From: Enterococcus sp. ZJ1622
Lineage (GTDB): Bacteria > Bacillota > Bacilli > Lactobacillales > Enterococcaceae
DNA: 64,000 nt
Assembly (NCBI RefSeq): GCF_011038845.1
Contig: NZ_JAAKDW010000005.1
Location: forward strand, 1-64,000
Reading direction: 5' to 3'
Shown here: positions 1 to 64,000 of the stretch, piece after piece
How positions within the stretch are numbered: position 1 is the first letter of the stretch
Layout: every line of letters begins with the position of its first letter
Notes under the pieces: model-generated
Seen by the model: only the letters and a program-made list of their open reading frames with translations
Database searches by the model: none
What the model was told of the DNA's origin: nothing
Translations under genes and position numbers: made by a program

Positions 1-1
1 G

Positions 2-532
2 AACAAGTTTTTCGACCGTATTCGAAAACGCGTGATGAAGCAGCTGGATCAAAAAGACGCTTCACAAGCCAAGTACTATCGACAATTGAAATCTTTGCAT
101 AAATTACTTCTAAAATCAGAAGATGAGTTGGATTATACTACATTCAAGAAATGGCAGAATTTTCAATGGCGCTATTTAACAGAAAGTGAAGTAGTTGACC
201 GTCTACTTTCAATCTCTTTTGAACTTAAAACGGCTTATCAGTATTATCAAAAGCTACTTAGCGCTTATCACGAGAAACAACCAGCTACTTTTTTCCAGCT
301 ACTTCGAGAAATGCCCAAAGAAGTTCCCTCGGAACTTCACCACATCAAAAAAGCCTTTTTCAGATATGAAAAAGGAATTCAGCTAGCGTTTTCGAAAAAA
401 TATTCTAACGCAAAATTAGAGAATCTTCACACGCATATCAAAACGTTAAAACGAATTGCTTATGGATTTCGCAGTTTCACCAATATGCGCTTGCGGATTT
501 TTCTAATCAACGGGTTAATCAGCTACACATAA
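2..532 (+). CDS. ISL3-family transposase, C-terminal part (cut by window edge)
   Basis: The reading frame is open from base 2, so the gene starts outside the window; the GTG at 32 is only an internal codon. The visible 177 residues carry the C-terminal signature of ISL3-family DDE transposases: a helical FQWRYLTES segment, then YSNAKLENLHTHIKTLKRIAYGF followed by the FRSFTNMRLRIF ending (split here for length). The protein would cut and join the element's ends. The gene ends at TAA 530-532 just before a hairpin. Whether the element is intact depends on the sequence to the left. Confidence 0.85.
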   Translation, partial: NKFFDRIRKRVMKQLDQKDASQAKYYRQLKSLHKLLLKSEDELDYTTFKKWQNFQWRYLTESEVVDRLLSISFELKTAYQYYQKLLSAYHEKQPATFFQLLREMPKEVPSELHHIKKAFFRYEKGIQLAFSKKYSNAKLENLHTHIKTLKRIAYGFRSFTNMRLRIFLINGLISYT

Positions 533-537
533 AAAAA

Positions 538-570
538 CATCAAAGCTAGTAACTTTTACTAACTTTGATG
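538..570 (+). terminator. Hairpin after the transposase gene
   Basis: CATCAAAG (538-545) pairs with CTTTGATG (563-570), and inner TAGTAA/TTACTA extends the stem. It begins 6 bases after the transposase stop, and a run of A precedes it. This suggests a terminator that could also stop readthrough from the opposite strand. There is no long T run on the plus strand, so plus-strand termination may be weak. Confidence 0.5.
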
Positions 571-629
571 TTCATAGATGACCTTATCAGTCCGATTTGA
601 CAAAGAGCCACGATTTTTTGCAGTTATCT

Positions 630-1217
630 TTAGTCAGCGATTGCTGCTTCAATAGCTTCCCAAGCTTCTTCTTTCCCCTGTTTTGTCACAGAAGAAAATA
701 AGATGAACTGGTCAGTATTGTCGAAATCCAACGCTTTTTTTATTTCACTCTCATGCTTGTTCCATTTGCCGCGAGGGATCTTATCGGCTTTCGTTGCCAC
801 TACGATCACTGGGATATCATAATATTTCAAGAATTCATACATTTGAATATCTTCTTGAGAAGGTTTGTGCCGAAGATCGACTAATGAGACGACTGCACGT
901 AGCTGTTCTCTAGTTGTGATGTATGTCTCGATCATCTTTCCCCATTTTGCCCGCTCTGTTTTTGATACTTTTGCATAGCCGTAGCCAGGCACATCCACAA
1001 AATGAAGCGAATTCTCGATCAGGTAAAAGTTCAGCGTTTGGGTTTTCCCTGGTTTACCAGAAGTTCGTGCTAAATTTTTTCGATCGATCAATGTATTGAT
1101 GAATGAAGATTTCCCTACATTCGAACGTCCAGCTAATGCGATCTCAGGAAGCTGTGTGTCTGGATATTGTTTTGGCGCAACCGCGCTGATAATAATCTCA
1201 GCTTGATGAACTTTCAT
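630..1217 (-). CDS. ysxC: Ribosome-biogenesis GTPase YsxC/EngB
   Basis: A 195-residue GTPase of the YihA/YsxC/EngB family that assists assembly of the large ribosomal subunit in the cytoplasm. The P-loop GRSNVGKS lies at residues 30-37, G3 DVPG at about 75-78 and G4 TKAD at about 142-145. The frame is open further upstream to 1271, but ATG 1217 has a good AAGGAG ribosome site and gives the usual family length and the N-terminus MKVHQAEII. It lies 81 bases downstream of clpX on the same strand, an arrangement common in Firmicutes, and is probably co-transcribed. An IS element ends just past its stop. Confidence 0.95.
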
Positions 1218-1298
1218 ATTTTTTCTCCTTAAAAGGTGATGAATAAAACGAGCGGCTGTCGCAAAAGCCAAATTGACTTTTACGGCAGCCTCTTCTCA

Positions 1299-2549
1299 TC
1301 AACCCGCTTTTTTCTCTGAATCTTTATAAATCACTGTTGGCTCGCCCGTCAGTTCAGCCGCTTCTTTCGTAATGATCACTTTTTCGATGTTTTCATTTGA
1401 AGGGATATCGAACATGACATCCATCATGATTTCCTCGATGATCGAACGAAGCCCGCGTGCCCCTGTATTGCGCTCGATCGCTTTTTTCGCGATCGCTTCT
1501 AATGCTTCTGGTTCGAATTCCAATTCTGTATCATCTAGAGAAAGAAGTTTCTGGTATTGTTTGACCAAAGCATTCTTCGGTTCTGTCAAGATACGAACTA
1601 GGTCTTCTGTCGTCAGTTTTTCTAGCGCAGCCATTACAGGTAATCGCCCGATGAATTCAGGAATCAGTCCGAATTTCAGTAAGTCTTCTGGAATGATGTG
1701 CTGCATCACGCTTTCTTCTTCTGAAATCTTTTGGTTTTGCGTACCGAATCCAATCGTTTTCTCACCCATACGGTTTTTCACGATCGTTTCGATCCCGTCA
1801 AAAGCACCACCGACGATAAACAAGACATTCGTTGTATCGATCTGGATGAATTCCTGATGCGGATGTTTGCGTCCTCCCTGAGGCGGAACACTCGCAGCGG
1901 TTCCTTCCAAGATCTTCAATAGCGCCTGTTGTACCCCTTCACCGGAAACATCACGAGTGATAGATACATTTTCGCTTTTACGAGCGATCTTATCGATTTC
2001 ATCGATGTAGATAATCCCTTTTTCTGCACGTTCAACATTGTAATCGGCTGACTGCAGAAGTTTCAGCAAGATATTTTCAACGTCTTCGCCTACATATCCG
2101 GCTTCCGTCAAGCTCGTTGCATCCGCAATCGCAAAAGGAACGTTCAATGTTTTTGCTAAAGTCTGCGCTAAAAATGTTTTCCCAGATCCTGTAGGTCCGA
2201 TCAAACAGATGTTGCTCTTTTGCAATTCCACTTCGTCTGCATTATCTTCTGCTTGCTGGTTCACTCGTTTATAGTGATTATACACAGCGACAGCTAAAGA
2301 ACGTTTTGCACGGTCTTGCCCAATCACATAGTTGTTCAATACATCAAGAATCTCCAGCGGTTTCGGAACTTCCGTAAATTCGCGTACAGCTTCTTCATAA
2401 AATTCTTCGTCAATTATCTCTTTGCATAGGTCGATACATTCATTACAGATGTAGACCCCTGGACCAGCTACGATTTTCTTCACTTCTTCTTGTGTCTTCC
2501 CACAAAAAGAACAGCGTACGGTCTCATTGCCACTTGGATTGTCATACAT
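1299..2549 (-). CDS. clpX: ATP-dependent Clp protease ATP-binding subunit ClpX
   Basis: A 416-residue AAA+ unfoldase that feeds substrates to ClpP. An N-terminal zinc-binding domain shows CSFCGK and CNECIDLC (residues about 13-41). Walker A GPTGSGKT, the pore loop GYVGED, Walker B IIYIDEID and an IGFG loop for ClpP docking are all visible. The frame extends to a GTG at 2558, but the AAGGGG ribosome site is better placed for ATG 2549 (MYDNPSGN). It sits between tig and ysxC in the usual Firmicute order tig-clpX-ysxC. Confidence 0.97.
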
Positions 2550-2718
2550 GGTCTTCACCCCTTAACTTGCAAAAAAGTATGCAAGAAACTATCAGAGACT
2601 TTACAGTCTTTTACTATCATAACATAATTTCAAAAAAAGAAAAAGTACTAGACGACTGAGATAATGTTTCTCTTCCTATCCGTGTATCCTTCAGCTTCGA
2701 AATTCCGTTTTAAAAGAG

Positions 2719-2746
2719 AAAAGCCGAGACATCAAGTCCCAGCTTT
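2719..2746 (-). terminator. Putative terminator after tig
   Basis: On the minus strand AAAGCTGGGAC pairs with GTCTCGGCTTTT (two wobble pairs), 15 bases after the tig stop and upstream of clpX. The T run is short, so it may be partial and allow readthrough into clpX-ysxC. Confidence 0.5.
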
Positions 2747-2761
2747 CATTAAAAACTCGTC

Positions 2762-4051
2762 TTATTCTTTTGCTTCTGTAGCTGTTCCAGTGATCAATTC
2801 GATCGCTTTTTTCATTGTCACATCATGTTCTAGCATATCGTCTGTCAGTACACGTTTGATTTGTTCTACTGGCATGTTGTATGATTCTGACAATTCTTGG
2901 ATTTCTGCGTTGATTTCTTCTTCTGTTGCTTCCAAGTTTTCAGCTGCTGCGATCGCTTCAATCACAAGGTTTGTGCGTGTACGCAAATCAGCTTCGCCTT
3001 CGAATTGTTTATGCAGGTCTTCTTCTGTAGAACCTGTCAATTGGTAGTACATTTCTGGTGAGATCCCTTGACGTTGCATGTTGTTCAAGAATTCATCCAT
3101 TGAACGGTGAACTTCATCATGTACCATCACGTAAGGCAAGTCAACGATTTCTGCATTTTCGACAGCCATGCGGATCGCTGCTTCGTCTTTTGCATCGTCT
3201 GCTGCTTTTTCTTTTGTTTCGATCAATTCTTTACGATATTTTTCTTTTAATTCTTCTAAAGTTGATACTTCATCATCGACGTCTTTTGCGAACTCGTCGT
3301 CTAATTCAGGAACTTCTTTTGCTTTTACTTCATGGACAGTCACTTTGAATACTGCTTCTTTTCCAGCAAGGTCTTCTGCTTGATAATCTTCTGGGAAAGT
3401 CACTGTTACGTCTAGGCTGTCTCCTGATTTATGGCCAACCAACTGTTCTTCGAATCCAGGGATGAATGAACCTGAACCTAATTCAAGAGAATAGTTTTCG
3501 CCTTTTCCGCCTTCGAATGCTTCGCCATCTACGAATCCTTCGAAATCGATCACTACTGTATCGCCATTTTCTGCAGCTGCATCTTCTTTGATGACAAGTT
3601 CTGCTTGTGCTTCTTGTTCGCGTTTGATGCGTTCTTCTACATCAGCATCTGTTACTTCACGGTCTTGTTTTTCAACAACTAGATCTTTGTATTGACCTAA
3701 TTTCACTTCTGGTTTCACAGTGACTTCAGCAGTGATGACCCAGTCTTTTCCTTTTTCCATGCTTTCAACATCGATTTTTGGTTGTGAAACTGGTTCGATT
3801 GCTGCTTCTTTGACAGCTGCTTCATAAGCTTCTGGCAAAACAGCGTTCAATGCATCTTCATATAATGCTTCTTCGCCGTACATGCGGTTAAATACCTGAC
3901 GTGAAACTTTTCCTTTACGGAATCCAGGTACATTTAAGTTTCCTTTAACTTTATTAAACGCAGTTGTTAGTCCTTTTTGGATTTCATCTTGCGCGATTGT
4001 AAATGTTAAAACACCGTCGTTCGTGCCTTTTTTTTCAAATGTTGCAGTCAT
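2762..4051 (-). CDS. tig: Trigger factor (ribosome-associated chaperone)
   Basis: A 429-residue trigger factor. It docks at the ribosome exit tunnel and shields nascent chains. The ribosome-binding loop reads [12 protein letters not shown] near residue 45; the usual proline after GKV is serine here. The middle FKBP-type prolyl isomerase domain (about 160-245, [10 protein letters not shown]...[12 protein letters not shown]) is followed by a long helical C-terminal domain. The start ATG has a strong GGAGGG site six bases upstream. The protein is very acidic, and the gene is followed by clpX. Confidence 0.97.
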
Positions 4052-4207
4052 TTAATTCCCTCCGAGTTTAGAAATTCATTTTTTATACATCAAAAACGTT
4101 TCATGCATACTTTTAAATAGTACACTAACCCTGTCGAATTGTAAACATATTGAGCGGTAGGAATCCACGTTTTTCATGAGTTTTTTATCTTTTAAAAAGA
4201 AAAAAGG

Positions 4208-5140
4208 TTACTGGAACTTCATCAGCTGCGCTAAAATTTTTGTTCTTTTTTCCAGAAACACTTCCTTTTGTTCCTCTGTCTTTTCTTCTCTGACTATCCC
4301 GCCATAAGCTTCTATAGTTAGCTCAAACCAATCCTCCACATGATTGATGTAGCGATCATAGATTGGATATGTCAGTGCAGACTGCATCGCGAATTCTTCT
4401 TTCAGACTGGCACCAAGCATCGCATCCTGGTTCTCGTATTGATCAGCAAGCTGGCATAATTCCTGAAACGCCTTCTGTTCTTCCGGCCTTGGCAATTTCT
4501 TCGGTATGACATCTATCAATTTCTCTTCGATCGTCAAATAAGCAAATTTTGTGCATTCTTTCACTTGAACAAGCGATTCTAACAACCTTGCTCTAGCTAA
4601 CAGATGGATCTCTGGTGTCACGATCAGTTTTTTGACTGCTTGGATGAATTCATGATAAGGAAGCTGTTCGACTTCATTCAGTAATAACAGCTGCTGGGCT
4701 GGCTCAGCAAATGGGAGCTTTTCGATCGTTTGATAAATCCCTCGAATTTTCTGTCTTTCCATTTGTCCAGATAATTCTTCTGCATACTGAATCTTTTCTA
4801 TCAACGTTTGTTCAAAGGAGTCAGAAAAATCCGCACTTGCGATCAGTTTCCGTGCATACAGATAATCCTTTACGCCAATCAGCAGATCAAAATAGAAGCC
4901 TGCAAATTCTTCGGTCGAAAGATATTGTGGTTCGTGGAGGATCGCCTGTCTCAGTGCCTCTTTCTTCTCATCCAATTCGTATAAGCAAAAAACAAGCAAA
5001 CTGTTTGCCTCAAATGTTTCATTAAGCTCATATGCACGCTGCAGCAGTTCTCTTGCTTGCCCATACTGCTGCTTTGCTAATGCCTGTTGAGCAACACGCA
5101 TCAAATTTTCGTATTTTTCCGGAAAATCGATTGGTTTCAC
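4208..5140 (-). CDS. TPR-like repeat protein of unknown function
   Basis: A 310-residue, mostly helical cytoplasmic protein. The N-terminal part (ALAKQQYGQARELLQRAYELNETFEAN) looks like one or two tetratricopeptide repeats, and the rest has no recognised motif. Such proteins usually act as scaffolds, but no partner is evident. The likely start is GTG 5140, seven to eight bases after a GGGAG site. It lies downstream of the RDD protein gene with a hairpin between, and upstream of tig on the same strand. Function is not assigned. Confidence 0.75.
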   Translation of the reverse strand: MKPIDFPEKYENLMRVAQQALAKQQYGQARELLQRAYELNETFEANSLLVFCLYELDEKKEALRQAILHEPQYLSTEEFAGFYFDLLIGVKDYLYARKLIASADFSDSFEQTLIEKIQYAEELSGQMERQKIRGIYQTIEKLPFAEPAQQLLLLNEVEQLPYHEFIQAVKKLIVTPEIHLLARARLLESLVQVKECTKFAYLTIEEKLIDVIPKKLPRPEEQKAFQELCQLADQYENQDAMLGASLKEEFAMQSALTYPIYDRYINHVEDWFELTIEAYGGIVREEKTEEQKEVFLEKRTKILAQLMKFQ

Positions 5141-5189
5141 GCTTCATTCTCCCTTCATTCTTGTATCATCTTATCAAAAGATAAAAAAA

Positions 5190-5216
5190 CTGACAATTAT
5201 AAATCCAACTGTCAAT
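5190..5216 (-). terminator. Putative terminator after the RDD gene
   Basis: On the minus strand TGACAGTT pairs with AATTGTCA around a short loop and is followed by TTTTTTT. It lies 17 bases past the RDD gene stop. Confidence 0.6.
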
Positions 5217-5232
5217 TTCTTCAATTAGCTGA

Positions 5233-5892
5233 TCAACGATTCATTTCTTGATTGAAAGCTTTGATCAAATTGATCGTGACCACACTTGTATTAGAGAAGT
5301 AATCTCCGATGTGCTGTTTTCTCTGACTGAAGATCGTAGGCAGATAACCGATCAAAAGCCACGGGAATTTCAGGATGAATCGGCATGCCCCTTCTCTCAC
5401 CAGTACAGTCGGCCAGCTCAATTCCTCTTCATCAAAACTGATGACGCGGATCCCAAAGATCATTTTCCCAATCGTTTGTCCATGGTTCCATTTTGTCAAT
5501 AACACGAAATATGCTAAATAAAGGATCAGTGCGATCAGTCCGTAAATACTAAGATAAGAATCTGATGCTTCAAGCCATCCCAAATTTACGGCAACGCCTA
5601 AAGACAAACGTGTCAGCGAGCCGATACATACCAGATCGATGATAAATGCAAAGAATCGTATCCAGAACCCTGCATAAAAATAATCGGGAAAGTTATTCGT
5701 CCTTGGTTCGTCCTTGGCTTCTTTCGTATATTTCCCCCATTTATTTTGATTTTCTTTGATTTCTTCCGGTGACATAGGTTCCTTTTCAAAAGACTGCAGC
5801 ACCTTTTGCGAGAACGTAGGATCTGGTCCCACAGCTGGCTGATCATTTCGTCTTTCTGCTTGATCGACCTTTTCTTCTGACATCTCAGCCAT
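5233..5892 (-). CDS. RDD-family membrane protein
   Basis: A 219-residue protein. Residues 1-70 are soluble and charged, and a C-terminal RDD domain follows with several membrane segments (FWIRFFAFIIDLVCIGSL, YLSIYGLIALILYLAYFVLL, FPWLLIGYLPTIF). The conserved Arg and Asp of the family fall in the first of these (R in FWIRF, D in FIIDL). GQTIGKMIFGIRVI is also typical. RDD proteins have been linked to ion exchange and stress responses, but a substrate cannot be named. It starts at ATG 5892 with GGAGGTG, two bases after sppA, so the two are translationally close and form one operon. Confidence 0.85.
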   Translation of the reverse strand: MAEMSEEKVDQAERRNDQPAVGPDPTFSQKVLQSFEKEPMSPEEIKENQNKWGKYTKEAKDEPRTNNFPDYFYAGFWIRFFAFIIDLVCIGSLTRLSLGVAVNLGWLEASDSYLSIYGLIALILYLAYFVLLTKWNHGQTIGKMIFGIRVISFDEEELSWPTVLVREGACRFILKFPWLLIGYLPTIFSQRKQHIGDYFSNTSVVTINLIKAFNQEMNR

Positions 5893-5894
5893 GG

Positions 5895-6923
5895 TTATTC
5901 ACCTCCATAATAATACATCGCTTTTGGTGATTCGGCCGTTCCCAAATTCTCAAGAAGCGTAAGGATCTGACTAGTTTCTGAGGCTTTCAGTCCCTGGAAT
6001 TGCGCCAATTTCGAACCAAACCATGTATTAGCAAACCCTGTCGAATTGGTGGTGTATTCCACTAATTCTGCTTTTTCTAGGTTTTGCTCTTTACGCATCG
6101 CTTTCAGTGCATCTTCCGGAAAGCCTAATTCATCGACTAATCCGACTTCTTTCGCCTGTACTCCGTCATAGATACGGCCATCAGCGATTTTTTTCACTTC
6201 ATCCTCCGATTTATGACGTCCCTCGCTGACCACTTTTACAAAACGATTATACGCACTGTCGATATAAGCTTGCAAGACAGCATGATCTTCTTTTGTTTCA
6301 GGACGTGTACTGGAGCCCATATCTTTCAATGCACCACTTTTGACTGTCGTATCTTCGACGCCTAGTTTTTCCAGCAGGCCGGAGTAATTCAGACCAGACA
6401 TAATGACGCCGATCGAACCAGTCACAGTTTCTTCTGTTGCATAGATTTTGTCTGCTTGGGCAGAAATATAATAGCCGCCACTTGCTGCCATGCTTTTCAT
6501 GCTCACGTACATCGGCAGTTCTCGTTCTTGACGGATCTCATTCAGTGTCTTTGCGATCTCAGCGCTTTCATACACGCCGCCTCCAGGAGAGTTTACTTCC
6601 AGCAAAATCCCTTTGACTGTCTTATCTGCTTCGATGGCTTTTAGCTGTTCCATAAAATTTTCATGATTATAGCCTTCAGAAGCAAAGAACCCTGAAGAAC
6701 CGCCGCTTGCGATCGTTCCGTCAACAGTCAATTTAGCGATTTTTTGTTCACTGTTCCCTTCTTCTAGAACTTGCGGCGTCAGCTCATCATCGCCATAAAG
6801 CAAACTATTCAAGCCGCCGATTTTCATTTCTTCTTGAGGTTTTGCGGTCAGTCCTGCTGAAACGAATGAGACGACAAGCAACCCTGCTGCGATTAAAACT
6901 GCTATCCAGCGTTTTTTATTCAT
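5895..6923 (-). CDS. sppA: Signal peptide peptidase SppA (S49 family)
   Basis: A 342-residue membrane-anchored serine protease of the short SppA type, which degrades signal peptides released after secretion. Residues about 7-27 form an N-terminal anchor. The S49 core shows VNSPGGGVYESAEI, then MAASGGYYIS with the nucleophile serine, and VKSGALKDMGS with the general-base lysine. The start ATG follows AAGGGG. It is encoded between a small acidic protein and the RDD protein with gaps of 12 and 2 bases. Confidence 0.93.
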   Translation of the reverse strand: MNKKRWIAVLIAAGLLVVSFVSAGLTAKPQEEMKIGGLNSLLYGDDELTPQVLEEGNSEQKIAKLTVDGTIASGGSSGFFASEGYNHENFMEQLKAIEADKTVKGILLEVNSPGGGVYESAEIAKTLNEIRQERELPMYVSMKSMAASGGYYISAQADKIYATEETVTGSIGVIMSGLNYSGLLEKLGVEDTTVKSGALKDMGSSTRPETKEDHAVLQAYIDSAYNRFVKVVSEGRHKSEDEVKKIADGRIYDGVQAKEVGLVDELGFPEDALKAMRKEQNLEKAELVEYTTNSTGFANTWFGSKLAQFQGLKASETSQILTLLENLGTAESPKAMYYYGGE

Positions 6924-6935
6924 GTGAGTTCCCCT

Positions 6936-7226
6936 TTAATATAAATTTTTTATCACGATCACCGTTTCTTTTGCTTCTTCTGCATTCATCCGTGCCGCTT
7001 TTTCTTCTAATGAGTAGCCGGAGAATGTTTCTTTTGTCAGTTCATCTTCTACTGTGAATTTCTGCGCTGTTTCGATACTTAATGCATCGGGCGAGATCTC
7101 CTGTATACTGTCCCAGCCGGTATCCAGAAAAATTTTGGTATCGTCTGTGACGTCTGGTCGCTGTTCAAATTTAGCTAGCTGTTCTTTTAACATCCCTAGT
7201 GTCAACACTTCGATTTTTGCTTCCAT
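6936..7226 (-). CDS. Small acidic protein of unknown function
   Basis: A 96-residue soluble, acidic protein (MEAKIEVLTLGML...). I do not recognise its family. It has no signal peptide, membrane segment or cysteine. A strong GGAGG site precedes ATG 7226, and the gene ends 12 bases before sppA, so it is the first gene of the sppA-RDD operon. It looks like a genuine conserved gene rather than a chance frame because of its ribosome site and tight spacing. Confidence 0.75.
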   Translation of the reverse strand: MEAKIEVLTLGMLKEQLAKFEQRPDVTDDTKIFLDTGWDSIQEISPDALSIETAQKFTVEDELTKETFSGYSLEEKAARMNAEEAKETVIVIKNLY

Positions 7227-7370
7227 TTCTTTTCCTCCTTTATTTTATTAATACTATTGTACCGAACTCCCCAAAAAGATGATAGTCGAAATTCAATCTT
7301 TTTTTGGAAGACAGAAATACGTTACATGCCCCAATAAGATATATACCAATTTTTATTTTTTACTTTTCCA

Positions 7371-7400
7371 TTGACAATAGCACCTAATAAAAGTTATTAT
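7371..7400 (+). promoter_or_regulatory. Promoter of glmS
   Basis: TTGACA at 7371-7376 and TATTAT at 7395-7400 are separated by 18 bases. A transcript starting about 7407 would include the whole ribozyme upstream of glmS. Confidence 0.7.
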
Positions 7401-7444
7401 TTTAGTTGTTTCCAGATAAAACACTTCAAGGAGGATAGATAGAC

Positions 7445-7620
7445 CTTTTAAGGAATAGCGCCTGATCTGTTCAAACAGATGACGAGGAGAGGGTTAATCG
7501 AAATATTCGGCGGATGGCCCTAGGGACTGCACTCTATAGAGAATCCATAAAAATTATCTGCGAAGGTAAAACAAAGGGAGTCTCCTGCAGCTGGAAACAT
7601 CTATACGAATCTATCAAAGA
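7445..7620 (+). ncRNA. glmS ribozyme-riboswitch
   Basis: The leader of glmS contains the conserved core of the glmS ribozyme. The AGCGCC cleavage site has its scissile bond between A7457 and G7458. It is followed by a P2-type hairpin (gatctgttcaaacagat), GAGGAGAGGGTTAATCGAA and the CGGCGGATGGCCC and AGGGACTGCACTCT blocks. In this class glucosamine-6-phosphate acts as cofactor for self-cleavage, which leads to mRNA decay and lowers GlmS. The 3' boundary (P3/P4 elements) is approximate. A reading frame that crosses it is not a gene. Confidence 0.92.
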
Positions 7621-7637
7621 AAGTAGGATGTTTTTTT

Positions 7638-9446
7638 ATGTGCGGAATTGTTGGAATTATCGGATTGGAAAATGTAACACTAGGATTGATCAGCGGGTTG
7701 GAAAAACTGGAGTATCGCGGGTATGATTCTGCTGGGATTTTTGTAGCAGACTATGCTTCAGATCATTTAGTCAAAGCTCAGGGACGAATTCAAAATTTAA
7801 AGGAAAAACTATCTTCAGACGTTCAAGGGACTATCGGGATCGGCCATACGCGTTGGGCTACTCACGGCGAACCTTCTGAAGAAAATGCGCACCCTCATAC
7901 TTCTCAAAGCGGTCGTTTCGTCCTTGTACACAACGGCGTGATCGAAAATTTTGATGAATTAAAAGCAGATTACTTAGCAAATGATACATTCATCGGACAA
8001 ACGGACACGGAGATCATCGCTCATCTGATTGAAGCATTTGCAAATGAAGGACGTACGACAGTCGATGCATTCAAAGAAGCTTTACGAGTTATCAGAGGTT
8101 CGTATGCCTTTGCTTTGATTGACAGAAATGCTCCTGACACGATCTACGTAGCTAAAAATAAAAGTCCTTTGCTTATTGGCCTAGGTGATGGTTTCAATGT
8201 CATCGCTAGTGATGCAATGGCTATGCTTTCTCAAACGACAGAATTCGTGGAAGTCGAAGATGGTGAAATGGTCACTGTCACAGCTGACGATGTCGTGATC
8301 CAAACGCTTTCTGGCGACATGATCTCCCGTCCATCTTTCGAGGCTCAAGTAGATGCTTCTGATATCGAAAAAGGAACTTATCCATTCTACATGCTGAAAG
8401 AAATCGATGAACAACCGATCATCATGCGACGGATCGCTCAAACTTATGTGGATCCTGACAATCGTGTATCTCTTGACGCTGGACTTCTGGAAGCTTTGAC
8501 AGACAGCGATCGGATCTATATCGTTGCTTGCGGCACTAGCTACCATGCAGGACTAGCGGGCAAACACACGCTAGAAACTTTGACTCAGATTCCTGTCGAA
8601 GTACATCTGGCAAGTGAATTCGGCTACAATATGCCATTGCTTTCAAACAAGCCTTTCTTCATATTCCTGAGTCAAAGCGGCGAAACAGCTGATAGCCGGC
8701 AAGTTCTTGTCAAAGTGAATCAATTAGGTTATCCTTCTTTGACTATCACCAATGTTCCAGGGTCTACTCTTTCACGTGAAGCCTCTTTCACTTTACTGCT
8801 TCATGCAGGCCCAGAAATCGCGGTAGCATCTACAAAAGCTTATACTGCGCAAATCGCTGTTCTGGCTTTACTGGCAAAATCAGTCGGTGATTCAAAAGGG
8901 ATCGACGAAGCGCTCCATTTCGATATGACTCATGAATTGAGTTTAGTCGCTTCTGCGATGGAAACAGTGATTGCACAAAAGGACTATCTAGAAGAGTTAG
9001 CTGCTGCCTATTTGAGTGATACACGGAATGCGTTTTATATCGGACGCGGTTCGGATTATGATGTCTCTCTTGAAGCAGCGCTTAAATTAAAAGAAATCAG
9101 TTATATCCAAGCTGAAGGATTTGCAGCTGGCGAATTGAAACATGGAACGATCGCTTTGATCGAAGAAGGTACGCCTGTTATCGGGATCATCAGTGAAGAA
9201 GTGACCGGTGCCCACACCAGAGGAAATCTGAAAGAAGTGGAAAGCCGCGGCGCAAAAACATTAGTGATCGCCGTCGAAGGACTGGAAAGAGAAAGTGATC
9301 AGCTGGTTCTGCCAGCAGTCCACCCTTACCTGAGTGCTTTGGCAACCGTAGTACCGACTCAATTACTGGCGTACTATGCAACACTGCTGAGAGGATTCGA
9401 CGTAGACAAGCCACGTAATTTAGCAAAATCAGTGACAGTAGAATAA
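7638..9446 (+). CDS. glmS: Glutamine--fructose-6-phosphate aminotransferase (isomerizing)
   Basis: A 602-residue enzyme that makes glucosamine-6-phosphate from fructose-6-phosphate and glutamine, the entry to peptidoglycan amino sugars. The N-terminal glutaminase domain begins MCGIVGI, with Cys2 as nucleophile after removal of Met. The two SIS sugar-isomerase domains follow (ACGTSYHAG and [10 protein letters not shown] near the middle, YIGRGSDYD later). The C-terminus [12 protein letters not shown] is the family signature. The gene is controlled by the ribozyme upstream and supplies the substrate for GlmM, encoded about 600 bases away on the other strand. Confidence 0.98.
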
Positions 9447-9460
9447 AAGCAAGAAATCTT

Positions 9461-9505
9461 ATGAGTAAGAAACGCATCTGTCTTGCGCGTTTCTTACTCA
9501 TTTTT
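9461..9505 (+). terminator. Terminator of glmS
   Basis: A perfect 15-bp stem: ATGAGTAAGAAACGC (9461-9475) pairs with GCGTTTCTTACTCAT (9487-9501) and is followed by TTTTT. Confidence 0.85.
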
Positions 9506-9601
9506 CATTCAGTACATTCTATTCCTTAGTGCTTTTCTGTTAAACTAATACTAAATACTAGACAGCTGTTTTCGTTCAGCATGACACACAAGGAGGATAT
9601 T

Positions 9602-9889
9602 ATGGTCACTACTCAGAGAAACTGGCATATATTGCGTTTTGCTATTCTTGGTACGGATAGCGTGATCACTGTTTTTATGTTGTTTTCACTTATTTTTGGT
9701 ACAGGTGGTTTTCTGCCTCTGTACATGGCCTCACAAGTTTGTTCTGTCGTCATTTGCAACTCTATCAATAAAAAATTAGGTATTCAAGCTTCTGAGAATG
9801 CGAAGGTGCTTTTTTTGCTTGTCGTTTTATTGTCCCTTTTCTCTTGCATCGCCATGATGATTCTTACACAGTTCGCTTTTTTCAAATAA
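9602..9889 (+). CDS. Small membrane protein of unknown function
   Basis: A 95-residue, very hydrophobic protein with about three predicted membrane segments: FAILGTDSVITVFMLFSLIF, a GGFLPLYMASQVCSVVIC stretch, and FLLVVLLSLFSCIAMMIL. ATG 9602 is preferred over the in-frame ATG 9581 because an AAGGAGG site lies seven bases upstream of it. No family is recognised. It has its own terminator and stands alone between glmS and glmM, so no functional partner can be read from the context. Confidence 0.7.
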   Translation: MVTTQRNWHILRFAILGTDSVITVFMLFSLIFGTGGFLPLYMASQVCSVVICNSINKKLGIQASENAKVLFLLVVLLSLFSCIAMMILTQFAFFK

Positions 9890-9894
9890 AAAAT

Positions 9895-9937
9895 CAACAA
9901 GGAGCTGCGACAAAAGACTTGTCGCAGCTCCTTGTTG
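9895..9937 (+). terminator. Strong terminator hairpin
   Basis: A 19-bp perfect stem, CAACAAGGAGCTGCGACAA paired with its complement at 9919-9937. It lies between the small membrane protein and the convergent glmM and could serve both strands, although flanking T runs are weak. Confidence 0.75.
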
Positions 9938-10012
9938 AAATTGTTCCTTGTGCCTCAGAGTTAAACAGCAGGCTCACAACCTCTTGTTCTCAGTTTTTTC
10001 TAGTGATGCGTT

Positions 10013-11368
10013 TTACTCCAGTCCGATTTCTTCTTTGACTACTGCTGCGATTTTATCTACATAGTAGTTTACTTTCTCATCGGTAGGAGCTTCTGCCATG
10101 ACGCGAAGCAATGGTTCTGTTCCGGAAGGACGGACTAGGATTCTTCCGTCATCTCCCATCTCTGCTTCTGCTTCTTCGATCACTTTCTTGATTGCAGGTA
10201 CTTCCATAGCACCATTTTTGTTGCTGACACGGATATTGACTAATTTTTGTGGATAGATCGTGACTTCAGCAGCAAGCTCAGATAATTTCTTCCCTGTCTG
10301 TTTCATGATATTCAGCAGCTGGATACCTGAAAGCATCCCATCTCCAGTAGTATTGAAATCCAAGAAGATCATATGACCGGACTGTTCACCGCCAAAGTTA
10401 TAATCATTTTTACGCATTTCTTCTACGACATAGCGATCACCCACTTGAGTGACGACGTCTTTTAGCCCAATCGCTTCTACAGCTTTATGGAAGCCCAGAT
10501 TACTCATGACTGTCGTCACGATCGTATCTTTCTTCAGACGATTCTTTTCTGCAAGATACTTCGCACAGATATACATGATCTTGTCTCCATCGACGATATT
10601 TCCCAATTCATCGACTGCAATGATCCGATCGCCATCACCATCGAATGCTAAACCAACATCTGCACCTTTTTCAACGACCATTTCAGCTAACCGCTCTGGA
10701 TGAGTAGAACCTACGCCATCATTGATGTTCAGTCCATCTGGGTTTGTGCCCATCGTATAGAAGTCTGTTTCCAGGTCGGCAAACAATCGATTCACCGATG
10801 TGGCAGTAGCTCCGTTTGCCGCATCTACGCAAACTGTCAGACCAGAAAGATCGCCATTGATGGTTTGAACAAGAAATTGCGAGTATTTCAGCAAGCCTTC
10901 TGGAAATTCTTCGACTGTACCTAATCCTTCAGCTGAAGGTCTTGGTAATTCGTCAACCTCTGCATCTAACAATGCTTCGATCTCCAGTTCCTGATCGTCG
11001 ACCAATTTGAATCCGTCTGCACCGAAAAATTTGATTCCGTTGTCTTGTGCCGGATTGTGGGAAGCAGAGATCATTACACCTGCACTAGCTTTTTGCAAAC
11101 GTGTCAAGTATGCGACTCCCGGTGTAGAAATCACACCTAATTGAAAGACTTCGATCCCAACTGACAATAATCCGGAAATCAATGCTTCTTCTAGCATTTG
11201 ACCAGATATTCTTGTATCACGTCCCACTAAAACACGCGGGCGTTTCCCTTCTTTTTCATGCTGGCTCAACACATAACCGCCACAGCGGCCTAATTTGAAT
11301 GCTAGCTCTGGTGTCAGCTCCTTATTTGCCTCGCCACGAACACCATCTGTTCCAAAATATTTACCCAT
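10013..11368 (-). CDS. glmM: Phosphoglucosamine mutase
   Basis: A 451-residue enzyme that converts glucosamine-6-phosphate to glucosamine-1-phosphate for UDP-GlcNAc and cell-wall synthesis. It shows the family's active-site serine loop ISASHNP (near residue 100), the metal loop DGDGDR (about 240-245) and the phosphate-binding RPSGTEP loop near the C-terminus. It is the third gene of cdaA-cdaR-glmM, the usual Firmicute arrangement. In related species GlmM binds CdaA and inhibits c-di-AMP synthesis, linking wall precursor supply to the second messenger. Confidence 0.98.
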
Positions 11369-11391
11369 AGCTATAAATTTGCTCCTTTAAC

Positions 11392-12555
11392 TTAATTTTC
11401 CGAGGAATTCATTCTACTTGCTTGTGTACTTTCACTTATTGACTGACTTGTTTCTTCCGTAGTGACCGATCCGCTAGTCGTTGTCGTCGTTGAACTTGGA
11501 GTCGTCGTCGATGTAGGTACGGATGGCACGCTACTTGCAGAAGTAGTTCTTGATCCTGATTCTTCTTTTATGCTTTGGCTCGTAGATGAACTGCTGCTTG
11601 AGCTTTTCAAGACAGGCGTGATTTCAACGCTGACTGATCTTGGTTCTACAGTCAAACCTGTTTCTACAGGGATCTCGATTTTTCGAGTCGTTCGATGATT
11701 GATTCCCGTGATATCAACTGGCACAGCAATACTGCTGCCAATCGTCGAAAGCAGTTCATTCGATCCAGTGACTTCTGCTTCTAGATCTGAAAAACTGAAA
11801 TCATAGCTTTCTACGCCTTCAGCTGGTGTGCCTTGTTGTGTCCCATATAAACGCACTGTTTTTGACGGTTTGATCGCTTCTGCTTTGACAGAGACCTGCA
11901 CTGGATCAGAAACGATACTCAATACTTCTCCCGCAGCATTCAATGCTTGTATTGGGATCTCAGCGTTGATTCCAGTATCGGTGATCATCGATTTGTCCAC
12001 ATTCGCCACTACGCGTTTGATTTCAGCTAGTGTTTTATCTCCTGTGGTAATCGTCACTTTGTCCGGTTTGACTACTGCTTCATCAAGCTCATAGCCAGTT
12101 GGTGTAATCGTAGAAGGAATCGCTGCTTCCACCTCGAAATCCTTCGTTACTTTTTTCTCGATCGTCACCGTAATCGTTGCAGGCTGCATTTTTGCTGTTA
12201 CCGCACTGCTCAGATTTTGTATTTTCAGTGGAACTTCGTGTGTGCCTTCGCTGAGTTTCGTGATGTCCGCAGTGACTCTGAAAGTCCTCGTGTCTTCATT
12301 TTTTTCAGCGTTCAGCTGGACGCGATTCGCGCTCGAAAGTTTCACTGTGACGGCATTTTCATATCCATGAATGTAATACCGGTCCGAATCATAGGAAAGC
12401 TGGACAGGAACATCTGCGACTGTCTGGCTGTAGGATTCATTCCCGGATAATGTGTTTTGAACCGTTTGTCCATTTGCATTGAAATAAAGTACAATGCTGA
12501 ACAGCAGAGCAACAAATCCGTATAAAATACTTGTTCGTTTCTCTTTTGAGATCAT
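11392..12555 (-). CDS. cdaR: CdaA regulator CdaR (YbbR-domain protein)
   Basis: A 387-residue, membrane-anchored extracytoplasmic protein. One N-terminal transmembrane helix (about residues 9-27) is followed by YbbR-type beta repeats to about residue 320. The Ser/Thr/Val-rich low-complexity tail of about 65 residues probably crosses or enters the wall. The start ATG overlaps the cdaA stop (ATGA), so translation is coupled. In related Firmicutes CdaR regulates the diadenylate cyclase CdaA. Confidence 0.93.
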   Translation of the reverse strand: MISKEKRTSILYGFVALLFSIVLYFNANGQTVQNTLSGNESYSQTVADVPVQLSYDSDRYYIHGYENAVTVKLSSANRVQLNAEKNEDTRTFRVTADITKLSEGTHEVPLKIQNLSSAVTAKMQPATITVTIEKKVTKDFEVEAAIPSTITPTGYELDEAVVKPDKVTITTGDKTLAEIKRVVANVDKSMITDTGINAEIPIQALNAAGEVLSIVSDPVQVSVKAEAIKPSKTVRLYGTQQGTPAEGVESYDFSFSDLEAEVTGSNELLSTIGSSIAVPVDITGINHRTTRKIEIPVETGLTVEPRSVSVEITPVLKSSSSSSSTSQSIKEESGSRTTSASSVPSVPTSTTTPSSTTTTTSGSVTTEETSQSISESTQASRMNSSEN

Positions 12556-13439
12556 TTGCGATCCCCTCCCTTAGTCATACCGTCTAGGAAAGATTGAATC
12601 ACGTTTTTTTTCGTTTTTGTTTTGTCTTCAGCAATCAATTCTCTGCGCAAGATTGCTAAATATTCTTCTTGAGAAAGACCAGGCATCAATTCATTGTCTA
12701 AAGTGATGCTGACATCTCCTGTTTCTTCAGAGACAACGATCGTGATCGCGTCGCTGACTTCGCTTATACCGACAGCTGCCCGGTGTCGAGTTCCAAATTC
12801 TTTTGGAATCAGCATACTTTCAGATAGCGGCAAATAGGCGCTGGCTACTGCAATCTTCCCGTCTTTCACGATGACTGCACCATCATGAAGCGGCGTATTG
12901 GGAATAAAGATATTGATCAGCAACTCACCTGTGATATCCGCATCTAAAGAGATTCCAGTCTCGATGTACTCATCTAATCCAGTATGACGTTCGATCGTGA
13001 TCAGCGCGCCAATTTTACGTTTAGACATATATTGGATTGCTTTGTCGAAAGACAGGATCATCTTTTCATCTTCCTGCTGCTCGCTTTTGGATTGTTTGAA
13101 AAGCGAACTGCGTCCAAGATGTTCCAATCCGCGCCTGATTTCAGGCTGGAAGATCACGATTGCTGCGATAACTCCATAAGTAATGACCTGGTTCATCAGC
13201 CACGACAGAGTATGCAGCCCAATAATCTCTGCGATAATTCGAATAACGATGAAGATCGCTACTCCTTTCAGCAGTTGGATCGCCTTGGTCCCGCGAAGCA
13301 GTTGGATCAGTTTGTACACGAGATACCAAACGACCAGAATATCAAGTATGTTCACCAAAAAATTCAGAGAAAACAAGTCACCGGAAAACATTTGCTGCCA
13401 GTACTCCAAATTAAAAAGTTCCCCGATTTGAAATGACAT
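12552..13439 (-). CDS. cdaA: Diadenylate cyclase CdaA
   Basis: A 295-residue membrane enzyme that makes c-di-AMP from two ATP. Three N-terminal transmembrane helices (residues about 20-95) precede the DAC domain, where the catalytic motifs LHDGAVI and GTRHRAAVG are intact. The signal controls potassium and osmolyte transport and wall homeostasis. It is the first gene of the cdaA-cdaR-glmM operon and ATG 13439 follows GAGAGGC. The 127 bases upstream to nifJ are AT-rich and should hold the operon promoter. Confidence 0.97.
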   Translation of the reverse strand: MSFQIGELFNLEYWQQMFSGDLFSLNFLVNILDILVVWYLVYKLIQLLRGTKAIQLLKGVAIFIVIRIIAEIIGLHTLSWLMNQVITYGVIAAIVIFQPEIRRGLEHLGRSSLFKQSKSEQQEDEKMILSFDKAIQYMSKRKIGALITIERHTGLDEYIETGISLDADITGELLINIFIPNTPLHDGAVIVKDGKIAVASAYLPLSESMLIPKEFGTRHRAAVGISEVSDAITIVVSEETGDVSITLDNELMPGLSQEEYLAILRRELIAEDKTKTKKNVIQSFLDGMTKGGDRK

Positions 13440-13566
13440 AAAAAGCCTCTCTTCTCTTTTGAGATTTCTTATTTAGTATATCATATGTTTTAAATTAAGA
13501 GGCTATTCTGAATCATTTTTCCTGATAAAAATGACATTATTTTCAAGAAAATTACAATGTTCTCTT

Positions 13567-16500
13567 TTATTGTTCCTCTGTTTTTTTTCGTCGTTCTGCT
13601 CGAGCTGCTCGTCTAGCAGCTCTGCGGGCTTCTGCTTCAGGGTCGACTCTTTTTTCTTTTCGAGCTTTTGGCGTTGGCAAATCTGCTTCTTCCGGCTCTA
13701 GTTTCGCCTTTATTTTTTCACGTTCGCCTGCTAGAGTTGCGTAATTATAAAAGCGTGTTTTGGCGTCTTGTACGGTCTTTTCGAACAGTTTTCCAGCAGA
13801 TTCCGGATTTGCTTTTTCCAATGAAGAAAAACGTACTTGCTTCCGCATGAAATCTGGCATGACAGAAAAATCAGGTTTCTTGTAATCCAAGATCATCGGC
13901 GTTTTGTTTTTCTCTGCTAATGACGGATTATAGCGATAAAGAGACCAATAACCAGAAGATACAGCTTCTTTTGCTTCCTTGATCGATTCTCTCATCCCAC
14001 CAAAAAGACCATGCGTGATACAAGGTGTATAAGCAATGATCAATGAAGGTCCGGGGTATTTCTCTGCTTCTTCGAACGCTTTGATCGTCTGCATCTGATT
14101 GGCACCAGAAGCTATTTGTGCTACATAGACGTTCCCATAGGTCATAGCCATCATCCCAAGATCTTTTTTCGACGCATATTTCCCGCTGGCTGAGAACTTA
14201 GCGATTGCAGAAGCTGGCGTTGCTTTTGACATCTGTCCGCCAGTATTCGAATAGACTTCATTATCCAGAACAAGAATATTGACATCTGCCCCGCTTGCAA
14301 GGACGTGATCGATTCCACTGAACCCAATATCATAAGCCCAGCCATCTCCACCAATCATCCACTGACTGTTTTTCACAAAAATATCTCTTTCCCGATAGAT
14401 AGCTTCAAGCTCTGGCACATTTCCTAGCTCTGATTCGATCGCTGCTTGCAGTTTAGCTGCACGCTGCTGTGTCCCTTCACTTTCAAACAAATGATCCAGC
14501 CAATCTTGCATCAGCAATCTCAAGGATTCTGATACTTTCGGCAGCACATCGCTGATCGATTTTGCTAAAGCCTCGCGACGTGTCTGTGCAGCAAGCAGCA
14601 TCCCATAACCGAACTCGGCATTGTCTTCTAGTAAAGAATTGGACCAGGCTGGACCTTGCCCGCATTCATTCGTCGTATATGGCGAGGCTGGAGACGCACC
14701 TCCCCAAATCGAAGAACAGCCCGTTGCATTTGCGATCATCATCCGATCACCAAACATTTGCGTCAGCAATTTCACATAAGGTGTCTCGCCACAGCCTGAG
14801 CAAGCGCCCGAAAATTCCAGAAGCGGTTTGTTGAATTGTGTAGAAAGGACGGTATTTTTCCCTTTGACTGGATTTTCTTTTTGCTTCAACGTCATGGCAA
14901 ATGCCCAATTGACCGCTTGTTCTTTTTGTTCCTCGTAAGGCTTCATCACTAATGCTTTCCCTTTTGCTGGACAAGCTTCTACACATAATCCGCAGCCAGT
15001 ACAATCTTCAACAGAAACCTGGATACGGTACTTCAAGCCATCTGGCCCTCTCATATCCCGGACAATGAATCCTTCTGGCGCTTCTTCCATCTCTTCTTCA
15101 TCAGCTAAAAACGGACGGATCGCTGCATGCGGACAAAAAAAGGCACATTCATTGCACATCGTACAGCGGTCGCTGATCCACTGCGGCACTTCTAGTGCAA
15201 CACCGCGCTTTTCGACTGAAGCCGTACCCACAGGCATCTCTCCTGTTGTCATCCCATTAGAAACCAGTGCACCTACTGACAGACTGTTTCCTTCTTGTGC
15301 GTTGATAGGCTCTAGAATCTCGTGGACATAACGGGAACCAACTGCTGCCTTCTTCTTCGGTAATTCAAGAGTTTTCCAGCTTTCTGGAATGGCTACTCGA
15401 TGTAAAAGTTCAACTGTTCGATCGATTGCTTGGACGTTTTTTTCTACGATCGCCATCGATTTATGTCCATAGCTTTTCAGTGCCTCTTCTTTCAAGATCG
15501 GCATGACTTCTTCAAAAGGCATAATATCTGCTAACTTAAAGAACGCTGTCTCCATCGCTGTATTGATCCTGCGTCCCAGCCCAACTTCTTGGGCTAGCTG
15601 CATCGCATTGATCGTATAAAACTGGATCTCATTTTCTGCCAGATACCGTTTCAGCTTCGTTGGTAAATGTGTATCCAACTGCTCATCTGTCCAAAGCGTG
15701 TTCAATAAAAAGGTCCCGCCTCGTTTCAACCCTTTGACTAGATCGTAACTGTGTAGATAAGCCGGTGTATGACAAGCAACGAAATCTGCATGTTCGACAA
15801 GATAAGCCGAACGGATCGGTGTTTCTCCAACTCGCAAGTGGGAAACAGTCAGTCCGCCCGATTTCTTTGAATCATAATAAAAATAACCTTGCGCATACTT
15901 TTTCGTATGATCTCCGATGATCTTGATCGCAGACTTGTTCGCACCGACTGTCCCATCAGAACCAAATCCCCAGAATTTCGCTTGGTAAGTCGCCGGATTC
16001 GTCAAATCCAGTGTCTCTTTCGTCTCTAAAGAATGATAAGTCACATCATCGATGATTCCGATAGTGAAGCGTTTCTTCCTTTTTTCTTTTTCTTTGACTA
16101 ATTCGTCAAAAACTGCCACGATCTGATCCGGAGTCACATCTTTTGATCCTAAGCCGTATCGTCCGCCGATGATCACTGGTCGGATATCAGAATCGTAAAG
16201 TGCACTTTGCACATCTAGAAGTAATGGTTCGCCGCCCGCACCTGGTTCTTTGCTTCGGTCGAGCACTGCGATCGTTTTTGTGGTGGCTGGAAGTTTCTCT
16301 AACAGATTCTCGATTGGAAAAGGCCGGTAAAGATGGATATTCAAAAAGCCAGTTTTCCGACCGTTTTGATTCAAATAGTCGACAGTCTGTTCGATCGTAT
16401 GAGCCACAGAACCCATAGATACGATTACTTCTTCTGCATCCTCTGCCCCATGATAAGTGACTAGATCATAAGAAGTCCCCCGCAAACGATTGATCTCCTG

Positions 16501-17238
16501 CATATATTTTTGGACGATCTGCGGCAGTTTCTCATAATACTGATTGATGGTCTCCCGCTGCTGAAAATGGATATCAGGGTTTTGATTCGTCCCGCTGACT
16601 GTCGGATGATTGGGATTCATCCCTCTTTCTCTAAATTTCCTCAGTTTCTCCTGATCGATCAATGGAGCCAATTCTTCATAGTCCAATACTTCGATCTTTT
16701 GGATTTCGTGACTCGTGCGAAATCCATCAAAAAAATTCAAAAAAGGCAGTTCTCCTTCGATCGACGCTAAATGTGCCACTGGTGAAAGATCCATCACTTC
16801 TTGGACACTGCTTTGTGCAAGCATCGCAAAACCAGTCTGTCTGGCTGCCATGACATCTCCGTGATCGCCGAAGATATTCAGTGCATTCGTCGTAACTGCT
16901 CGGCTTGCGACATGGAAGACGCTTGGAAGAAGCTCTCCTGCTATTTTATACATATTCGGGATCATCAGAAGCAATCCTTGCGAGGCTGTATAGGTCGTCG
17001 TCAAAGCGCCTGTTTTCAATGAGCCGTGCACAACTCCTGCCGCACCAGCTTCTGATTGCATTTCAACGACTTTTACCGGTTCGCCAAAAATATTTTTCTT
17101 ACCAGCTGCCGACCATTGATCGACTAATTCTGCCATAGTTGAGCTGGGTGTGATCGGGTAAATAGCAGCAAGCTCCGTGAACGCATAAGAAATATACGCA
17201 GCTGCTGTATTCCCGTCCATTGTTTTCATTTTCCTCAT
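13567..17238 (-). CDS. nifJ: Pyruvate:ferredoxin/flavodoxin oxidoreductase, single-chain
   Basis: A 1223-residue homodimeric-type PFOR that oxidises pyruvate to acetyl-CoA and CO2, passing electrons to ferredoxin or flavodoxin. In order: pyrimidine-binding domain with YPITPSS (about 24-30); the gamma-type domain with GFGSDGTVGANK; a double 4Fe-4S domain (CTMCNECAFFCP and CTGCGLCVEACP, about 690-760); then the TPP-binding domain with CSGCGETPYVK, GDGWAYDIG and YSNTGGQMS. The last 35 residues form a Lys/Arg/Ala/Glu-rich tail not usual for the family. ATG 17238 has AAGGA upstream. The enzyme is oxygen sensitive, so it should matter in anaerobic growth. Confidence 0.95.
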   Translation of the reverse strand: MRKMKTMDGNTAAAYISYAFTELAAIYPITPSSTMAELVDQWSAAGKKNIFGEPVKVVEMQSEAGAAGVVHGSLKTGALTTTYTASQGLLLMIPNMYKIAGELLPSVFHVASRAVTTNALNIFGDHGDVMAARQTGFAMLAQSSVQEVMDLSPVAHLASIEGELPFLNFFDGFRTSHEIQKIEVLDYEELAPLIDQEKLRKFRERGMNPNHPTVSGTNQNPDIHFQQRETINQYYEKLPQIVQKYMQEINRLRGTSYDLVTYHGAEDAEEVIVSMGSVAHTIEQTVDYLNQNGRKTGFLNIHLYRPFPIENLLEKLPATTKTIAVLDRSKEPGAGGEPLLLDVQSALYDSDIRPVIIGGRYGLGSKDVTPDQIVAVFDELVKEKEKRKKRFTIGIIDDVTYHSLETKETLDLTNPATYQAKFWGFGSDGTVGANKSAIKIIGDHTKKYAQGYFYYDSKKSGGLTVSHLRVGETPIRSAYLVEHADFVACHTPAYLHSYDLVKGLKRGGTFLLNTLWTDEQLDTHLPTKLKRYLAENEIQFYTINAMQLAQEVGLGRRINTAMETAFFKLADIMPFEEVMPILKEEALKSYGHKSMAIVEKNVQAIDRTVELLHRVAIPESWKTLELPKKKAAVGSRYVHEILEPINAQEGNSLSVGALVSNGMTTGEMPVGTASVEKRGVALEVPQWISDRCTMCNECAFFCPHAAIRPFLADEEEMEEAPEGFIVRDMRGPDGLKYRIQVSVEDCTGCGLCVEACPAKGKALVMKPYEEQKEQAVNWAFAMTLKQKENPVKGKNTVLSTQFNKPLLEFSGACSGCGETPYVKLLTQMFGDRMMIANATGCSSIWGGASPASPYTTNECGQGPAWSNSLLEDNAEFGYGMLLAAQTRREALAKSISDVLPKVSESLRLLMQDWLDHLFESEGTQQRAAKLQAAIESELGNVPELEAIYRERDIFVKNSQWMIGGDGWAYDIGFSGIDHVLASGADVNILVLDNEVYSNTGGQMSKATPASAIAKFSASGKYASKKDLGMMAMTYGNVYVAQIASGANQMQTIKAFEEAEKYPGPSLIIAYTPCITHGLFGGMRESIKEAKEAVSSGYWSLYRYNPSLAEKNKTPMILDYKKPDFSVMPDFMRKQVRFSSLEKANPESAGKLFEKTVQDAKTRFYNYATLAGEREKIKAKLEPEEADLPTPKARKEKRVDPEAEARRAARRAARAERRKKTEEQ

Positions 17239-17436
17239 CTATCATCATCCTTGTTCAAATTCTCTCGAGTAATCTTTTCTATTATACCGCAAAAACGTGC
17301 TGGTTGAGCCTTTATTTCGCAAAACCTTTCACATGGTTTTTCGTTTCTCTTTTATGACGTTATTTAAAAAATCAAACAAATGACTGTCTTTTTTCATTGA
17401 AGGTGGTTAAACTATTTAGTAAAGAGGTGTTTGAAT

Positions 17437-17958
17437 ATGGATATTTCAGTAATCGACGCAGATAAAACTACAACTGCAACAGGAATCGTGTATGGGGCAA
17501 CTGATGCGCCAAAAAAAATGATCGAATTTATCAATCTAGCTTGTCCTTATTGCCGGCAATGGTTTGAAGAATCTTATGAGATCTTAGACGAAGCCGTCCA
17601 AAAAGGTCAGCTTCAACGAATCATCAAGCTCTTCGACAAGGAAAAAGAAAGCCTGCAGCGAGGAAACGTGATGCATCATCATCTTTCAAGCAAGGATGGG
17701 CAAAAAGCGATGGAAGAGATCAGACAAATCTTTGCTACCCAAGAGGAATGGAAAAACCTTTCTCTTCAAGAAGTCGCTGATTATGCAACAGAGAAACTAG
17801 GGCTTTCCTATCAAAAAGATGAACAGACTAGTCAATCTATTATCGACGAAGCGGCAAATGCGAATATCCGTTTCGTACCGACGATCATCTTAGGAGAAAA
17901 CATCTTTGATGAATCGATTTCTCTTGAAGAACTGAGCCATCTGCTCCATGAGAAGTAG
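17437..17958 (+). CDS. DsbA-like thioredoxin-fold protein
   Basis: A 173-residue protein with a thioredoxin fold of the DsbA/DSBA-like type. The redox motif CPYC is at residues 36-39 and the cis-proline loop is RFVPTI near 152. There is no signal peptide or lipobox, so it appears cytoplasmic, as for YjbH- or FrnE-like relatives. ATG 17437 (MDISVIDA) is chosen over the TTG at 17431 because a GAGGTG site lies eight bases upstream. It is monocistronic, transcribed away from nifJ and ends with its own terminator. Its redox partner is unknown. Confidence 0.85.
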   Translation: MDISVIDADKTTTATGIVYGATDAPKKMIEFINLACPYCRQWFEESYEILDEAVQKGQLQRIIKLFDKEKESLQRGNVMHHHLSSKDGQKAMEEIRQIFATQEEWKNLSLQEVADYATEKLGLSYQKDEQTSQSIIDEAANANIRFVPTIILGENIFDESISLEELSHLLHEK

Positions 17959-17973
17959 ATGAAGTGACGATCT

Positions 17974-18005
17974 GAGGCTGGGAAGATAAACTCCCAGCCT
18001 CTTAT
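17974..18005 (+). terminator. Terminator of the DsbA-like gene
   Basis: GAGGCTGGGA (17974-17983) pairs with TCCCAGCCTC (17992-18001) and is followed by a T-rich stretch. Confidence 0.75.
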
Positions 18006-18116
18006 TTCTTATCAGATAAATGAGCATTAGACTAAGCGGCACGTCACGGAACACAACAAACAGCGGGAAATCCAGTTTGACAGAAGCAAGGGAAAAGGCA
18101 AGTAGTTTTTGCAAGC

Positions 18117-18166
18117 AAAAAAGACCGGCACATCCGCAGTTATGCGCTATGTGTCGGTCCTTTTTT
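18117..18166 (-). terminator. Terminator at the whiA end
   Basis: AAAAAAGACCGGCACAT and ATGTGTCGGTCCTTTTTT form a stem with one mismatch. T runs on both strands suggest bidirectional use. It overlaps the last codons of whiA (stop at 18165). Confidence 0.75.
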
Positions 18167-19100
18167 ATACAGCTTCTTCTCGTAGTTTCTCTGCAAATTC
18201 ATTGATCTTGCGAATGCGGTGATTGATACCGGATTTGGAGATCGCACCTGATGGGATCATCTCTCCTAGTTCCTTCAAACTCACTTCAGGATGCTGGAGC
18301 CGAAGTTCTGCGATTTCTTGCAGCTTCTCAGGCAATGCCTGCAAGCCCACTTTCGCTTCGATTAATTCGATGTTTTCGATTTGTTTGGATGCAGCATCGA
18401 TTATTTTGTTCAGATTTGCCGTCTCACAATTGACAAGACGGTTCACCGAATTTCTCATGTCCCGTACGATCCGCACGTCTTCAAATCGCAGCATCGAATT
18501 GGTAGCCCCAATCAATGTCAAGAAATCAGCAATCTTTTCTGCACCTTTTAAATAAGAAATATAGCCATTACGTCTTTCCAATGTCCGTGCATGCAGGCCA
18601 TAATAATTCAGCATATCGCAAATATCCTGATTGTGCTGTTCATAAATCGAAAAAATCTCTAAATGATAACGGCTGGTTTCTGGGTTGTTGACTGAACCAG
18701 AAGCCATGAATGCACCTCGCAAGTAGGAACGCATTTTTTGTGAATTCCCCATGATTTCATCAGAGACATGTCCGTTGAACATCATGCCATCCATGATGTC
18801 CAAGTCCATGAGCACGTTTTTCGTTCCTTGTTTCAAACGCACGATATAGACATTATTCTTTTTAAGTTTCATTTTTTTCCGCACGAGCAATTCGCTTCGT
18901 ACATTATAATGATCTTTCAAAAGAGAATAGATACGCCGGGCGATCGCAGCATTTTCAGTTTGTACATTTAGAATAAACTGCTGGTTGACGATTCCTAGCG
19001 AACCATTCATCCGAAGCAATGCAGCTAATTCAGCTTTGGCATGCTCGCGATGAACTTCCAGCCCAGTCAATTCTTTTTTCACATCTGCGGCAAAGGACAT
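18165..19100 (-). CDS. whiA: DNA-binding protein WhiA
   Basis: A 311-residue protein with the WhiA architecture: an N-terminal LAGLIDADG-like domain ([12 protein letters not shown]..., [15 protein letters not shown]), then a C-terminal helix-turn-helix ([25 protein letters not shown]). In Gram-positive bacteria it influences cell division and chromosome segregation. It is the last gene of rapZ-yvcK-whiA, the standard cluster, with 41 bases between it and yvcK. ATG 19100 follows AAAGGGGGAGAA. Confidence 0.96.
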
Positions 19101-19141
19101 TCTATTCTCCCCCTTTCTACAACAACAATTAATGTTCTATT

Positions 19142-20140
19142 TTAATATTTCGAACCGAATACCAAACGGAAAAGTTCCTCGACCACTTTTTCCCCGTCAT
19201 GGAAAACTCCGCCATTTTTCAATTCCAGAAAGTCAGTAGAGATCACTCGACAGCCTTCATTCCTCAAACCATTGAAATCATGTGCTACCTGCACGAGATA
19301 TTCATCGTAGATCCTAGGATCCATATAGCCGTCGGGGACTTTTTCAGTATTCACTAAAACCGTATTGATAAATGGCTGATGCAAGTGTTCATGAAGGACT
19401 CGGATATGATCCGCGTCGGTAAAGTGTTCGGTTTCACCTTTTTGTGTCATGATGTTGCAAATGTAGACAACTTCAGCTGTCGTATTTACGACTGCTTCCC
19501 CAATTTCTGGAATGACCAAGTTAGGCAGGATACTGGTGAACAAGCTTCCAGGTCCCAAGACGACCATATCTGCCTCCATGATCGCTGAAACGACTTTGCG
19601 TGCGGCTTTCGCTTCACTTTCGTCTGTTGTGTTGCGGACATACACATGATCGATGATTTTACGGTCAAGCGCGATTTTCGATTCTCCGACGGCTGTAGTC
19701 CCGTCTTTGAACACCGCATGCAGTGTCAAAGGTGTTTCCGAGGAAGGATAAATGTGACCGTCTACGTGCATCATTTTCGAAAGAAGCTGGATTGCTTCAT
19801 AGGTGCTCCCACGCATTTCAGAAACAGCAGCAATGATCAGATTACCGATCGTATGGTTCGCCAAAAACTGGTCTTCTTTTTTAAAGCGGTATTGAAAGAT
19901 ATCCTCATAAAACTGCGGCATATCAGAAAGCGACACGAGGACATTCCGTAAATCTCCTGGCGGTGCCATTGCTATAGACTCTCTGATTGCGCCGCTACTT
20001 CCCCCATCATCAGCTACTGTCACAATCGCAGTGATGTCGGCTCCTTGGTTACGCAAGCTCTTCAAAATCACTGGCAGCCCGGTCCCACCTCCGACAACGA
20101 CGATTTTCGGCTTTCTGATACGGTAGGTTTTCATTTTCAC
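19142..20140 (-). CDS. yvcK: YvcK/CofD-like UDP-sugar-binding protein
   Basis: A 332-residue protein of the YvcK (GlmR) family, with the nucleotide-binding [17 protein letters not shown] at the N-terminus and [10 protein letters not shown] soon after. In B. subtilis and Listeria it binds UDP-sugars and supports wall synthesis and gluconeogenic growth. The likely start is GTG 20140, which overlaps the rapZ stop (GTGA), although ATG 20134 is possible. It is translationally coupled to rapZ. Confidence 0.95.
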
Positions 20141-21021
20141 GACCGATTCACCGTCTCTTTCCGTTTGTCTTTATCGCGGTGAGTGATGTTCACTTTATAC
20201 GTTTTTCCAAGTGCTTCTGCTAAACGCTCTGTTAACGCTACTGAGCGATGCTGTCCGCCAGTACAGCCGATCGCGATCGTCAAGCTGCTTTTTCCTTCTT
20301 TGATGTATCCAGGCAAAACAGTTTGTAGCAGATCTAAGAATTTCGTATAAAATGATTCTGTTTCATCGAAAGACATGACATAGTCGTAAACAGGTTTATC
20401 TTTTCCTGTTAATGGTCTGAGCTCCGCAATATAGTGAGGATTTGGCAAGAAGCGGACATCCATGACAATATCAGAATCGATCGGCAAACCGTATTTGAAG
20501 CCGAATGAGACAAACTCGATCCGGAATCCCTGATCGCCCTTTGTTTTGAATGCTTGATTGATTTTTTCTCTTAATTGGCGTGGTGTCAATGTGGTCGTAT
20601 CGATGATCACGGAAGCTTGTGCTTTCAGATCATTCAAAATCGCACGTTCTTTGCGAATACCTTCCGTCACTAATCCGTCCATCGCCATCGGGTGCGTCCG
20701 TCTTGTTTCTTTGTAACGGGCAACTAGCTCTTCATCCGAAGCATCTAAAAATAAGATCGATGTATCAATGAAGTTCGTATTTTCGATTTCAATCAGCATA
20801 TTTTGGATTTCTTCAAAAAAAGAACGAGAACGAAGGTCCACACCTAGTGCCATTTTCGTTACTTTTCCAGATTCTTTGATCAGTTCCCAAAATTTAGGGA
20901 TCAATTTTGGCGGCATATTGTCAATACAGAAATAACCCATATCTTCGAAACTTTGGATAGCGACTGTTTTCCCAGCCCCGCTCATCCCTGTAATGATCAC
21001 CAGTTGTAAATTATCAGCCAT
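20137..21021 (-). CDS. rapZ: RNase adapter/nucleotide-binding protein RapZ (YvcJ)
   Basis: A 294-residue P-loop protein. Walker A GMSGAGKT is at residues 13-20, Walker B-like CIDNMPP near 33, and the C-terminal domain ends with the conserved [12 protein letters not shown]. In E. coli the homolog controls GlmS through small RNAs; in Firmicutes the role differs and is linked to nucleotide or UDP-sugar sensing. It is the first gene of the rapZ-yvcK-whiA operon. Confidence 0.95.
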
Positions 21022-21136
21022 AATGTCAATCTCCTCTCACCTATCGATTAGTACAATTATATCATTCCGGGCGTATCATTGCCAGTTTATTTCCATTCTT
21101 CGTCACTTTTTGCGAAAATTTTCTATAAATTTCCGC

Positions 21137-21174
21137 AAAAAATCAGGGCAAATACCTGCTACGATACTTGCCCT
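21137..21174 (-). terminator. Terminator of the asl-rac operon
   Basis: AGGGCAA (21145-21151) pairs with TTGCCCT (21168-21174); on the minus strand a run of six T follows. It lies 79 bases after the racemase stop. Confidence 0.65.
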
Positions 21175-21252
21175 AACAAAAAACAAAAGATTTCTGATTT
21201 CCTGTTTCGGTCTGAAATAGGACTTTTAGATAACCGACGAGTCATCGCGCGA

Positions 21253-21957
21253 TCATTGACGCAATTTCAACGCACGTTCGATAGTCCGATCAGCCAGAAT
21301 CGACTGGGCATCGATGACAGGGTAAGGGTTATCCGATGCGAATTCCTGCATCAGCGACAACTCCGTACAGCCCAGAATGATTTTCTCGCATTCTAATCGT
21401 TCGACAGCTTCTTCCAGGATTTCATAATAAAGATCTTTATTCAAATGATCAGACTCTTTGATTTCATGATAGATCAGATAATTGATTTTTTCTTGAAGTT
21501 CCTGATCCGGAATCACTGCTTCAAAACCCAGATTTTTCACTTCACGTTCATAGATCCCTGCTCTCATACTGCCTTCTGTTCCTAAAACAGCTACTTTTCC
21601 TACTGTATGCTGACGAACAAGCTCATTTGCTGCTTCTCTCGGCATATGCAAAATAGGGATATCCGTTGCTGCTTGAAGCTCATCGAAAAAATAATGGGCT
21701 GTGTTACAAGTCAATACGATAAATTTAGGCTGCAAAAGATTTTGCTTTTCAATGTCATCCAGCAAATAAGGCATAGGATCTTCTTGTGTACGGTCTAAGA
21801 TATAAGCCGTCCGATCGGGAACTGTCGCATGATTGAACAAGACATAGTTCAAATAATCCTGATCTTTCGATGCCTGTGTACGGTGATTGATCAACCGGAC
21901 AAAACTTTCGGTGGCCATGGTTCCCATTCCGCCTAATATACTGAAAAAATTCTCCAT
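21253..21957 (-). CDS. racD: Aspartate racemase (D-Asp supply for cell wall)
   Basis: A 234-residue cofactor-independent racemase of the Asp/Glu/hydantoin family. Both catalytic cysteines are visible, in [10 protein letters not shown] (about 84) and ILGCTELSL (about 194). It starts three bases after the D-aspartate ligase stop, so the two genes are co-translated. In E. faecium the neighbouring gene to aslfm encodes the racemase that provides D-aspartate, which is the basis for the substrate call. Glutamate as substrate cannot be excluded from sequence alone. Confidence 0.9.
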
Positions 21958-21960
21958 GAA

Positions 21961-23223
21961 CTAGCCTTCTTTCACATGAAAATACTTTTTGAATCTTGGG
22001 ATATAGTTATGGAACATATATTTCATCAGCAGCCAACGTCTGACTGAACGGTCTTTTTCATAAAAGACAGTCGTTCCATAACGATTTTCTTTGATCATTT
22101 GTTCTGCGAGTTTTTTGTCTTCGTTTTCGCGTGCGTATTCCAAAAAGACTTTTTTCGGCACACCCATCCAGAGTTTTGCTTTTTCTGATTGATTGGTTCC
22201 ATAAGTCGTTCCGGTAAATGGTTTGCCAAATACACGATCTTCGGTCACGAAACGTGCGAGGTTCAACCCATTTAGCGTAACAAAGAAGCTACTTCGTCCT
22301 TGACGCAGGTTGATTTCAAACAGCTTATACTCTCCATCACGAGGATCGTATTTCATGTCGAAATTCGCAAAACCTGTGTATTCGATCGTTTCCAAAAATT
22401 CTTTGATCGTCTGATAGATCTTTTCATTGTAATCTGGAATGATGACTACATAGTTCCCGATAGACGCAGGTGTAGGGTCTTCTAATAAAGGATGGCCTAG
22501 ACACATCATTCGTACTTGATGATCTTCATCTACATAGGCATTCAGCACACGCATATTGCTGTCATCCCCTGGAATAAAGTCCTGTACGATCATTTCACTC
22601 GTATAACCAGCTTCATAAATCCGACCTAAAATCAGATCGAACTCTTCACGATTATCGATGATAAATGCTTTTTTGCGGCCTTCGAATTGGACAGAAAGGT
22701 ATTCTACACTATTTGCCGGTTTCAAAGCGACTGGAAATTCAAAAGGCAGTTCTTGTTCCAAACGACCTTCTACAAGCATTTCTTCTCGTACGATCAACGT
22801 TTTAGGATAAGGAAGATGGTATTCTTCACAAACCTCATAGAAGCTGACTTTATTGATCAGTCGTTCAAACAAGGAGTAATCGATGTACGGACAGATGAAA
22901 TGTTCCGAAAGCTCTTGTTTGTGTTGAGAAATCAATTCAGCATAACCGTCGCCACAAGCGATCAACAGGTATTTTTTGCTTTTATCAGAATACTTTTCTT
23001 TTGCCAGACGTCTCATAGTTTCGATAAATACAGGGTCTTTATCAAACCCAGGGATCACTTCGACATTGACAATCTTACTATAACGGGTAGGAGCTAACTG
23101 ATTTGAAGCGTAAGCTTGGCAGACTTTGCCATATGCTTCATTGAAAGAACGTGCCATACCATAAACGTTCATGTCGCTGCCTAATAAAATAGGGATAAAT
23201 TCTTCATTTTCATTACTGTTCAT
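21961..23223 (-). CDS. aslfm: D-aspartate ligase (ATP-grasp, Aslfm type)
   Basis: A 420-residue ATP-grasp ligase. It shows an ATP-binding lysine in FPVALKPANS, the FANFDMKYDP segment and the metal-binding LFEINLRQGRSS near the C-terminal third. Aslfm of E. faecium adds D-Asp to the lysine side chain of the wall precursor; after amidation this becomes the D-iAsn cross-bridge. The same-operon racemase supports the call. It identifies the genome as belonging to the D-Asp group of lactic acid bacteria rather than E. faecalis, which uses L-Ala bridges. The start ATG lies at 23223. Confidence 0.92.
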   Translation of the reverse strand: MNSNENEEFIPILLGSDMNVYGMARSFNEAYGKVCQAYASNQLAPTRYSKIVNVEVIPGFDKDPVFIETMRRLAKEKYSDKSKKYLLIACGDGYAELISQHKQELSEHFICPYIDYSLFERLINKVSFYEVCEEYHLPYPKTLIVREEMLVEGRLEQELPFEFPVALKPANSVEYLSVQFEGRKKAFIIDNREEFDLILGRIYEAGYTSEMIVQDFIPGDDSNMRVLNAYVDEDHQVRMMCLGHPLLEDPTPASIGNYVVIIPDYNEKIYQTIKEFLETIEYTGFANFDMKYDPRDGEYKLFEINLRQGRSSFFVTLNGLNLARFVTEDRVFGKPFTGTTYGTNQSEKAKLWMGVPKKVFLEYARENEDKKLAEQMIKENRYGTTVFYEKDRSVRRWLLMKYMFHNYIPRFKKYFHVKEG

Positions 23224-23300
23224 TATTATCTCTCACTTACTCATAATCTCTAGTTTTCTTTTTCAACTTACACAAGGAATATCATACCATAAAGAAAAAA

Positions 23301-23327
23301 GCAATCAAAGGAAACCCCTCCGATTGC
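23301..23327 (-). terminator. Terminator of uvrB-uvrA
   Basis: On the minus strand GCAATCGGAGG pairs with CCTTTGATTGC with mismatches in the middle and is followed by TTTTTT. It lies 150 bases beyond the uvrA stop. The remainder of 23224-23474 contains no gene. Confidence 0.7.
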
Positions 23328-23474
23328 TCAATTCTTTTTTGAACGGATTGAACTTATAGGAAGTTTTTATCTATACCAATCAGTGTAGACAGAACTACCA
23401 TGTAATGTATTGTAGAACACAAGCCTTCAGAAAACAAGGACAAAATCTTTTTTTTATGTTTTTTTAATCATATC

Positions 23475-26312
23475 TTATGCCTTCGCTTTTGGTGACTCAT
23501 CCATCATCTTTTTCAGGTACTGACCTGTATAACTTTCTTTTACTTTGATGATCTCTTCTGGCGTTCCGGTAGCAAGGATCGTTCCCCCGCCTTCACCGCC
23601 TTCTGGTCCTAGATCAATGAGATGATCAGCAGTTTTGATAACGTCCAGATTATGCTCGATCACTAATACTGTATTGCCGGCATCTACCAATCGCTGCAAT
23701 ACATCTAGCAGCCGAGCGATATCATCTGTATGGAGTCCAGTGGTAGGTTCATCTAAAATATAGAAGTTCTTGCCATTTGAGATTTTATGAAGCTCACTGG
23801 CTAGTTTCATCCGCTGTGCTTCCCCGCCTGACAATGTCGTTGCCGGCTGTCCCATGGTGACGTAGCCTAAACCTACATCGACGATCGTTTGCAGTTTACG
23901 GTGGATCTTTGGAATTGGTTTGAAGAATTCGACTGCATCTTCCACCGTCATTTCCAAGACATCTGCGATACTTTTTCCTTTATAGTGCACTTCCAGTGTT
24001 TCAGAATTGTATCGTTTTCCATGACAAACTTCACATGGGACATAGACATCTGGCAAGAAATGCATTTCGATCTTGATGATCCCATCACCGTGACAAGCCT
24101 CACAGCGTCCGCCTTTCACGTTGAAGCTGAAACGTCCCTTTTTATAGCCGCGCATCTTCGCTTCATTCGTTTGGGCGAACAAACCGCGGATATCGTCGAA
24201 CACACTCGTGTAAGTCGCCGGGTTGCTTCGTGGCGTCCGTCCGATCGGGCTTTGGTCGATATCGATGATTTTTTCGATGCTTTCATATCCGGAAATCGTT
24301 TTGTATTTCCCGGGTTTTGCAGAATTCCGATTCAATTTCTGTGCTAAAGCTTTTTTCAGGATACTATTGACTAAGGTGCTTTTCCCAGAACCCGAGACGC
24401 CTGTTACTGCGACGAATTCCCCTAAAGGAAATTCGACAGAGACATTCTTCAGATTATTCTCAGAAGCACCTGTGATCTTGATCGCTTTTCCGTTACCTTT
24501 TCGGCGTTCTGCCGGTACAGGTATGCTTTTCTTGCCAGACAAATATTGTCCAGTCAATGAATTCGCATCTTTTGCTACTTGTTCAGGCGTACCAGCAGCA
24601 ACGATCTGTCCGCCTTGGTCTCCAGCTCCTGGTCCTACATCGATCAGATAATCCGCCGCACGCATCGTGTCCTCATCGTGTTCGACGACGACTAAAGTAT
24701 TGCCGAGATCACGCATTTTTTTCAGAGAACCGATCAATCGGTCATTGTCGCGCTGATGCAAACCGATAGATGGTTCATCCAATATATAAAGCACACCAGA
24801 CAGGTTCGAGCCGATCTGTGTAGCAAGACGTATCCGCTGCGCTTCCCCTCCCGATAATGTTCCTGAAGCACGACTCAAGGTCAGATAATCCAATCCGACG
24901 TTTTCCAGAAAAGATAAGCGGTCGTTTACTTCTTTTAGGATCGGTTTCGCGATCACTTTTTCTTGTTCAGACAATGTCAGGTTCGAGAAAAAGTCCACTG
25001 CTTTTTGGATCGATAATTCGTTGGTTTGTCCAATATGTGTCCCATTGATCTTTACGGACAAGGCTTGCGGATTCAATCGATAGCCTTTGCATGTCTGACA
25101 AGTGAGTTCAGTCATATACAAACGCATTTGTTCTCTTGTAAAGTCGCTGTTTGTGTCGTGATAGCGACGTTTGATGTTCTTCAATACGCCTTCAAAGGAA
25201 GTTTCTACATCTCTGACGCCACCGAAATCATTCTCATAGTGGAAATGGAACAATTCATCTGTTCCATTCAAAATGACCTCTTGGTGTTCTTCTGGTAATT
25301 CTTCAAATGGTGTGTCCAAGTCGATACCAAAGCTTTCACACGCTTGGGCAAGCATTTGCGGATAGTATTGAGAGCTGATTGGATTCCAAGGAACAATCGC
25401 TCCTTCGCGCAAAGTTTTTGTTCTATCGGGGATCACTAAATCTTGGTCGACTTCTAATTTCACACCAAGCCCATCACAATCAGGGCAGGCTCCAAATGGC
25501 GCGTTAAATGAAAAAAGCCTTGGTTCCAACTCGCCCACGGTAAATCCGCAATAAGGACAAGAATAGTGTTCGCTAAACAACATTTCTTCTTCGCCGATGA
25601 CATCGACTAAAGCATAGCCATCTGCCAACCGCAAAGCTGCTTCCAAAGAATCGAACAAACGTGAACGAATGCCTTCTTTTACGATGATTCGATCGATCAC
25701 GATAGCTATATCGTGTTTTTTGTTCTTTTCCAATTCAGGCACTTCGCTCAAATCAAACGTTTCTCCATCGACACGTACACGAACGTATCCTTCTTTTTGG
25801 ATTCGTTCGAACACTTTTTTATGCTGCCCTTTTTTCTTCACGACGATCGGTGCTAAGATTTGGATCTTTGTCCGCTCTGGCAAAGCCATGACTTTGTCAG
25901 CCATCTGATCGACGGATTGACTAGTGATCTCGATATGATCATTTGGACAGATCGGATGTCCGACACGTGCGAACAGCAAACGAAGATAATCATTGATCTC
26001 CGTCACTGTCCCGACAGTCGAACGCGGGTTTTTGCTCGTCGTTTTCTGGTCGATGGAAATCGCTGGACTCAACCCGTCGATACTATCGACATCTGGTTTA
26101 TCCATTTGTCCTAAAAATTGACGAGCATAAGCAGAAAGACTCTCCACATATCTTCTCTGACCTTCTGCGTACAATGTATCGAAAGCCAGTGAACTTTTTC
26201 CTGAGCCGGACAGACCAGTCACCACGACGAATTTATCTCTGGGAATGGTCACATCTACATTTTTCAAATTGTGGGCTCGTGCGCCGTGAATCGTAATTTT
26301 ATCGTTAGCCAT
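23475..26312 (-). CDS. uvrA: Excinuclease ABC subunit A
   Basis: A 945-residue damage-recognition ATPase of nucleotide excision repair. Two ABC-type ATPase modules are present: GLSGSGKSS (about 32) with [12 protein letters not shown], and GVSGSGKST (about 640) with [12 protein letters not shown]. Zinc fingers CPYCGF...CPDC and CEACHGDG...CEVCHG are intact. It is encoded nine bases after uvrB, as one operon. Confidence 0.98.
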
Positions 26313-26321
26313 GAAATCCTC

Positions 26322-28316
26322 CTACTCTGAAGCCTTTAATTCTAATATCATGTCGCGCACATTGGCGGCTGTTTCGAAATCTAAGGCTTTCGCAGCATCC
26401 TTCATTTCTTTTTCTAATTTCATCAATAAAGTTGCTTTTTCTTCTTTTGTCATCTCTTCATAAGAGAGTTGAACCGTTTCTTTCGGATCATCTTCTGATT
26501 CTTTGGTAATCGAGATCAGGTCTCTGATTTCTTTGATAATCGTTTTTGGAACGATTCCATGTTCTTCATTGTATTTTTTCTGAATGCTTCGGCGTCTCGA
26601 TGTTTCTTCCATTGCCAAACGCATCGAGTCAGTGACCTTGTCTGCGTACATGATCACTTTTCCTTCTTCATTACGTGCCGCACGTCCAATAGTTTGGACA
26701 AGCGAACGTTCACTACGCAGAAATCCTTCTTTGTCGGCATCCAAGATGGCTACAAGAGATACTTCCGGCACATCTAATCCTTCACGAAGGAGGTTGATCC
26801 CTACTAATACATCGAATTCGCCTAGACGAAGATCTCGGATGATCTCTGTTCTTTCTAGCGTTTTGATGTCACTGTGCAGGTATTTCACTTTGATACCGAG
26901 TTCTTTAAAGTAATCGGTCAAGTCCTCAGCCATTTTTTTCGTCAATGTCGTTACGAACACCCGCTGATCTTTTTCGACACGTTCATTGATTTCTCCAACG
27001 AGATCATCAATCTGTCCCATGATCGGCCGTACTTCGATTACAGGGTCCAGCAATCCAGTCGGACGAATGATCTGCTGGATGACAGTATCAGTTTGTTCAT
27101 GCTCATAAGGGCCCGGCGTTGCTGAAACATAGACGATCTGGTTCACATGTTTTTCGAATTCTTCTAAACGCAAAGGCCGGTTATCTAAGGCAGAAGGTAA
27201 ACGAAAGCCGTAATCTACCAGCATTTGTTTTCTCGCACGGTCCCCGTTGTACATCCCACGGATCTGAGGCATCGTCACATGGGACTCATCTACTACGATC
27301 AGCGAATCTTCTGGGAAGAAATCCAGTAATGTATAAGGAGGTTCGCCTTCCTTACGACCATCCATATGTCGAGAATAGTTTTCGATCCCTGAGGTATAAC
27401 CCATCTCTAGCATCATCTCAATGTCATAGTTAGTCCGTTGTTCGAGTCTTTGTGCTTCTAGCAGTTTGTTTTCGCTTCTCAGTACCGCTAAACGCTGATC
27501 GAGCTCTGCTTTGATATTTGCCACTGCATGTTCCATATGTTCATCGTTGGTCACAAAGTGGGTAGCCGGGAAAATAGCCACATGTTCTGTCTCGCCTAAA
27601 ACTTCTCCAGTCAGTGCATTGACTTCCCGGATCCGTTCCACTTCATCGCCAAAGAATTCCACGCGAAGTGCCCGTTCATCACGAGAAGCTGGAAAAATCT
27701 CCACGACATCACCACGCACTCGAAAACGACCGCGCTGAAAATCAATATCATTTCGTTCGAATTGGATGCTTACTAGATCACGGATCAGCTGATTCCGATC
27801 GATCTCAGCCCCTTGCCGGATCGATACGACCTGTTTCTGATATTCAAACGGCGAACCTAACCCGAAAATGCAAGAGACAGAAGCAATGACGATCACATCA
27901 TTTCGCTCTAGCAACGAACTGGTTGCTGAATGCCGTAGCTTATCGATCTCATCATTGACACTCGAATCTTTTTCGATATACGTATCACTCGAAGGTACAT
28001 ACGCTTCTGGTTGATAATAATCATAGTAGGAAACAAAGTACTCGACCGCATTGTTAGGAAAGAAATCTTTGAACTCTCCATATAATTGCCCGGCTAATGT
28101 CTTATTGTGGGCAATGATCAATGTAGGTTTGTTGACCTTTTCGATCAAGTTCGAAATCGTATATGTTTTCCCTGTTCCTGTCGCCCCTAACAGGATCTGT
28201 GCTTTTTTTCCGCCAACTACGCCTTCAACTAACTGCGTGATGGCTTCGGGCTGATCACCTGCAGGCTGGTATTTCGAGACCAGCTCAAAGTGTCGGGAGG
28301 TATCTCTCTCAATCAT
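26322..28316 (-). CDS. uvrB: Excinuclease ABC subunit B
   Basis: A 664-residue helicase-like repair protein that verifies damage and recruits UvrC. It has Walker A GATGTGKT (about 44), the beta-hairpin segment [16 protein letters not shown] box, and the C-terminal UVR domain ([22 protein letters not shown]). The frame is open to 28349, but ATG 28316 ([10 protein letters not shown]) has an AAGGAGG site and gives the family length. Confidence 0.98.
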
Positions 28317-28459
28317 TTTTCGTCCTCCTTTTTGTTCGTTCCTTTTCATTTTACGACCTGCAAAAAGAAAAGGAAAGCAAAGACATTCCTATATCAAAAT
28401 TATACCACACCGAACATACTTTCGCCAGTTCTTTCTCTCGGTGCTTATGTCACATTTCC

Positions 28460-28474
28460 TTACACGCGATGTAA
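28460..28474. promoter_or_regulatory. Palindrome upstream of the amino-acid importer
   Basis: TTACA and TGTAA flank five bases (TTACACGCGATGTAA), 39 bases before the -35 box of the importer gene. It could be an operator, but no regulator is identified. Confidence 0.35.
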
Positions 28475-28512
28475 GAAAAAGAGAATTTTTTTATTTTTTA
28501 AAGCTTGTCAGC

Positions 28513-28542
28513 TTGTCTCATCGCTCCCTTATCGCCTATAAT
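28513..28542 (+). promoter_or_regulatory. Promoter of the amino-acid importer operon
   Basis: TTGTCT at 28513-28518 and TATAAT at 28537-28542 are separated by 18 bases. It lies 31 bases before the start codon at 28574. Confidence 0.7.
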
Positions 28543-28573
28543 AATTAAATATTGGAATTTTAGGAGGTTAATT

Positions 28574-30070
28574 ATGAAAAAGAGTCACTTTTTCTACACA
28601 TTTATTTTCATAATGACAGGACTTGTCACATTTGTGTTTAGCAACCCTGTACAAGCTGATGACAAAACAACCGCAGAATCAAACGCAAGCGAGACGATGC
28701 AAAAAATCAAACCAAAGAAAGACATATACGTCATCGCCAGCGACTCCGCCTTCGCACCGTTTGAATTTCAGAATGAAGACGGAAAATATGAAGGAATCGA
28801 TGTCAAATTGATGGAAAGCATTGCGAAACTGCAAGGCTTCGATATACGGATGGACTATCGCGGCTTTTCTGCAGCACTCCAAGCGTTAGAATCCGGACAA
28901 GCAGACGGGATGATCGCCGGGATGACCATCACGGATGAACGAAAGGAAAATTATGACTTTTCAGATCCTTATTTCGACAGCGGCATCCAGCTTGCTGTGA
29001 AAAAAGGAAATGATTCCATCAAATCTTATAATGATCTAAAAGGAAAAACTGTCGGAGCAAAAGTCGGTACCGAAAGTGCGGAATTCTTGAGCGCACACGA
29101 AAAACAATACGGTTATACGATCAAATACTTCGACGCCGCTGATCAGCTTTACGACGGGTTAAGAATCGGCGCAATTGATGCCATGATGGACGACTACCCT
29201 GTGATCGGATATGCGATCAAACAAGGCCAAGCACTTGAAACACCAATCAAAAAGGAATCTGGCGGACAATATGCTTTCGCTGTGAAAAAAGGACAAAATC
29301 CTGAATTGCTCAACATGTTCAACGAAGGACTGAAAGAATTAAAACGAACAGGTGAATACGACAAGATCATCAAAGAATACGTAGCAGAAGGAAATGAAGT
29401 TTCTAGTTCTTCCAAAAACGAATCGACGATCATCGGTTTGATCCAAAACAACTACCAAGCATTGCTTAAAGGTCTTTGGAAAACGATTCTCTTGACACTG
29501 GTTTCCTTCGTGCTTGCGCTGATTGTCGGCGTGATTTTCGGTTTGTTCAGCGTCGCACCGATTCGTGCATTGCGTACGATCGCAAGCATTTACGTTGATG
29601 TGATCCGCGGAATCCCTATGATGGTTCTGGCCTTCTTCATTTTCTTCGGTCTTCCAGGTATTGTCGGCTTTACGATCCCTGACTTTATTGCTGGTGTGAT
29701 CACATTGACACTGAACGCAAGTGCTTATATCGCCGAGATCGTGCGAGGCGGGATCAAAGCTGTTCCAGTGGGACAAATGGAAGCCTCTCGAAGTTTGGGA
29801 CTTTCTTATAATCGGACGATGCAAAAAATCATTTTGCCACAAGCTATAAAAATCATGCTTCCATCCTTTGTCAATCAATTCGTGATCTCCTTGAAAGATA
29901 CGACAATCATCTCAGCGATCGGTGTAGTCGAACTCTTGCAAACTGGGAAGATCATCGTGGCACGTACGACACAAAGTACGTATGTTTATCTGATCATCGC
30001 AATCATGTATCTGATCTTGATCACAGCTCTGACAAAATTAGCGAAAGTTTTAGAAAAGAAGGTGAAATAA
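28574..30070 (+). CDS. Amino-acid ABC transporter, fused substrate-binding protein and permease (GlnPH type)
   Basis: A 498-residue fusion. A signal peptide/anchor ([22 protein letters not shown]) is followed by a periplasmic-type solute-binding domain (about 45-285: [23 protein letters not shown] split by the usual glutamine/polar-amino-acid signature) and a His/Glu/Gln permease domain of about five helices (320-495) with the coupling EAA loop ([10 protein letters not shown]). Homologs import glutamine or other polar amino acids. ATG 28574 has a TAGGAGG site; the longer frame to 28505 lacks one. It is followed after one base by its ATPase gene. Confidence 0.92.
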
Positions 30071-30071
30071 G

Positions 30072-30809
30072 ATGTCAGAAAAAATCTTAGTAGAACATCT
30101 TGTAAAAAAATACGGAGAAAATACGGTTTTAAACGATATCAACGTGTCGATCAACGAAGGCGACGTGGTTTGTATCATCGGCCCTTCTGGTTCCGGAAAA
30201 AGCACTTTCCTTCGCTGCCTGAATCGTTTAGAAGAGCCTTCAGACGGTGAGATCATCATCGACGGCGCACATTTGATGGACAAAAACACGGACATCAATC
30301 TGGTGAGACAGCACATCGGGATGGTTTTCCAGCACTTTAATCTGTTCCCTCACCTTTCCGTTTTAGAGAACATCACCTTGGCACCAATGGATCTGAAAAA
30401 AGAATCAAAAGAAGAAGCCGAAAAAAAAGCAATCAAACTCCTTCAAACAGTCGGTCTTGAAGATAAAAAAGATATGTATCCAGAAATGCTTTCCGGTGGT
30501 CAAAAGCAACGTGTGGCTATTGCGCGGGCATTAGCCATGAATCCAGATATCATGCTTTTTGACGAGCCAACTTCTGCTCTTGATCCAGAAATGGTCGGCG
30601 ATGTATTGAATGTCATGAAAAAACTAGCCAAACAAGGTATGACAATGGTGATTGTCACCCACGAAATGGGCTTTGCTAAAGAAGTAGCTAACCGCGTCAT
30701 GTTCATTGATGGCGGAAACTTCTTAGAAGACGGCACACCAGAAGAAGTCTTCGGAAATCCGCAGAATGAACGGACGAAAGATTTCTTGAACAAAGTTTTG
30801 AACATTTAA
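30072..30809 (+). CDS. glnQ: Amino-acid ABC transporter ATP-binding protein (GlnQ type)
   Basis: A 245-residue ATPase that powers the preceding permease fusion. It has Walker A GPSGSGKS (about 35-42), Q-loop [10 protein letters not shown], signature [15 protein letters not shown] and Walker [15 protein letters not shown]. It starts one base after the permease stop, so the two form a two-gene operon ending at a strong terminator. Confidence 0.95.
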
Positions 30810-30823
30810 CTCTTATAAAGTCT

Positions 30824-30862
30824 AAAAAGCCGCGTGATCTTTGAATCACGCGGCTTTTTGGT
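30824..30862 (+). terminator. Terminator of the amino-acid importer operon
   Basis: AAAAAGCCGCGTGAT pairs with ATCACGCGGCTTTTT (perfect 15-bp stem, T run), 15 bases after the glnQ stop. Confidence 0.9.
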
Positions 30863-30872
30863 TCTATCACTA

Positions 30873-30916
30873 ATGGGGCTGGAGAAACCAATTGTGGTTC
30901 TCCAGCCCCATTTTTA
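30873..30916 (-). terminator. Bidirectional terminator between glnQ and dnaJ
   Basis: ATGGGGCTGGAGAAACC pairs with GGTTCTCCAGCCCCAT, with one extra base in the 5' arm. TTTTT follows on the plus strand. It lies 44 bases past the convergent dnaJ stop and may serve both transcripts. Confidence 0.7.
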
Positions 30917-30959
30917 TTTTACAAAACTGCAGCGAAGCTCAAGGATCTTTTGAACGAAA

Positions 30960-32129
30960 TCACTTACGCTTCTTACCACCTAACGCATCTTTCACTTTAT
31001 CGAAGAATCCGTCTTCTTGCTGTTCTTCGACTTTGATGCCACCAGCTTCAGCAAAAGCACGTAATGCTTCTCTTTGCTGCTCGTTCAGGTTTTTCGGTGT
31101 GATCAGTTTTACTTTTACGTGCTGATCGCCTGTTGCGCCACCTCGTAATTTTGGCGCACCTTTCCCACGCAAGCGGAAATTCGTACCTGTTTGAGTTCCG
31201 GCAGGGATTTTCAGCTTCACATCTCCGTGGACGGTCGGTACTTGCACTTCATCGCCCAAAGCTGCTTGGACGAAACTCAATGGCAATTCATAGTAGATTT
31301 CAGAACCATCACGGTCAAAGATATCACTTTCTTCTACGCGGAATATGACATACAAGTCACCAAATGGTCCGCCGTTTTCTCCGGCTTCCCCTTGACCTGC
31401 TAAACGCATTTGCTGTCCTTCTTCTACACCAGCTGGTACATTGACTTTCACAGAATGTGCTTTCTTTTCATGACCAGAGCCGTGACAAGTTGGGCATGGT
31501 TCTTTGATTTCTTTCCCAGTTCCATGACATACATCACAAGTTTGACGACTCATGACACGGCCTAGTGGTGTTTGACGTTCAACATTGATCGTCCCTGCAC
31601 CATGACACTTATGACAAGTCGTTGGCTGTGTCCCTGGTTTAGCTCCGTTACCGCCACAAGTATGACAGATTTCTTCCCGGTTATATTTGATTTCTTTTTC
31701 TACACCAAAGATCGCTTCTTCAAATGAAAGATCGACTCTATACTGCAAATCCGCCCCTTGACGAGGTGCATTAGGATCTACTGTACGGCCTCCTCCACCG
31801 AAAAACGAATCAAAGATATCTTCAAAACCACCAAAGCCGCCGCCTCCTGAGAAGCCGCCAAAGCCACCAAAACCGCCACCAGCTCCGCCAGCACCGTAAT
31901 TCGGATCTGTTCCAGCATGACCGTATTGATCATAGGCAGCTCGTTTTTGCGGATCACTTAAGATTTCATAGGCTTCCGATACTTCTTTGAATTTTTCTTC
32001 CGCATCGGGCTCTTTATTGATATCTGGATGGTATTTTTTTGAAAGCTTACGATAGGCTTTCTTGATTTCGTCTTCAGAAGCTCCTTTTGAGAGCCCTAAG
32101 ACTTCATAATAATCACGTTTTGTTGCCAT
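30960..32129 (-). CDS. dnaJ: Chaperone protein DnaJ
   Basis: A 389-residue Hsp40 that delivers substrates to DnaK and stimulates its ATPase. The J domain has the HPD motif (YHPDINKEP, about 33-35), then a Gly/Phe-rich linker (residues 75-120) and a zinc domain with four repeats ([32 protein letters not shown]), then the substrate-binding domain. It is the last gene of hrcA-grpE-dnaK-dnaJ. Confidence 0.98.
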
Positions 32130-32277
32130 AGGCTTTCCTCCTATTGGTTCTCATCATTTTCACGTCGTTTGTTATCATATCACATTTTATAGGAAACAAA
32201 AACCGATACTTCAAACTATTTTCAAAAGAAAAAGCCAAAGTAGCAACTTTGGCCTTTCTCGAAATTCAGTGAACTGA

Positions 32278-34140
<1,863 letters not shown>

Positions 34141-34161
34141 TTATGTTTCAATTGACACAGC

Positions 34162-34725
34162 TTACTGTGCCACAATGACCATTGTCGGTCTTAATACGCG
34201 ATCATGTAATTTATAACCTTCTTGCAAAACTTCAACGATCGTATCAGCTGGTGCTTCTTCAGATGCTGGGATCGTTTGAACGGCTTGATGAAGATTAGGA
34301 TCAAACAGTTCTCCTTTTGCAGGGATTTTTTCGATCCCTTCTTCTTTCAATGCATGACGTAAACTTTCTAAGACCATTTCAACGCCTTTTTTCAAGCTTG
34401 CGCCTTGCTCATCAGAAACTTCTGTCGCTAATGCACGTTCTAAATTGTCGATAGCCGGAAGCAATTTCTTTGCTAGATCTTGTGAACGGTATTTCTGGAG
34501 CTGCTCCCGTTCATTTTTTCCGCGATTAGCCATGTTGGCGATTTCTGCACGAGCGCGTAGAAATTTGTCTTCCATTTCTTCTAATTCAGCTTTCAGCTTC
34601 GCAGATTCGAATTCTTCCGCTTCTGCTTCTGAAACACCTGAATCATCTGCTGCTTCTACATCGATTTCTGCTTCTGGCTGAGCGTCTGTCATCTCTTTAT
34701 CTAGTTCTTCCTGATTTTCTTTCAT
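34162..34725 (-). CDS. grpE: Nucleotide exchange factor GrpE
   Basis: A 187-residue GrpE that releases ADP from DnaK. A very acidic N-terminus is followed by a long coiled coil (about 45-95) and the beta-wing domain ending [15 protein letters not shown], the family signature. It is 54 bases upstream of dnaK and 90 bases downstream of hrcA. Confidence 0.97.
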
Positions 34726-34815
34726 GATACAGTCTTCCTTTCATTATTCAGTCAGCTGTTTGATTGCTCTTGCTCAATGAGAGAACGATCAGCTGCGATA
34801 GCTTTATTGTATGCG

Positions 34816-35859
34816 TCATGATTCTGACAAATCAAGCAAACGGTAGTAATCAGCAAGCTTAGCTGCTAATTCTCTTCGATAGACATCGACTAATCCGAAC
34901 ATCCTGGAATACGGCATGCTTGTTGGCCCCAACAAAGCTATTGTACCTCTTCCATGCCCATCGATCTCGTAACTTGCTTGGATCATACTCATGTTCTGCA
35001 ATAAATCATTACCTAATTCAGCACCGATCTTGATGTGGATATTGCTATCCACTGGAGCGATCATTTGAGTGAGTCCATTTGAATCTTTCATAAAAGAAAA
35101 CATAGACTTGAACTGATCAAGGTCTTGACGGGGCTCATAATCCAAAAGATTCATCTGACCACTGACATAAACCTTTTCCTCAAACACATGACCCAAGACG
35201 GCGTCGAAAAGATCAGACATCCCTTCTGTGGTCTGGAAATATTTATGCAGGATCATCGGAATCTCCGTACGCAGTTTGTGATATACCGTCATCAGAGGAT
35301 CTCCGACTAAACGGTCATTCACAATCTGTACCATTTTTTCGATTTCCTGACTCCCCATATTTTCTGGGAGAGTGAATACTTGGCTTTCCACGTTTCCCAT
35401 ATCAGTCACAACAATCGCGATGATTTGACGATTATTCAATGGAACGACTCGAAAACCAGTCAAACGGCGGTCTTTTACTTCTGGTCCCAATGAAAACGTC
35501 GTGTAACTTGTCAGCTCAGATAAGATCTCAGCAGATTGTTTGATAATCTCATTGATCTCATGGAACTCTTTGCCTAAAGACTGACGGATCAATAGCAGAT
35601 CATCTTCTGTCACACGAGCTGGTCTCAACAAATGGTCCACATAATAACGATAGCCGGAAGCAGATGGAATCCGTCCCGAAGAAGAATGTGTCTTAAGCAA
35701 GAGACCCTCATCTTCTAGAGCTTTCATATCATTGCGGATCGTCGCTGAGCTAGCCTCGACTCCCTCAGACATCAATGTTTTGGAACCAACGGGCACGCCA
35801 CTACTCGTATAGTTTTGGATGATCAGACGCAAAATGTCGTTTTGTCGCTTTGTTAACAT
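34816..35859 (-). CDS. hrcA: Heat-inducible transcription repressor HrcA
   Basis: A 347-residue repressor that binds CIRCE operators and is kept active by GroEL. The N-terminal winged helix reads LTKRQNDILRLIIQNY and SSATIRNDMKALEDEGLL; the GAF-like domain follows. ATG 35859 is preferred over the GTG at 35868 because the AGAGGTGAGG site lies right before it and the length fits. Two CIRCE boxes lie just upstream, so the operon is autoregulated. Confidence 0.96.
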   Translation of the reverse strand: MLTKRQNDILRLIIQNYTSSGVPVGSKTLMSEGVEASSATIRNDMKALEDEGLLLKTHSSSGRIPSASGYRYYVDHLLRPARVTEDDLLLIRQSLGKEFHEINEIIKQSAEILSELTSYTTFSLGPEVKDRRLTGFRVVPLNNRQIIAIVVTDMGNVESQVFTLPENMGSQEIEKMVQIVNDRLVGDPLMTVYHKLRTEIPMILHKYFQTTEGMSDLFDAVLGHVFEEKVYVSGQMNLLDYEPRQDLDQFKSMFSFMKDSNGLTQMIAPVDSNIHIKIGAELGNDLLQNMSMIQASYEIDGHGRGTIALLGPTSMPYSRMFGLVDVYRRELAAKLADYYRLLDLSES

Positions 35860-35874
35860 CTTCCTCACCTCTCA

Positions 35875-35901
35875 TTAGCACTCATATATTCTAAGTGCTA
35901 A
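35875..35901. promoter_or_regulatory. CIRCE operator, proximal copy
   Basis: TTAGCACTC, nine bases, then AAGTGCTAA, which is one mismatch from the consensus GAGTGCTAA. It lies 16 bases before the hrcA start and is a binding site for HrcA. Confidence 0.9.
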
Positions 35902-35957
35902 TCCACTTATAAATATAGCAAGAAGCCCTTTTCCTGTCAAGAGAAAGAGCTCATTTT

Positions 35958-35984
35958 TTAGCACTCTAATGAAGAGAGTGCTAA
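35958..35984. promoter_or_regulatory. CIRCE operator, distal copy (perfect)
   Basis: TTAGCACTC, nine bases, GAGTGCTAA: an exact CIRCE inverted repeat, 83 bases from the proximal copy. The pair would flank or overlap the hrcA promoter. Confidence 0.95.
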
Positions 35985-36093
35985 TTTTTTCAGTTGTGTT
36001 AAAAAGGCGCCAATACAGGGTTTATGTTGTGTTTGTTATCTCTTTGCTTTGATTCGTTATTTAAAATTACACAAAATTTAATTTTTCATTTCT

Positions 36094-37263
36094 CTATTTT
36101 TCTCCAAGTAAAAAGCGTTCAAAAACATTGTTTCCTAAAAAAGTGCCTTTTTGCGTTAGATATATCCGATCTGTCTCGTTTATCAGTAATCCTTCTTGTT
36201 CCAATTCATCTAGTACCGGCTGATAAAGTGATTCGATAGTCTGGTTGTATCTTTCATAAAAATGCTGTTTCGCAATACCTGATTTTTTGCGCAGCCCAAG
36301 AAACATCTCTTCTTCGATTTGATTGCTTCGAGAAAGTTTTTCTTGTTCCAAAACAGGAAGATCTCCTTCACGTAACGGACGCAAATAATGCTGGATAGGC
36401 CCCTTGTTACGATAACGCGTATTTCCGAGGTAGCCGCTTGCGCCTGCGCCAAATCCAAAATAATGATCATTGTTCCAATACATTAAATTATGCTGCGATT
36501 CGTGACCTGTCAAACCGAAATTACTGATTTCATACTGGTGGCGCCCATGTTTTTCCATTGCTTCAATCGTTTCTTCAAACATTCTGGTCTCCGTTTCCTG
36601 ATCAGGAAGTTCCAGGTGTCCTTGTCGTACCCAGTTCATGAACATGGTTTTGTTCTCTAAGATCAAGGAATACAGAGAATAATGCGGTAAATCAAGAGCT
36701 AAGGCTTTTTCCAACGTATCACGATAACCTTCTAGCGTCTGCCCTGGCAGTGCATAGATCAAATCGATACTGACATTTGAAAAATTCTCAGCTGACAAAA
36801 AATCCATCGTTTGATAGACGTCTTCTGCCGTATGCTTGCGACCGATTTTTTTCAGCAACCGATTGTCAAAGGTTTGGACTCCCATGGATAGACGATTGAC
36901 TCCGTAATTTTTCATCACTTGCAGTTTTTCACGAGTCAAGTCTCCAGGGTTCGCTTCTACCGTAAATTCTTTTCCCTCCTGAAAAGGTAAGATTTCTCTA
37001 GCTCCAGATAACAATCGATCCAATTGTTTTGCCGACAATGAAGTGGGCGTTCCGCCACCTACATATAATGTTTCCAACTGAGCCACTTGGTGCTTTTGTA
37101 CCATGATCTCCATTTCTTTCAGCAGCATCTCGACATATTCATCTACTGGCTGACCCTCTAAAAATACTTTATTGAAGTCACAGTAATAGCAGATATGCTC
37201 GCAAAATGGGATATGGATGTACGCAGAAACCTTGTTTTCTGCGGGATTTATTGTTTCTATCAT
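36094..37263 (-). CDS. hemW: Heme chaperone HemW (radical SAM, coproporphyrinogen dehydrogenase-like)
   Basis: A 389-residue radical SAM protein. The cluster motif CEHICYYCDF (Cys at about 20, 24 and 27) is in the CxxxCxxC form, and the GGGTPTSL motif follows near 70. The C-terminal HemW domain includes FGFGAGASGYL. Because the lineage lacks full heme synthesis, the family assignment to the heme chaperone HemW is preferred over HemN. It lies upstream of hrcA, as in many Bacilli; the spacing to the CIRCE boxes argues for separate control. AAGGAG lies 11 bases before ATG 37263. Confidence 0.9.
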   Translation of the reverse strand: MIETINPAENKVSAYIHIPFCEHICYYCDFNKVFLEGQPVDEYVEMLLKEMEIMVQKHQVAQLETLYVGGGTPTSLSAKQLDRLLSGAREILPFQEGKEFTVEANPGDLTREKLQVMKNYGVNRLSMGVQTFDNRLLKKIGRKHTAEDVYQTMDFLSAENFSNVSIDLIYALPGQTLEGYRDTLEKALALDLPHYSLYSLILENKTMFMNWVRQGHLELPDQETETRMFEETIEAMEKHGRHQYEISNFGLTGHESQHNLMYWNNDHYFGFGAGASGYLGNTRYRNKGPIQHYLRPLREGDLPVLEQEKLSRSNQIEEEMFLGLRKKSGIAKQHFYERYNQTIESLYQPVLDELEQEGLLINETDRIYLTQKGTFLGNNVFERFLLGEK

Positions 37264-37282
37264 TGAAATTCTTTCTCCTTAC

Positions 37283-37308
37283 GTCGAAAAGTCGTACCTG
37301 TTTTCGAC
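37283..37308. promoter_or_regulatory. Inverted repeat in the hemW leader
   Basis: GTCGAAAA and TTTTCGAC flank ten bases, ending 20 bases upstream of the hemW start codon and next to its ribosome site. It could be an operator or a translational hairpin. Confidence 0.4.
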
Positions 37309-37473
37309 CTTCTTTAAACGGTGTTCACAAAGCTGACCTTCGGCATTAAGTCAAAATCTGCAAAAATATGAAAAGCTATTTTCACAGATTCCTCCTTAAG
37401 TGCTCAGGTCACAACGCTTTGCTTACAACCTCTCATATACGCATACTAACCGTATTTGTCGAACAAATCCACT

Positions 37474-37500
37474 AAAAAATCCAAGAATCGACTTCTTGGA
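37474..37500 (-). terminator. Orphan terminator at the edge of the accessory block
   Basis: On the minus strand TCCAAGAA pairs with TTCTTGGA around five bases and TTTTTT follows. No minus-strand gene is recognised just upstream, so it may be left from a deleted gene. The rest of 37309-37726 holds no recognisable gene. Confidence 0.6.
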
Positions 37501-37726
37501 CTACTTTTTCCTTCACTGAACTGGTTACCTGGTTGTAAATATCTTCCTTTTACTATTCCGACAAATCATTTGAAATTAATTTATCTAGATTTTATAAAGT
37601 GTTTAGAACAGGAATTTATTTTCTTCTCGTGAATGCTTTTTTAATTCAGATTTCTATGAATTATTTTCAGTTAATGCAATCAAAGATACTAAATTTCTCA
37701 TTTTTAGTAATCGATTGGAGGTTTAC

Positions 37727-37828
37727 ATGGTAGAGTTTGAAAAAGGTTTTGCCATGCGCCAATCTAAGGATTTAGCAAAGGGATTAGGCATATTCTTAGG
37801 ACAACGCACAAAAGAACTCAATACTTGA
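37727..37828 (+). CDS. Small ORF, 33 residues, unknown
   Basis: ATG 37727 follows a TTGGAGG site by six bases and opens a 33-codon frame starting MVEFEKGFAMRQSKD and ending in TGA 37828. The peptide is charged, amphipathic and has no membrane segment. I do not recognise it. The good ribosome site argues for translation; it may equally be the start of a gene truncated by deletion. The opposite-strand frame here has no ribosome site. Confidence 0.4.
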   Translation: MVEFEKGFAMRQSKDLAKGLGIFLGQRTKELNT

Positions 37829-37901
37829 TATTTCAGCATCGTCTCTGGAACCAATTGATTTAACGATTTTAACAGTCGATCCATATAAAAAATGCATGAT
37901 A

Positions 37902-38046
37902 ACCTCCACTTTATAAAGATACTCTTGAGGAGCCTCAAACATTTTTTGATATGAAATTTAGAAGATACTTAACTGTCAAAGAACTTCAAGCAAATGTTGG
38001 TGCCAGCATCATCATAGCGAATGATTGCGCACTTCCTATGCTCTAA
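37902..38046 (+). pseudogene. Possible gene fragment, unknown family
   Basis: An open frame that becomes protein-like from about 37902 (KDTLEEPQTFFDMKFRR, YLTVKELQANVGAS) and ends at TAA 38046. The internal ATG 37951 has no ribosome site at a useful distance, so this looks like the 3' end of a lost gene rather than an independent ORF. Family unknown. Confidence 0.3.
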
Positions 38047-38064
38047 GAATGTGATATAAAAAAT

Positions 38065-38226
38065 TTATTTATCCAACCCCACTAATTTACGTTGCTTCCT
38101 ATTTGCTTCATCTGCTACGTACTTCATTACTGTTTTAAATTCTTTCGCTGAGGCATTTTCTGATAAATCAGCGACACTTTTATTATACTTTTTTACGATT
38201 TGTTGTACTTGTTCTTTCTCAGTCAT
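38065..38226 (-). CDS. Small charged helical protein, 53 residues, unknown
   Basis: ATG 38226 has a CGGAGGAA site six bases upstream and gives 53 residues starting MTEKEQVQQIVKKYNKSVAD and ending in LVGLDK. The sequence is hydrophilic, probably all helical, and lacks Cys and membrane segments. It is not a family I can name. Codon use and ribosome site look like those of a real gene. A 28-codon hydrophobic ORF (38293-38379) lies just upstream on the same strand and could be co-transcribed. Confidence 0.6.
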   Translation of the reverse strand: MTEKEQVQQIVKKYNKSVADLSENASAKEFKTVMKYVADEANRKQRKLVGLDK

Positions 38227-38292
38227 GTAATTCCTCCGATATTTTTTTGAATGAATGCAAGGATATTTTTTAAAAACACACTAAAATGAAAC

Positions 38293-38379
38293 TTATGGCA
38301 AGAAACACAAAACCCCAAAAAACAAATAGCTTATCTTTTTTAAATATGTTTCTGCCTTTATATAATCCGTCCTTGACAT
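38293..38379 (-). CDS. Possible hydrophobic 28-residue peptide
   Basis: ATG 38379 is preceded by TAGGA at five to six bases and gives 28 residues: a polar start (MSRTDYIKAETYLKK) and a hydrophobic end (ISYLFFGVLCFLP). It is 66 bases upstream of the 53-residue ORF on the same strand. A small membrane peptide is possible, but the short length means chance is a real alternative. Confidence 0.25.
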   Translation of the reverse strand: MSRTDYIKAETYLKKISYLFFGVLCFLP

Positions 38380-38560
38380 TTTTTTCCTACATTCAAATGA
38401 ACAATTGTTTTTACTTTCAAGAGAAAACGTGTGCCATTGATAAAACAGCACATACTCAATACTCCTAGTAGTACTCTACCTACAAAATTCAATTCTTCTC
38501 CTATTACCACTTATAGCTCCTCTAACATTGGAATTCTTTCTCCTAAACAACTTCTCAACA

Positions 38561-38640
38561 TTTTCCCCATAAAAAATCTAGTTAAATCTCTCACTTCAAG
38601 AGTTTTAACTAGATTCCAATTATTATTTTTTTGTAAAAAT
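38561..38640. repeat. Dispersed hairpin repeat, copy A
   Basis: AATCTAGTTAAA (38575-38586) pairs with TTTTAACTAGATT (38603-38615), forming a long stem. The stem and its flanks (ttttccccataaaaaa before, ccaattatt after) are closely matched by a second copy at 41141-41220. This copy lies just past the relE stop and could work as the terminator of the toxin-antitoxin operon. The rest of 38380-38560 holds no gene I can support. Confidence 0.7.
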
Positions 38641-38650
38641 AAATAGTCTC

Positions 38651-38917
38651 TTAATCATAGACATTTCTTCGGTGTCCCACTTGAATAGCGATAACAACCA
38701 TTTGATTATCTTCTATCTCTACCAACACACGATATTTGCCAATTCGATAACGCCATTGTCCTGAACGATTAGCGGTCAATCCTTTGCCGAATTTTCTCGG
38801 ATCGTCAATACCATCAATATGTTGATACAGCCATCGAACAATCAGCGTCGCTTGATGCTTGTCCATTTTACGAAGTTGTTTCTGAATTTCAGGCGTGAAT
38901 TCTAAACGGTAGGTCAT
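38651..38917 (-). CDS. relE: RelE/ParE-type toxin
   Basis: An 88-residue protein of the RelE/ParE superfamily, starting MTYRLEFTPEIQKQLRKMDK and including the typical LTANRSGQWRYRIGKYRVLVEI core and a C-terminal VGHRRNVYD segment with the usual basic and aromatic residues. In this family the toxin cleaves mRNA on the ribosome. The four-base overlap with the upstream antitoxin gene (ATGA) shows coupled translation. The hairpin repeat just after the stop probably ends the operon. Confidence 0.9.
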   Translation of the reverse strand: MTYRLEFTPEIQKQLRKMDKHQATLIVRWLYQHIDGIDDPRKFGKGLTANRSGQWRYRIGKYRVLVEIEDNQMVVIAIQVGHRRNVYD

Positions 38918-39144
38918 TCCAGCCCTCCAAATTCATGAAGGATTTCTTCCATGGATACTGTTGTTTTTCCACTTTCTACCCAATGTTTATGGGCAATTTC
39001 AGCCGTTTGACGATCGTATTCATCTTCTAGTTGTTCCATCGAATAGGTTTTTAGAAGCTCAGATAAAGTAATCCCATAAAATTCCGCCATATAAGAAAGC
39101 CATTCTTTTTCGGCATCACTCACACGAACCGTAATCATAGCCAT
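38914..39144 (-). CDS. relB: RelB-type antitoxin (ribbon-helix-helix)
   Basis: A 76-residue protein whose N-terminus MAMITVRVSDAEKEWL is a ribbon-helix-helix DNA-binding fold; the C-terminal half (TTVSMEEILHEFGGLE) would bind and block the toxin. It is the first gene of the pair and has its own strong promoter with an operator palindrome, so autorepression by the antitoxin or the complex is expected. Confidence 0.88.
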   Translation of the reverse strand: MAMITVRVSDAEKEWLSYMAEFYGITLSELLKTYSMEQLEDEYDRQTAEIAHKHWVESGKTTVSMEEILHEFGGLE

Positions 39145-39156
39145 ATTATCGCCCCC

Positions 39157-39196
39157 TTTTGTATCACATTGTAATACAAAAGGGACAAGATGTCAA
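39157..39196 (-). promoter_or_regulatory. Promoter and operator of relBE
   Basis: On the minus strand TTGACA (39196-39191) and TACAAT (39173-39168) are separated by 17 bases. The inverted repeat TTTTGTAT / ATACAAAA (39157-39164 and 39174-39181) overlaps the -10 box, the expected site for RelB repression. Confidence 0.8.
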
Positions 39197-39216
39197 TTTT
39201 GTATGATGTACTGAGC

Positions 39217-39510
39217 TTATTTTGAGATCTTTCCATTTTTTAACCAATAAAAAATGGAGGAAAATACTAAAACAGCTCCTACGAATACACCTGTCCATGA
39301 TCCCATACTCCTCGTTTTCGGCAAGGTCGGTTGTTTTTTGGGCGTCTTTTCTTTTGGTTGTTCGGGCGTGTTGAAGCTGACGGTTTGTTCTTTGCTGGTA
39401 AAATCATCTTCTCGAGTGGCTTCATTGAGTTGGGCTTCTTCGCAATAGAGAACGTGTACAGCGGTCTATCGGTCTTCGTATTTTTGTGCTCGACCCGACC
39501 TCATAAAAAT
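39217..39510 (-). pseudogene. 3' remnant of an LPxTG cell-wall surface protein
   Basis: Reading the minus strand toward 39217, the frame encodes a sortase sorting signal: a Lys/Pro-rich segment (PKEKTPKKQPT), LPKTRS, then a hydrophobic helix (WTGVFVGAVLVFSSIFYWL) and the positive tail KNGKISK. The motif is LPKTR rather than LPxTG, so anchoring is probably lost. Upstream, the protein-like sequence (KNTKTDRPLYTFSIAKK) is in another frame, showing a frameshift near 39440, and TAG interrupts the anchor frame. No N-terminal part or signal peptide remains. It overlaps the stop region of the metalloprotease-like gene. Confidence 0.75.
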
Positions 39511-39529
39511 CCATTATACGGACTCTATT

Positions 39530-40927
39530 TTATCGATGACTATCCACATTCTGAATTCTTTCTAAGCTTTGATTGGGCTTTGTTCCACTCGCAGATTGGC
39601 TTCTTTCTTTTCCTATAACTATAGCATCCGATAGCCGCATCTTTTCAGTTTCATTCTTTATATCTGGCAGTTTCCCCTCTACTTTCCTTTCTGTTTTTGT
39701 TATATCCTGTTCTTGTGTTCTTCGTACACGTGGTCGTTCATCAATGGCCCTTCCTTGAGAAAGGTCTCTGATGATCGTCATTACCAGTTCCGCATCTTCT
39801 ATCAGAAGATTCGCCCGCAGCATGTGGTCAGAGGATAATGCATCCTTCACTGCTTTATTTGATAATTGCGGTAGATTCTGTTGTTGTGCTAGTCGATTTA
39901 CGAAATCTTTGAAACTTAAAGAACCAGCTATTTTATGAAATTCTGTATGGCGGTCGTTTAATAGATCCTTTCCGCTCAAGGCATAGCCACTTGGAGGTTT
40001 ACTGTAAAACAACAGATCCACTGTACCTGAGCTAAGATGTGTCGTTTCATGGATGATCGCTTCAGCTACAGGTGTTTTTAATTCCTCTCCTGGTCGTACA
40101 TGGGGATCGAAATGAAATGTGTCTGCCAAAAACACGATTCTACATTGTGGATCTACTGTCTTTACGAATGCATTCGGCATATCCGAGTTTATCAACTGTG
40201 TCACATACGATTTTGATTCCTGATCCCAAATCAACTCCTTAGATGCGATCCAAACATTTTCAAAACCAATCTCTACAGTTTGCTGGAGAAGCTGTTCTCC
40301 ATTTTCTGCTATTGAATGGAGTCTTGTATTTATCTCTTTTAATATCTGCTCTTGATTAGGGGCTTTTTCCAATTCGAACATTTGGATCAGGTATCGACCT
40401 TCGTTGGTGCGGGAAATCGCTTCTTTTGTTGATAAGTTCTGGCATTGGTTTTTCATACGCGAGAACATGTCTCTCGCATTTTCAAATCCCTGTGCGAGTT
40501 CTACTTGGAATGGTTTGATATAATCTGGTGTATTTCTCGTATCGAGACCAGCAAATACTCGAAAGTCACGTCTAGGATGCATGCACAGATATTCTTTGAT
40601 CCATCCTCTAATCTCATCTCTCAATAGACTCTCGTCATCTAACACTTCGACTGGTTTAATAGGGATAAAGGCCGATAAATCTTCAGGTTTTACTGAAACA
40701 TCTTCTGTTCTTGTGAAGGTATTCGATGAAGTTTTTTGAACTTTTCTGATCCTATTCCACTTTTCAGATCTGTCTGTAGATTGAGGAAGCGGATCATGGA
40801 TTCGTTTTCTAGCGCTCGGTTGCATAACTGTTTGTCTATTCTCACCTGCAGTCAGTTTTCCCTGAATATTGTCATTTGTTTTATAATTGGATGGACTATT
40901 CATTTCTCTACCGTTTTCTCTTGGCAT
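39530..40927 (-). CDS. Putative zinc metalloprotease with aspzincin-like (M35-type) motif
   Basis: A 465-residue protein with no signal peptide or membrane segment. Residues 1-80 are Arg/Ser/Asn-rich and probably disordered. The central domain includes HETTH at 293-297 followed at once by SSGTVDLLFY (299-308). HExxH plus GTxDxxY is the signature of the aspzincin group (deuterolysin/M35 and related toxin-like proteases), where two His and the Asp bind zinc and Glu is catalytic. The last 75 residues are charged and disordered. ATG 40927 follows AAAGGAG at eight bases. It stands alone. An effector or intracellular protease role is possible but unproven. Confidence 0.6.
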   Translation of the reverse strand: MPRENGREMNSPSNYKTNDNIQGKLTAGENRQTVMQPSARKRIHDPLPQSTDRSEKWNRIRKVQKTSSNTFTRTEDVSVKPEDLSAFIPIKPVEVLDDESLLRDEIRGWIKEYLCMHPRRDFRVFAGLDTRNTPDYIKPFQVELAQGFENARDMFSRMKNQCQNLSTKEAISRTNEGRYLIQMFELEKAPNQEQILKEINTRLHSIAENGEQLLQQTVEIGFENVWIASKELIWDQESKSYVTQLINSDMPNAFVKTVDPQCRIVFLADTFHFDPHVRPGEELKTPVAEAIIHETTHLSSGTVDLLFYSKPPSGYALSGKDLLNDRHTEFHKIAGSLSFKDFVNRLAQQQNLPQLSNKAVKDALSSDHMLRANLLIEDAELVMTIIRDLSQGRAIDERPRVRRTQEQDITKTERKVEGKLPDIKNETEKMRLSDAIVIGKERSQSASGTKPNQSLERIQNVDSHR

Positions 40928-41140
40928 TTCTTTTACTCCTTTATTTATGGTTGGTCACATTCATCGATGAGTAAAACTCCTGTAGATGTTTTTCATCCAT
41001 TACTTCGTTTTCACCTTATGTTAGTAATTATTTAAACATATTTCGAGAATGGATATTCCTTTTAACCGAACTTTTTTTCTTATCCAGAGAAAAAAATGGT
41101 GCTGGATTGTCTTAGTTGTTATTTTTGAATATCGTCCTAT

Positions 41141-41220
41141 TTTCTCATAAAAAAATCTAGTCAAATCGCTCAATTTAGAGATTTAACTAGATTTCAGTTA
41201 TTTTTGTTTCTTAAGAAATA
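41141..41220. repeat. Dispersed hairpin repeat, copy B
   Basis: AAATCTAGTCAAATC (41153-41167) pairs with GATTTAACTAGATTT (41180-41194). The block matches copy A at 38561-38640 over roughly 60-70 bases, including the flanks. It lies between the metalloprotease-like gene and the end of the YbaK-type gene and could end transcripts of the latter. The rest of the gap 40928-41300 contains no gene I can support. Confidence 0.7.
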
Positions 41221-41300
41221 GCATGGTTAAAAAAGAAATTACCTGTTCATTCTATAAATACATCCATAAAAAAAGGCGAGATTTTTGAGTTTATTTGATT

Positions 41301-41768
41301 TTATGTTGATACTAGAAACACCGGCACAGCCAATAATCGAAGGATCTTCTCCAGATCCGCCGTTTTCACGACCATCGTCTGATCTGGTCGTCCCGGTGCA
41401 AAGACTAGTTTTTCTTCTTCAAGTAATGCTCTGTCGATGAGGATCGGGATCGTTACTTCATAACCGAATGGAGAAACTGCGCCTTTTTTCTGTCCGGTTT
41501 CTTCTTCCATCTCCTTTGAGGGGACGACGGAAAGACGCTTGCCTGTCAATTGATTCAAGATTTTGAAATCCGTTTGTTTCGTGGTGAACGTAAGATATAC
41601 GTAATGATCCCCTTTCTTGTCTTTTAAATATAGGCTCTTTGTCTCTGTACCGGAAAATCCTTGTTCCTTCTTGACTACTAAAGCGTCTTCATTTGTATAG
41701 ATTGAATGGTGGTGATACAGTTCAAAATACAATCCCGCTTGAGTAAATTTTTCTTCTAAATCGAGCAT
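41301..41768 (-). CDS. YbaK/ProX-type aminoacyl-tRNA deacylase domain protein
   Basis: A 155-residue protein of the YbaK/prolyl-tRNA editing family. Typical signs are YTNEDALVVKKEQGFSGTETKSLYLK near residues 25-50 (the lysine-rich strand of the fold), and the GAVSPFGYEV loop (about 95-104). Free-standing members hydrolyse mischarged tRNA such as Ala- or Cys-tRNAPro. It is monocistronic. It need not belong to the accessory block around it, since such genes are common in the genus. Confidence 0.85.
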   Translation of the reverse strand: MLDLEEKFTQAGLYFELYHHHSIYTNEDALVVKKEQGFSGTETKSLYLKDKKGDHYVYLTFTTKQTDFKILNQLTGKRLSVVPSKEMEEETGQKKGAVSPFGYEVTIPILIDRALLEEEKLVFAPGRPDQTMVVKTADLEKILRLLAVPVFLVST

Positions 41769-41889
41769 GATCGATCCCTCTTTTCCACTCAGCTGTTTTT
41801 TCGTAGTTTACCACTTATATGTTGTATTTACAACGTTTCGCCATATCCAGTTTTTTATTTGCTATGTTTGGTAATGCAAAGGTAAAGGT

Positions 41890-42050
41890 ATGATTCCGGA
41901 TTCTCATCAGATACTTCTACCAGATAACGAGAAACAGATCAATAGGATGATTCAAAACCAAACAGCTTTAGGCTTTTCTTCCTGCTTCCACTAGGTACAG
42001 GATTATTAGGTGACGTACTCAAGAAGGCTGAGCAGTCAAGAGCTACTTGA
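41890..42050 (+). pseudogene. Frameshifted small gene, unknown
   Basis: ATG 41890 after an AAAGG site opens MIPDSHQILLPDNEKQ... which breaks at TAG about 41991-41993. A +1/-1 shift near 41970 instead yields a coherent C-terminus (LFFLLPLGTGLLGDVLKKAEQ) ending in TGA 42050. Together these look like one ~52-residue gene broken by a frameshift. Family unknown. Confidence 0.35.
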
Positions 42051-42270
42051 TTGCTTCTTCTTGCATTTTTTTGTACGGTCCAGCACATCGGCTGACAGCT
42101 TTCACTTGAACGTTCAGCAATAACTCTTGAATGAGTAAATCAGCTGATTTCTGACGCTTTAAGCTACTTGCACCAACTTCTCTTGTAAAAGTCTTGTTTC
42201 CAAGGTTCTCGTCAGAGACGGTTATTTTGAGGTTTCCAAGGTTTGAGCCAGTTTCTCACACTGCTTCTCC
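42044..42270 (-). pseudogene. Possible decayed coding sequence, unknown
   Basis: The minus strand is open for about 70 codons, ending with TAG at 42044-42046, and reads like protein (LKRQKSADLLIQELLLNVQVK near its end) but has no start codon. Just upstream a different frame is protein-like (VVSKGQKNPSKEKQCEKLAQTLE) and stops at TAA. A 12-base direct repeat AACCTTGGAAAC occurs twice in it. This fits a gene broken by frameshifts. The remainder of 41769-42552 contains no intact gene and has a base composition less AT-rich than its surroundings. Confidence 0.35.
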
Positions 42271-42552
42271 TTACTTGGATTCTTTTGTCCTTTCGAGACA
42301 ACGTCTATTTTCCCGCCCAAGAGTTTTGTACCCTATCCCTGCGTAGTTTCCACCCAGCACTTCGCTTTTAACGGCTTTTACCGTTAGTTGTCTTCACATT
42401 GCTGCAAAGTATACCGGCAAACATCGGAATTATCACTCCGGCTGTCTGCATAAAGACTGATTGCCATGCTGACCCAGCACGCTGTTCAAACGCTCTTCAC
42501 TGGGGTTAAAGCTGTTCAGTTTTCAATCATCCATATTCGCTGTTTTCTCGAT

Positions 42553-42945
42553 TTATTTATTCATTCTTTTTTTCTTCCTTTTTGTATAATCAGATAACAT
42601 TTTCATCAATGCGATATTCGTTCTTATTGGTGCTTTACGTTCCAGCTCCTCTAGATCATGGAATGTCCTCTCTTGCTCCTTTCTTTCACTGAATGACCAA
42701 TTATAAGGATACATATCGAAGAAAGAGACCATCGATAGATCCAATTTTTCACAGATTTGTATCAGTTCTCTAATGGTGAGTTCGCTGCTCTTTCCGGCCA
42801 CGAATTTTTCCAAACGAAGAAACAGCGGTCTCTCCTCTTGAAATAGCTGATCGAGGTCGATATTTTTTTCTCGTGCCACATAAATCAATTGCGTTCTAAT
42901 TAGTTCCATATCTTCCGGGATCGGAAAAACGGTCTTCGGTGTCAC
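42553..42945 (-). CDS. Helix-turn-helix protein, possible regulator of the RiPP locus
   Basis: About 130 residues. The N-terminal half (REKNIDLDQLFQEERPLFLRLEKFVAGK, then ELTIRELIQICEKLDLSMVSFFDM) resembles a Cro/CI-type helix-turn-helix; the C-terminal tail is very basic (YTKRKKKRMNK). The frame is open to 42996. GTG 42945 is chosen because AGGAGG lies eight bases upstream; ATG 42951 would be only two bases from that site. It lies 189 bases downstream of the PqqD-like gene on the same strand, so it may be in the same transcript or separate. A regulatory role is inferred. Confidence 0.6.
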   Translation of the reverse strand: MTPKTVFPIPEDMELIRTQLIYVAREKNIDLDQLFQEERPLFLRLEKFVAGKSSELTIRELIQICEKLDLSMVSFFDMYPYNWSFSERKEQERTFHDLEELERKAPIRTNIALMKMLSDYTKRKKKRMNK

Positions 42946-43134
42946 AATCATTTCCTCCTGTCTTTTCTCTTCATTTCTTATTGTATTAGTTATCATTCTG
43001 TAGATAAAGCGTTTTCTAAAAATTGTTTCATTTTATATATCCCTTGAAACTGTTGGAAAAAATATGATTCCGCTATTATTTGTCGTTATTTTCTAAAAAC
43101 AAAAAACCGGAATCCGTTATGAAAAAATTGGTTG

Positions 43135-43392
43135 TCAAAGAATGATCGAATGTCTATGTAACTCACTGAGAAATTCATCGACAAAGCGGTCTTTTTCGTC
43201 ATTTGTGAATTCTTCTTCGGAAGCAAAAGTTTCTTTTGTCTTTTCTTTTATTTCCGTTCGTGAACGATCCTTTTTCAACAAATCAAAAATATAAAAAGAT
43301 ACCTCGTTGTCTAATAGATATACTTCATTGTCCATGGACAAATAGATAGTCTTTCCAAGTTTTTCATAGACTAGTGCGCGATTCAATTTCAT
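43135..43392 (-). CDS. PqqD-like RiPP recognition element protein
   Basis: An 85-residue free-standing PqqD-like protein. The pattern VYLLDNEVSFYIFDLLKKDRS, a helical EIKEKTKETF, and the end VDEFLSELHRHSIIL match the winged-helix RRE fold that binds leader peptides and presents them to the modifying enzyme. ATG 43392 (MKLNRALVYEK) has GGAGG eight bases upstream; the frame extends to 43428 but without a ribosome site. It overlaps the 3' end of the radical SAM gene by 29 bases, a strong sign of coupled expression and shared function. Confidence 0.75.
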   Translation of the reverse strand: MKLNRALVYEKLGKTIYLSMDNEVYLLDNEVSFYIFDLLKKDRSRTEIKEKTKETFASEEEFTNDEKDRFVDEFLSELHRHSIIL

Positions 43393-44617
43393 CGATTGTT
43401 CCTCCTGTCTCCTGATAAGTACAAGCACGATACATCTGATATTTGATCGTTTCTTTCAATAATTCGCATTCTTCTTTTTCTACTCCTTGTCGGTCATTTG
43501 TTTTATAGTAATGATGTGCTCTGCAGCCGCCTCCGCATAGATATCGGAAAGAACAGTTTCGACAAGCTTTTAGATTTTCCACATTTTGAGAGTCGATTAG
43601 CTGAATGCTTGCTTCATTAAAAATGTCCGCTACTCTTTTTCTTCTGATATTTCCTAATCTATACTCATCCGTTTCTAGTAATTTACATGCATAAATTTCT
43701 CCGATTGGGTTAATTGCAAATTCTCCAATACCTAATCCGCAAGAGTCTTTGATGGTGAATGGCTGCATCAATGGAGAACGTTCTGTATTTTTTTCTTTCC
43801 ATTCGATCATCTTCCGTTCTTCAGCAGTCAAAGAGATTTCAGCCGTATTTGCTCGCCCTAATTCACTGAAACCGCCGATCTTATAAGAAATGCCATTTTC
43901 TTTGAAGAACTCGATCGTTTCGTCCACGAATGGAAGATTTTGATTCGTGACGATGGCATTTGCCGAAATATTTTTGTACCCTAACTTCAATAAATGTCTG
44001 ATTCCGCGCATGGCAATGGCATAACAGCCTCTTCCTCGGTTTTCATCATTGGCTTTTGGATCAATCGAATCAAGACTGACAGTGATTGCCGCGCATCTTT
44101 TAGCCAAAAATGCTGCATTTTTTTTAGTGCCAAGTATCGTCCCATTGGTGATTAGTCCTACTGTTAACCCGATGCGGTTCGCGTAATCGATATATTTCAG
44201 GGAATCATGGTTCAGTCCGATCTCTCCGCCCGTAAAGATCACTTTTCCAACACCGGCGTCCTTCAATTGATTCAACACATCGATCCATTCAAGAAATGTC
44301 AAGCTGTCAGGATATTCTTTCGTTAGGTCTGCTTCTGCATAACAATAGACACATTTCAGATTGCATTGATGTGTCAGGACTAAATAGGCAGTTTTCGGGG
44401 TCGTTCTTTCCGGCTTCTCAATCTCCAGAGGCTCCTTCAGCAATAACTGGAATATATTTAACTTGTTCTGCGTACTTCTAGAAAGTTCCGTGTATCTATG
44501 TTGTTGAATCAATTGCAGTTCTTCTTCATCAATCAAGATCCATGTACTTCTTAAAACATTATGCAATAGGAATCGCCCAGCGTAGCTGTATGCATATAGA
44601 TTCTCTTCGATCTTCAT
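43364..44617 (-). CDS. Radical SAM/SPASM peptide maturase
   Basis: A 417-residue radical SAM enzyme. An N-terminal domain (1-75) precedes the cluster motif CNLKCVYC (Cys 85, 89, 92) and the SAM-binding FTGGE (128-132). The C-terminal SPASM domain has Cys 293 and 311, then CRNCSFRYLCGGGC (352, 355, 361, 365) and Cys 384 and 399, enough for two auxiliary 4Fe-4S clusters. Enzymes of this design form thioether, C-C or other links on ribosomal peptides. AAAGGAG precedes ATG 44617. A 28-codon Cys-X-Cys peptide gene lies upstream and a PqqD-like gene overlaps downstream. The exact reaction cannot be read from sequence. Confidence 0.9.
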   Translation of the reverse strand: MKIEENLYAYSYAGRFLLHNVLRSTWILIDEEELQLIQQHRYTELSRSTQNKLNIFQLLLKEPLEIEKPERTTPKTAYLVLTHQCNLKCVYCYAEADLTKEYPDSLTFLEWIDVLNQLKDAGVGKVIFTGGEIGLNHDSLKYIDYANRIGLTVGLITNGTILGTKKNAAFLAKRCAAITVSLDSIDPKANDENRGRGCYAIAMRGIRHLLKLGYKNISANAIVTNQNLPFVDETIEFFKENGISYKIGGFSELGRANTAEISLTAEERKMIEWKEKNTERSPLMQPFTIKDSCGLGIGEFAINPIGEIYACKLLETDEYRLGNIRRKRVADIFNEASIQLIDSQNVENLKACRNCSFRYLCGGGCRAHHYYKTNDRQGVEKEECELLKETIKYQMYRACTYQETGGTIDEIESRTSL

Positions 44618-44782
44618 TCCGTGATTCTCCTTTCATAAAGAGATTGAGGTCAGGATAAACAGGCTTCCCGACCTCGATCCCACAATTTTGAATAAACCGT
44701 GGCCCGCCATTACAAGATAGCGTTTCCAGATGAGGGGGAGTCATCTTTGGAATACAGGTTTTGTGGTGAATGTTGTTTCATT

Positions 44783-44813
44783 GCATACACTGCATTTATT
44801 CAGCTGTATAAGC
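44783..44813 (-). other. Imperfect hairpin between the precursor and maturase genes
   Basis: GCTTATACAGC and GCAGTGTATGC on the minus strand form an 11-position stem with two mismatches and one wobble around a nine-base loop. It lies in the 264-base spacer between the precursor stop and the radical SAM start, and could reduce readthrough or protect the precursor mRNA. No T run follows. Confidence 0.35.
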
Positions 44814-44881
44814 AGTGGGAACTTCTCAAGTAGAATAACTATTAAAACTAGGATCTGAAACTAGATTCTACGATTCGTTTT

Positions 44882-44968
44882 CTAGGAACCTTGACCGGAA
44901 AGCAATCCGCAGGAACAAGGTGCGGCTACGCTACCTGATACTTTTTTTAGTTCTGGTTTCTTGAACAT
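44882..44968 (-). CDS. RiPP precursor peptide candidate, 28 residues with CSC core
   Basis: ATG 44968 has a GAAAGGAGAA site at a proper distance and gives 28 codons ending in TAG. The peptide starts MFKKPELKKVSG (a short basic leader) and ends APCSCGLLSGQGS, a small-residue core with a Cys-Ser-Cys motif. It has its own strong promoter on the minus strand and is the first gene upstream of the radical SAM maturase. Short leader, Cys-rich C-terminus, neighbouring maturase, PqqD-like protein and exporter together make a substrate role likely. I do not recognise it as a described family. No double-glycine processing site is evident. Confidence 0.8.
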   Translation of the reverse strand: MFKKPELKKVSGSVAAPCSCGLLSGQGS

Positions 44969-45035
44969 AGGCGTTCTCCTTTCTTTATAATTAGGAAAAA
45001 TGAGAATTTTTAAGTTTCCTCCTTTTCCTAGTTAT

Positions 45036-45065
45036 AGTATAATGTTCTTTGTAAAGCCTTGTCAA
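45036..45065 (-). promoter_or_regulatory. Promoter of the precursor peptide gene
   Basis: On the minus strand TTGACA (45065-45060) and TATACT (45041-45036) are separated by 18 bases. The -10 box lies within the palindrome TTATAGTATAA (45032-45042) and overlaps the plus-strand -10 of the exporter gene, so the two transcripts could compete or share a regulator. Confidence 0.75.
45038..45043 (+). promoter_or_regulatory. Likely -10 box of the exporter gene
   Basis: TATAAT on the plus strand, 43 bases before ATG 45087. The upstream -35 region (about TTTCCT, 17 bases away) is weak, so activation by one of the two HTH proteins is possible. Confidence 0.5.
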
Positions 45066-45086
45066 TAGATTCTGGGAGGAAAAAAT

Positions 45087-46661
45087 ATGAAGAAATTCTT
45101 AGAAACGAATCAACGCTATCTATTCATCTCTGTTATTTTAGTGATTGTGACCGTCCTTACGACATTTGTTGCGCCATTTATTCTTCAAACCACGAATGAA
45201 CAAAAAACTTCTCTCTTTTCGCTTATTTTCTTGATCGTCTGCGCGATGTCTCTGTCCTACGTTTTTCAGATAGCATTGATTATTTATCGAGAAAATTTTG
45301 CTGAGAAATTCAATCAGCGGACGTTTACCGATTTACTAAAAAAAATCTATCATTTGAATTTCGAAAAATACATTTCGCTTGAATCGGGGAATTTAGTGAC
45401 TCGTTTATTCCAGTTCGTCGATACGAATTACCTATTCATGACTACTAGTCTGTTTTTGATCTTAAAATCTTCTATCACGATCATGGTTATTCTTCTAGTT
45501 TTTCTTAATTTAAGTATCCCTGTTTTTTTAATCACTTTCATTCTTCTGCCTTTAAATCTGATTTCCTATCGATGGATCAATACTTCTCTAAATGAACGAA
45601 TCGAAAGGATGCAACTAAAAACCACTGACACGACTAAAGACCTAATTTCTCTTTTAAACAGCGCTGAACAGTTCAAAATGATCAAAAATTTCCAAGTCGT
45701 AGAAACGCTAGTACTTCCTTCTGTTTCAAGCATGTATAAAAATTTGGCTTCAACCAATAAATTTGCGCAAGTCACGAGTTATACGATCACATTTGTCAAT
45801 CAGCTAGCACAAAATGTCATATTCATCCTCATTAGCTATCTCGTCAACCAAGAGATCCTTCAGTTGAACAATATGATGGTTGTCAGCATCCTGCTGCCCT
45901 TGTTTTTCACTTCTTTATCCGATCTGACAAAAATCAATGTCGATTATCGAACACTAGCGGCTAATCAAAGATTCGTGGATCAAAATCTCCAAGCAAGTCA
46001 AGAAGATCAAACTGGGACAGCAATCGGTCACATAACAAAGATTGGATTGGATCAACCAGATATCATCGTCGGTCAAGGCAGCAAACATCTTCACCTGAAA
46101 GTGGAAGACACCTTTGTCGCTGGTGATATCGTTTATATCGAGGGCCCCTCCGGATCTGGAAAATCAACATTAATCAAAGCGATACTAGGCTTCTATCCGA
46201 CAAATGGGATTTTGATCAATGATTTACCCGCACATACGCTCAATTATCAGAAAATTAGAAAAAACATAACATATCTTTCTCAAACTAGTATGTTTTTTTC
46301 AGACACACTTGAGTATAATATTACTTTAGGAGGACCTTTATCTTTTTCCGAAAAAGAAAAGTTCGAAAATTCTGTTCTTTTAGCGCCGATTTTTAAAAAC
46401 AAGTCTTGGGATTCTGTCATAGTCGACAATGGAGCCAATCTGTCTGGCGGAGAAAAACAGCGTCTGTTGATTGCCAGGATGCTTTTACAAGAAAGTGATG
46501 TTTGGATTTTGGATGAAAGCACGAGCAGCATCGATAAAGATTCTTCAGATGCGATTTTCGAAACACTGCTCCAGCTAGGGAAAGATAAAATCATCCTTTT
46601 TACTTCTCATGACAAATCAAATGCTGAGTACGCCAATAAAATGATTCATATAGGAGGATAA
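45087..46661 (+). CDS. ABC exporter (fused membrane and ATPase domains), RiPP locus
   Basis: A 524-residue half-transporter of the exporter type. The N-terminal two thirds hold about six membrane helices (from YLFISVILVIVTVLTTFVAP to MMVVSILLPLFF). The ATPase domain has Walker [10 protein letters not shown] at about 353-361, the signature LSGGEKQ at about 452-458 and Walker B VWILDESTSSID. There is no N-terminal C39 peptidase domain, so it does not cleave a leader itself. ATG 45087 follows GGGAGG. It is transcribed away from the precursor across a 118-base spacer and probably exports the modified product or gives immunity. Confidence 0.85.
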   Translation: MKKFLETNQRYLFISVILVIVTVLTTFVAPFILQTTNEQKTSLFSLIFLIVCAMSLSYVFQIALIIYRENFAEKFNQRTFTDLLKKIYHLNFEKYISLESGNLVTRLFQFVDTNYLFMTTSLFLILKSSITIMVILLVFLNLSIPVFLITFILLPLNLISYRWINTSLNERIERMQLKTTDTTKDLISLLNSAEQFKMIKNFQVVETLVLPSVSSMYKNLASTNKFAQVTSYTITFVNQLAQNVIFILISYLVNQEILQLNNMMVVSILLPLFFTSLSDLTKINVDYRTLAANQRFVDQNLQASQEDQTGTAIGHITKIGLDQPDIIVGQGSKHLHLKVEDTFVAGDIVYIEGPSGSGKSTLIKAILGFYPTNGILINDLPAHTLNYQKIRKNITYLSQTSMFFSDTLEYNITLGGPLSFSEKEKFENSVLLAPIFKNKSWDSVIVDNGANLSGGEKQRLLIARMLLQESDVWILDESTSSIDKDSSDAIFETLLQLGKDKIILFTSHDKSNAEYANKMIHIGG

Positions 46662-46664
46662 GCG

Positions 46665-47120
46665 ATGAGAGATTATTATTCAGTCAATGAACTAGCAAAA
46701 CAATTAGGTGTCACAACACGCTCGATTAGAAATTATCTTCATGAAGGAAAGCTTAAAGGAACGAAGGTCGGCGGGCAATGGAAATTTTCTGAACAAGATC
46801 TTTACGAATTTTTGTATGGCAGTCAGGAAAAACCGATGTCGCGCAGTGAAAATCTATTTATGCTCAAAGCCCCTATCGTCATGAAATTCAATCTCTATTG
46901 TGAAAAAAATGAAGTACTGAATCAGTTCAGAGATGACGTCATCAATTATCATTTAGATGTGTATGCTAATCAAAGAGATCGACTATTGCAATATAACTTG
47001 CTTAGAGAAGAGCATGCTGAACTTTTGATTGGCGGAAATTTTCGTTACATCACGAATTTTAGTGCTTGGATTAATGAACAGCTGATGAAACAAACTGATA
47101 TCTCGCTTTCCGATAAGTAA
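46665..47120 (+). CDS. Excisionase/MerR-type HTH protein
   Basis: A 151-residue protein. The N-terminus (YSVNELAKQLGVTTRSIRNYLHEGKLKGTKVGGQWKF in two parts) is a helix-turn-helix of the excisionase (HTH_17)/MerR type. The C-terminal 95 residues, largely helical, have no named family and could sense a ligand. It starts three bases after the exporter stop with AGGAGG upstream, so it is co-transcribed with the exporter and is the likely local regulator. A recombinase partner for an excisionase role is not present in the window. Confidence 0.75.
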   Translation: MRDYYSVNELAKQLGVTTRSIRNYLHEGKLKGTKVGGQWKFSEQDLYEFLYGSQEKPMSRSENLFMLKAPIVMKFNLYCEKNEVLNQFRDDVINYHLDVYANQRDRLLQYNLLREEHAELLIGGNFRYITNFSAWINEQLMKQTDISLSDK

Positions 47121-47129
47121 GACAAGTAA

Positions 47130-47178
47130 AAAAAAACGGAGAAATGCCAAGAATTTCTGGCACTTCTTCGTTTTTTTA
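47130..47178 (+). terminator. Terminator at the end of the exporter operon
   Basis: AAAAAACGGAGAAATGCCA pairs with TGGCACTTCTTCGTTTTTT with mismatches. T runs on both strands let it serve the convergent glcU too. Confidence 0.8.
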
Positions 47179-47188
47179 TTTATACCGA

Positions 47189-48043
47189 TCATTTGATGAA
47201 AACAGTCACCATACTCCCGACTACGATCAGGATGAGACCGATGATCGTCAATTTGAGTTCTCTCGATGTCTTGCTCTCGTGGAGGATGAACATTCCACCT
47301 AATGTCGAAATCACGACATTCAACTGTGTAATGATGTACGCAGTAGCGACCCCGTTTTCATTTGCCGAAAAGATATAGGCAAGAGCAGAAACACTGAAGA
47401 TCCCACCCACGATCGTTGCTTTCCAACTGTTGTCTTCAGAAAAAGCAGTTGGCTGTCGAAAAATGACATAGATGACTGCTCCTAGGAATACGCCAAGCAT
47501 CTGCGGAAAGAAAATAGATAGTCCGCTTGCATCTACTAATTTAGGAAGGGCACTATATACCCAATAACCGATACTCGTCGAAGCCAGTAAGCTGACTCCT
47601 TTAGCGATGCCGCCTTTTTTGCTAGGATCATCACTGATAGCTGTAAGCGTCGATCCGATGACCAACAGGATAATGGCAAACGCTCCGATCAGCTTTCCTG
47701 TACTTCCAGACCATTCACCGAAAGCAAAAACGCCAATCAGCGACGTGCCGACTAATTGGAGCGCGGTTGAAATCGGCATGGTTTTCGAAACTCCTAAAAG
47801 ATTGAAGGTCGTATATTGACCGGTCTGCCCAATGACCCAAAACAGACCTGAAAGCATACTAATCAAAAAAGTCGAGATCGCAATGCCTTTTGGTGCCACG
47901 GAAAACTGAACGATAAGACCAACGATCACTGCGCCGATCCCAGTCCCCAGTATTTCGTTTGTCGGTCTGCCACCTATTTTTTTCAAGATCAACGGTTGAA
48001 TCCCCCAGCCAATTGCCGGGATCAATGCGATGATTAGATTCAT
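47189..48043 (-). CDS. glcU: Glucose/ribose uptake permease GlcU (GRP family)
   Basis: A 284-residue membrane protein with about ten hydrophobic segments, of the GRP (glucose/ribose porter) family in the drug/metabolite transporter superfamily; the N-terminus NLIIALIPAIGWGIQPLI is typical. Members take up unphosphorylated glucose by proton symport. It is downstream of a glucose dehydrogenase on the same strand (23-base gap), the same gene pair seen in Bacillus glcU-gdh. This gives a non-PTS route: uptake followed by oxidation. Confidence 0.88.
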   Translation of the reverse strand: MNLIIALIPAIGWGIQPLILKKIGGRPTNEILGTGIGAVIVGLIVQFSVAPKGIAISTFLISMLSGLFWVIGQTGQYTTFNLLGVSKTMPISTALQLVGTSLIGVFAFGEWSGSTGKLIGAFAIILLVIGSTLTAISDDPSKKGGIAKGVSLLASTSIGYWVYSALPKLVDASGLSIFFPQMLGVFLGAVIYVIFRQPTAFSEDNSWKATIVGGIFSVSALAYIFSANENGVATAYIITQLNVVISTLGGMFILHESKTSRELKLTIIGLILIVVGSMVTVFIK

Positions 48044-48065
48044 TTATTTTTACACATCCCTTTTC

Positions 48066-48872
<807 letters not shown>

Positions 48873-49040
48873 TTACTCAGATAGCTTGAACACTAACTGA
48901 TATCCCATAATAGTGATACTTTTACTCTAATGAAAGTGTACACCAACAAGTATGGTCTAAAGCAAACAATACGCTTCACAAAAAGAAACAAAAATACAGG
49001 CAGCCACGCCAAAAGACATAGCTGCCTGCTTCATCATTTT

Positions 49041-49985
49041 CTAATCAGCTTGGTCAAAATAAGCCGCTGTCGCTTCTTCATCTGCTCTAAGCTGTTCGAT
49101 CAGCTCTTCTGCACTTGAGTACTTTACCTGATCTCTCAAAAAATGGTTCCAGCGAATAGACACATGCTCACCGTAGATGTCCTGATCGAAATTCAGGATA
49201 TATAACTCGACAGTCAACTCACGGCCTTCGCCAAATGTATCATTGTGACCGATAGAACCCATTGCGGGAAACCAAGTCTCGCCGATCTTGATTTCAGAAG
49301 CATATACGCCTTCTTTCGGAAGATGGGCAGTAGTTTTTACTTTGACATTTGCTGTTGGATAACCTAATAAACGACCGCGTGCATCCCCATGTACGACGAC
49401 TCCTTCTACTTCATACGTATAGCCAAGTAGTTGATTGACTTCAGCGACATGGCCAGCATCTAGCAAGTGACGGATCCGAGTCGAACTGATCTTTTCGCCC
49501 TGCTCTTCTTCTTTTGGTACTGTGACGACCTCAAAACGCCCTTTCGCATATGTTGGAAAATGAGGAACGTCCGCGATGTCTTTCGGTCCATACGTATAAT
49601 CAAAACCGGAAACAGCATATTTTGCATGGAGTCCTACGATATACTGATCGACAAATTCCTGCGGAGCCAAATGCGCAAATGAAGAAGTGAAGTCTATTTC
49701 ATAGAGATAATCTACGCCTAGCTTTGCCATTTTTTCTTCTTTTTGTTCTAGTGTGGTCAGATACTTTACACTGCTGGGATCGATTTTTTTGAACACGATC
49801 GATGGATGCTGATTGAAGGTCATCAACGCCAATTTCAATCCTTCTCTTTCAGCGATTCCTTTTCCAGTCTGGATCACTTTTTGATGCCCTAAGTGTACAC
49901 CGTCAAAGAATCCCAGAACGAGAACTACCTCGTCATCTGGTATCTGATTTTTCTGGTAAGGATGTCTGATTTTAATGATTTCCAT
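49041..49985 (-). CDS. ribF: Bifunctional riboflavin kinase/FMN adenylyltransferase
   Basis: A 314-residue enzyme that makes FMN and FAD. The N-terminal adenylyltransferase has GFFDGVHLGHQKV near 25-37 and the ISSTRIRHLL motif near 165; the C-terminal flavokinase domain has GRLLGYPTANV near 200. It lies three bases after truB, the common Firmicute truB-ribF pair. Confidence 0.97.
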   Translation of the reverse strand: MEIIKIRHPYQKNQIPDDEVVLVLGFFDGVHLGHQKVIQTGKGIAEREGLKLALMTFNQHPSIVFKKIDPSSVKYLTTLEQKEEKMAKLGVDYLYEIDFTSSFAHLAPQEFVDQYIVGLHAKYAVSGFDYTYGPKDIADVPHFPTYAKGRFEVVTVPKEEEQGEKISSTRIRHLLDAGHVAEVNQLLGYTYEVEGVVVHGDARGRLLGYPTANVKVKTTAHLPKEGVYASEIKIGETWFPAMGSIGHNDTFGEGRELTVELYILNFDQDIYGEHVSIRWNHFLRDQVKYSSAEELIEQLRADEEATAAYFDQAD

Positions 49986-49988
49986 GTA

Positions 49989-50912
49989 TTAACCCTCATT
50001 TCTCAACACTTTGCTTGGTTTTAAGCTGTTTTTTTCTTTTGGATTCGGTTGGTAGATACTGACGACTTTCCCTTGATAAAACAAAGCGATTTCTTCTGTT
50101 GGCATTTCTGACAAACCAAAAACAGGATAGGCCAAACGCATACCGTTTTTCACTTTCTTCCAAGTCGTTTCATCGATATCGACACGTTTGAATCGTTCCA
50201 CCCCTTTTTCTATTGGGAGCAGATATTCATCGATCGTTCCATTTTCCATAAATTCAGCGACTTGCTGCAAGGTGATTGCTTGTTCTTGTTTCATGCCGGC
50301 ACTGGCGGTTCGAGTCAGATCAGACATGTGTGCAGGATAGCCTAGCTTTTCTCCCGTGTCGACAGCTAAAGTTCGGACATAGGTTCCTTTTCCGCATTCC
50401 ACTTCAAAGCGCCATGACATGCTCCCTTTTTCTTTGTTCCATACAGGTTCACTAGTACGTTCAAACCGATAGATCACTGCTTTTCGTACTGGTCGTTCCA
50501 CGGTTTCATTGTTCCGCGCATATTCATACAACCGTTTGCCGTTTACTTTCACTGCAGAATACATTGGTGGGATCTGAGTGATTTCGCCAATGAAAGAAGC
50601 CATCACTTGGTCGATTGTTTCGGTTGTCACAGGTTGTTCGACGAATTTTTCTCTGACGATTTCGCCAGATTTGTCTTCTGTCGTTGTGCTGAATCCGAGT
50701 GTGATCTCTCCTTGATACGTTTTTCCGGAATCAGTCAGATACTCGATCACTTTTGTCGCTTTTCCGATGCAGATCGGCAATACGCCATCCACGTCAGGAT
50801 CGAGAGTACCGCCATGACCGATTTTTTTCGTATGTAATATTTTTCTTAATTTGAACACACAGTCATGACTTGTCATCCCGCGTTCTTTCCATAAAGGTAA
50901 TAGCCCTTCCAT
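49989..50912 (-). CDS. truB: tRNA pseudouridine(55) synthase TruB
   Basis: A 307-residue enzyme that makes pseudouridine 55 in the T-loop of tRNAs. The catalytic aspartate lies in GHGGTLDPDVDGVLPI (about residues 33-48). The C-terminal domain has the PUA-like end. It is the first gene of truB-ribF and is downstream of the rbfA region, as often in Firmicutes. Confidence 0.97.
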   Translation of the reverse strand: MEGLLPLWKERGMTSHDCVFKLRKILHTKKIGHGGTLDPDVDGVLPICIGKATKVIEYLTDSGKTYQGEITLGFSTTTEDKSGEIVREKFVEQPVTTETIDQVMASFIGEITQIPPMYSAVKVNGKRLYEYARNNETVERPVRKAVIYRFERTSEPVWNKEKGSMSWRFEVECGKGTYVRTLAVDTGEKLGYPAHMSDLTRTASAGMKQEQAITLQQVAEFMENGTIDEYLLPIEKGVERFKRVDIDETTWKKVKNGMRLAYPVFGLSEMPTEEIALFYQGKVVSIYQPNPKEKNSLKPSKVLRNEG

Positions 50913-51087
50913 CTTTTCTCTCCATTTCTTTTGGTATCAACTGAATTATTATAACATACTGCAATGGATATCTGACGTCTTTGATCTCATTCACGACGGT
51001 TTTTATTTTTTAGCAACGAAAACGTAACAAAATTCACGCTCACGTAAATATAAATCATGTTATCCTTTAGTTAAAGGAGGGAATCAC

Positions 51088-51147
51088 ATGGAAAATCTTT
51101 TCTTTGCACCCTTTGACTGGTTGTACGGGTTGCTTTCGCGCAAATGA
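51088..51147 (+). CDS. Candidate 19-residue peptide (leader or small membrane peptide)
   Basis: ATG 51088 follows AAAGGAGG at seven bases, a near-perfect ribosome site, and encodes 19 residues rich in Leu, Phe and Trp, ending LSRK, before TGA. About 80 bases later comes a very strong hairpin. This looks like a small transcription unit on the plus strand in a 443-base gap otherwise free of genes. It could be a leader peptide, a small toxic membrane peptide, or a small RNA with a chance ORF. Confidence 0.45.
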   Translation: MENLFFAPFDWLYGLLSRK

Positions 51148-51224
51148 CCGTATTCTTCCCCAAGGCTCGTTGAAGACAAATTTTTTCTCCTAACCAGACA
51201 GAAAAAGACTTGTCTTTGACATCT

Positions 51225-51284
51225 AAAAACTGTGACAGGAAGCTGGCTCTTATCTCAGAGCAGGTTTTCCTGTCACAGTTTTTT
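51225..51284 (+). terminator. Strong hairpin terminator after the 19-residue ORF
   Basis: AAAAACTGTGACAGGA (51225-51240) pairs perfectly with TCCTGTCACAGTTTTT (51268-51283). TTTT follows on the plus strand. Confidence 0.8.
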
Positions 51285-51290
51285 GCATAT

Positions 51291-51324
51291 AAAAAAGAGA
51301 TGCGACAGTGATCTGTCACATCTC
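51291..51324 (-). terminator. Terminator of the rimP-rbfA operon
   Basis: GAGATGCGACAG and CTGTCACATCTC form a 12-bp stem with one G-T pair; six T follow on the minus strand. A smaller hairpin GGGCA/TGCCC lies between it and the rbfA stop. Confidence 0.7.
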
Positions 51325-51356
51325 CTAAAAGCGGGCAAAAACTGCCCCGAATTTTT

Positions 51357-51704
51357 TTATTCTTTATTCAGATCTCGAAGCAATTGATCGATATGATTGC
51401 CATATCCTACTGATTCGTCTAGTTCAAAGGTCAACTCTGGTGTCTTGTAGATACTTAGATTATGCCCTAATTCGCGACGGATCAATCCACTTGCTTTGTT
51501 CAATCCTTCTTGTGCTTTTTTCTTATCAGATGCCAGATCAGACAAAATACTATAATAAATCGTTGCCTGCTGCAAGTCACCTGTTACATGCACATCTGTG
51601 ATTGTTACGTTTTCGACACGTGGATCTCGAACTTTTTTACGCAAGATATCATTTACTTCTTTTAAGATCTCTTGACCGACACGACGGTCACGATAGTTTG
51701 CCAT
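51357..51704 (-). CDS. rbfA: Ribosome-binding factor A
   Basis: A 115-residue KH-fold protein needed for 16S rRNA 5' end maturation and cold growth. It has the family's start ([17 protein letters not shown]) and the [16 protein letters not shown] strand. It is the last gene of the nusA-infB operon, 21 bases after infB. Confidence 0.96.
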
Positions 51705-51725
51705 ATCAAGCAGCCTCCTCGTTTA

Positions 51726-54020
51726 TTAGTCGTTTTTGACTTCTTCCATGATGAATCCTTCAATCACATCATCTACTTTGATGTCGTTGAATTTGTCGAT
51801 CATTGCACCACATTCGTAGCCCATTTTTACTTCTTTGACATCGTCTTTGAAGCGTTTCAAGCTTGCAAGCTGTCCTTCATAAATAACGATACCATCGCGA
51901 ATGACGCGAACACCGCTATCTCTGCGGATAAATCCTTCTGTGACGTATGCACCTGCGATCGTTCCGACTTTCGAAACTTTGAACGTTTCACGGACGATCA
52001 TTTGTCCAGTGATCTTTTCTTCGAATTCAGGATCTAACATCCCTTTCATCGCTGTTTCGATTTCTTCGATTGCTTTATAGATGATACGGTGCAAACGGAT
52101 ATCTACTTCTTCTGTATCTGCCTGGATCTTCGCTTGCGGTGTAGGACGTACGTTGAAGCCGATGATGATCGCATTACTTGCAGCTGCTAAGGTAACGTCA
52201 CTTTCGTTAATTGCACCAACAGCAGAATGGACGATTTTCACGCGTACGCCTTCTACATCGATTTTTTTCAATGAAGCAGCAAGAGCTTCTGCTGAACCTT
52301 GTACATCTGCTTTGATGATGACATTGACTTCTTTCAATTCGCCTTCTTTCAGGCTTTCGAACAAGTTGTCCAATGTCACGCGGCTGTTAGCTGCACGGTG
52401 TTCCATCAATGCACGTTTTGCACGTTCTTCTCCGGCAGAGCGAGCTGTTTTTTCGTCTTCAAAGACAACGAAACGATCCCCAGCTTGAGGTACATCATTC
52501 AATCCTGTGATTTCGACTGGTGTTGCAGGTCCAGCTGTTTTTTCGCGTCTGCCCAAGTCATTGACCATGACACGTACCCGTCCGTAAGTATTGCCGACAA
52601 CGATTGGATCACCGACATTCAGTGTTCCTTGTTGCACAAGCAATGTAGTGACAGGACCTTTTCCTTTATCCAAACGTGCTTCGATTACTGTACCGATCGC
52701 ACGTTGTGTTGGATCAGCTTTCAGATCTTCCACTTCTGCTACCAAGAGGATCATTTCTAGCAATTCATCGATATTTTGTCCGAATTTAGCAGAGATCTCT
52801 ACAAAGATTGTTTCTCCACCCCATGCTTCTGGGATCAATTCGTATTCACTCAATTCCTGCATCACATGTTGAGGGTTGGCACCTGGTTTGTCGATTTTGT
52901 TGACTGCAACGATGATCGGCACACCAGCAGCTTTCGCATGGTTGATCGCTTCAACTGTCTGTGGCATCACGCCATCATCCGCAGCTACTACTAGAATCGT
53001 AATATCCGTGATACTTGCTCCACGTGCACGCATACTTGTAAAGGCCGCATGTCCTGGTGTATCCAAGAAAGTGATTGGCTTGCCATCGATATCGATTTGA
53101 TACGCACCGATATGCTGAGTGATTCCGCCTGCTTCACCACTTGTTACACGAGAATGGCGCAAAGTATCCAATAAAGTCGTTTTCCCGTGATCGACATGTC
53201 CCATGATCGTAACGACTGGTGGACGTGAAACGAGATTTTCCGGATTCAATTCTTCTGCTTCGAAGAATTTATCGATATCTGCAATGTCGACTTGCACTTT
53301 TTCTTGTGGTTCCATTCCGTAATCTGTTGCCAGAAGTTCGATCGTATCTTTGTCTAGTGCCTGGTTCTGGTTGACCATTACGCCAAGCGTGAATAATTTT
53401 TTGATGATCTCTGCTGGTTCGCGATGGATTTTCTTCGCGATATCAGCAACGTTCATGCCTTCTGTATACTCTAATACATCAGGCAGTTCACGGAATTTAC
53501 GTGGTGGCACAGCTGGTTTGTTCGACTGCTGCTGTTTGCCTTTTTTGCCTTTTTTGTTGTAACGATTGCGGTTATTGTTATTGAATTTCCCGCGGTTATT
53601 GTTACTGCGGTTTTGGTTTCCGCCTTGATTCGTTCCTGGACGGTTTTGACTTGTACCGCCTCCATTATTGCTTCGGTTTTGGTTTGTTGATTGGTTTTTT
53701 CCTTGATTCACTTGACCGCTCCCTTGACCGCGATCTTGATAGTTGCGGTTATTTTTAGTTTTAGTTTGGTTATTGGTTGTTGTTGCTTGTTTTTGTTGAT
53801 CGTTTGGCTGTTGATTGGCTGGTTTCCGGCTTGCTTGTTGTGTTGCTTGTTTTTTTGTGCCTGGGTTTTTGAAAGCCTGCTGCAATTTTTTCTCATCGGC
53901 GCTAGTAAGTGCTCCCATGTGGTTTTTCACATCTATGCCGAGCTGTTGTGCTTTGTCCACAATTTCTTTACTAGGTTTATTGAGTTCTTTTGCTAATTCG
54001 TAGATTCTTTTGTTGCCCAT
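51726..54020 (-). CDS. infB: Translation initiation factor IF-2
   Basis: A 764-residue GTPase that places initiator tRNA on the ribosome. The first 50 residues form an IF2-N domain. Residues about 55-165 are a disordered, Asn/Gln-rich and Lys/Arg-rich stretch. A second N domain ([20 protein letters not shown]) follows, then the G domain with [17 protein letters not shown] and NKID, and the C-terminal initiator-tRNA-binding domains. It sits between ylxQ and rbfA. Confidence 0.98.
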
Positions 54021-54032
54021 GCAATCACCTTC

Positions 54033-54344
54033 CTAACCTTCAATTAGCTCCTTGGTCTTCTTCGCAAATCCGTTATCTGTAATACCGAATACTTTACGAG
54101 GTTTTCCGATCATCTGCGTGATTTCTGCTTCAGAAAATAGCTCAAAGCAAGGAACTTCATAATATGAACTCTTATCTTTAATCTTTTTTCTCGTGTTCTC
54201 ACTCGCATCTGTCGCAACAAAAACCAGTTTTGCTTTTTGTTTGCGTATCTCTGCAATGGTCAGCTCTTCTCCGGTAATCAATTTACCTGCTCGCATCGCC
54301 AGACCTATGAGATTCATGGCTTTTTGCCGATTGACTGTACTCAT
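54033..54344 (-). CDS. L7Ae-family ribosomal-type protein YlxQ
   Basis: A 103-residue RNA-binding protein of the L7Ae/L30e/S12e fold (MNLIGLAMRAGKLITGEELTIAEI near the start, KLVFVATDAS). The Bacillus homolog is YlxQ, a K-turn-binding protein. It overlaps the rnpM stop by four bases and precedes infB by 12 bases, so it is translationally coupled. Confidence 0.92.
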   Translation of the reverse strand: MSTVNRQKAMNLIGLAMRAGKLITGEELTIAEIRKQKAKLVFVATDASENTRKKIKDKSSYYEVPCFELFSEAEITQMIGKPRKVFGITDNGFAKKTKELIEG

Positions 54345-54634
54345 TTGCCGAATAACTCTTTTCTCGCTTTTTGATGTGCCACGTAATCGAGTAATTCTTG
54401 GTAAAATTCGTCTGTCAATTTTGTTTCAAGTGCTCGATCGAGGATTCTTTTATCCCAAGCTTGCTGTACTTCTTCCGGCTCAAGTGAGACATACGCTCCT
54501 CGTCCAGGCATCTTTCCGGTTGGATCGATGGATACTTCCCCTTCTTTTGAACGGGTGATCCGGATCATCTCTTTTTTAGGTTTCATCTCACCAGAAACCA
54601 CGGATTTGCGTAAAGGGATCTTCCTTTGTTTCAT
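54341..54634 (-). CDS. rnpM: RNase P modulator RnpM (YlxR)
   Basis: A 97-residue basic protein of the YlxR family, with the IPLRKSVVSGEMKPKKEMIRI and GRGAYVS motifs. The Bacillus homolog modulates RNase P. It lies between nusA and ylxQ in the usual order. The typical RxCxxC is replaced here: SVVSG stands where many homologs have CxxC. Confidence 0.92.
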   Translation of the reverse strand: MKQRKIPLRKSVVSGEMKPKKEMIRITRSKEGEVSIDPTGKMPGRGAYVSLEPEEVQQAWDKRILDRALETKLTDEFYQELLDYVAHQKARKELFGK

Positions 54635-54656
54635 CTCTTTGCCTCCTTACCTAAAG

Positions 54657-55850
54657 TTAAGCTTCTTGATCTGTTTCCTCAATTTTTTCACCATCGAAAG
54701 CAATGGTTTCATATTCATCATCTGTCAGATCTGATTGAACGATCGCTTCGTCATGTGCTTCTTCAGCTTCTGCTTCTGCTTCTGTAACACGTTGTTCTAG
54801 TTTCTCATAGTATTCAGCCATATCTGATTCTGACTTGATGTCGATTTTGTGATTCGTCAATTTTGCTGCTAAACGCGCATTTTGCCCGCGTTTTCCGATT
54901 GCCAGAGATAATTGATAATCAGGCACGACGACTGTGCAGGCTTTTGGATTCGATTCGTCAAAGATGACATCCATCACTTGCGCTGGATTCAATGCATTCG
55001 CGATGAATACGGCTGGATCTTCGTTCCATTCGACGATATCCATGTTTTCACCTTTCAGCTCGTTCACGATTGCTTGGACACGTTGACCTTTAGGACCCAC
55101 ACATGTACCGACTGCATCGATGTTCGGATCATTTGAGCGCACTGCTACTTTCGAACGATCGCCTGCTTCACGTGCGACACTGACGATTTCGACAATCCCA
55201 TCATAAACTTCCGGCACTTCTTGTTCAAACAATCGGCGCAAAAGATCCGGATGGCTGCGGCTAACAAATACTTGCGGGCCTTTTGATGTGTTCTCTACTC
55301 GAGAGACATACACCTTGATTCGGTCATGCGGTTGATAAAATTCATTTGGCATCTGGTCTTGTTTTGAAAGAACTGCTTCTATTTTGCCAAGGTTGACATA
55401 AATATAACGACGGTCCTGACGTTCAACGATTCCTTGCATGATATCTTTTTCATAAGCACTGAATTCGTTGTAAATGATCGTTCTTTCTGCTTCTCTGACA
55501 CGTTGTAGGATCACTTGTTTCGCTGTTTGAGCGGCAATACGCCCAAAATCTTTTGGTGTGACTTCGAAACGGATCGTATCTCCGATTTCATAAGCAGGAT
55601 TGATCAATAGCGCATCTTTCAATGATACTTCCAATTGAGAATCCATCACTTCTTCGGTCACTTCTTTTACCGCATAGACGTGGATTTTCCCTTTTTTCTG
55701 ATCAAACTCTACTTCTACGTTTTGTGCTTGTCCATAGTGGCGTTTGTAGGCAGAAACTAAAGCAGCTTCTAAAGCGTCGATCACGATTTCTTTGGAGATC
55801 CCTTTTTCGGCCTCCAAAGCATCTAACGCGTTCAACATTTCTTTACTCAT
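54657..55850 (-). CDS. nusA: Transcription termination/antitermination factor NusA
   Basis: A 397-residue RNA polymerase-binding factor. It has the N-terminal domain (residues 1-125), S1 domain (GIVERQDRRYIYVNLG), and two KH domains (VGPKGQRVQAIVNEL and AIGKRGQNARLAAKL, the GxxG loops), ending in an acidic tail. It lies second in the operon after rimP. Confidence 0.98.
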   Translation of the reverse strand: MSKEMLNALDALEAEKGISKEIVIDALEAALVSAYKRHYGQAQNVEVEFDQKKGKIHVYAVKEVTEEVMDSQLEVSLKDALLINPAYEIGDTIRFEVTPKDFGRIAAQTAKQVILQRVREAERTIIYNEFSAYEKDIMQGIVERQDRRYIYVNLGKIEAVLSKQDQMPNEFYQPHDRIKVYVSRVENTSKGPQVFVSRSHPDLLRRLFEQEVPEVYDGIVEIVSVAREAGDRSKVAVRSNDPNIDAVGTCVGPKGQRVQAIVNELKGENMDIVEWNEDPAVFIANALNPAQVMDVIFDESNPKACTVVVPDYQLSLAIGKRGQNARLAAKLTNHKIDIKSESDMAEYYEKLEQRVTEAEAEAEEAHDEAIVQSDLTDDEYETIAFDGEKIEETDQEA

Positions 55851-55871
55851 TTTCCTGATTCCTCTCCGTAA

Positions 55872-56345
55872 TTAAAATTGAATAGCTAAGCGAGCTTTTG
55901 CAATATTCTTACGGTCAAAAGTCAATTCTTTTTCCCGTGTCTTTATGCGTATCTTCAATGTAAGCTGGTCCGCATCAAAAGATTGAAGAAATCCTTCGTA
56001 TTGTTTTTCGCCATCAACTGGCTGATACAACGAAACATGGATATAATCGCCAAGTGCTTTTTCATAATCAGCTTCTTTTTTCAATGGACGTTCTGCTCCT
56101 GGAGATGATACCTCTAGGAAATAAGCTTGAGGAATCGGATCTGGATCTGCTGCATCAAGCTTTTCACTTAATTTTTCGCTCACAAAGGCACATTCCTCAA
56201 TGTCGATCCCGCCTTCTTTGTCGATAAATACTCGCAAAAACCAGCTTTTGCCTTCTTTGACAAACTCTACTTCTACAAGTTCAAAATTGTGCTCATCTAA
56301 AATCGGAGTCACCATTTCTGTGACTGTTTCAACGACGCTACTCAA
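55872..56345 (-). CDS. rimP: Ribosome maturation factor RimP
   Basis: A 157-residue protein for 30S subunit maturation. The N-terminal domain has [19 protein letters not shown] and [12 protein letters not shown]; the C-terminal SH3-like domain follows. It is the first gene of the rimP-nusA-rnpM-ylxQ-infB-rbfA operon and starts 40 bases after the terminator that separates it from polC. Confidence 0.97.
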
Positions 56346-56383
56346 AAATTTCGCCTCCTTAAAATTGAATCCGTAATTCCATT

Positions 56384-56413
56384 AAAAAGAGTGAGCGAAA
56401 AATCCGCTCACTC
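56384..56413 (-). terminator. Terminator after polC
   Basis: On the minus strand GAGTGAGCG pairs with CGCTCACTC, with TTTTT following. It lies about 130 bases past the polC stop and separates it from the rimP operon. Confidence 0.8.
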
Positions 56414-56541
56414 ACAGTTAGTATCATTACCTATAAAAACTATACCACAATTTGTTTAAAATTACAAGTAAGCAGAAAGAACAACCGCTTTTTCCATACT
56501 AAAAGTGTGCTTTTTCATCTGATTATAGAAAACACACGCTC

Positions 56542-59500
56542 TTACAGCATATCAAATAGCGACAATTGATTTTCATCAGGCAAGTCTTTCAATACACCGT
56601 TGTCGTTCATGTATTCGATCAATGTCTTTGAAACTTTCCCGCGAGTCGCAAGATCTTCTTTTGACAGAAATGGACCGTCTTTTCGTGCTTCTACGATTTG
56701 TTTCGCTACGTTTGTCCCCAAACTTGGTACAGCACGAAATGGTGCGATCAGTGTATCGCCTTCGATCACAAAATTGACTGCATCAGATTTATACAAATCG
56801 ATCATCCCGAATTTGTAGCCGCGCTCTAACATTTCATTGGCTAATTCTAAAACAGTCAGCTGATTTTTTTCTTTCACAGACGCATCTAGCCCTTTGTCCG
56901 TGATTTCCTTCATCGTCTGTTTCACTGCTTCTTTGCCTTTGCACATCGCAACTAGATCGAAATCGTCTGCACGGACAGAGAAATACGCACAGTAATATAA
57001 AATCGGGAAGTACACTTTGAAATAAGCGACCCGCAATGCCATCAGCACATAAGCTGCCGCATGGGCTTTCGGGAACATATACTTGATTTTTGAACAGGAA
57101 TCGATGTACCAATCTGGCACATTGTTTTCCTTCATCGCTGTAAGATAAGTTTCCCGCAATTCATCAGGGATCTTGTTCCATTGCCCCTTACGAACGGTTT
57201 CCATGATTTTGAAAGCCATCCCGCTGTCAAGACCTGCATGGATCAAATAGACCATGATATCGTCACGACAGCCGATTACTTCAGCCAAGGTCGCGTCGCC
57301 TCTTTTGATCAATTCTTCAGCATTCCCTAACCAAACGTCGGTTCCATGAGACAATCCTGAGATTTGCAGCAGCTCCGCAAATGTCGTTGGATGTGTTTCT
57401 TCTAGCATGCCTCGCACGAAACGTGTCCCGAATTCCGGGATTCCTAATGTACCGGTTTTCGAATAAATCTGTTCCTGTGTCACTCCTAATACATCTGGAC
57501 CAGCAAAGATCCGCATGACTTCTGGATCATCAGTAGGGATCGTCTGCGGGTCGATTCCTGAAAGATCTTGCAGCATCCGGATCACTGTAGGATCATCGTG
57601 TCCTAGGATATCGAGTTTCAATACGTTGTCATGGATCGAATGGAAATCAAAGTGAGTCGTTTTCCATTCTGAATTCTGGTCATCTGCCGGATATTGGATT
57701 GGGGTGAAGTCGTATACGTCCATATAATCGGGAATAACGATGATCCCCCCCGGATGCTGTCCAGTTGTCCGTTTCACACCGGTCGCACCTTTTGCTAGAC
57801 GATCGACTTCTGCACTTCTGAGTTGCAGATTGTTATCACGTTCATATCCTTTTACATATCCGTACGCCGTTTTATCAGCCACTGTACCGATCGTTCCGGC
57901 ACGGTAGACATACTCTTCCCCGAACAGCACTTTCGTATAGTTATGTGCCTCTGCCTGGTAATCACCAGAGAAGTTCAGATCGATATCGGGAACTTTGTCT
58001 CCATGGAAGCCTAGGAACGTCTCGAATGGGATATCGTGCCCATCTTTATTCAAGCGAGCGCCACATTTCGGGCATTTTTTCTCTGGCATATCGAATCCAG
58101 AACCATAAGTGCCATCTTCAAAGAATTCTGAATACTGGCATTCTGGACAATAATAATGAGGTGCCAATGGATTGACCTCAGTGATCCCGGTCATTGTCGC
58201 AACAAAACTGGAACCGACTGATCCGCGAGATCCGACTAAGTAGCCATCTTCATTACTTTTATGGACGAGTTTTTGTGCGATCAGATAAATCACGGAAAAA
58301 CCGTTCCCGTTGATCGAATTCAATTCTTTTTCCAGTCTCTTCTCAATGATTTCCGGTAATGGATCGCCATACATTTGTTTGGCACGAGTATAACTCAACT
58401 CAGAGATCTCTTCTTCAGATCCTGGGATTTTCGGTGTATAAAGTTCGTCCTTCACTGGGATCACTTCTTCACAGATATCCGCGATCTTATTCGTGTTTTC
58501 AACAACGATCTCTTTTGCTGTTTCTTCTCCCAAGAAATTAAAAGCTGTCAGCATTTCATCAGTCGTTCTGAAGTGGACATCTGGTAAACTATGACGGTTT
58601 AGCGGGTTTGCGCCCCCCATCGAATTGATCAGTATTTTACGATAGATCGCATCTTCTTCATTCAAGTAATGGACATCACCAGTTGCTACGACGATTTTGT
58701 CCAGACTCTTTCCGATTTCCACTAGATTACGAATGATTTCTTCCAAGTCATGTTCATTTTTGACTAATTCCTGCTCTAGCAAAGGTGCATAAACAGCTTT
58801 TGGCATCACTTCGATATAGTCATAGAATTTGGCGCGGTTTCGTGCTTCTTCGACCCCTTTTTGCATCATTGCTTCGAAGATCTCTCCCTTGTCACAGGCA
58901 GAACCGACGAGTAGATTCTCACGGAGTTTTTTCAGCTGGGAACGCGGAATTCGTGGAACACGTTCAAAATATTCCACATTCGACATAGAGATCAATTTGA
59001 ATAGATCTTTCAGCCCAGCTTGGTTCTTAGCTAAGATCGTAGCATGGAAAGGACGGGCTCTTTTATAGGAATCTCCTTCTCCTACATGCTGGTTCAGCTG
59101 ATCATGGTAATACATCTCGTGGTTCTCCATGGCCTCTTTGACAAAAATCCAGGCAAGATGTCCTGTTGCTTCCGCATCATAAATCGCACGGTGATGCTGT
59201 TCCAAGCTGACACCGAATTTTTTCGACAAGACACCTAGACCAAAACGCTTGAATTGCGGATAAAGATATCTAGCAAGTTCCAGTGTATCGATGACCGGGT
59301 TTTCTGCTTCCGGAATACCATATTTGGCATAGCTCGTGTTCAAGAAGCCCATATCAAATGTCGCATTATGGGCAACCAGAATAGTATCCTTCGAAAATTC
59401 CAAAAATAGTCGGAGAACTTCTTCTTCTGATTTTGAACCACGGACCATTTCATCTGTGATCCCAGTCAAATCGACGGTCGTACGTGACAATGGATGACCA

Positions 59501-60894
59501 GGGTCGATAAATTCATCAAAGCTTTCGATGACATTTCCTTTGTACATTTTGACCGCCGCTAATTCTATTATCGTATCGTATACGGCAGAAAGACCGGTCG
59601 TTTCCACGTCGAATACGACATAAGTACTTTCGCTCAACGAATCATGCGCGTCATTATAAGCGATTGGCACCCCATCATCAACGACATTTGCTTCCACGCC
59701 ATATAAGATTTTTACTCCGGCTTTTTTTCCGGCACTGTGCGCTTCTGGAAATGCTTGAGCGCCGCCGTGGTCGGTAATCGCGATTGCTTTATGTCCCCAT
59801 TTTCCTGCCTGAGCTACGATGTCAGAGATACTGTTCGTTGCGTCCATCGTACTCATGTTGCTGTGTACGTGGAGTTCTACACGCTTTTCTCCTTCTGGTG
59901 CGTAGTCTTTTCGTGGTGCGTGTTTTACTTCGACAATGTCTTGTGCATTCATGACTAGATCTCGTACAAACGTATCTTCTTGGATACTTCCCCGGACTTT
60001 CAGCCAGCTTCCTGTACTGATTGCATCAAATATCTGTTCGTCTTTCTCATTATTAGAGAACTTCTTGACAATGAAGGAGGAAGTGTAATCGGTGATTTTC
60101 AACGTCAGGATCTTTCGTTTCGAACGAAGCTCGCGTACTTCTTTATCAAACACATAACCTTCTAAAATGATCCGGCGTTCTTCTTCGACCACGTTGATCA
60201 TCGGTGTGGTTGGCTCGTCAGCCGGGATATTACGACCAAGCTGGATCGGTCCTTCAAGGGCTGGCACTTGTTCTTTTCGTTCTTTCTTCTTCTGTTCGTG
60301 AACGATCATGCTTTCAGCAGCTTGTTTCATAAACGCTTCGGCTTGTTCTTGCTTTCGTTCTTCAAACAGCTTCAATACCCGTTCTGCCTGCTTTTCATCT
60401 ACTTCAGGCTCGATATGGAATTTCGGGAAACCGTAACTTACGAACAGATTTTCAACTAATGGCAGATACTGCTGCTTCAGATAAGAAATCGCACCTGCAC
60501 TGTCTACAGGCAGAATGATTTTCCGTTCTTTTAAAATCGGCACTTGTGTTTTCAAGACCTGCTGGGCCAATGGCGTATCACATTGCTGGCTTTCTAGGGC
60601 TTGTGCCCAATAATCTTGCAGGAGCTGCTCATCGAATTGCTGATCCTCAGCCTTGATACTTAACTTGACTTGCGCGATATCTTTGAATGCGAGTGCCAGA
60701 TGCTGTGCTAAGGATCGATAGAGCATTATAGGCAAGATCTGAGAAAAGTGCAGTGTGAATTCCCAAAGTCGTGATTTGCGATGGACGACTACACGTTCCA
60801 TTTCGCCAGCAGAAATCAGCGGATGCTTTTTTTCTGATTCTTCTAATTGGATCTGTTCTAGAAGTTTTTCAAATAACTCTCGTTTTTCTGACAA
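56542..60894 (-). CDS. polC: DNA polymerase III alpha subunit, PolC type
   Basis: A 1450-residue replicative polymerase of low-GC Gram-positives. In order: N-terminal domain, OB fold (about 235-315), PHP domain with [14 protein letters not shown], a DnaQ-like 3'-5' exonuclease inserted at about 415-590 ([19 protein letters not shown]), a zinc-binding CPECQYSEF...CPKCGA, and the polymerase palm with [10 protein letters not shown], then helix-hairpin-helix near the C-terminus. It makes DNA with proofreading at the replication fork. It lies between proS and the rimP operon. Confidence 0.98.
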
Positions 60895-60995
60895 AACTAT
60901 ACGCCCTTTCTGACGAAGCGGGAACTTTCCGTTTGTTCCGCCTTCTTCTTTTTTCAGTACCTTTTAGTATACTCGTTTTTTCTGATATTTACATT

Positions 60996-61027
60996 AAAAA
61001 ATCGAGAAAGAAAATTCTTTCCCGATT
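60996..61027 (-). terminator. Terminator of proS
   Basis: On the minus strand AATCGGGAAAGAA pairs with TTCTTTCTCGATT and TTTTTT follows. It starts eight bases past the proS stop. Confidence 0.75.
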
Positions 61028-61034
61028 TCGCTTC

Positions 61035-62765
<1,731 letters not shown>

Positions 62766-62813
62766 TCAAAAATAATTTATCGTTAGTAATTATACCCTAC
62801 TTGTCAACTTTTT

Positions 62814-64000
62814 CTAGAAAAAGAAGCGTTGGATGTCATTCCATGTCACTAATACCATGAGAAGCATCAGAAAACCGAACCCTACTAAGGTCAATATTCC
62901 TTCTTTTTCTTGGCTGATTGGTTTGCCTCGAAGGCCTTCGATGATATTCAAGACGAGTTTTCCACCATCCAGTGCAGGAATCGGCAATAAGTTGACGATC
63001 CCTAGGTTCATGGAGAGCAAGGCCATCAAGCTGATAACAGTCATTACTCCTTGATTTGCAGCTTCAGAAGACAACTGGAACATCATGACAGGACCGCCTA
63101 GCTTATCTAAACTAAATCCGGTGAACAATGAGCCAAGAGCTTTGAAGATCTCCATAGAGCTGGTGAATGCCCGCTGTGTCCCCCCGACGATTTTATCCAT
63201 AAATCCGGTTTTTACTGGCGCTTGGATCCCTAATTGCCCAACTTTTGTACCATTGCTTTCAACTGCTTTTGGTGTCACCTCGAGCTCTTTTGTGTTTCCG
63301 TCTCGTTTTATTTCAAAATCCAATTTCTTCTCAGGATTTTTCGTGATCACTGATGTCAAATCATTCCATGAATGGATGGATTTTCCGTCAACACTTACTA
63401 TCTCATCATTTTCTTTCAAACCAGCTTCGGCTGCAGCACCGTCAGAAAGCACGGCTCCGATCTGATTCGTGTTCGTCACTTGGACGCCGCCTTGCATGAA
63501 AGCCAAAATGATAAATAACAAAATTGCTAGAATAAAGTTATTCATCGGTCCCGCAAAGTTCGTCAGCATACGCTGCCATAATTTTGCTGACTGGAACTGC
63601 ACATCTTTTGGCGCGATCCGAAGTTCTGTCCCGTCTGCTTCAATAATCGTTGCGTCATGATCGACAGGATAGGTGACAGCTTCTGTCTCATCACCGTTGA
63701 CATAACCTGTGATCGTCAATTCATCTTCAAGATCATATCGGATCAGTTCGATCGGGATGCCATTTGTCAGTTGAATTTTCTTGCTTAAGTTTATCTTCTC
63801 TACGACACCATCAGAATTCAATAAAAGAGATAACGGCATCCCAGGGGCCATTTCTGTTTCATCATCTCCATTTCCTGCCATTCTGACATATCCGCCGATT
63901 GGCAGCAAACGAAGTGTATATGTGGTTCCGTCCTTTGCTTGGTGCCCGTAGATCTTCGGCCCCATCCCGATTGCAAATTCACGAACGAGAATCCCTGATC
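62814..64000 (-). CDS. rseP: RIP metalloprotease RseP (C-terminal part, cut by window edge)
   Basis: The frame is open through base 64000, so the N-terminus with the HExxH zinc site is outside the window; the ATG at 63965 is internal (VREFAIGMGPKIYG is in frame across it). Visible are the GGYVRMAG loop, a PDZ domain (GLKENDEIVSVDGK), membrane segments and the second zinc-binding motif NLLPIPALDGGK. This site-2 protease cuts membrane-bound anti-sigma factors or signals in the membrane; in enterococci the homolog is called Eep and matures peptide pheromones. Confidence 0.93.
   Translation of the reverse strand, partial: SGILVREFAIGMGPKIYGHQAKDGTTYTLRLLPIGGYVRMAGNGDDETEMAPGMPLSLLLNSDGVVEKINLSKKIQLTNGIPIELIRYDLEDELTITGYVNGDETEAVTYPVDHDATIIEADGTELRIAPKDVQFQSAKLWQRMLTNFAGPMNNFILAILLFIILAFMQGGVQVTNTNQIGAVLSDGAAAEAGLKENDEIVSVDGKSIHSWNDLTSVITKNPEKKLDFEIKRDGNTKELEVTPKAVESNGTKVGQLGIQAPVKTGFMDKIVGGTQRAFTSSMEIFKALGSLFTGFSLDKLGGPVMMFQLSSEAANQGVMTVISLMALLSMNLGIVNLLPIPALDGGKLVLNIIEGLRGKPISQEKEGILTLVGFGFLMLLMVLVTWNDIQRFFF

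Follow-up and report, generated by a model that had tools for sequence, protein, structure and literature searches.

The question raised by this locus, which lies within a window of 64,000 nucleotides from Enterococcus sp. ZJ1622, was what kind of peptide is made from a 28-residue precursor encoded beside a radical SAM enzyme, and whether it belongs to a family that already has a name. The preferred reading, to which a probability of about 0.7 was given, is a compact operon for a RiPP of the StsA/StsB/StsC type, in which a discrete RiPP recognition element (RRE) would bind the leader, a maturase would form sactionine links, and an HTH_17 protein would exert control. The product, probably trimmed by a housekeeping protease, would then probably act as a narrow-range antimicrobial or signal.

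An earlier note on this DNA had described a short precursor gene with a ribosome site and a promoter, a radical SAM/SPASM gene followed by an overlapping PqqD-like gene, and, facing away, an ABC exporter and an excisionase-type HTH protein, and all of these were found as described, at the positions below. It had also included a downstream HTH gene; the open reading frame was located, but its role as a conserved regulator within the set was dropped, since it occurred in 1/15 genomes (the window's genome only). Its product matched no HTH family in NCBIfam and Pfam scans.

42553-42996, minus strand: small HTH-like ORF, outside the system (HTH as read in the earlier note)
43135-43392, minus strand: PqqD-like discrete RRE, 85 aa, overlapping the maturase end
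43364-44617, minus strand: radical SAM/SPASM maturase, 417 aa (profile matches, alignment, tree)
44882-44968, minus strand: precursor peptide, 28 aa, MFKKPELKKVSGSVAAPCSCGLLSGQGS
44976-44982, minus strand: ribosome-binding site of the precursor, AAAGGAG (from sequence)
44992-45030, no strand: palindrome TAGGAAAA-N23-TTTTCCTA, between the -10 box and the ribosome site, a probable operator
45036-45065, minus strand: sigma-70-type promoter of the precursor operon, TTGACA-18-TATACT, 11/12 consensus matches
45087-46661, plus strand: ABC half-transporter (membrane and ATPase matches), not fixed in the RiPP locus
46665-47120, plus strand: regulator of the HTH_17 (excisionase-type) class; its model shows a second alpha/beta domain

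The operon and its relation to StsA/StsB/StsC

The leader of the precursor carries F2-x-x-P5 and its core is PCSCGLLSGQGS. The motif C.CG.{1,6}G.G was matched by 1 of the 870 small ORFs in the window, the one at 44882-44968, which argues that the precursor ORF is not there by chance. It is present in 7 of 15 genus genomes (window's own included), and its pN/pS ranged from 0.18 to 0.91 over 15 locus pairs, with values below 0.4 in 10 of the 15; it is a conserved coding gene under purifying selection. A possible RNA hairpin in the precursor-maturase gap was also considered and was dropped (z-score 0.13). Among 105 genomes of the family the maturase was found in 7, identical to the 7 that bear the precursor, and in all 7 Enterococcus loci the order is precursor, maturase, PqqD-like gene, with the precursor directly upstream of the maturase. 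The same order was found in 13/13 further loci retrieved with the StsB model, which came from 7 further genomes of 398 in a class search and 9 of 392 in the order of G543, three being common to both; the PqqD-like genes of L126 and L127 were found in open frames, though absent from the ORF listing. The check proposed in the earlier note for its radical SAM-modified RiPP locus, a Cys-bearing peptide conserved beside maturase homologs, was in this way answered in its favor.

In the maturase, the CxxxCxxC motif (C85, C89, C92) and seven SPASM cysteines (C293, C311, C352, C355, C361, C365, C384) are invariant in 8/8 aligned sequences, and the protein thereby has the features of a sactipeptide enzyme, namely radical SAM with SPASM auxiliary-cluster cysteines. 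Alignments and tree were made without the L019 and L020 maturases, which are broken, and without L017, a near-copy of L018. Among 85 families, StsB was the top NCBIfam model (193 bits, the cut-off of 625 not being reached), and mycofactocin, ranthipeptide (PapB), and SCIFF enzyme models were matched as well. When the maturase profile was run against the PDB, the sactisynthase SkfB ranked first (E 2e-21) and 5wgg/5why, which we take to be the ranthipeptide enzyme CteB, ranked second with an equal value (E 2.1e-21); because the two tie, the PDB ranking leaves the chemistry unsettled. The PqqD-like protein scored 17.5 bits against Pfam PqqD, under the cut-off of 23.4, and 4/4 scanned proteins from the StsB-profile loci exceed that cut-off (25.3-32.9 bits). 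Its structural model (pLDDT 92) gave leader-bound TbiB1 as the best PDB match (TM 0.78), and an RRE fold was thus shown by computation for the modeled protein. It would bind the F-x-x-P of the short leader and offer the core to the maturase.

StsA/StsB/StsC is reportedly an actinomycete sactipeptide system with a discrete leader-binding protein, described by Precord et al. in 2023; its NCBIfam models are NF045558, NF045559, and NF045574. The window locus has the same gene set (CxC precursor, radical SAM/SPASM enzyme, discrete PqqD-like RRE), and the predicted RRE motif F-x-x-P of its precursor matches the W/Y/LxxP leader class of that system, a class bound by StsC and PqqD-type RREs according to the relevant part of PMC12710340. 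Two weak NCBIfam matches were obtained for the precursor, to StsA (16 bits, cut-off 42) and to an StsA-related CxC model (16.1 bits, cut-off 75), both under the cut-off; the CxC precursor of Streptantibioticus cattleyicolor, which was reached via the maturase search, scored 25.9 bits against the StsA model with its cut-off of 42. The window precursor has 28 residues and two Cys, whereas the S. cattleyicolor peptide (which is not StsA's own core) has three, and the window locus, unlike StsA/StsB/StsC, is linked to an HTH_17/ABC module. Because the locus scores under the curated StsA and StsB cut-offs, it was named a related variant: a relative of this recently named peptide family, short and distinct from it. 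The claim that the core is unlike known precursors did not hold up in that form, the nearest system having been missing from the list against which it was made. The enterococcal locus would represent a thioether peptide system that is very small and genetically simple, and its structure should be easy to test given how short and distinct it is among the relatives of a named family.

The cysteine-glycine pattern and the predicted links

In the maturase tree, which was built without StsB itself, L048 (a 133-residue fragment), and L049-L054 (the last six of 25 loci), one 98/98 branch unites the window maturase with enzymes from Bacilli, an actinomycete (S. cattleyicolor), and Acidobacteriota (L034), and 19/19 members of this branch adjoin a short CxC peptide. 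The Enterococcus and Bacilli maturases join at just 82/84, and several branches of the tree are long. At loci with other enzymes, chance upstream CxC ORFs were seen only in L036, L040, L044, and L048, and the Gly pattern was not found there. The E. phoeniculicola locus L047 was rejected as an ortholog (23% identity, other gene set, outside the maturase branch).

In 18/18 distinct precursors, counted without the Acidobacteriota locus L034, whose ORF has two CxC segments, the alternating Cys (two or three) are as many as the alternating Gly that begin five residues after the last Cys; Gly stands at +5 and +7 in every case, and F/Y/W-x-x-P sits 12-15 residues before the first Cys. The L126 peptide has CxC and fails the strict motif C.CG.{1,6}G.G. 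In tail shuffles the ladder arose with a per-peptide p of 0.006-0.292; its support therefore rests on recurrence in about seven lineages. The matching counts predict that Cys are linked to Gly alpha carbons in a nested ladder. In the window peptide, the maturase would link the sulfur of each of the two Cys to the alpha carbon of a core residue, most likely as C20-G25 inside C18-G27, a nested two-rung hairpin suggested by the family-wide pattern, and the two-link product would be reduced in mass by 4 Da. The wider proposal, held tentatively and at somewhat less than even odds, is that the CxC peptides are 'Cys-Gly ladder' sactipeptides with n nested Cys-Gly pairs and a constant four-residue loop, the enterococcal peptide being the minimal two-rung form, controlled along with the ABC exporter through HTH_17 and TAGGAAA. 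If this is true, the rung number could be read from sequence; the prediction is structurally sharp, stating which Cys pairs with which Gly, and a family-wide rule would allow ring topology to be read from DNA.

By eye, each of the two CxC segments in L034 has Gly at +5 and +7 after it, and the CxC ORF extends over the start called for the following radical SAM ORF.

The proposed topology is that of thurincin H, subtilosin A, and thuricin CD, which are nested, with N-terminal Cys linked to C-terminal acceptors. The cysteines of these peptides are spaced three or more residues, whereas in the window peptide they occupy alternate residues (CxC) and the predicted acceptors are Gly. Enteropeptin (KGR subfamily, Enterococcus cecorum) is likewise a radical SAM sactipeptide from Enterococcus; it differs in having a single Cys, held in a thiomorpholine with N-methylornithine, and the core MKGOCPPS (given in part of PMC12395415). 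Two further candidates for the same family were rejected: the Kp10 sactipeptides of Paenibacillus, the two Kp10 precursors being different in the data drawn from PMC7343975, and SacP23, described in an excerpt of its source as CLI_3235-type.

An unnested, streptosactin-like sactipeptide, with each Cys linked to the residue three positions on (C18-G21, C20-L23), was considered improbable. Streptosactin (GGG subfamily, Streptococcus; core NASCGPSHSCGGGR in the passage used from PMC12445099) shares a small two-Cys sactipeptide, a Gly-rich core, and a radical SAM/SPASM enzyme, and G21 is invariant in the six distinct Enterococcus precursors; position 23, however, varies (L, F, I) in Enterococcus, Ala and not Gly follows the last Cys in L108, L110, L126, and L127, and the glycines at +5 and +7 recur throughout. 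The two four-residue rings of streptosactin are unnested CxxS and CxxG, as given in portions of PMC8172795 and PMC13361665, whereas the window core is CxCGxxxGxG. The same portions place streptosactin under Rgg/SHP control; no Rgg model (NCBIfam, Pfam) was matched by either regulator-like protein flanking the window locus.

Other radical SAM chemistry, whether a ranthipeptide link (S to beta or gamma carbon), epimerisation, or another edit with Cys free or in a disulfide, was rated at a similarly low level. It would accord with the matches to mycofactocin, PapB, and SCIFF models and with 5wgg as one of the two equal best PDB matches, but the sactipeptide maturase StsB is the best NCBIfam model, and the candidate acceptors are invariant glycines, which have no beta carbon and so argue against a ranthipeptide link.

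Distribution of the locus and its broken copies

With the StsB model at E <= 1e-45, matches were obtained in 5 of 395 genomes of the order, all within the genus and none outside it, and a search with NF045559 in 395 Lactobacillales genomes gave 3 weak matches and none over the cut-off. NF045558 at E <= 10 had matches in 8/10 chosen genomes versus 7/14 control genomes; those in G521, G561, and G497 coincide with precursors. No relative was found in the viral contigs searched, PADLOC matches were to a generic superfamily only, and among plasmids the search picked up two records of S. cattleyicolor plus a single mycofactocin enzyme. Inspection of the ORF listings revealed no recognisable gene for a protease or for immunity.

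The maturase is broken in 2/7 Enterococcus loci (L019, L020) and lacks an ATG, GTG, or TTG start in L017 and L018, which indicates that the system is dispensable. The two broken maturases, together with relic loci still seen in other species at the ribF site, would fit a locus that is decaying and without function in the window strain, yet this was judged less probable again than the alternatives above: every part is open in the window, maturase pN/pS is 0.24-0.32 (6 pairs, intact genes), and two-thirds of the precursor pairs fall below 0.4. An unmodified CxC peptide that binds metal or is redox-active, as CxC can bind metals, with the enzyme acting elsewhere, is very improbable given the adjoining maturase and PqqD-like gene in all 7 Enterococcus and 13 other loci and a leader motif that suits the RRE class.

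Probable control of the operon and the ABC/HTH_17 module

The genes for the ABC exporter and the HTH_17 protein make up a module of their own in Enterococcaceae: the pair stands without RiPP genes at 8 other loci, and the ABC gene adjoins the precursor in just 3/7 Enterococcus loci. The ABC gene was dropped as an obligatory exporter on this count, and the earlier suggestion that the product is exported was left weak. Pfam matches of the half-transporter include no peptidase domain. One Enterococcus locus, L016, is without a linked ABC gene, HTH_17 gene, or palindrome, which counts against the proposed control. The RiPP parts proper (precursor, maturase, RRE) can in this way be told apart from the adjoining exporter/regulator module.

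The TTGACA-18-TATACT promoter scores best of the 11 promoter-like sites found, although chance alone would yield 12.7 such sites in this region. The pattern TAGGAAAAN{11,30}TTTTCCTA had its sole match in the 3.02 Mb genome at the palindrome; across 15 genomes it was found at 10 places in 9/15, against 7 places in 7/15 for the reversed control, and since it is not rarer than the control, location alone is telling. TAGGAAA is the sole 7-mer common to 11/11 ABC promoters of the module, and because the RiPP promoter has this site as a palindrome, co-regulation of the RiPP operon with the module is likely from the shared motif. The neighboring HTH_17 protein is the probable TAGGAAA-binding regulator; it would probably bind the palindrome in the start region of the precursor promoter and probably control the ABC exporter gene as well, and the two offer a candidate regulator-operator pair for testing.

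Conservation of the precursor locus

The gene coordinates proposed for the locus in the earlier note were confirmed, with the following genes present where it had placed them:

44882-44968 (-), precursor gene for a 28-residue CxC peptide
43364-44617 (-), radical SAM/SPASM maturase gene
43135-43392 (-), gene for a PqqD-like RRE protein
45087-46661 (+), ABC half-transporter gene
46665-47120 (+), HTH_17 regulator gene

The ribosome site and promoter claimed for the precursor gene were both found, the latter as an 11/12 match, but promoter-like sites in this region were not above chance (11 found versus 12.7 expected), and the gene was judged to be real because of the genome comparison. The peptide was found in 7 of 15 genomes of the genus (64-75% identity in those other than the window's), and the six distinct Enterococcus precursors all keep M1, F2, K4, P5, L7, K8, K9, and G12, together with C18, C20, G21, G25, G27, and S28. 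The pN/pS ratio ranged from 0.18 to 0.91 over 15 pairs and was below 0.4 in 10 of them; the protein has been kept despite heavy change at synonymous sites. The maturase was detected in the same seven genomes and in no other of the 105 family genomes at E ≤ 1e-40, and the gene order (precursor upstream of the maturase, PqqD-like gene after it) was identical in all seven loci. Conserved CxC peptides next to maturase homologs, the check that had been suggested for the locus, were present in 7/7 Enterococcus and 13/13 further loci. The precursor locus is thus real and conserved.

Relationship to the StsA/StsB/StsC family

The enterococcal locus is related to StsA, StsB, and StsC, the precursor, maturase, and discrete RRE of an actinomycete sactipeptide system, although it falls under the cut-offs of that family. 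The maturase carries the radical SAM motif and all seven SPASM cysteines, unchanged in 8/8 aligned sequences; of 85 NCBIfam families StsB matched it best, scoring 193 bits (cut-off 625). The only NCBIfam matches of the precursor at E ≤ 1 were StsA and an StsA-related CxC model (16 bits each). The study that described StsA and StsB reportedly showed that StsB of Streptomyces sparsogenes forms sactionine links and also reported further new sactipeptide groups, so these CxC loci may be included in its list. Among the titles and abstracts listed for openly accessible papers, none described the enterococcal peptide.

Searches with the StsB model yielded 7 further genomes among 398 of the class and 9 among 392 of the order of one class-search genome (three shared with the class search), together giving 13 loci; in the window's own order (395 genomes) the model detected nothing beyond the genus at E ≤ 1e-45. 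Between 431 and 79 bases ahead of the maturase match, each of the 13 loci encodes a short CxC peptide in the same orientation, and a PqqD-like open frame follows the maturase. Twelve of these peptides carry the strict motif C.CG.{1,6}G.G; the one in L126 does not. A maturase match with an upstream CxC peptide was located on a plasmid of Streptantibioticus cattleyicolor, the peptide scoring 25.9 bits against the StsA model (cut-off 42). Among 11,549 small ORFs of 132 loci, many of them overlapping, the strict motif occurred 61 times, in the CxC precursors and once in L034, 5' of two radical SAM genes. In L034, an Acidobacteriota contig, a 47-residue double-CxC ORF lies beside two consecutive radical SAM ORFs (522-3502), one of them in the 98/98 branch described below.

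A maximum-likelihood tree was built from 32 maturases, StsB itself not being among the rows. One branch with 98/98 support contained 4 Enterococcus, 13 Bacilli, the Streptantibioticus, and the L034 maturases; the strict motif lay beside 18 of these 19 and CxC beside all 19, and the strict motif lay beside none of the 13 rows outside the branch. Enterococcus and Bacilli maturases joined with 82/84 support, and a grouping of the 18 branch rows other than L034 was not rejected (p-AU 0.507). The deeper branching order is unsure because several branches are long.

Other clusters were noted among the loci. Upstream of a radical SAM gene, L038 (Lysinibacillus) and L048 (a Bacillales MAG) share a peptide with GCSACSIGA-(I/L)-CL...GPVPDFEVA...SG that resembles a further sactipeptide-like precursor. 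In L047 (Enterococcus phoeniculicola, 5355-10101) and L041 (Macrococcoides), a pair of neighbouring radical SAM genes with ABC matches may mark other RiPP clusters.

Predicted leader recognition and link chemistry

The PqqD-like protein was modelled confidently as an RRE-type winged helix (mean pLDDT 92), its best solved-structure match being the leader-bound lasso RRE TbiB1 (TM 0.78, E 3.8e-4). Against Pfam PqqD it scored 17.5 bits, under the cut-off of 23.4; five of eight Enterococcus homologs matched at E ≤ 1, and the frames scanned from four of the 13 StsB-model loci were all above the cut-off. An F/Y/W-x-x-P motif lies 12-15 residues ahead of the first Cys in 18/18 distinct precursor leaders. 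According to PMC12710340, W/Y/LxxP is a broad RRE recognition class, and double-alanine changes in the StsA WxxP motif abolish StsC binding. Because StsC binds StsA through this motif (PMC12710340), the PqqD-like protein would be expected to bind the precursor leader here.

All 18 precursors have as many alternating glycines, at +5, +7 (+9) from the last Cys, as alternating cysteines (nine peptides with two, nine with three). The chain stops before +9 in 9/9 two-Cys peptides, and some three-Cys peptides (L126, L111) also have Gly at +11. Since tail shuffling reproduced the ladder with probabilities of 0.006-0.292 per peptide, no single peptide is convincing; what supports the ladder is that it recurs in about seven lineages. 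The distance from the last Cys to the first Gly is constant and extra rungs are added outside, in keeping with a proposed nested pairing (C20-G25, C18-G27) rather than with a fixed Cys-to-acceptor distance. Streptosactin-type +3 rings, in which C18 would be joined to G21, remain a rival. Beta- or gamma-carbon links appear unlikely because the candidate acceptors are glycines; a PDB profile search of the maturase placed the sactisynthase SkfB level with 5wgg, the ranthipeptide enzyme CteB. The enterococcal locus offers a clear, cheap structural test.

History and probable regulation of the locus

The HTH_17 gene adjoins the precursor in 6/7 loci and the ABC gene in 3/7, with neither in L016. 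The ABC half-transporter followed by the HTH_17 protein (window 45087-47120) also forms a stand-alone Enterococcaceae module, in L072 of the genus and in L097-L099 and L101-L104 of other genera. These eight pairs are 34-42% (ABC) and 29-38% (HTH_17) identical to the window's proteins, and none of the eight loci had a maturase match of at least 100 residues; L100 has HTH_17 without ABC. The HTH_17 model contained a second, ferredoxin-like-looking alpha/beta domain (pLDDT 79), with no PDB match at E ≤ 0.001.

TAGGAAA was the sole 7-mer common to all 11 ABC promoters examined (per-promoter shuffle fractions 0-0.12), a set that includes three RiPP loci and two pairs of close relatives (L017/L018 and L103/L104). 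In the window, the site takes the form of the palindrome TAGGAAAA-N23-TTTTCCTA and immediately follows the -10 box. The pattern TAGGAAAAN{11,30}TTTTCCTA occurred once in the window's 3.02 Mb genome and at 10 places in 9 of 15 genomes: four RiPP promoters (G000, G005, G009, G013), one relic promoter (G007), and five elsewhere. Because the reversed control occurred at 7 places in 7 of the same genomes, the pattern by itself is not uncommon, and its location is what counts. One good half-site is retained in L017/L018 and none in L016, where no HTH_17 is linked. The HTH_17 protein probably regulates both the RiPP and the ABC unit.

Genes read by eye as ribF/truB and/or an SDR gene lie next to four full loci (window, L019-L021), and the other three (L016-L018) adjoin a methyltransferase-like gene. 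At the ribF-type site of other species, relics comprise RRE and HTH_17 (L070, L071, and in pieces L068), HTH_17 with an ABC fragment (L067), or HTH_17 alone (L069). No precursor or maturase match was found in the relics at L071 8300-9800, L070 8600-9960, and L067 9700-10100; in L071 the promoter, palindrome, and ribosome site survive. In the full loci, an internal in-frame stop interrupts the L019 maturase, a frame change splits that of L020, and those of L017/L018 lack a usual start codon. Within the genus the system is both old and dispensable. Elsewhere in the window, two small overlapping ORFs (38651-39144, -) look, by eye, like a RelB/RelE-type toxin-antitoxin pair.
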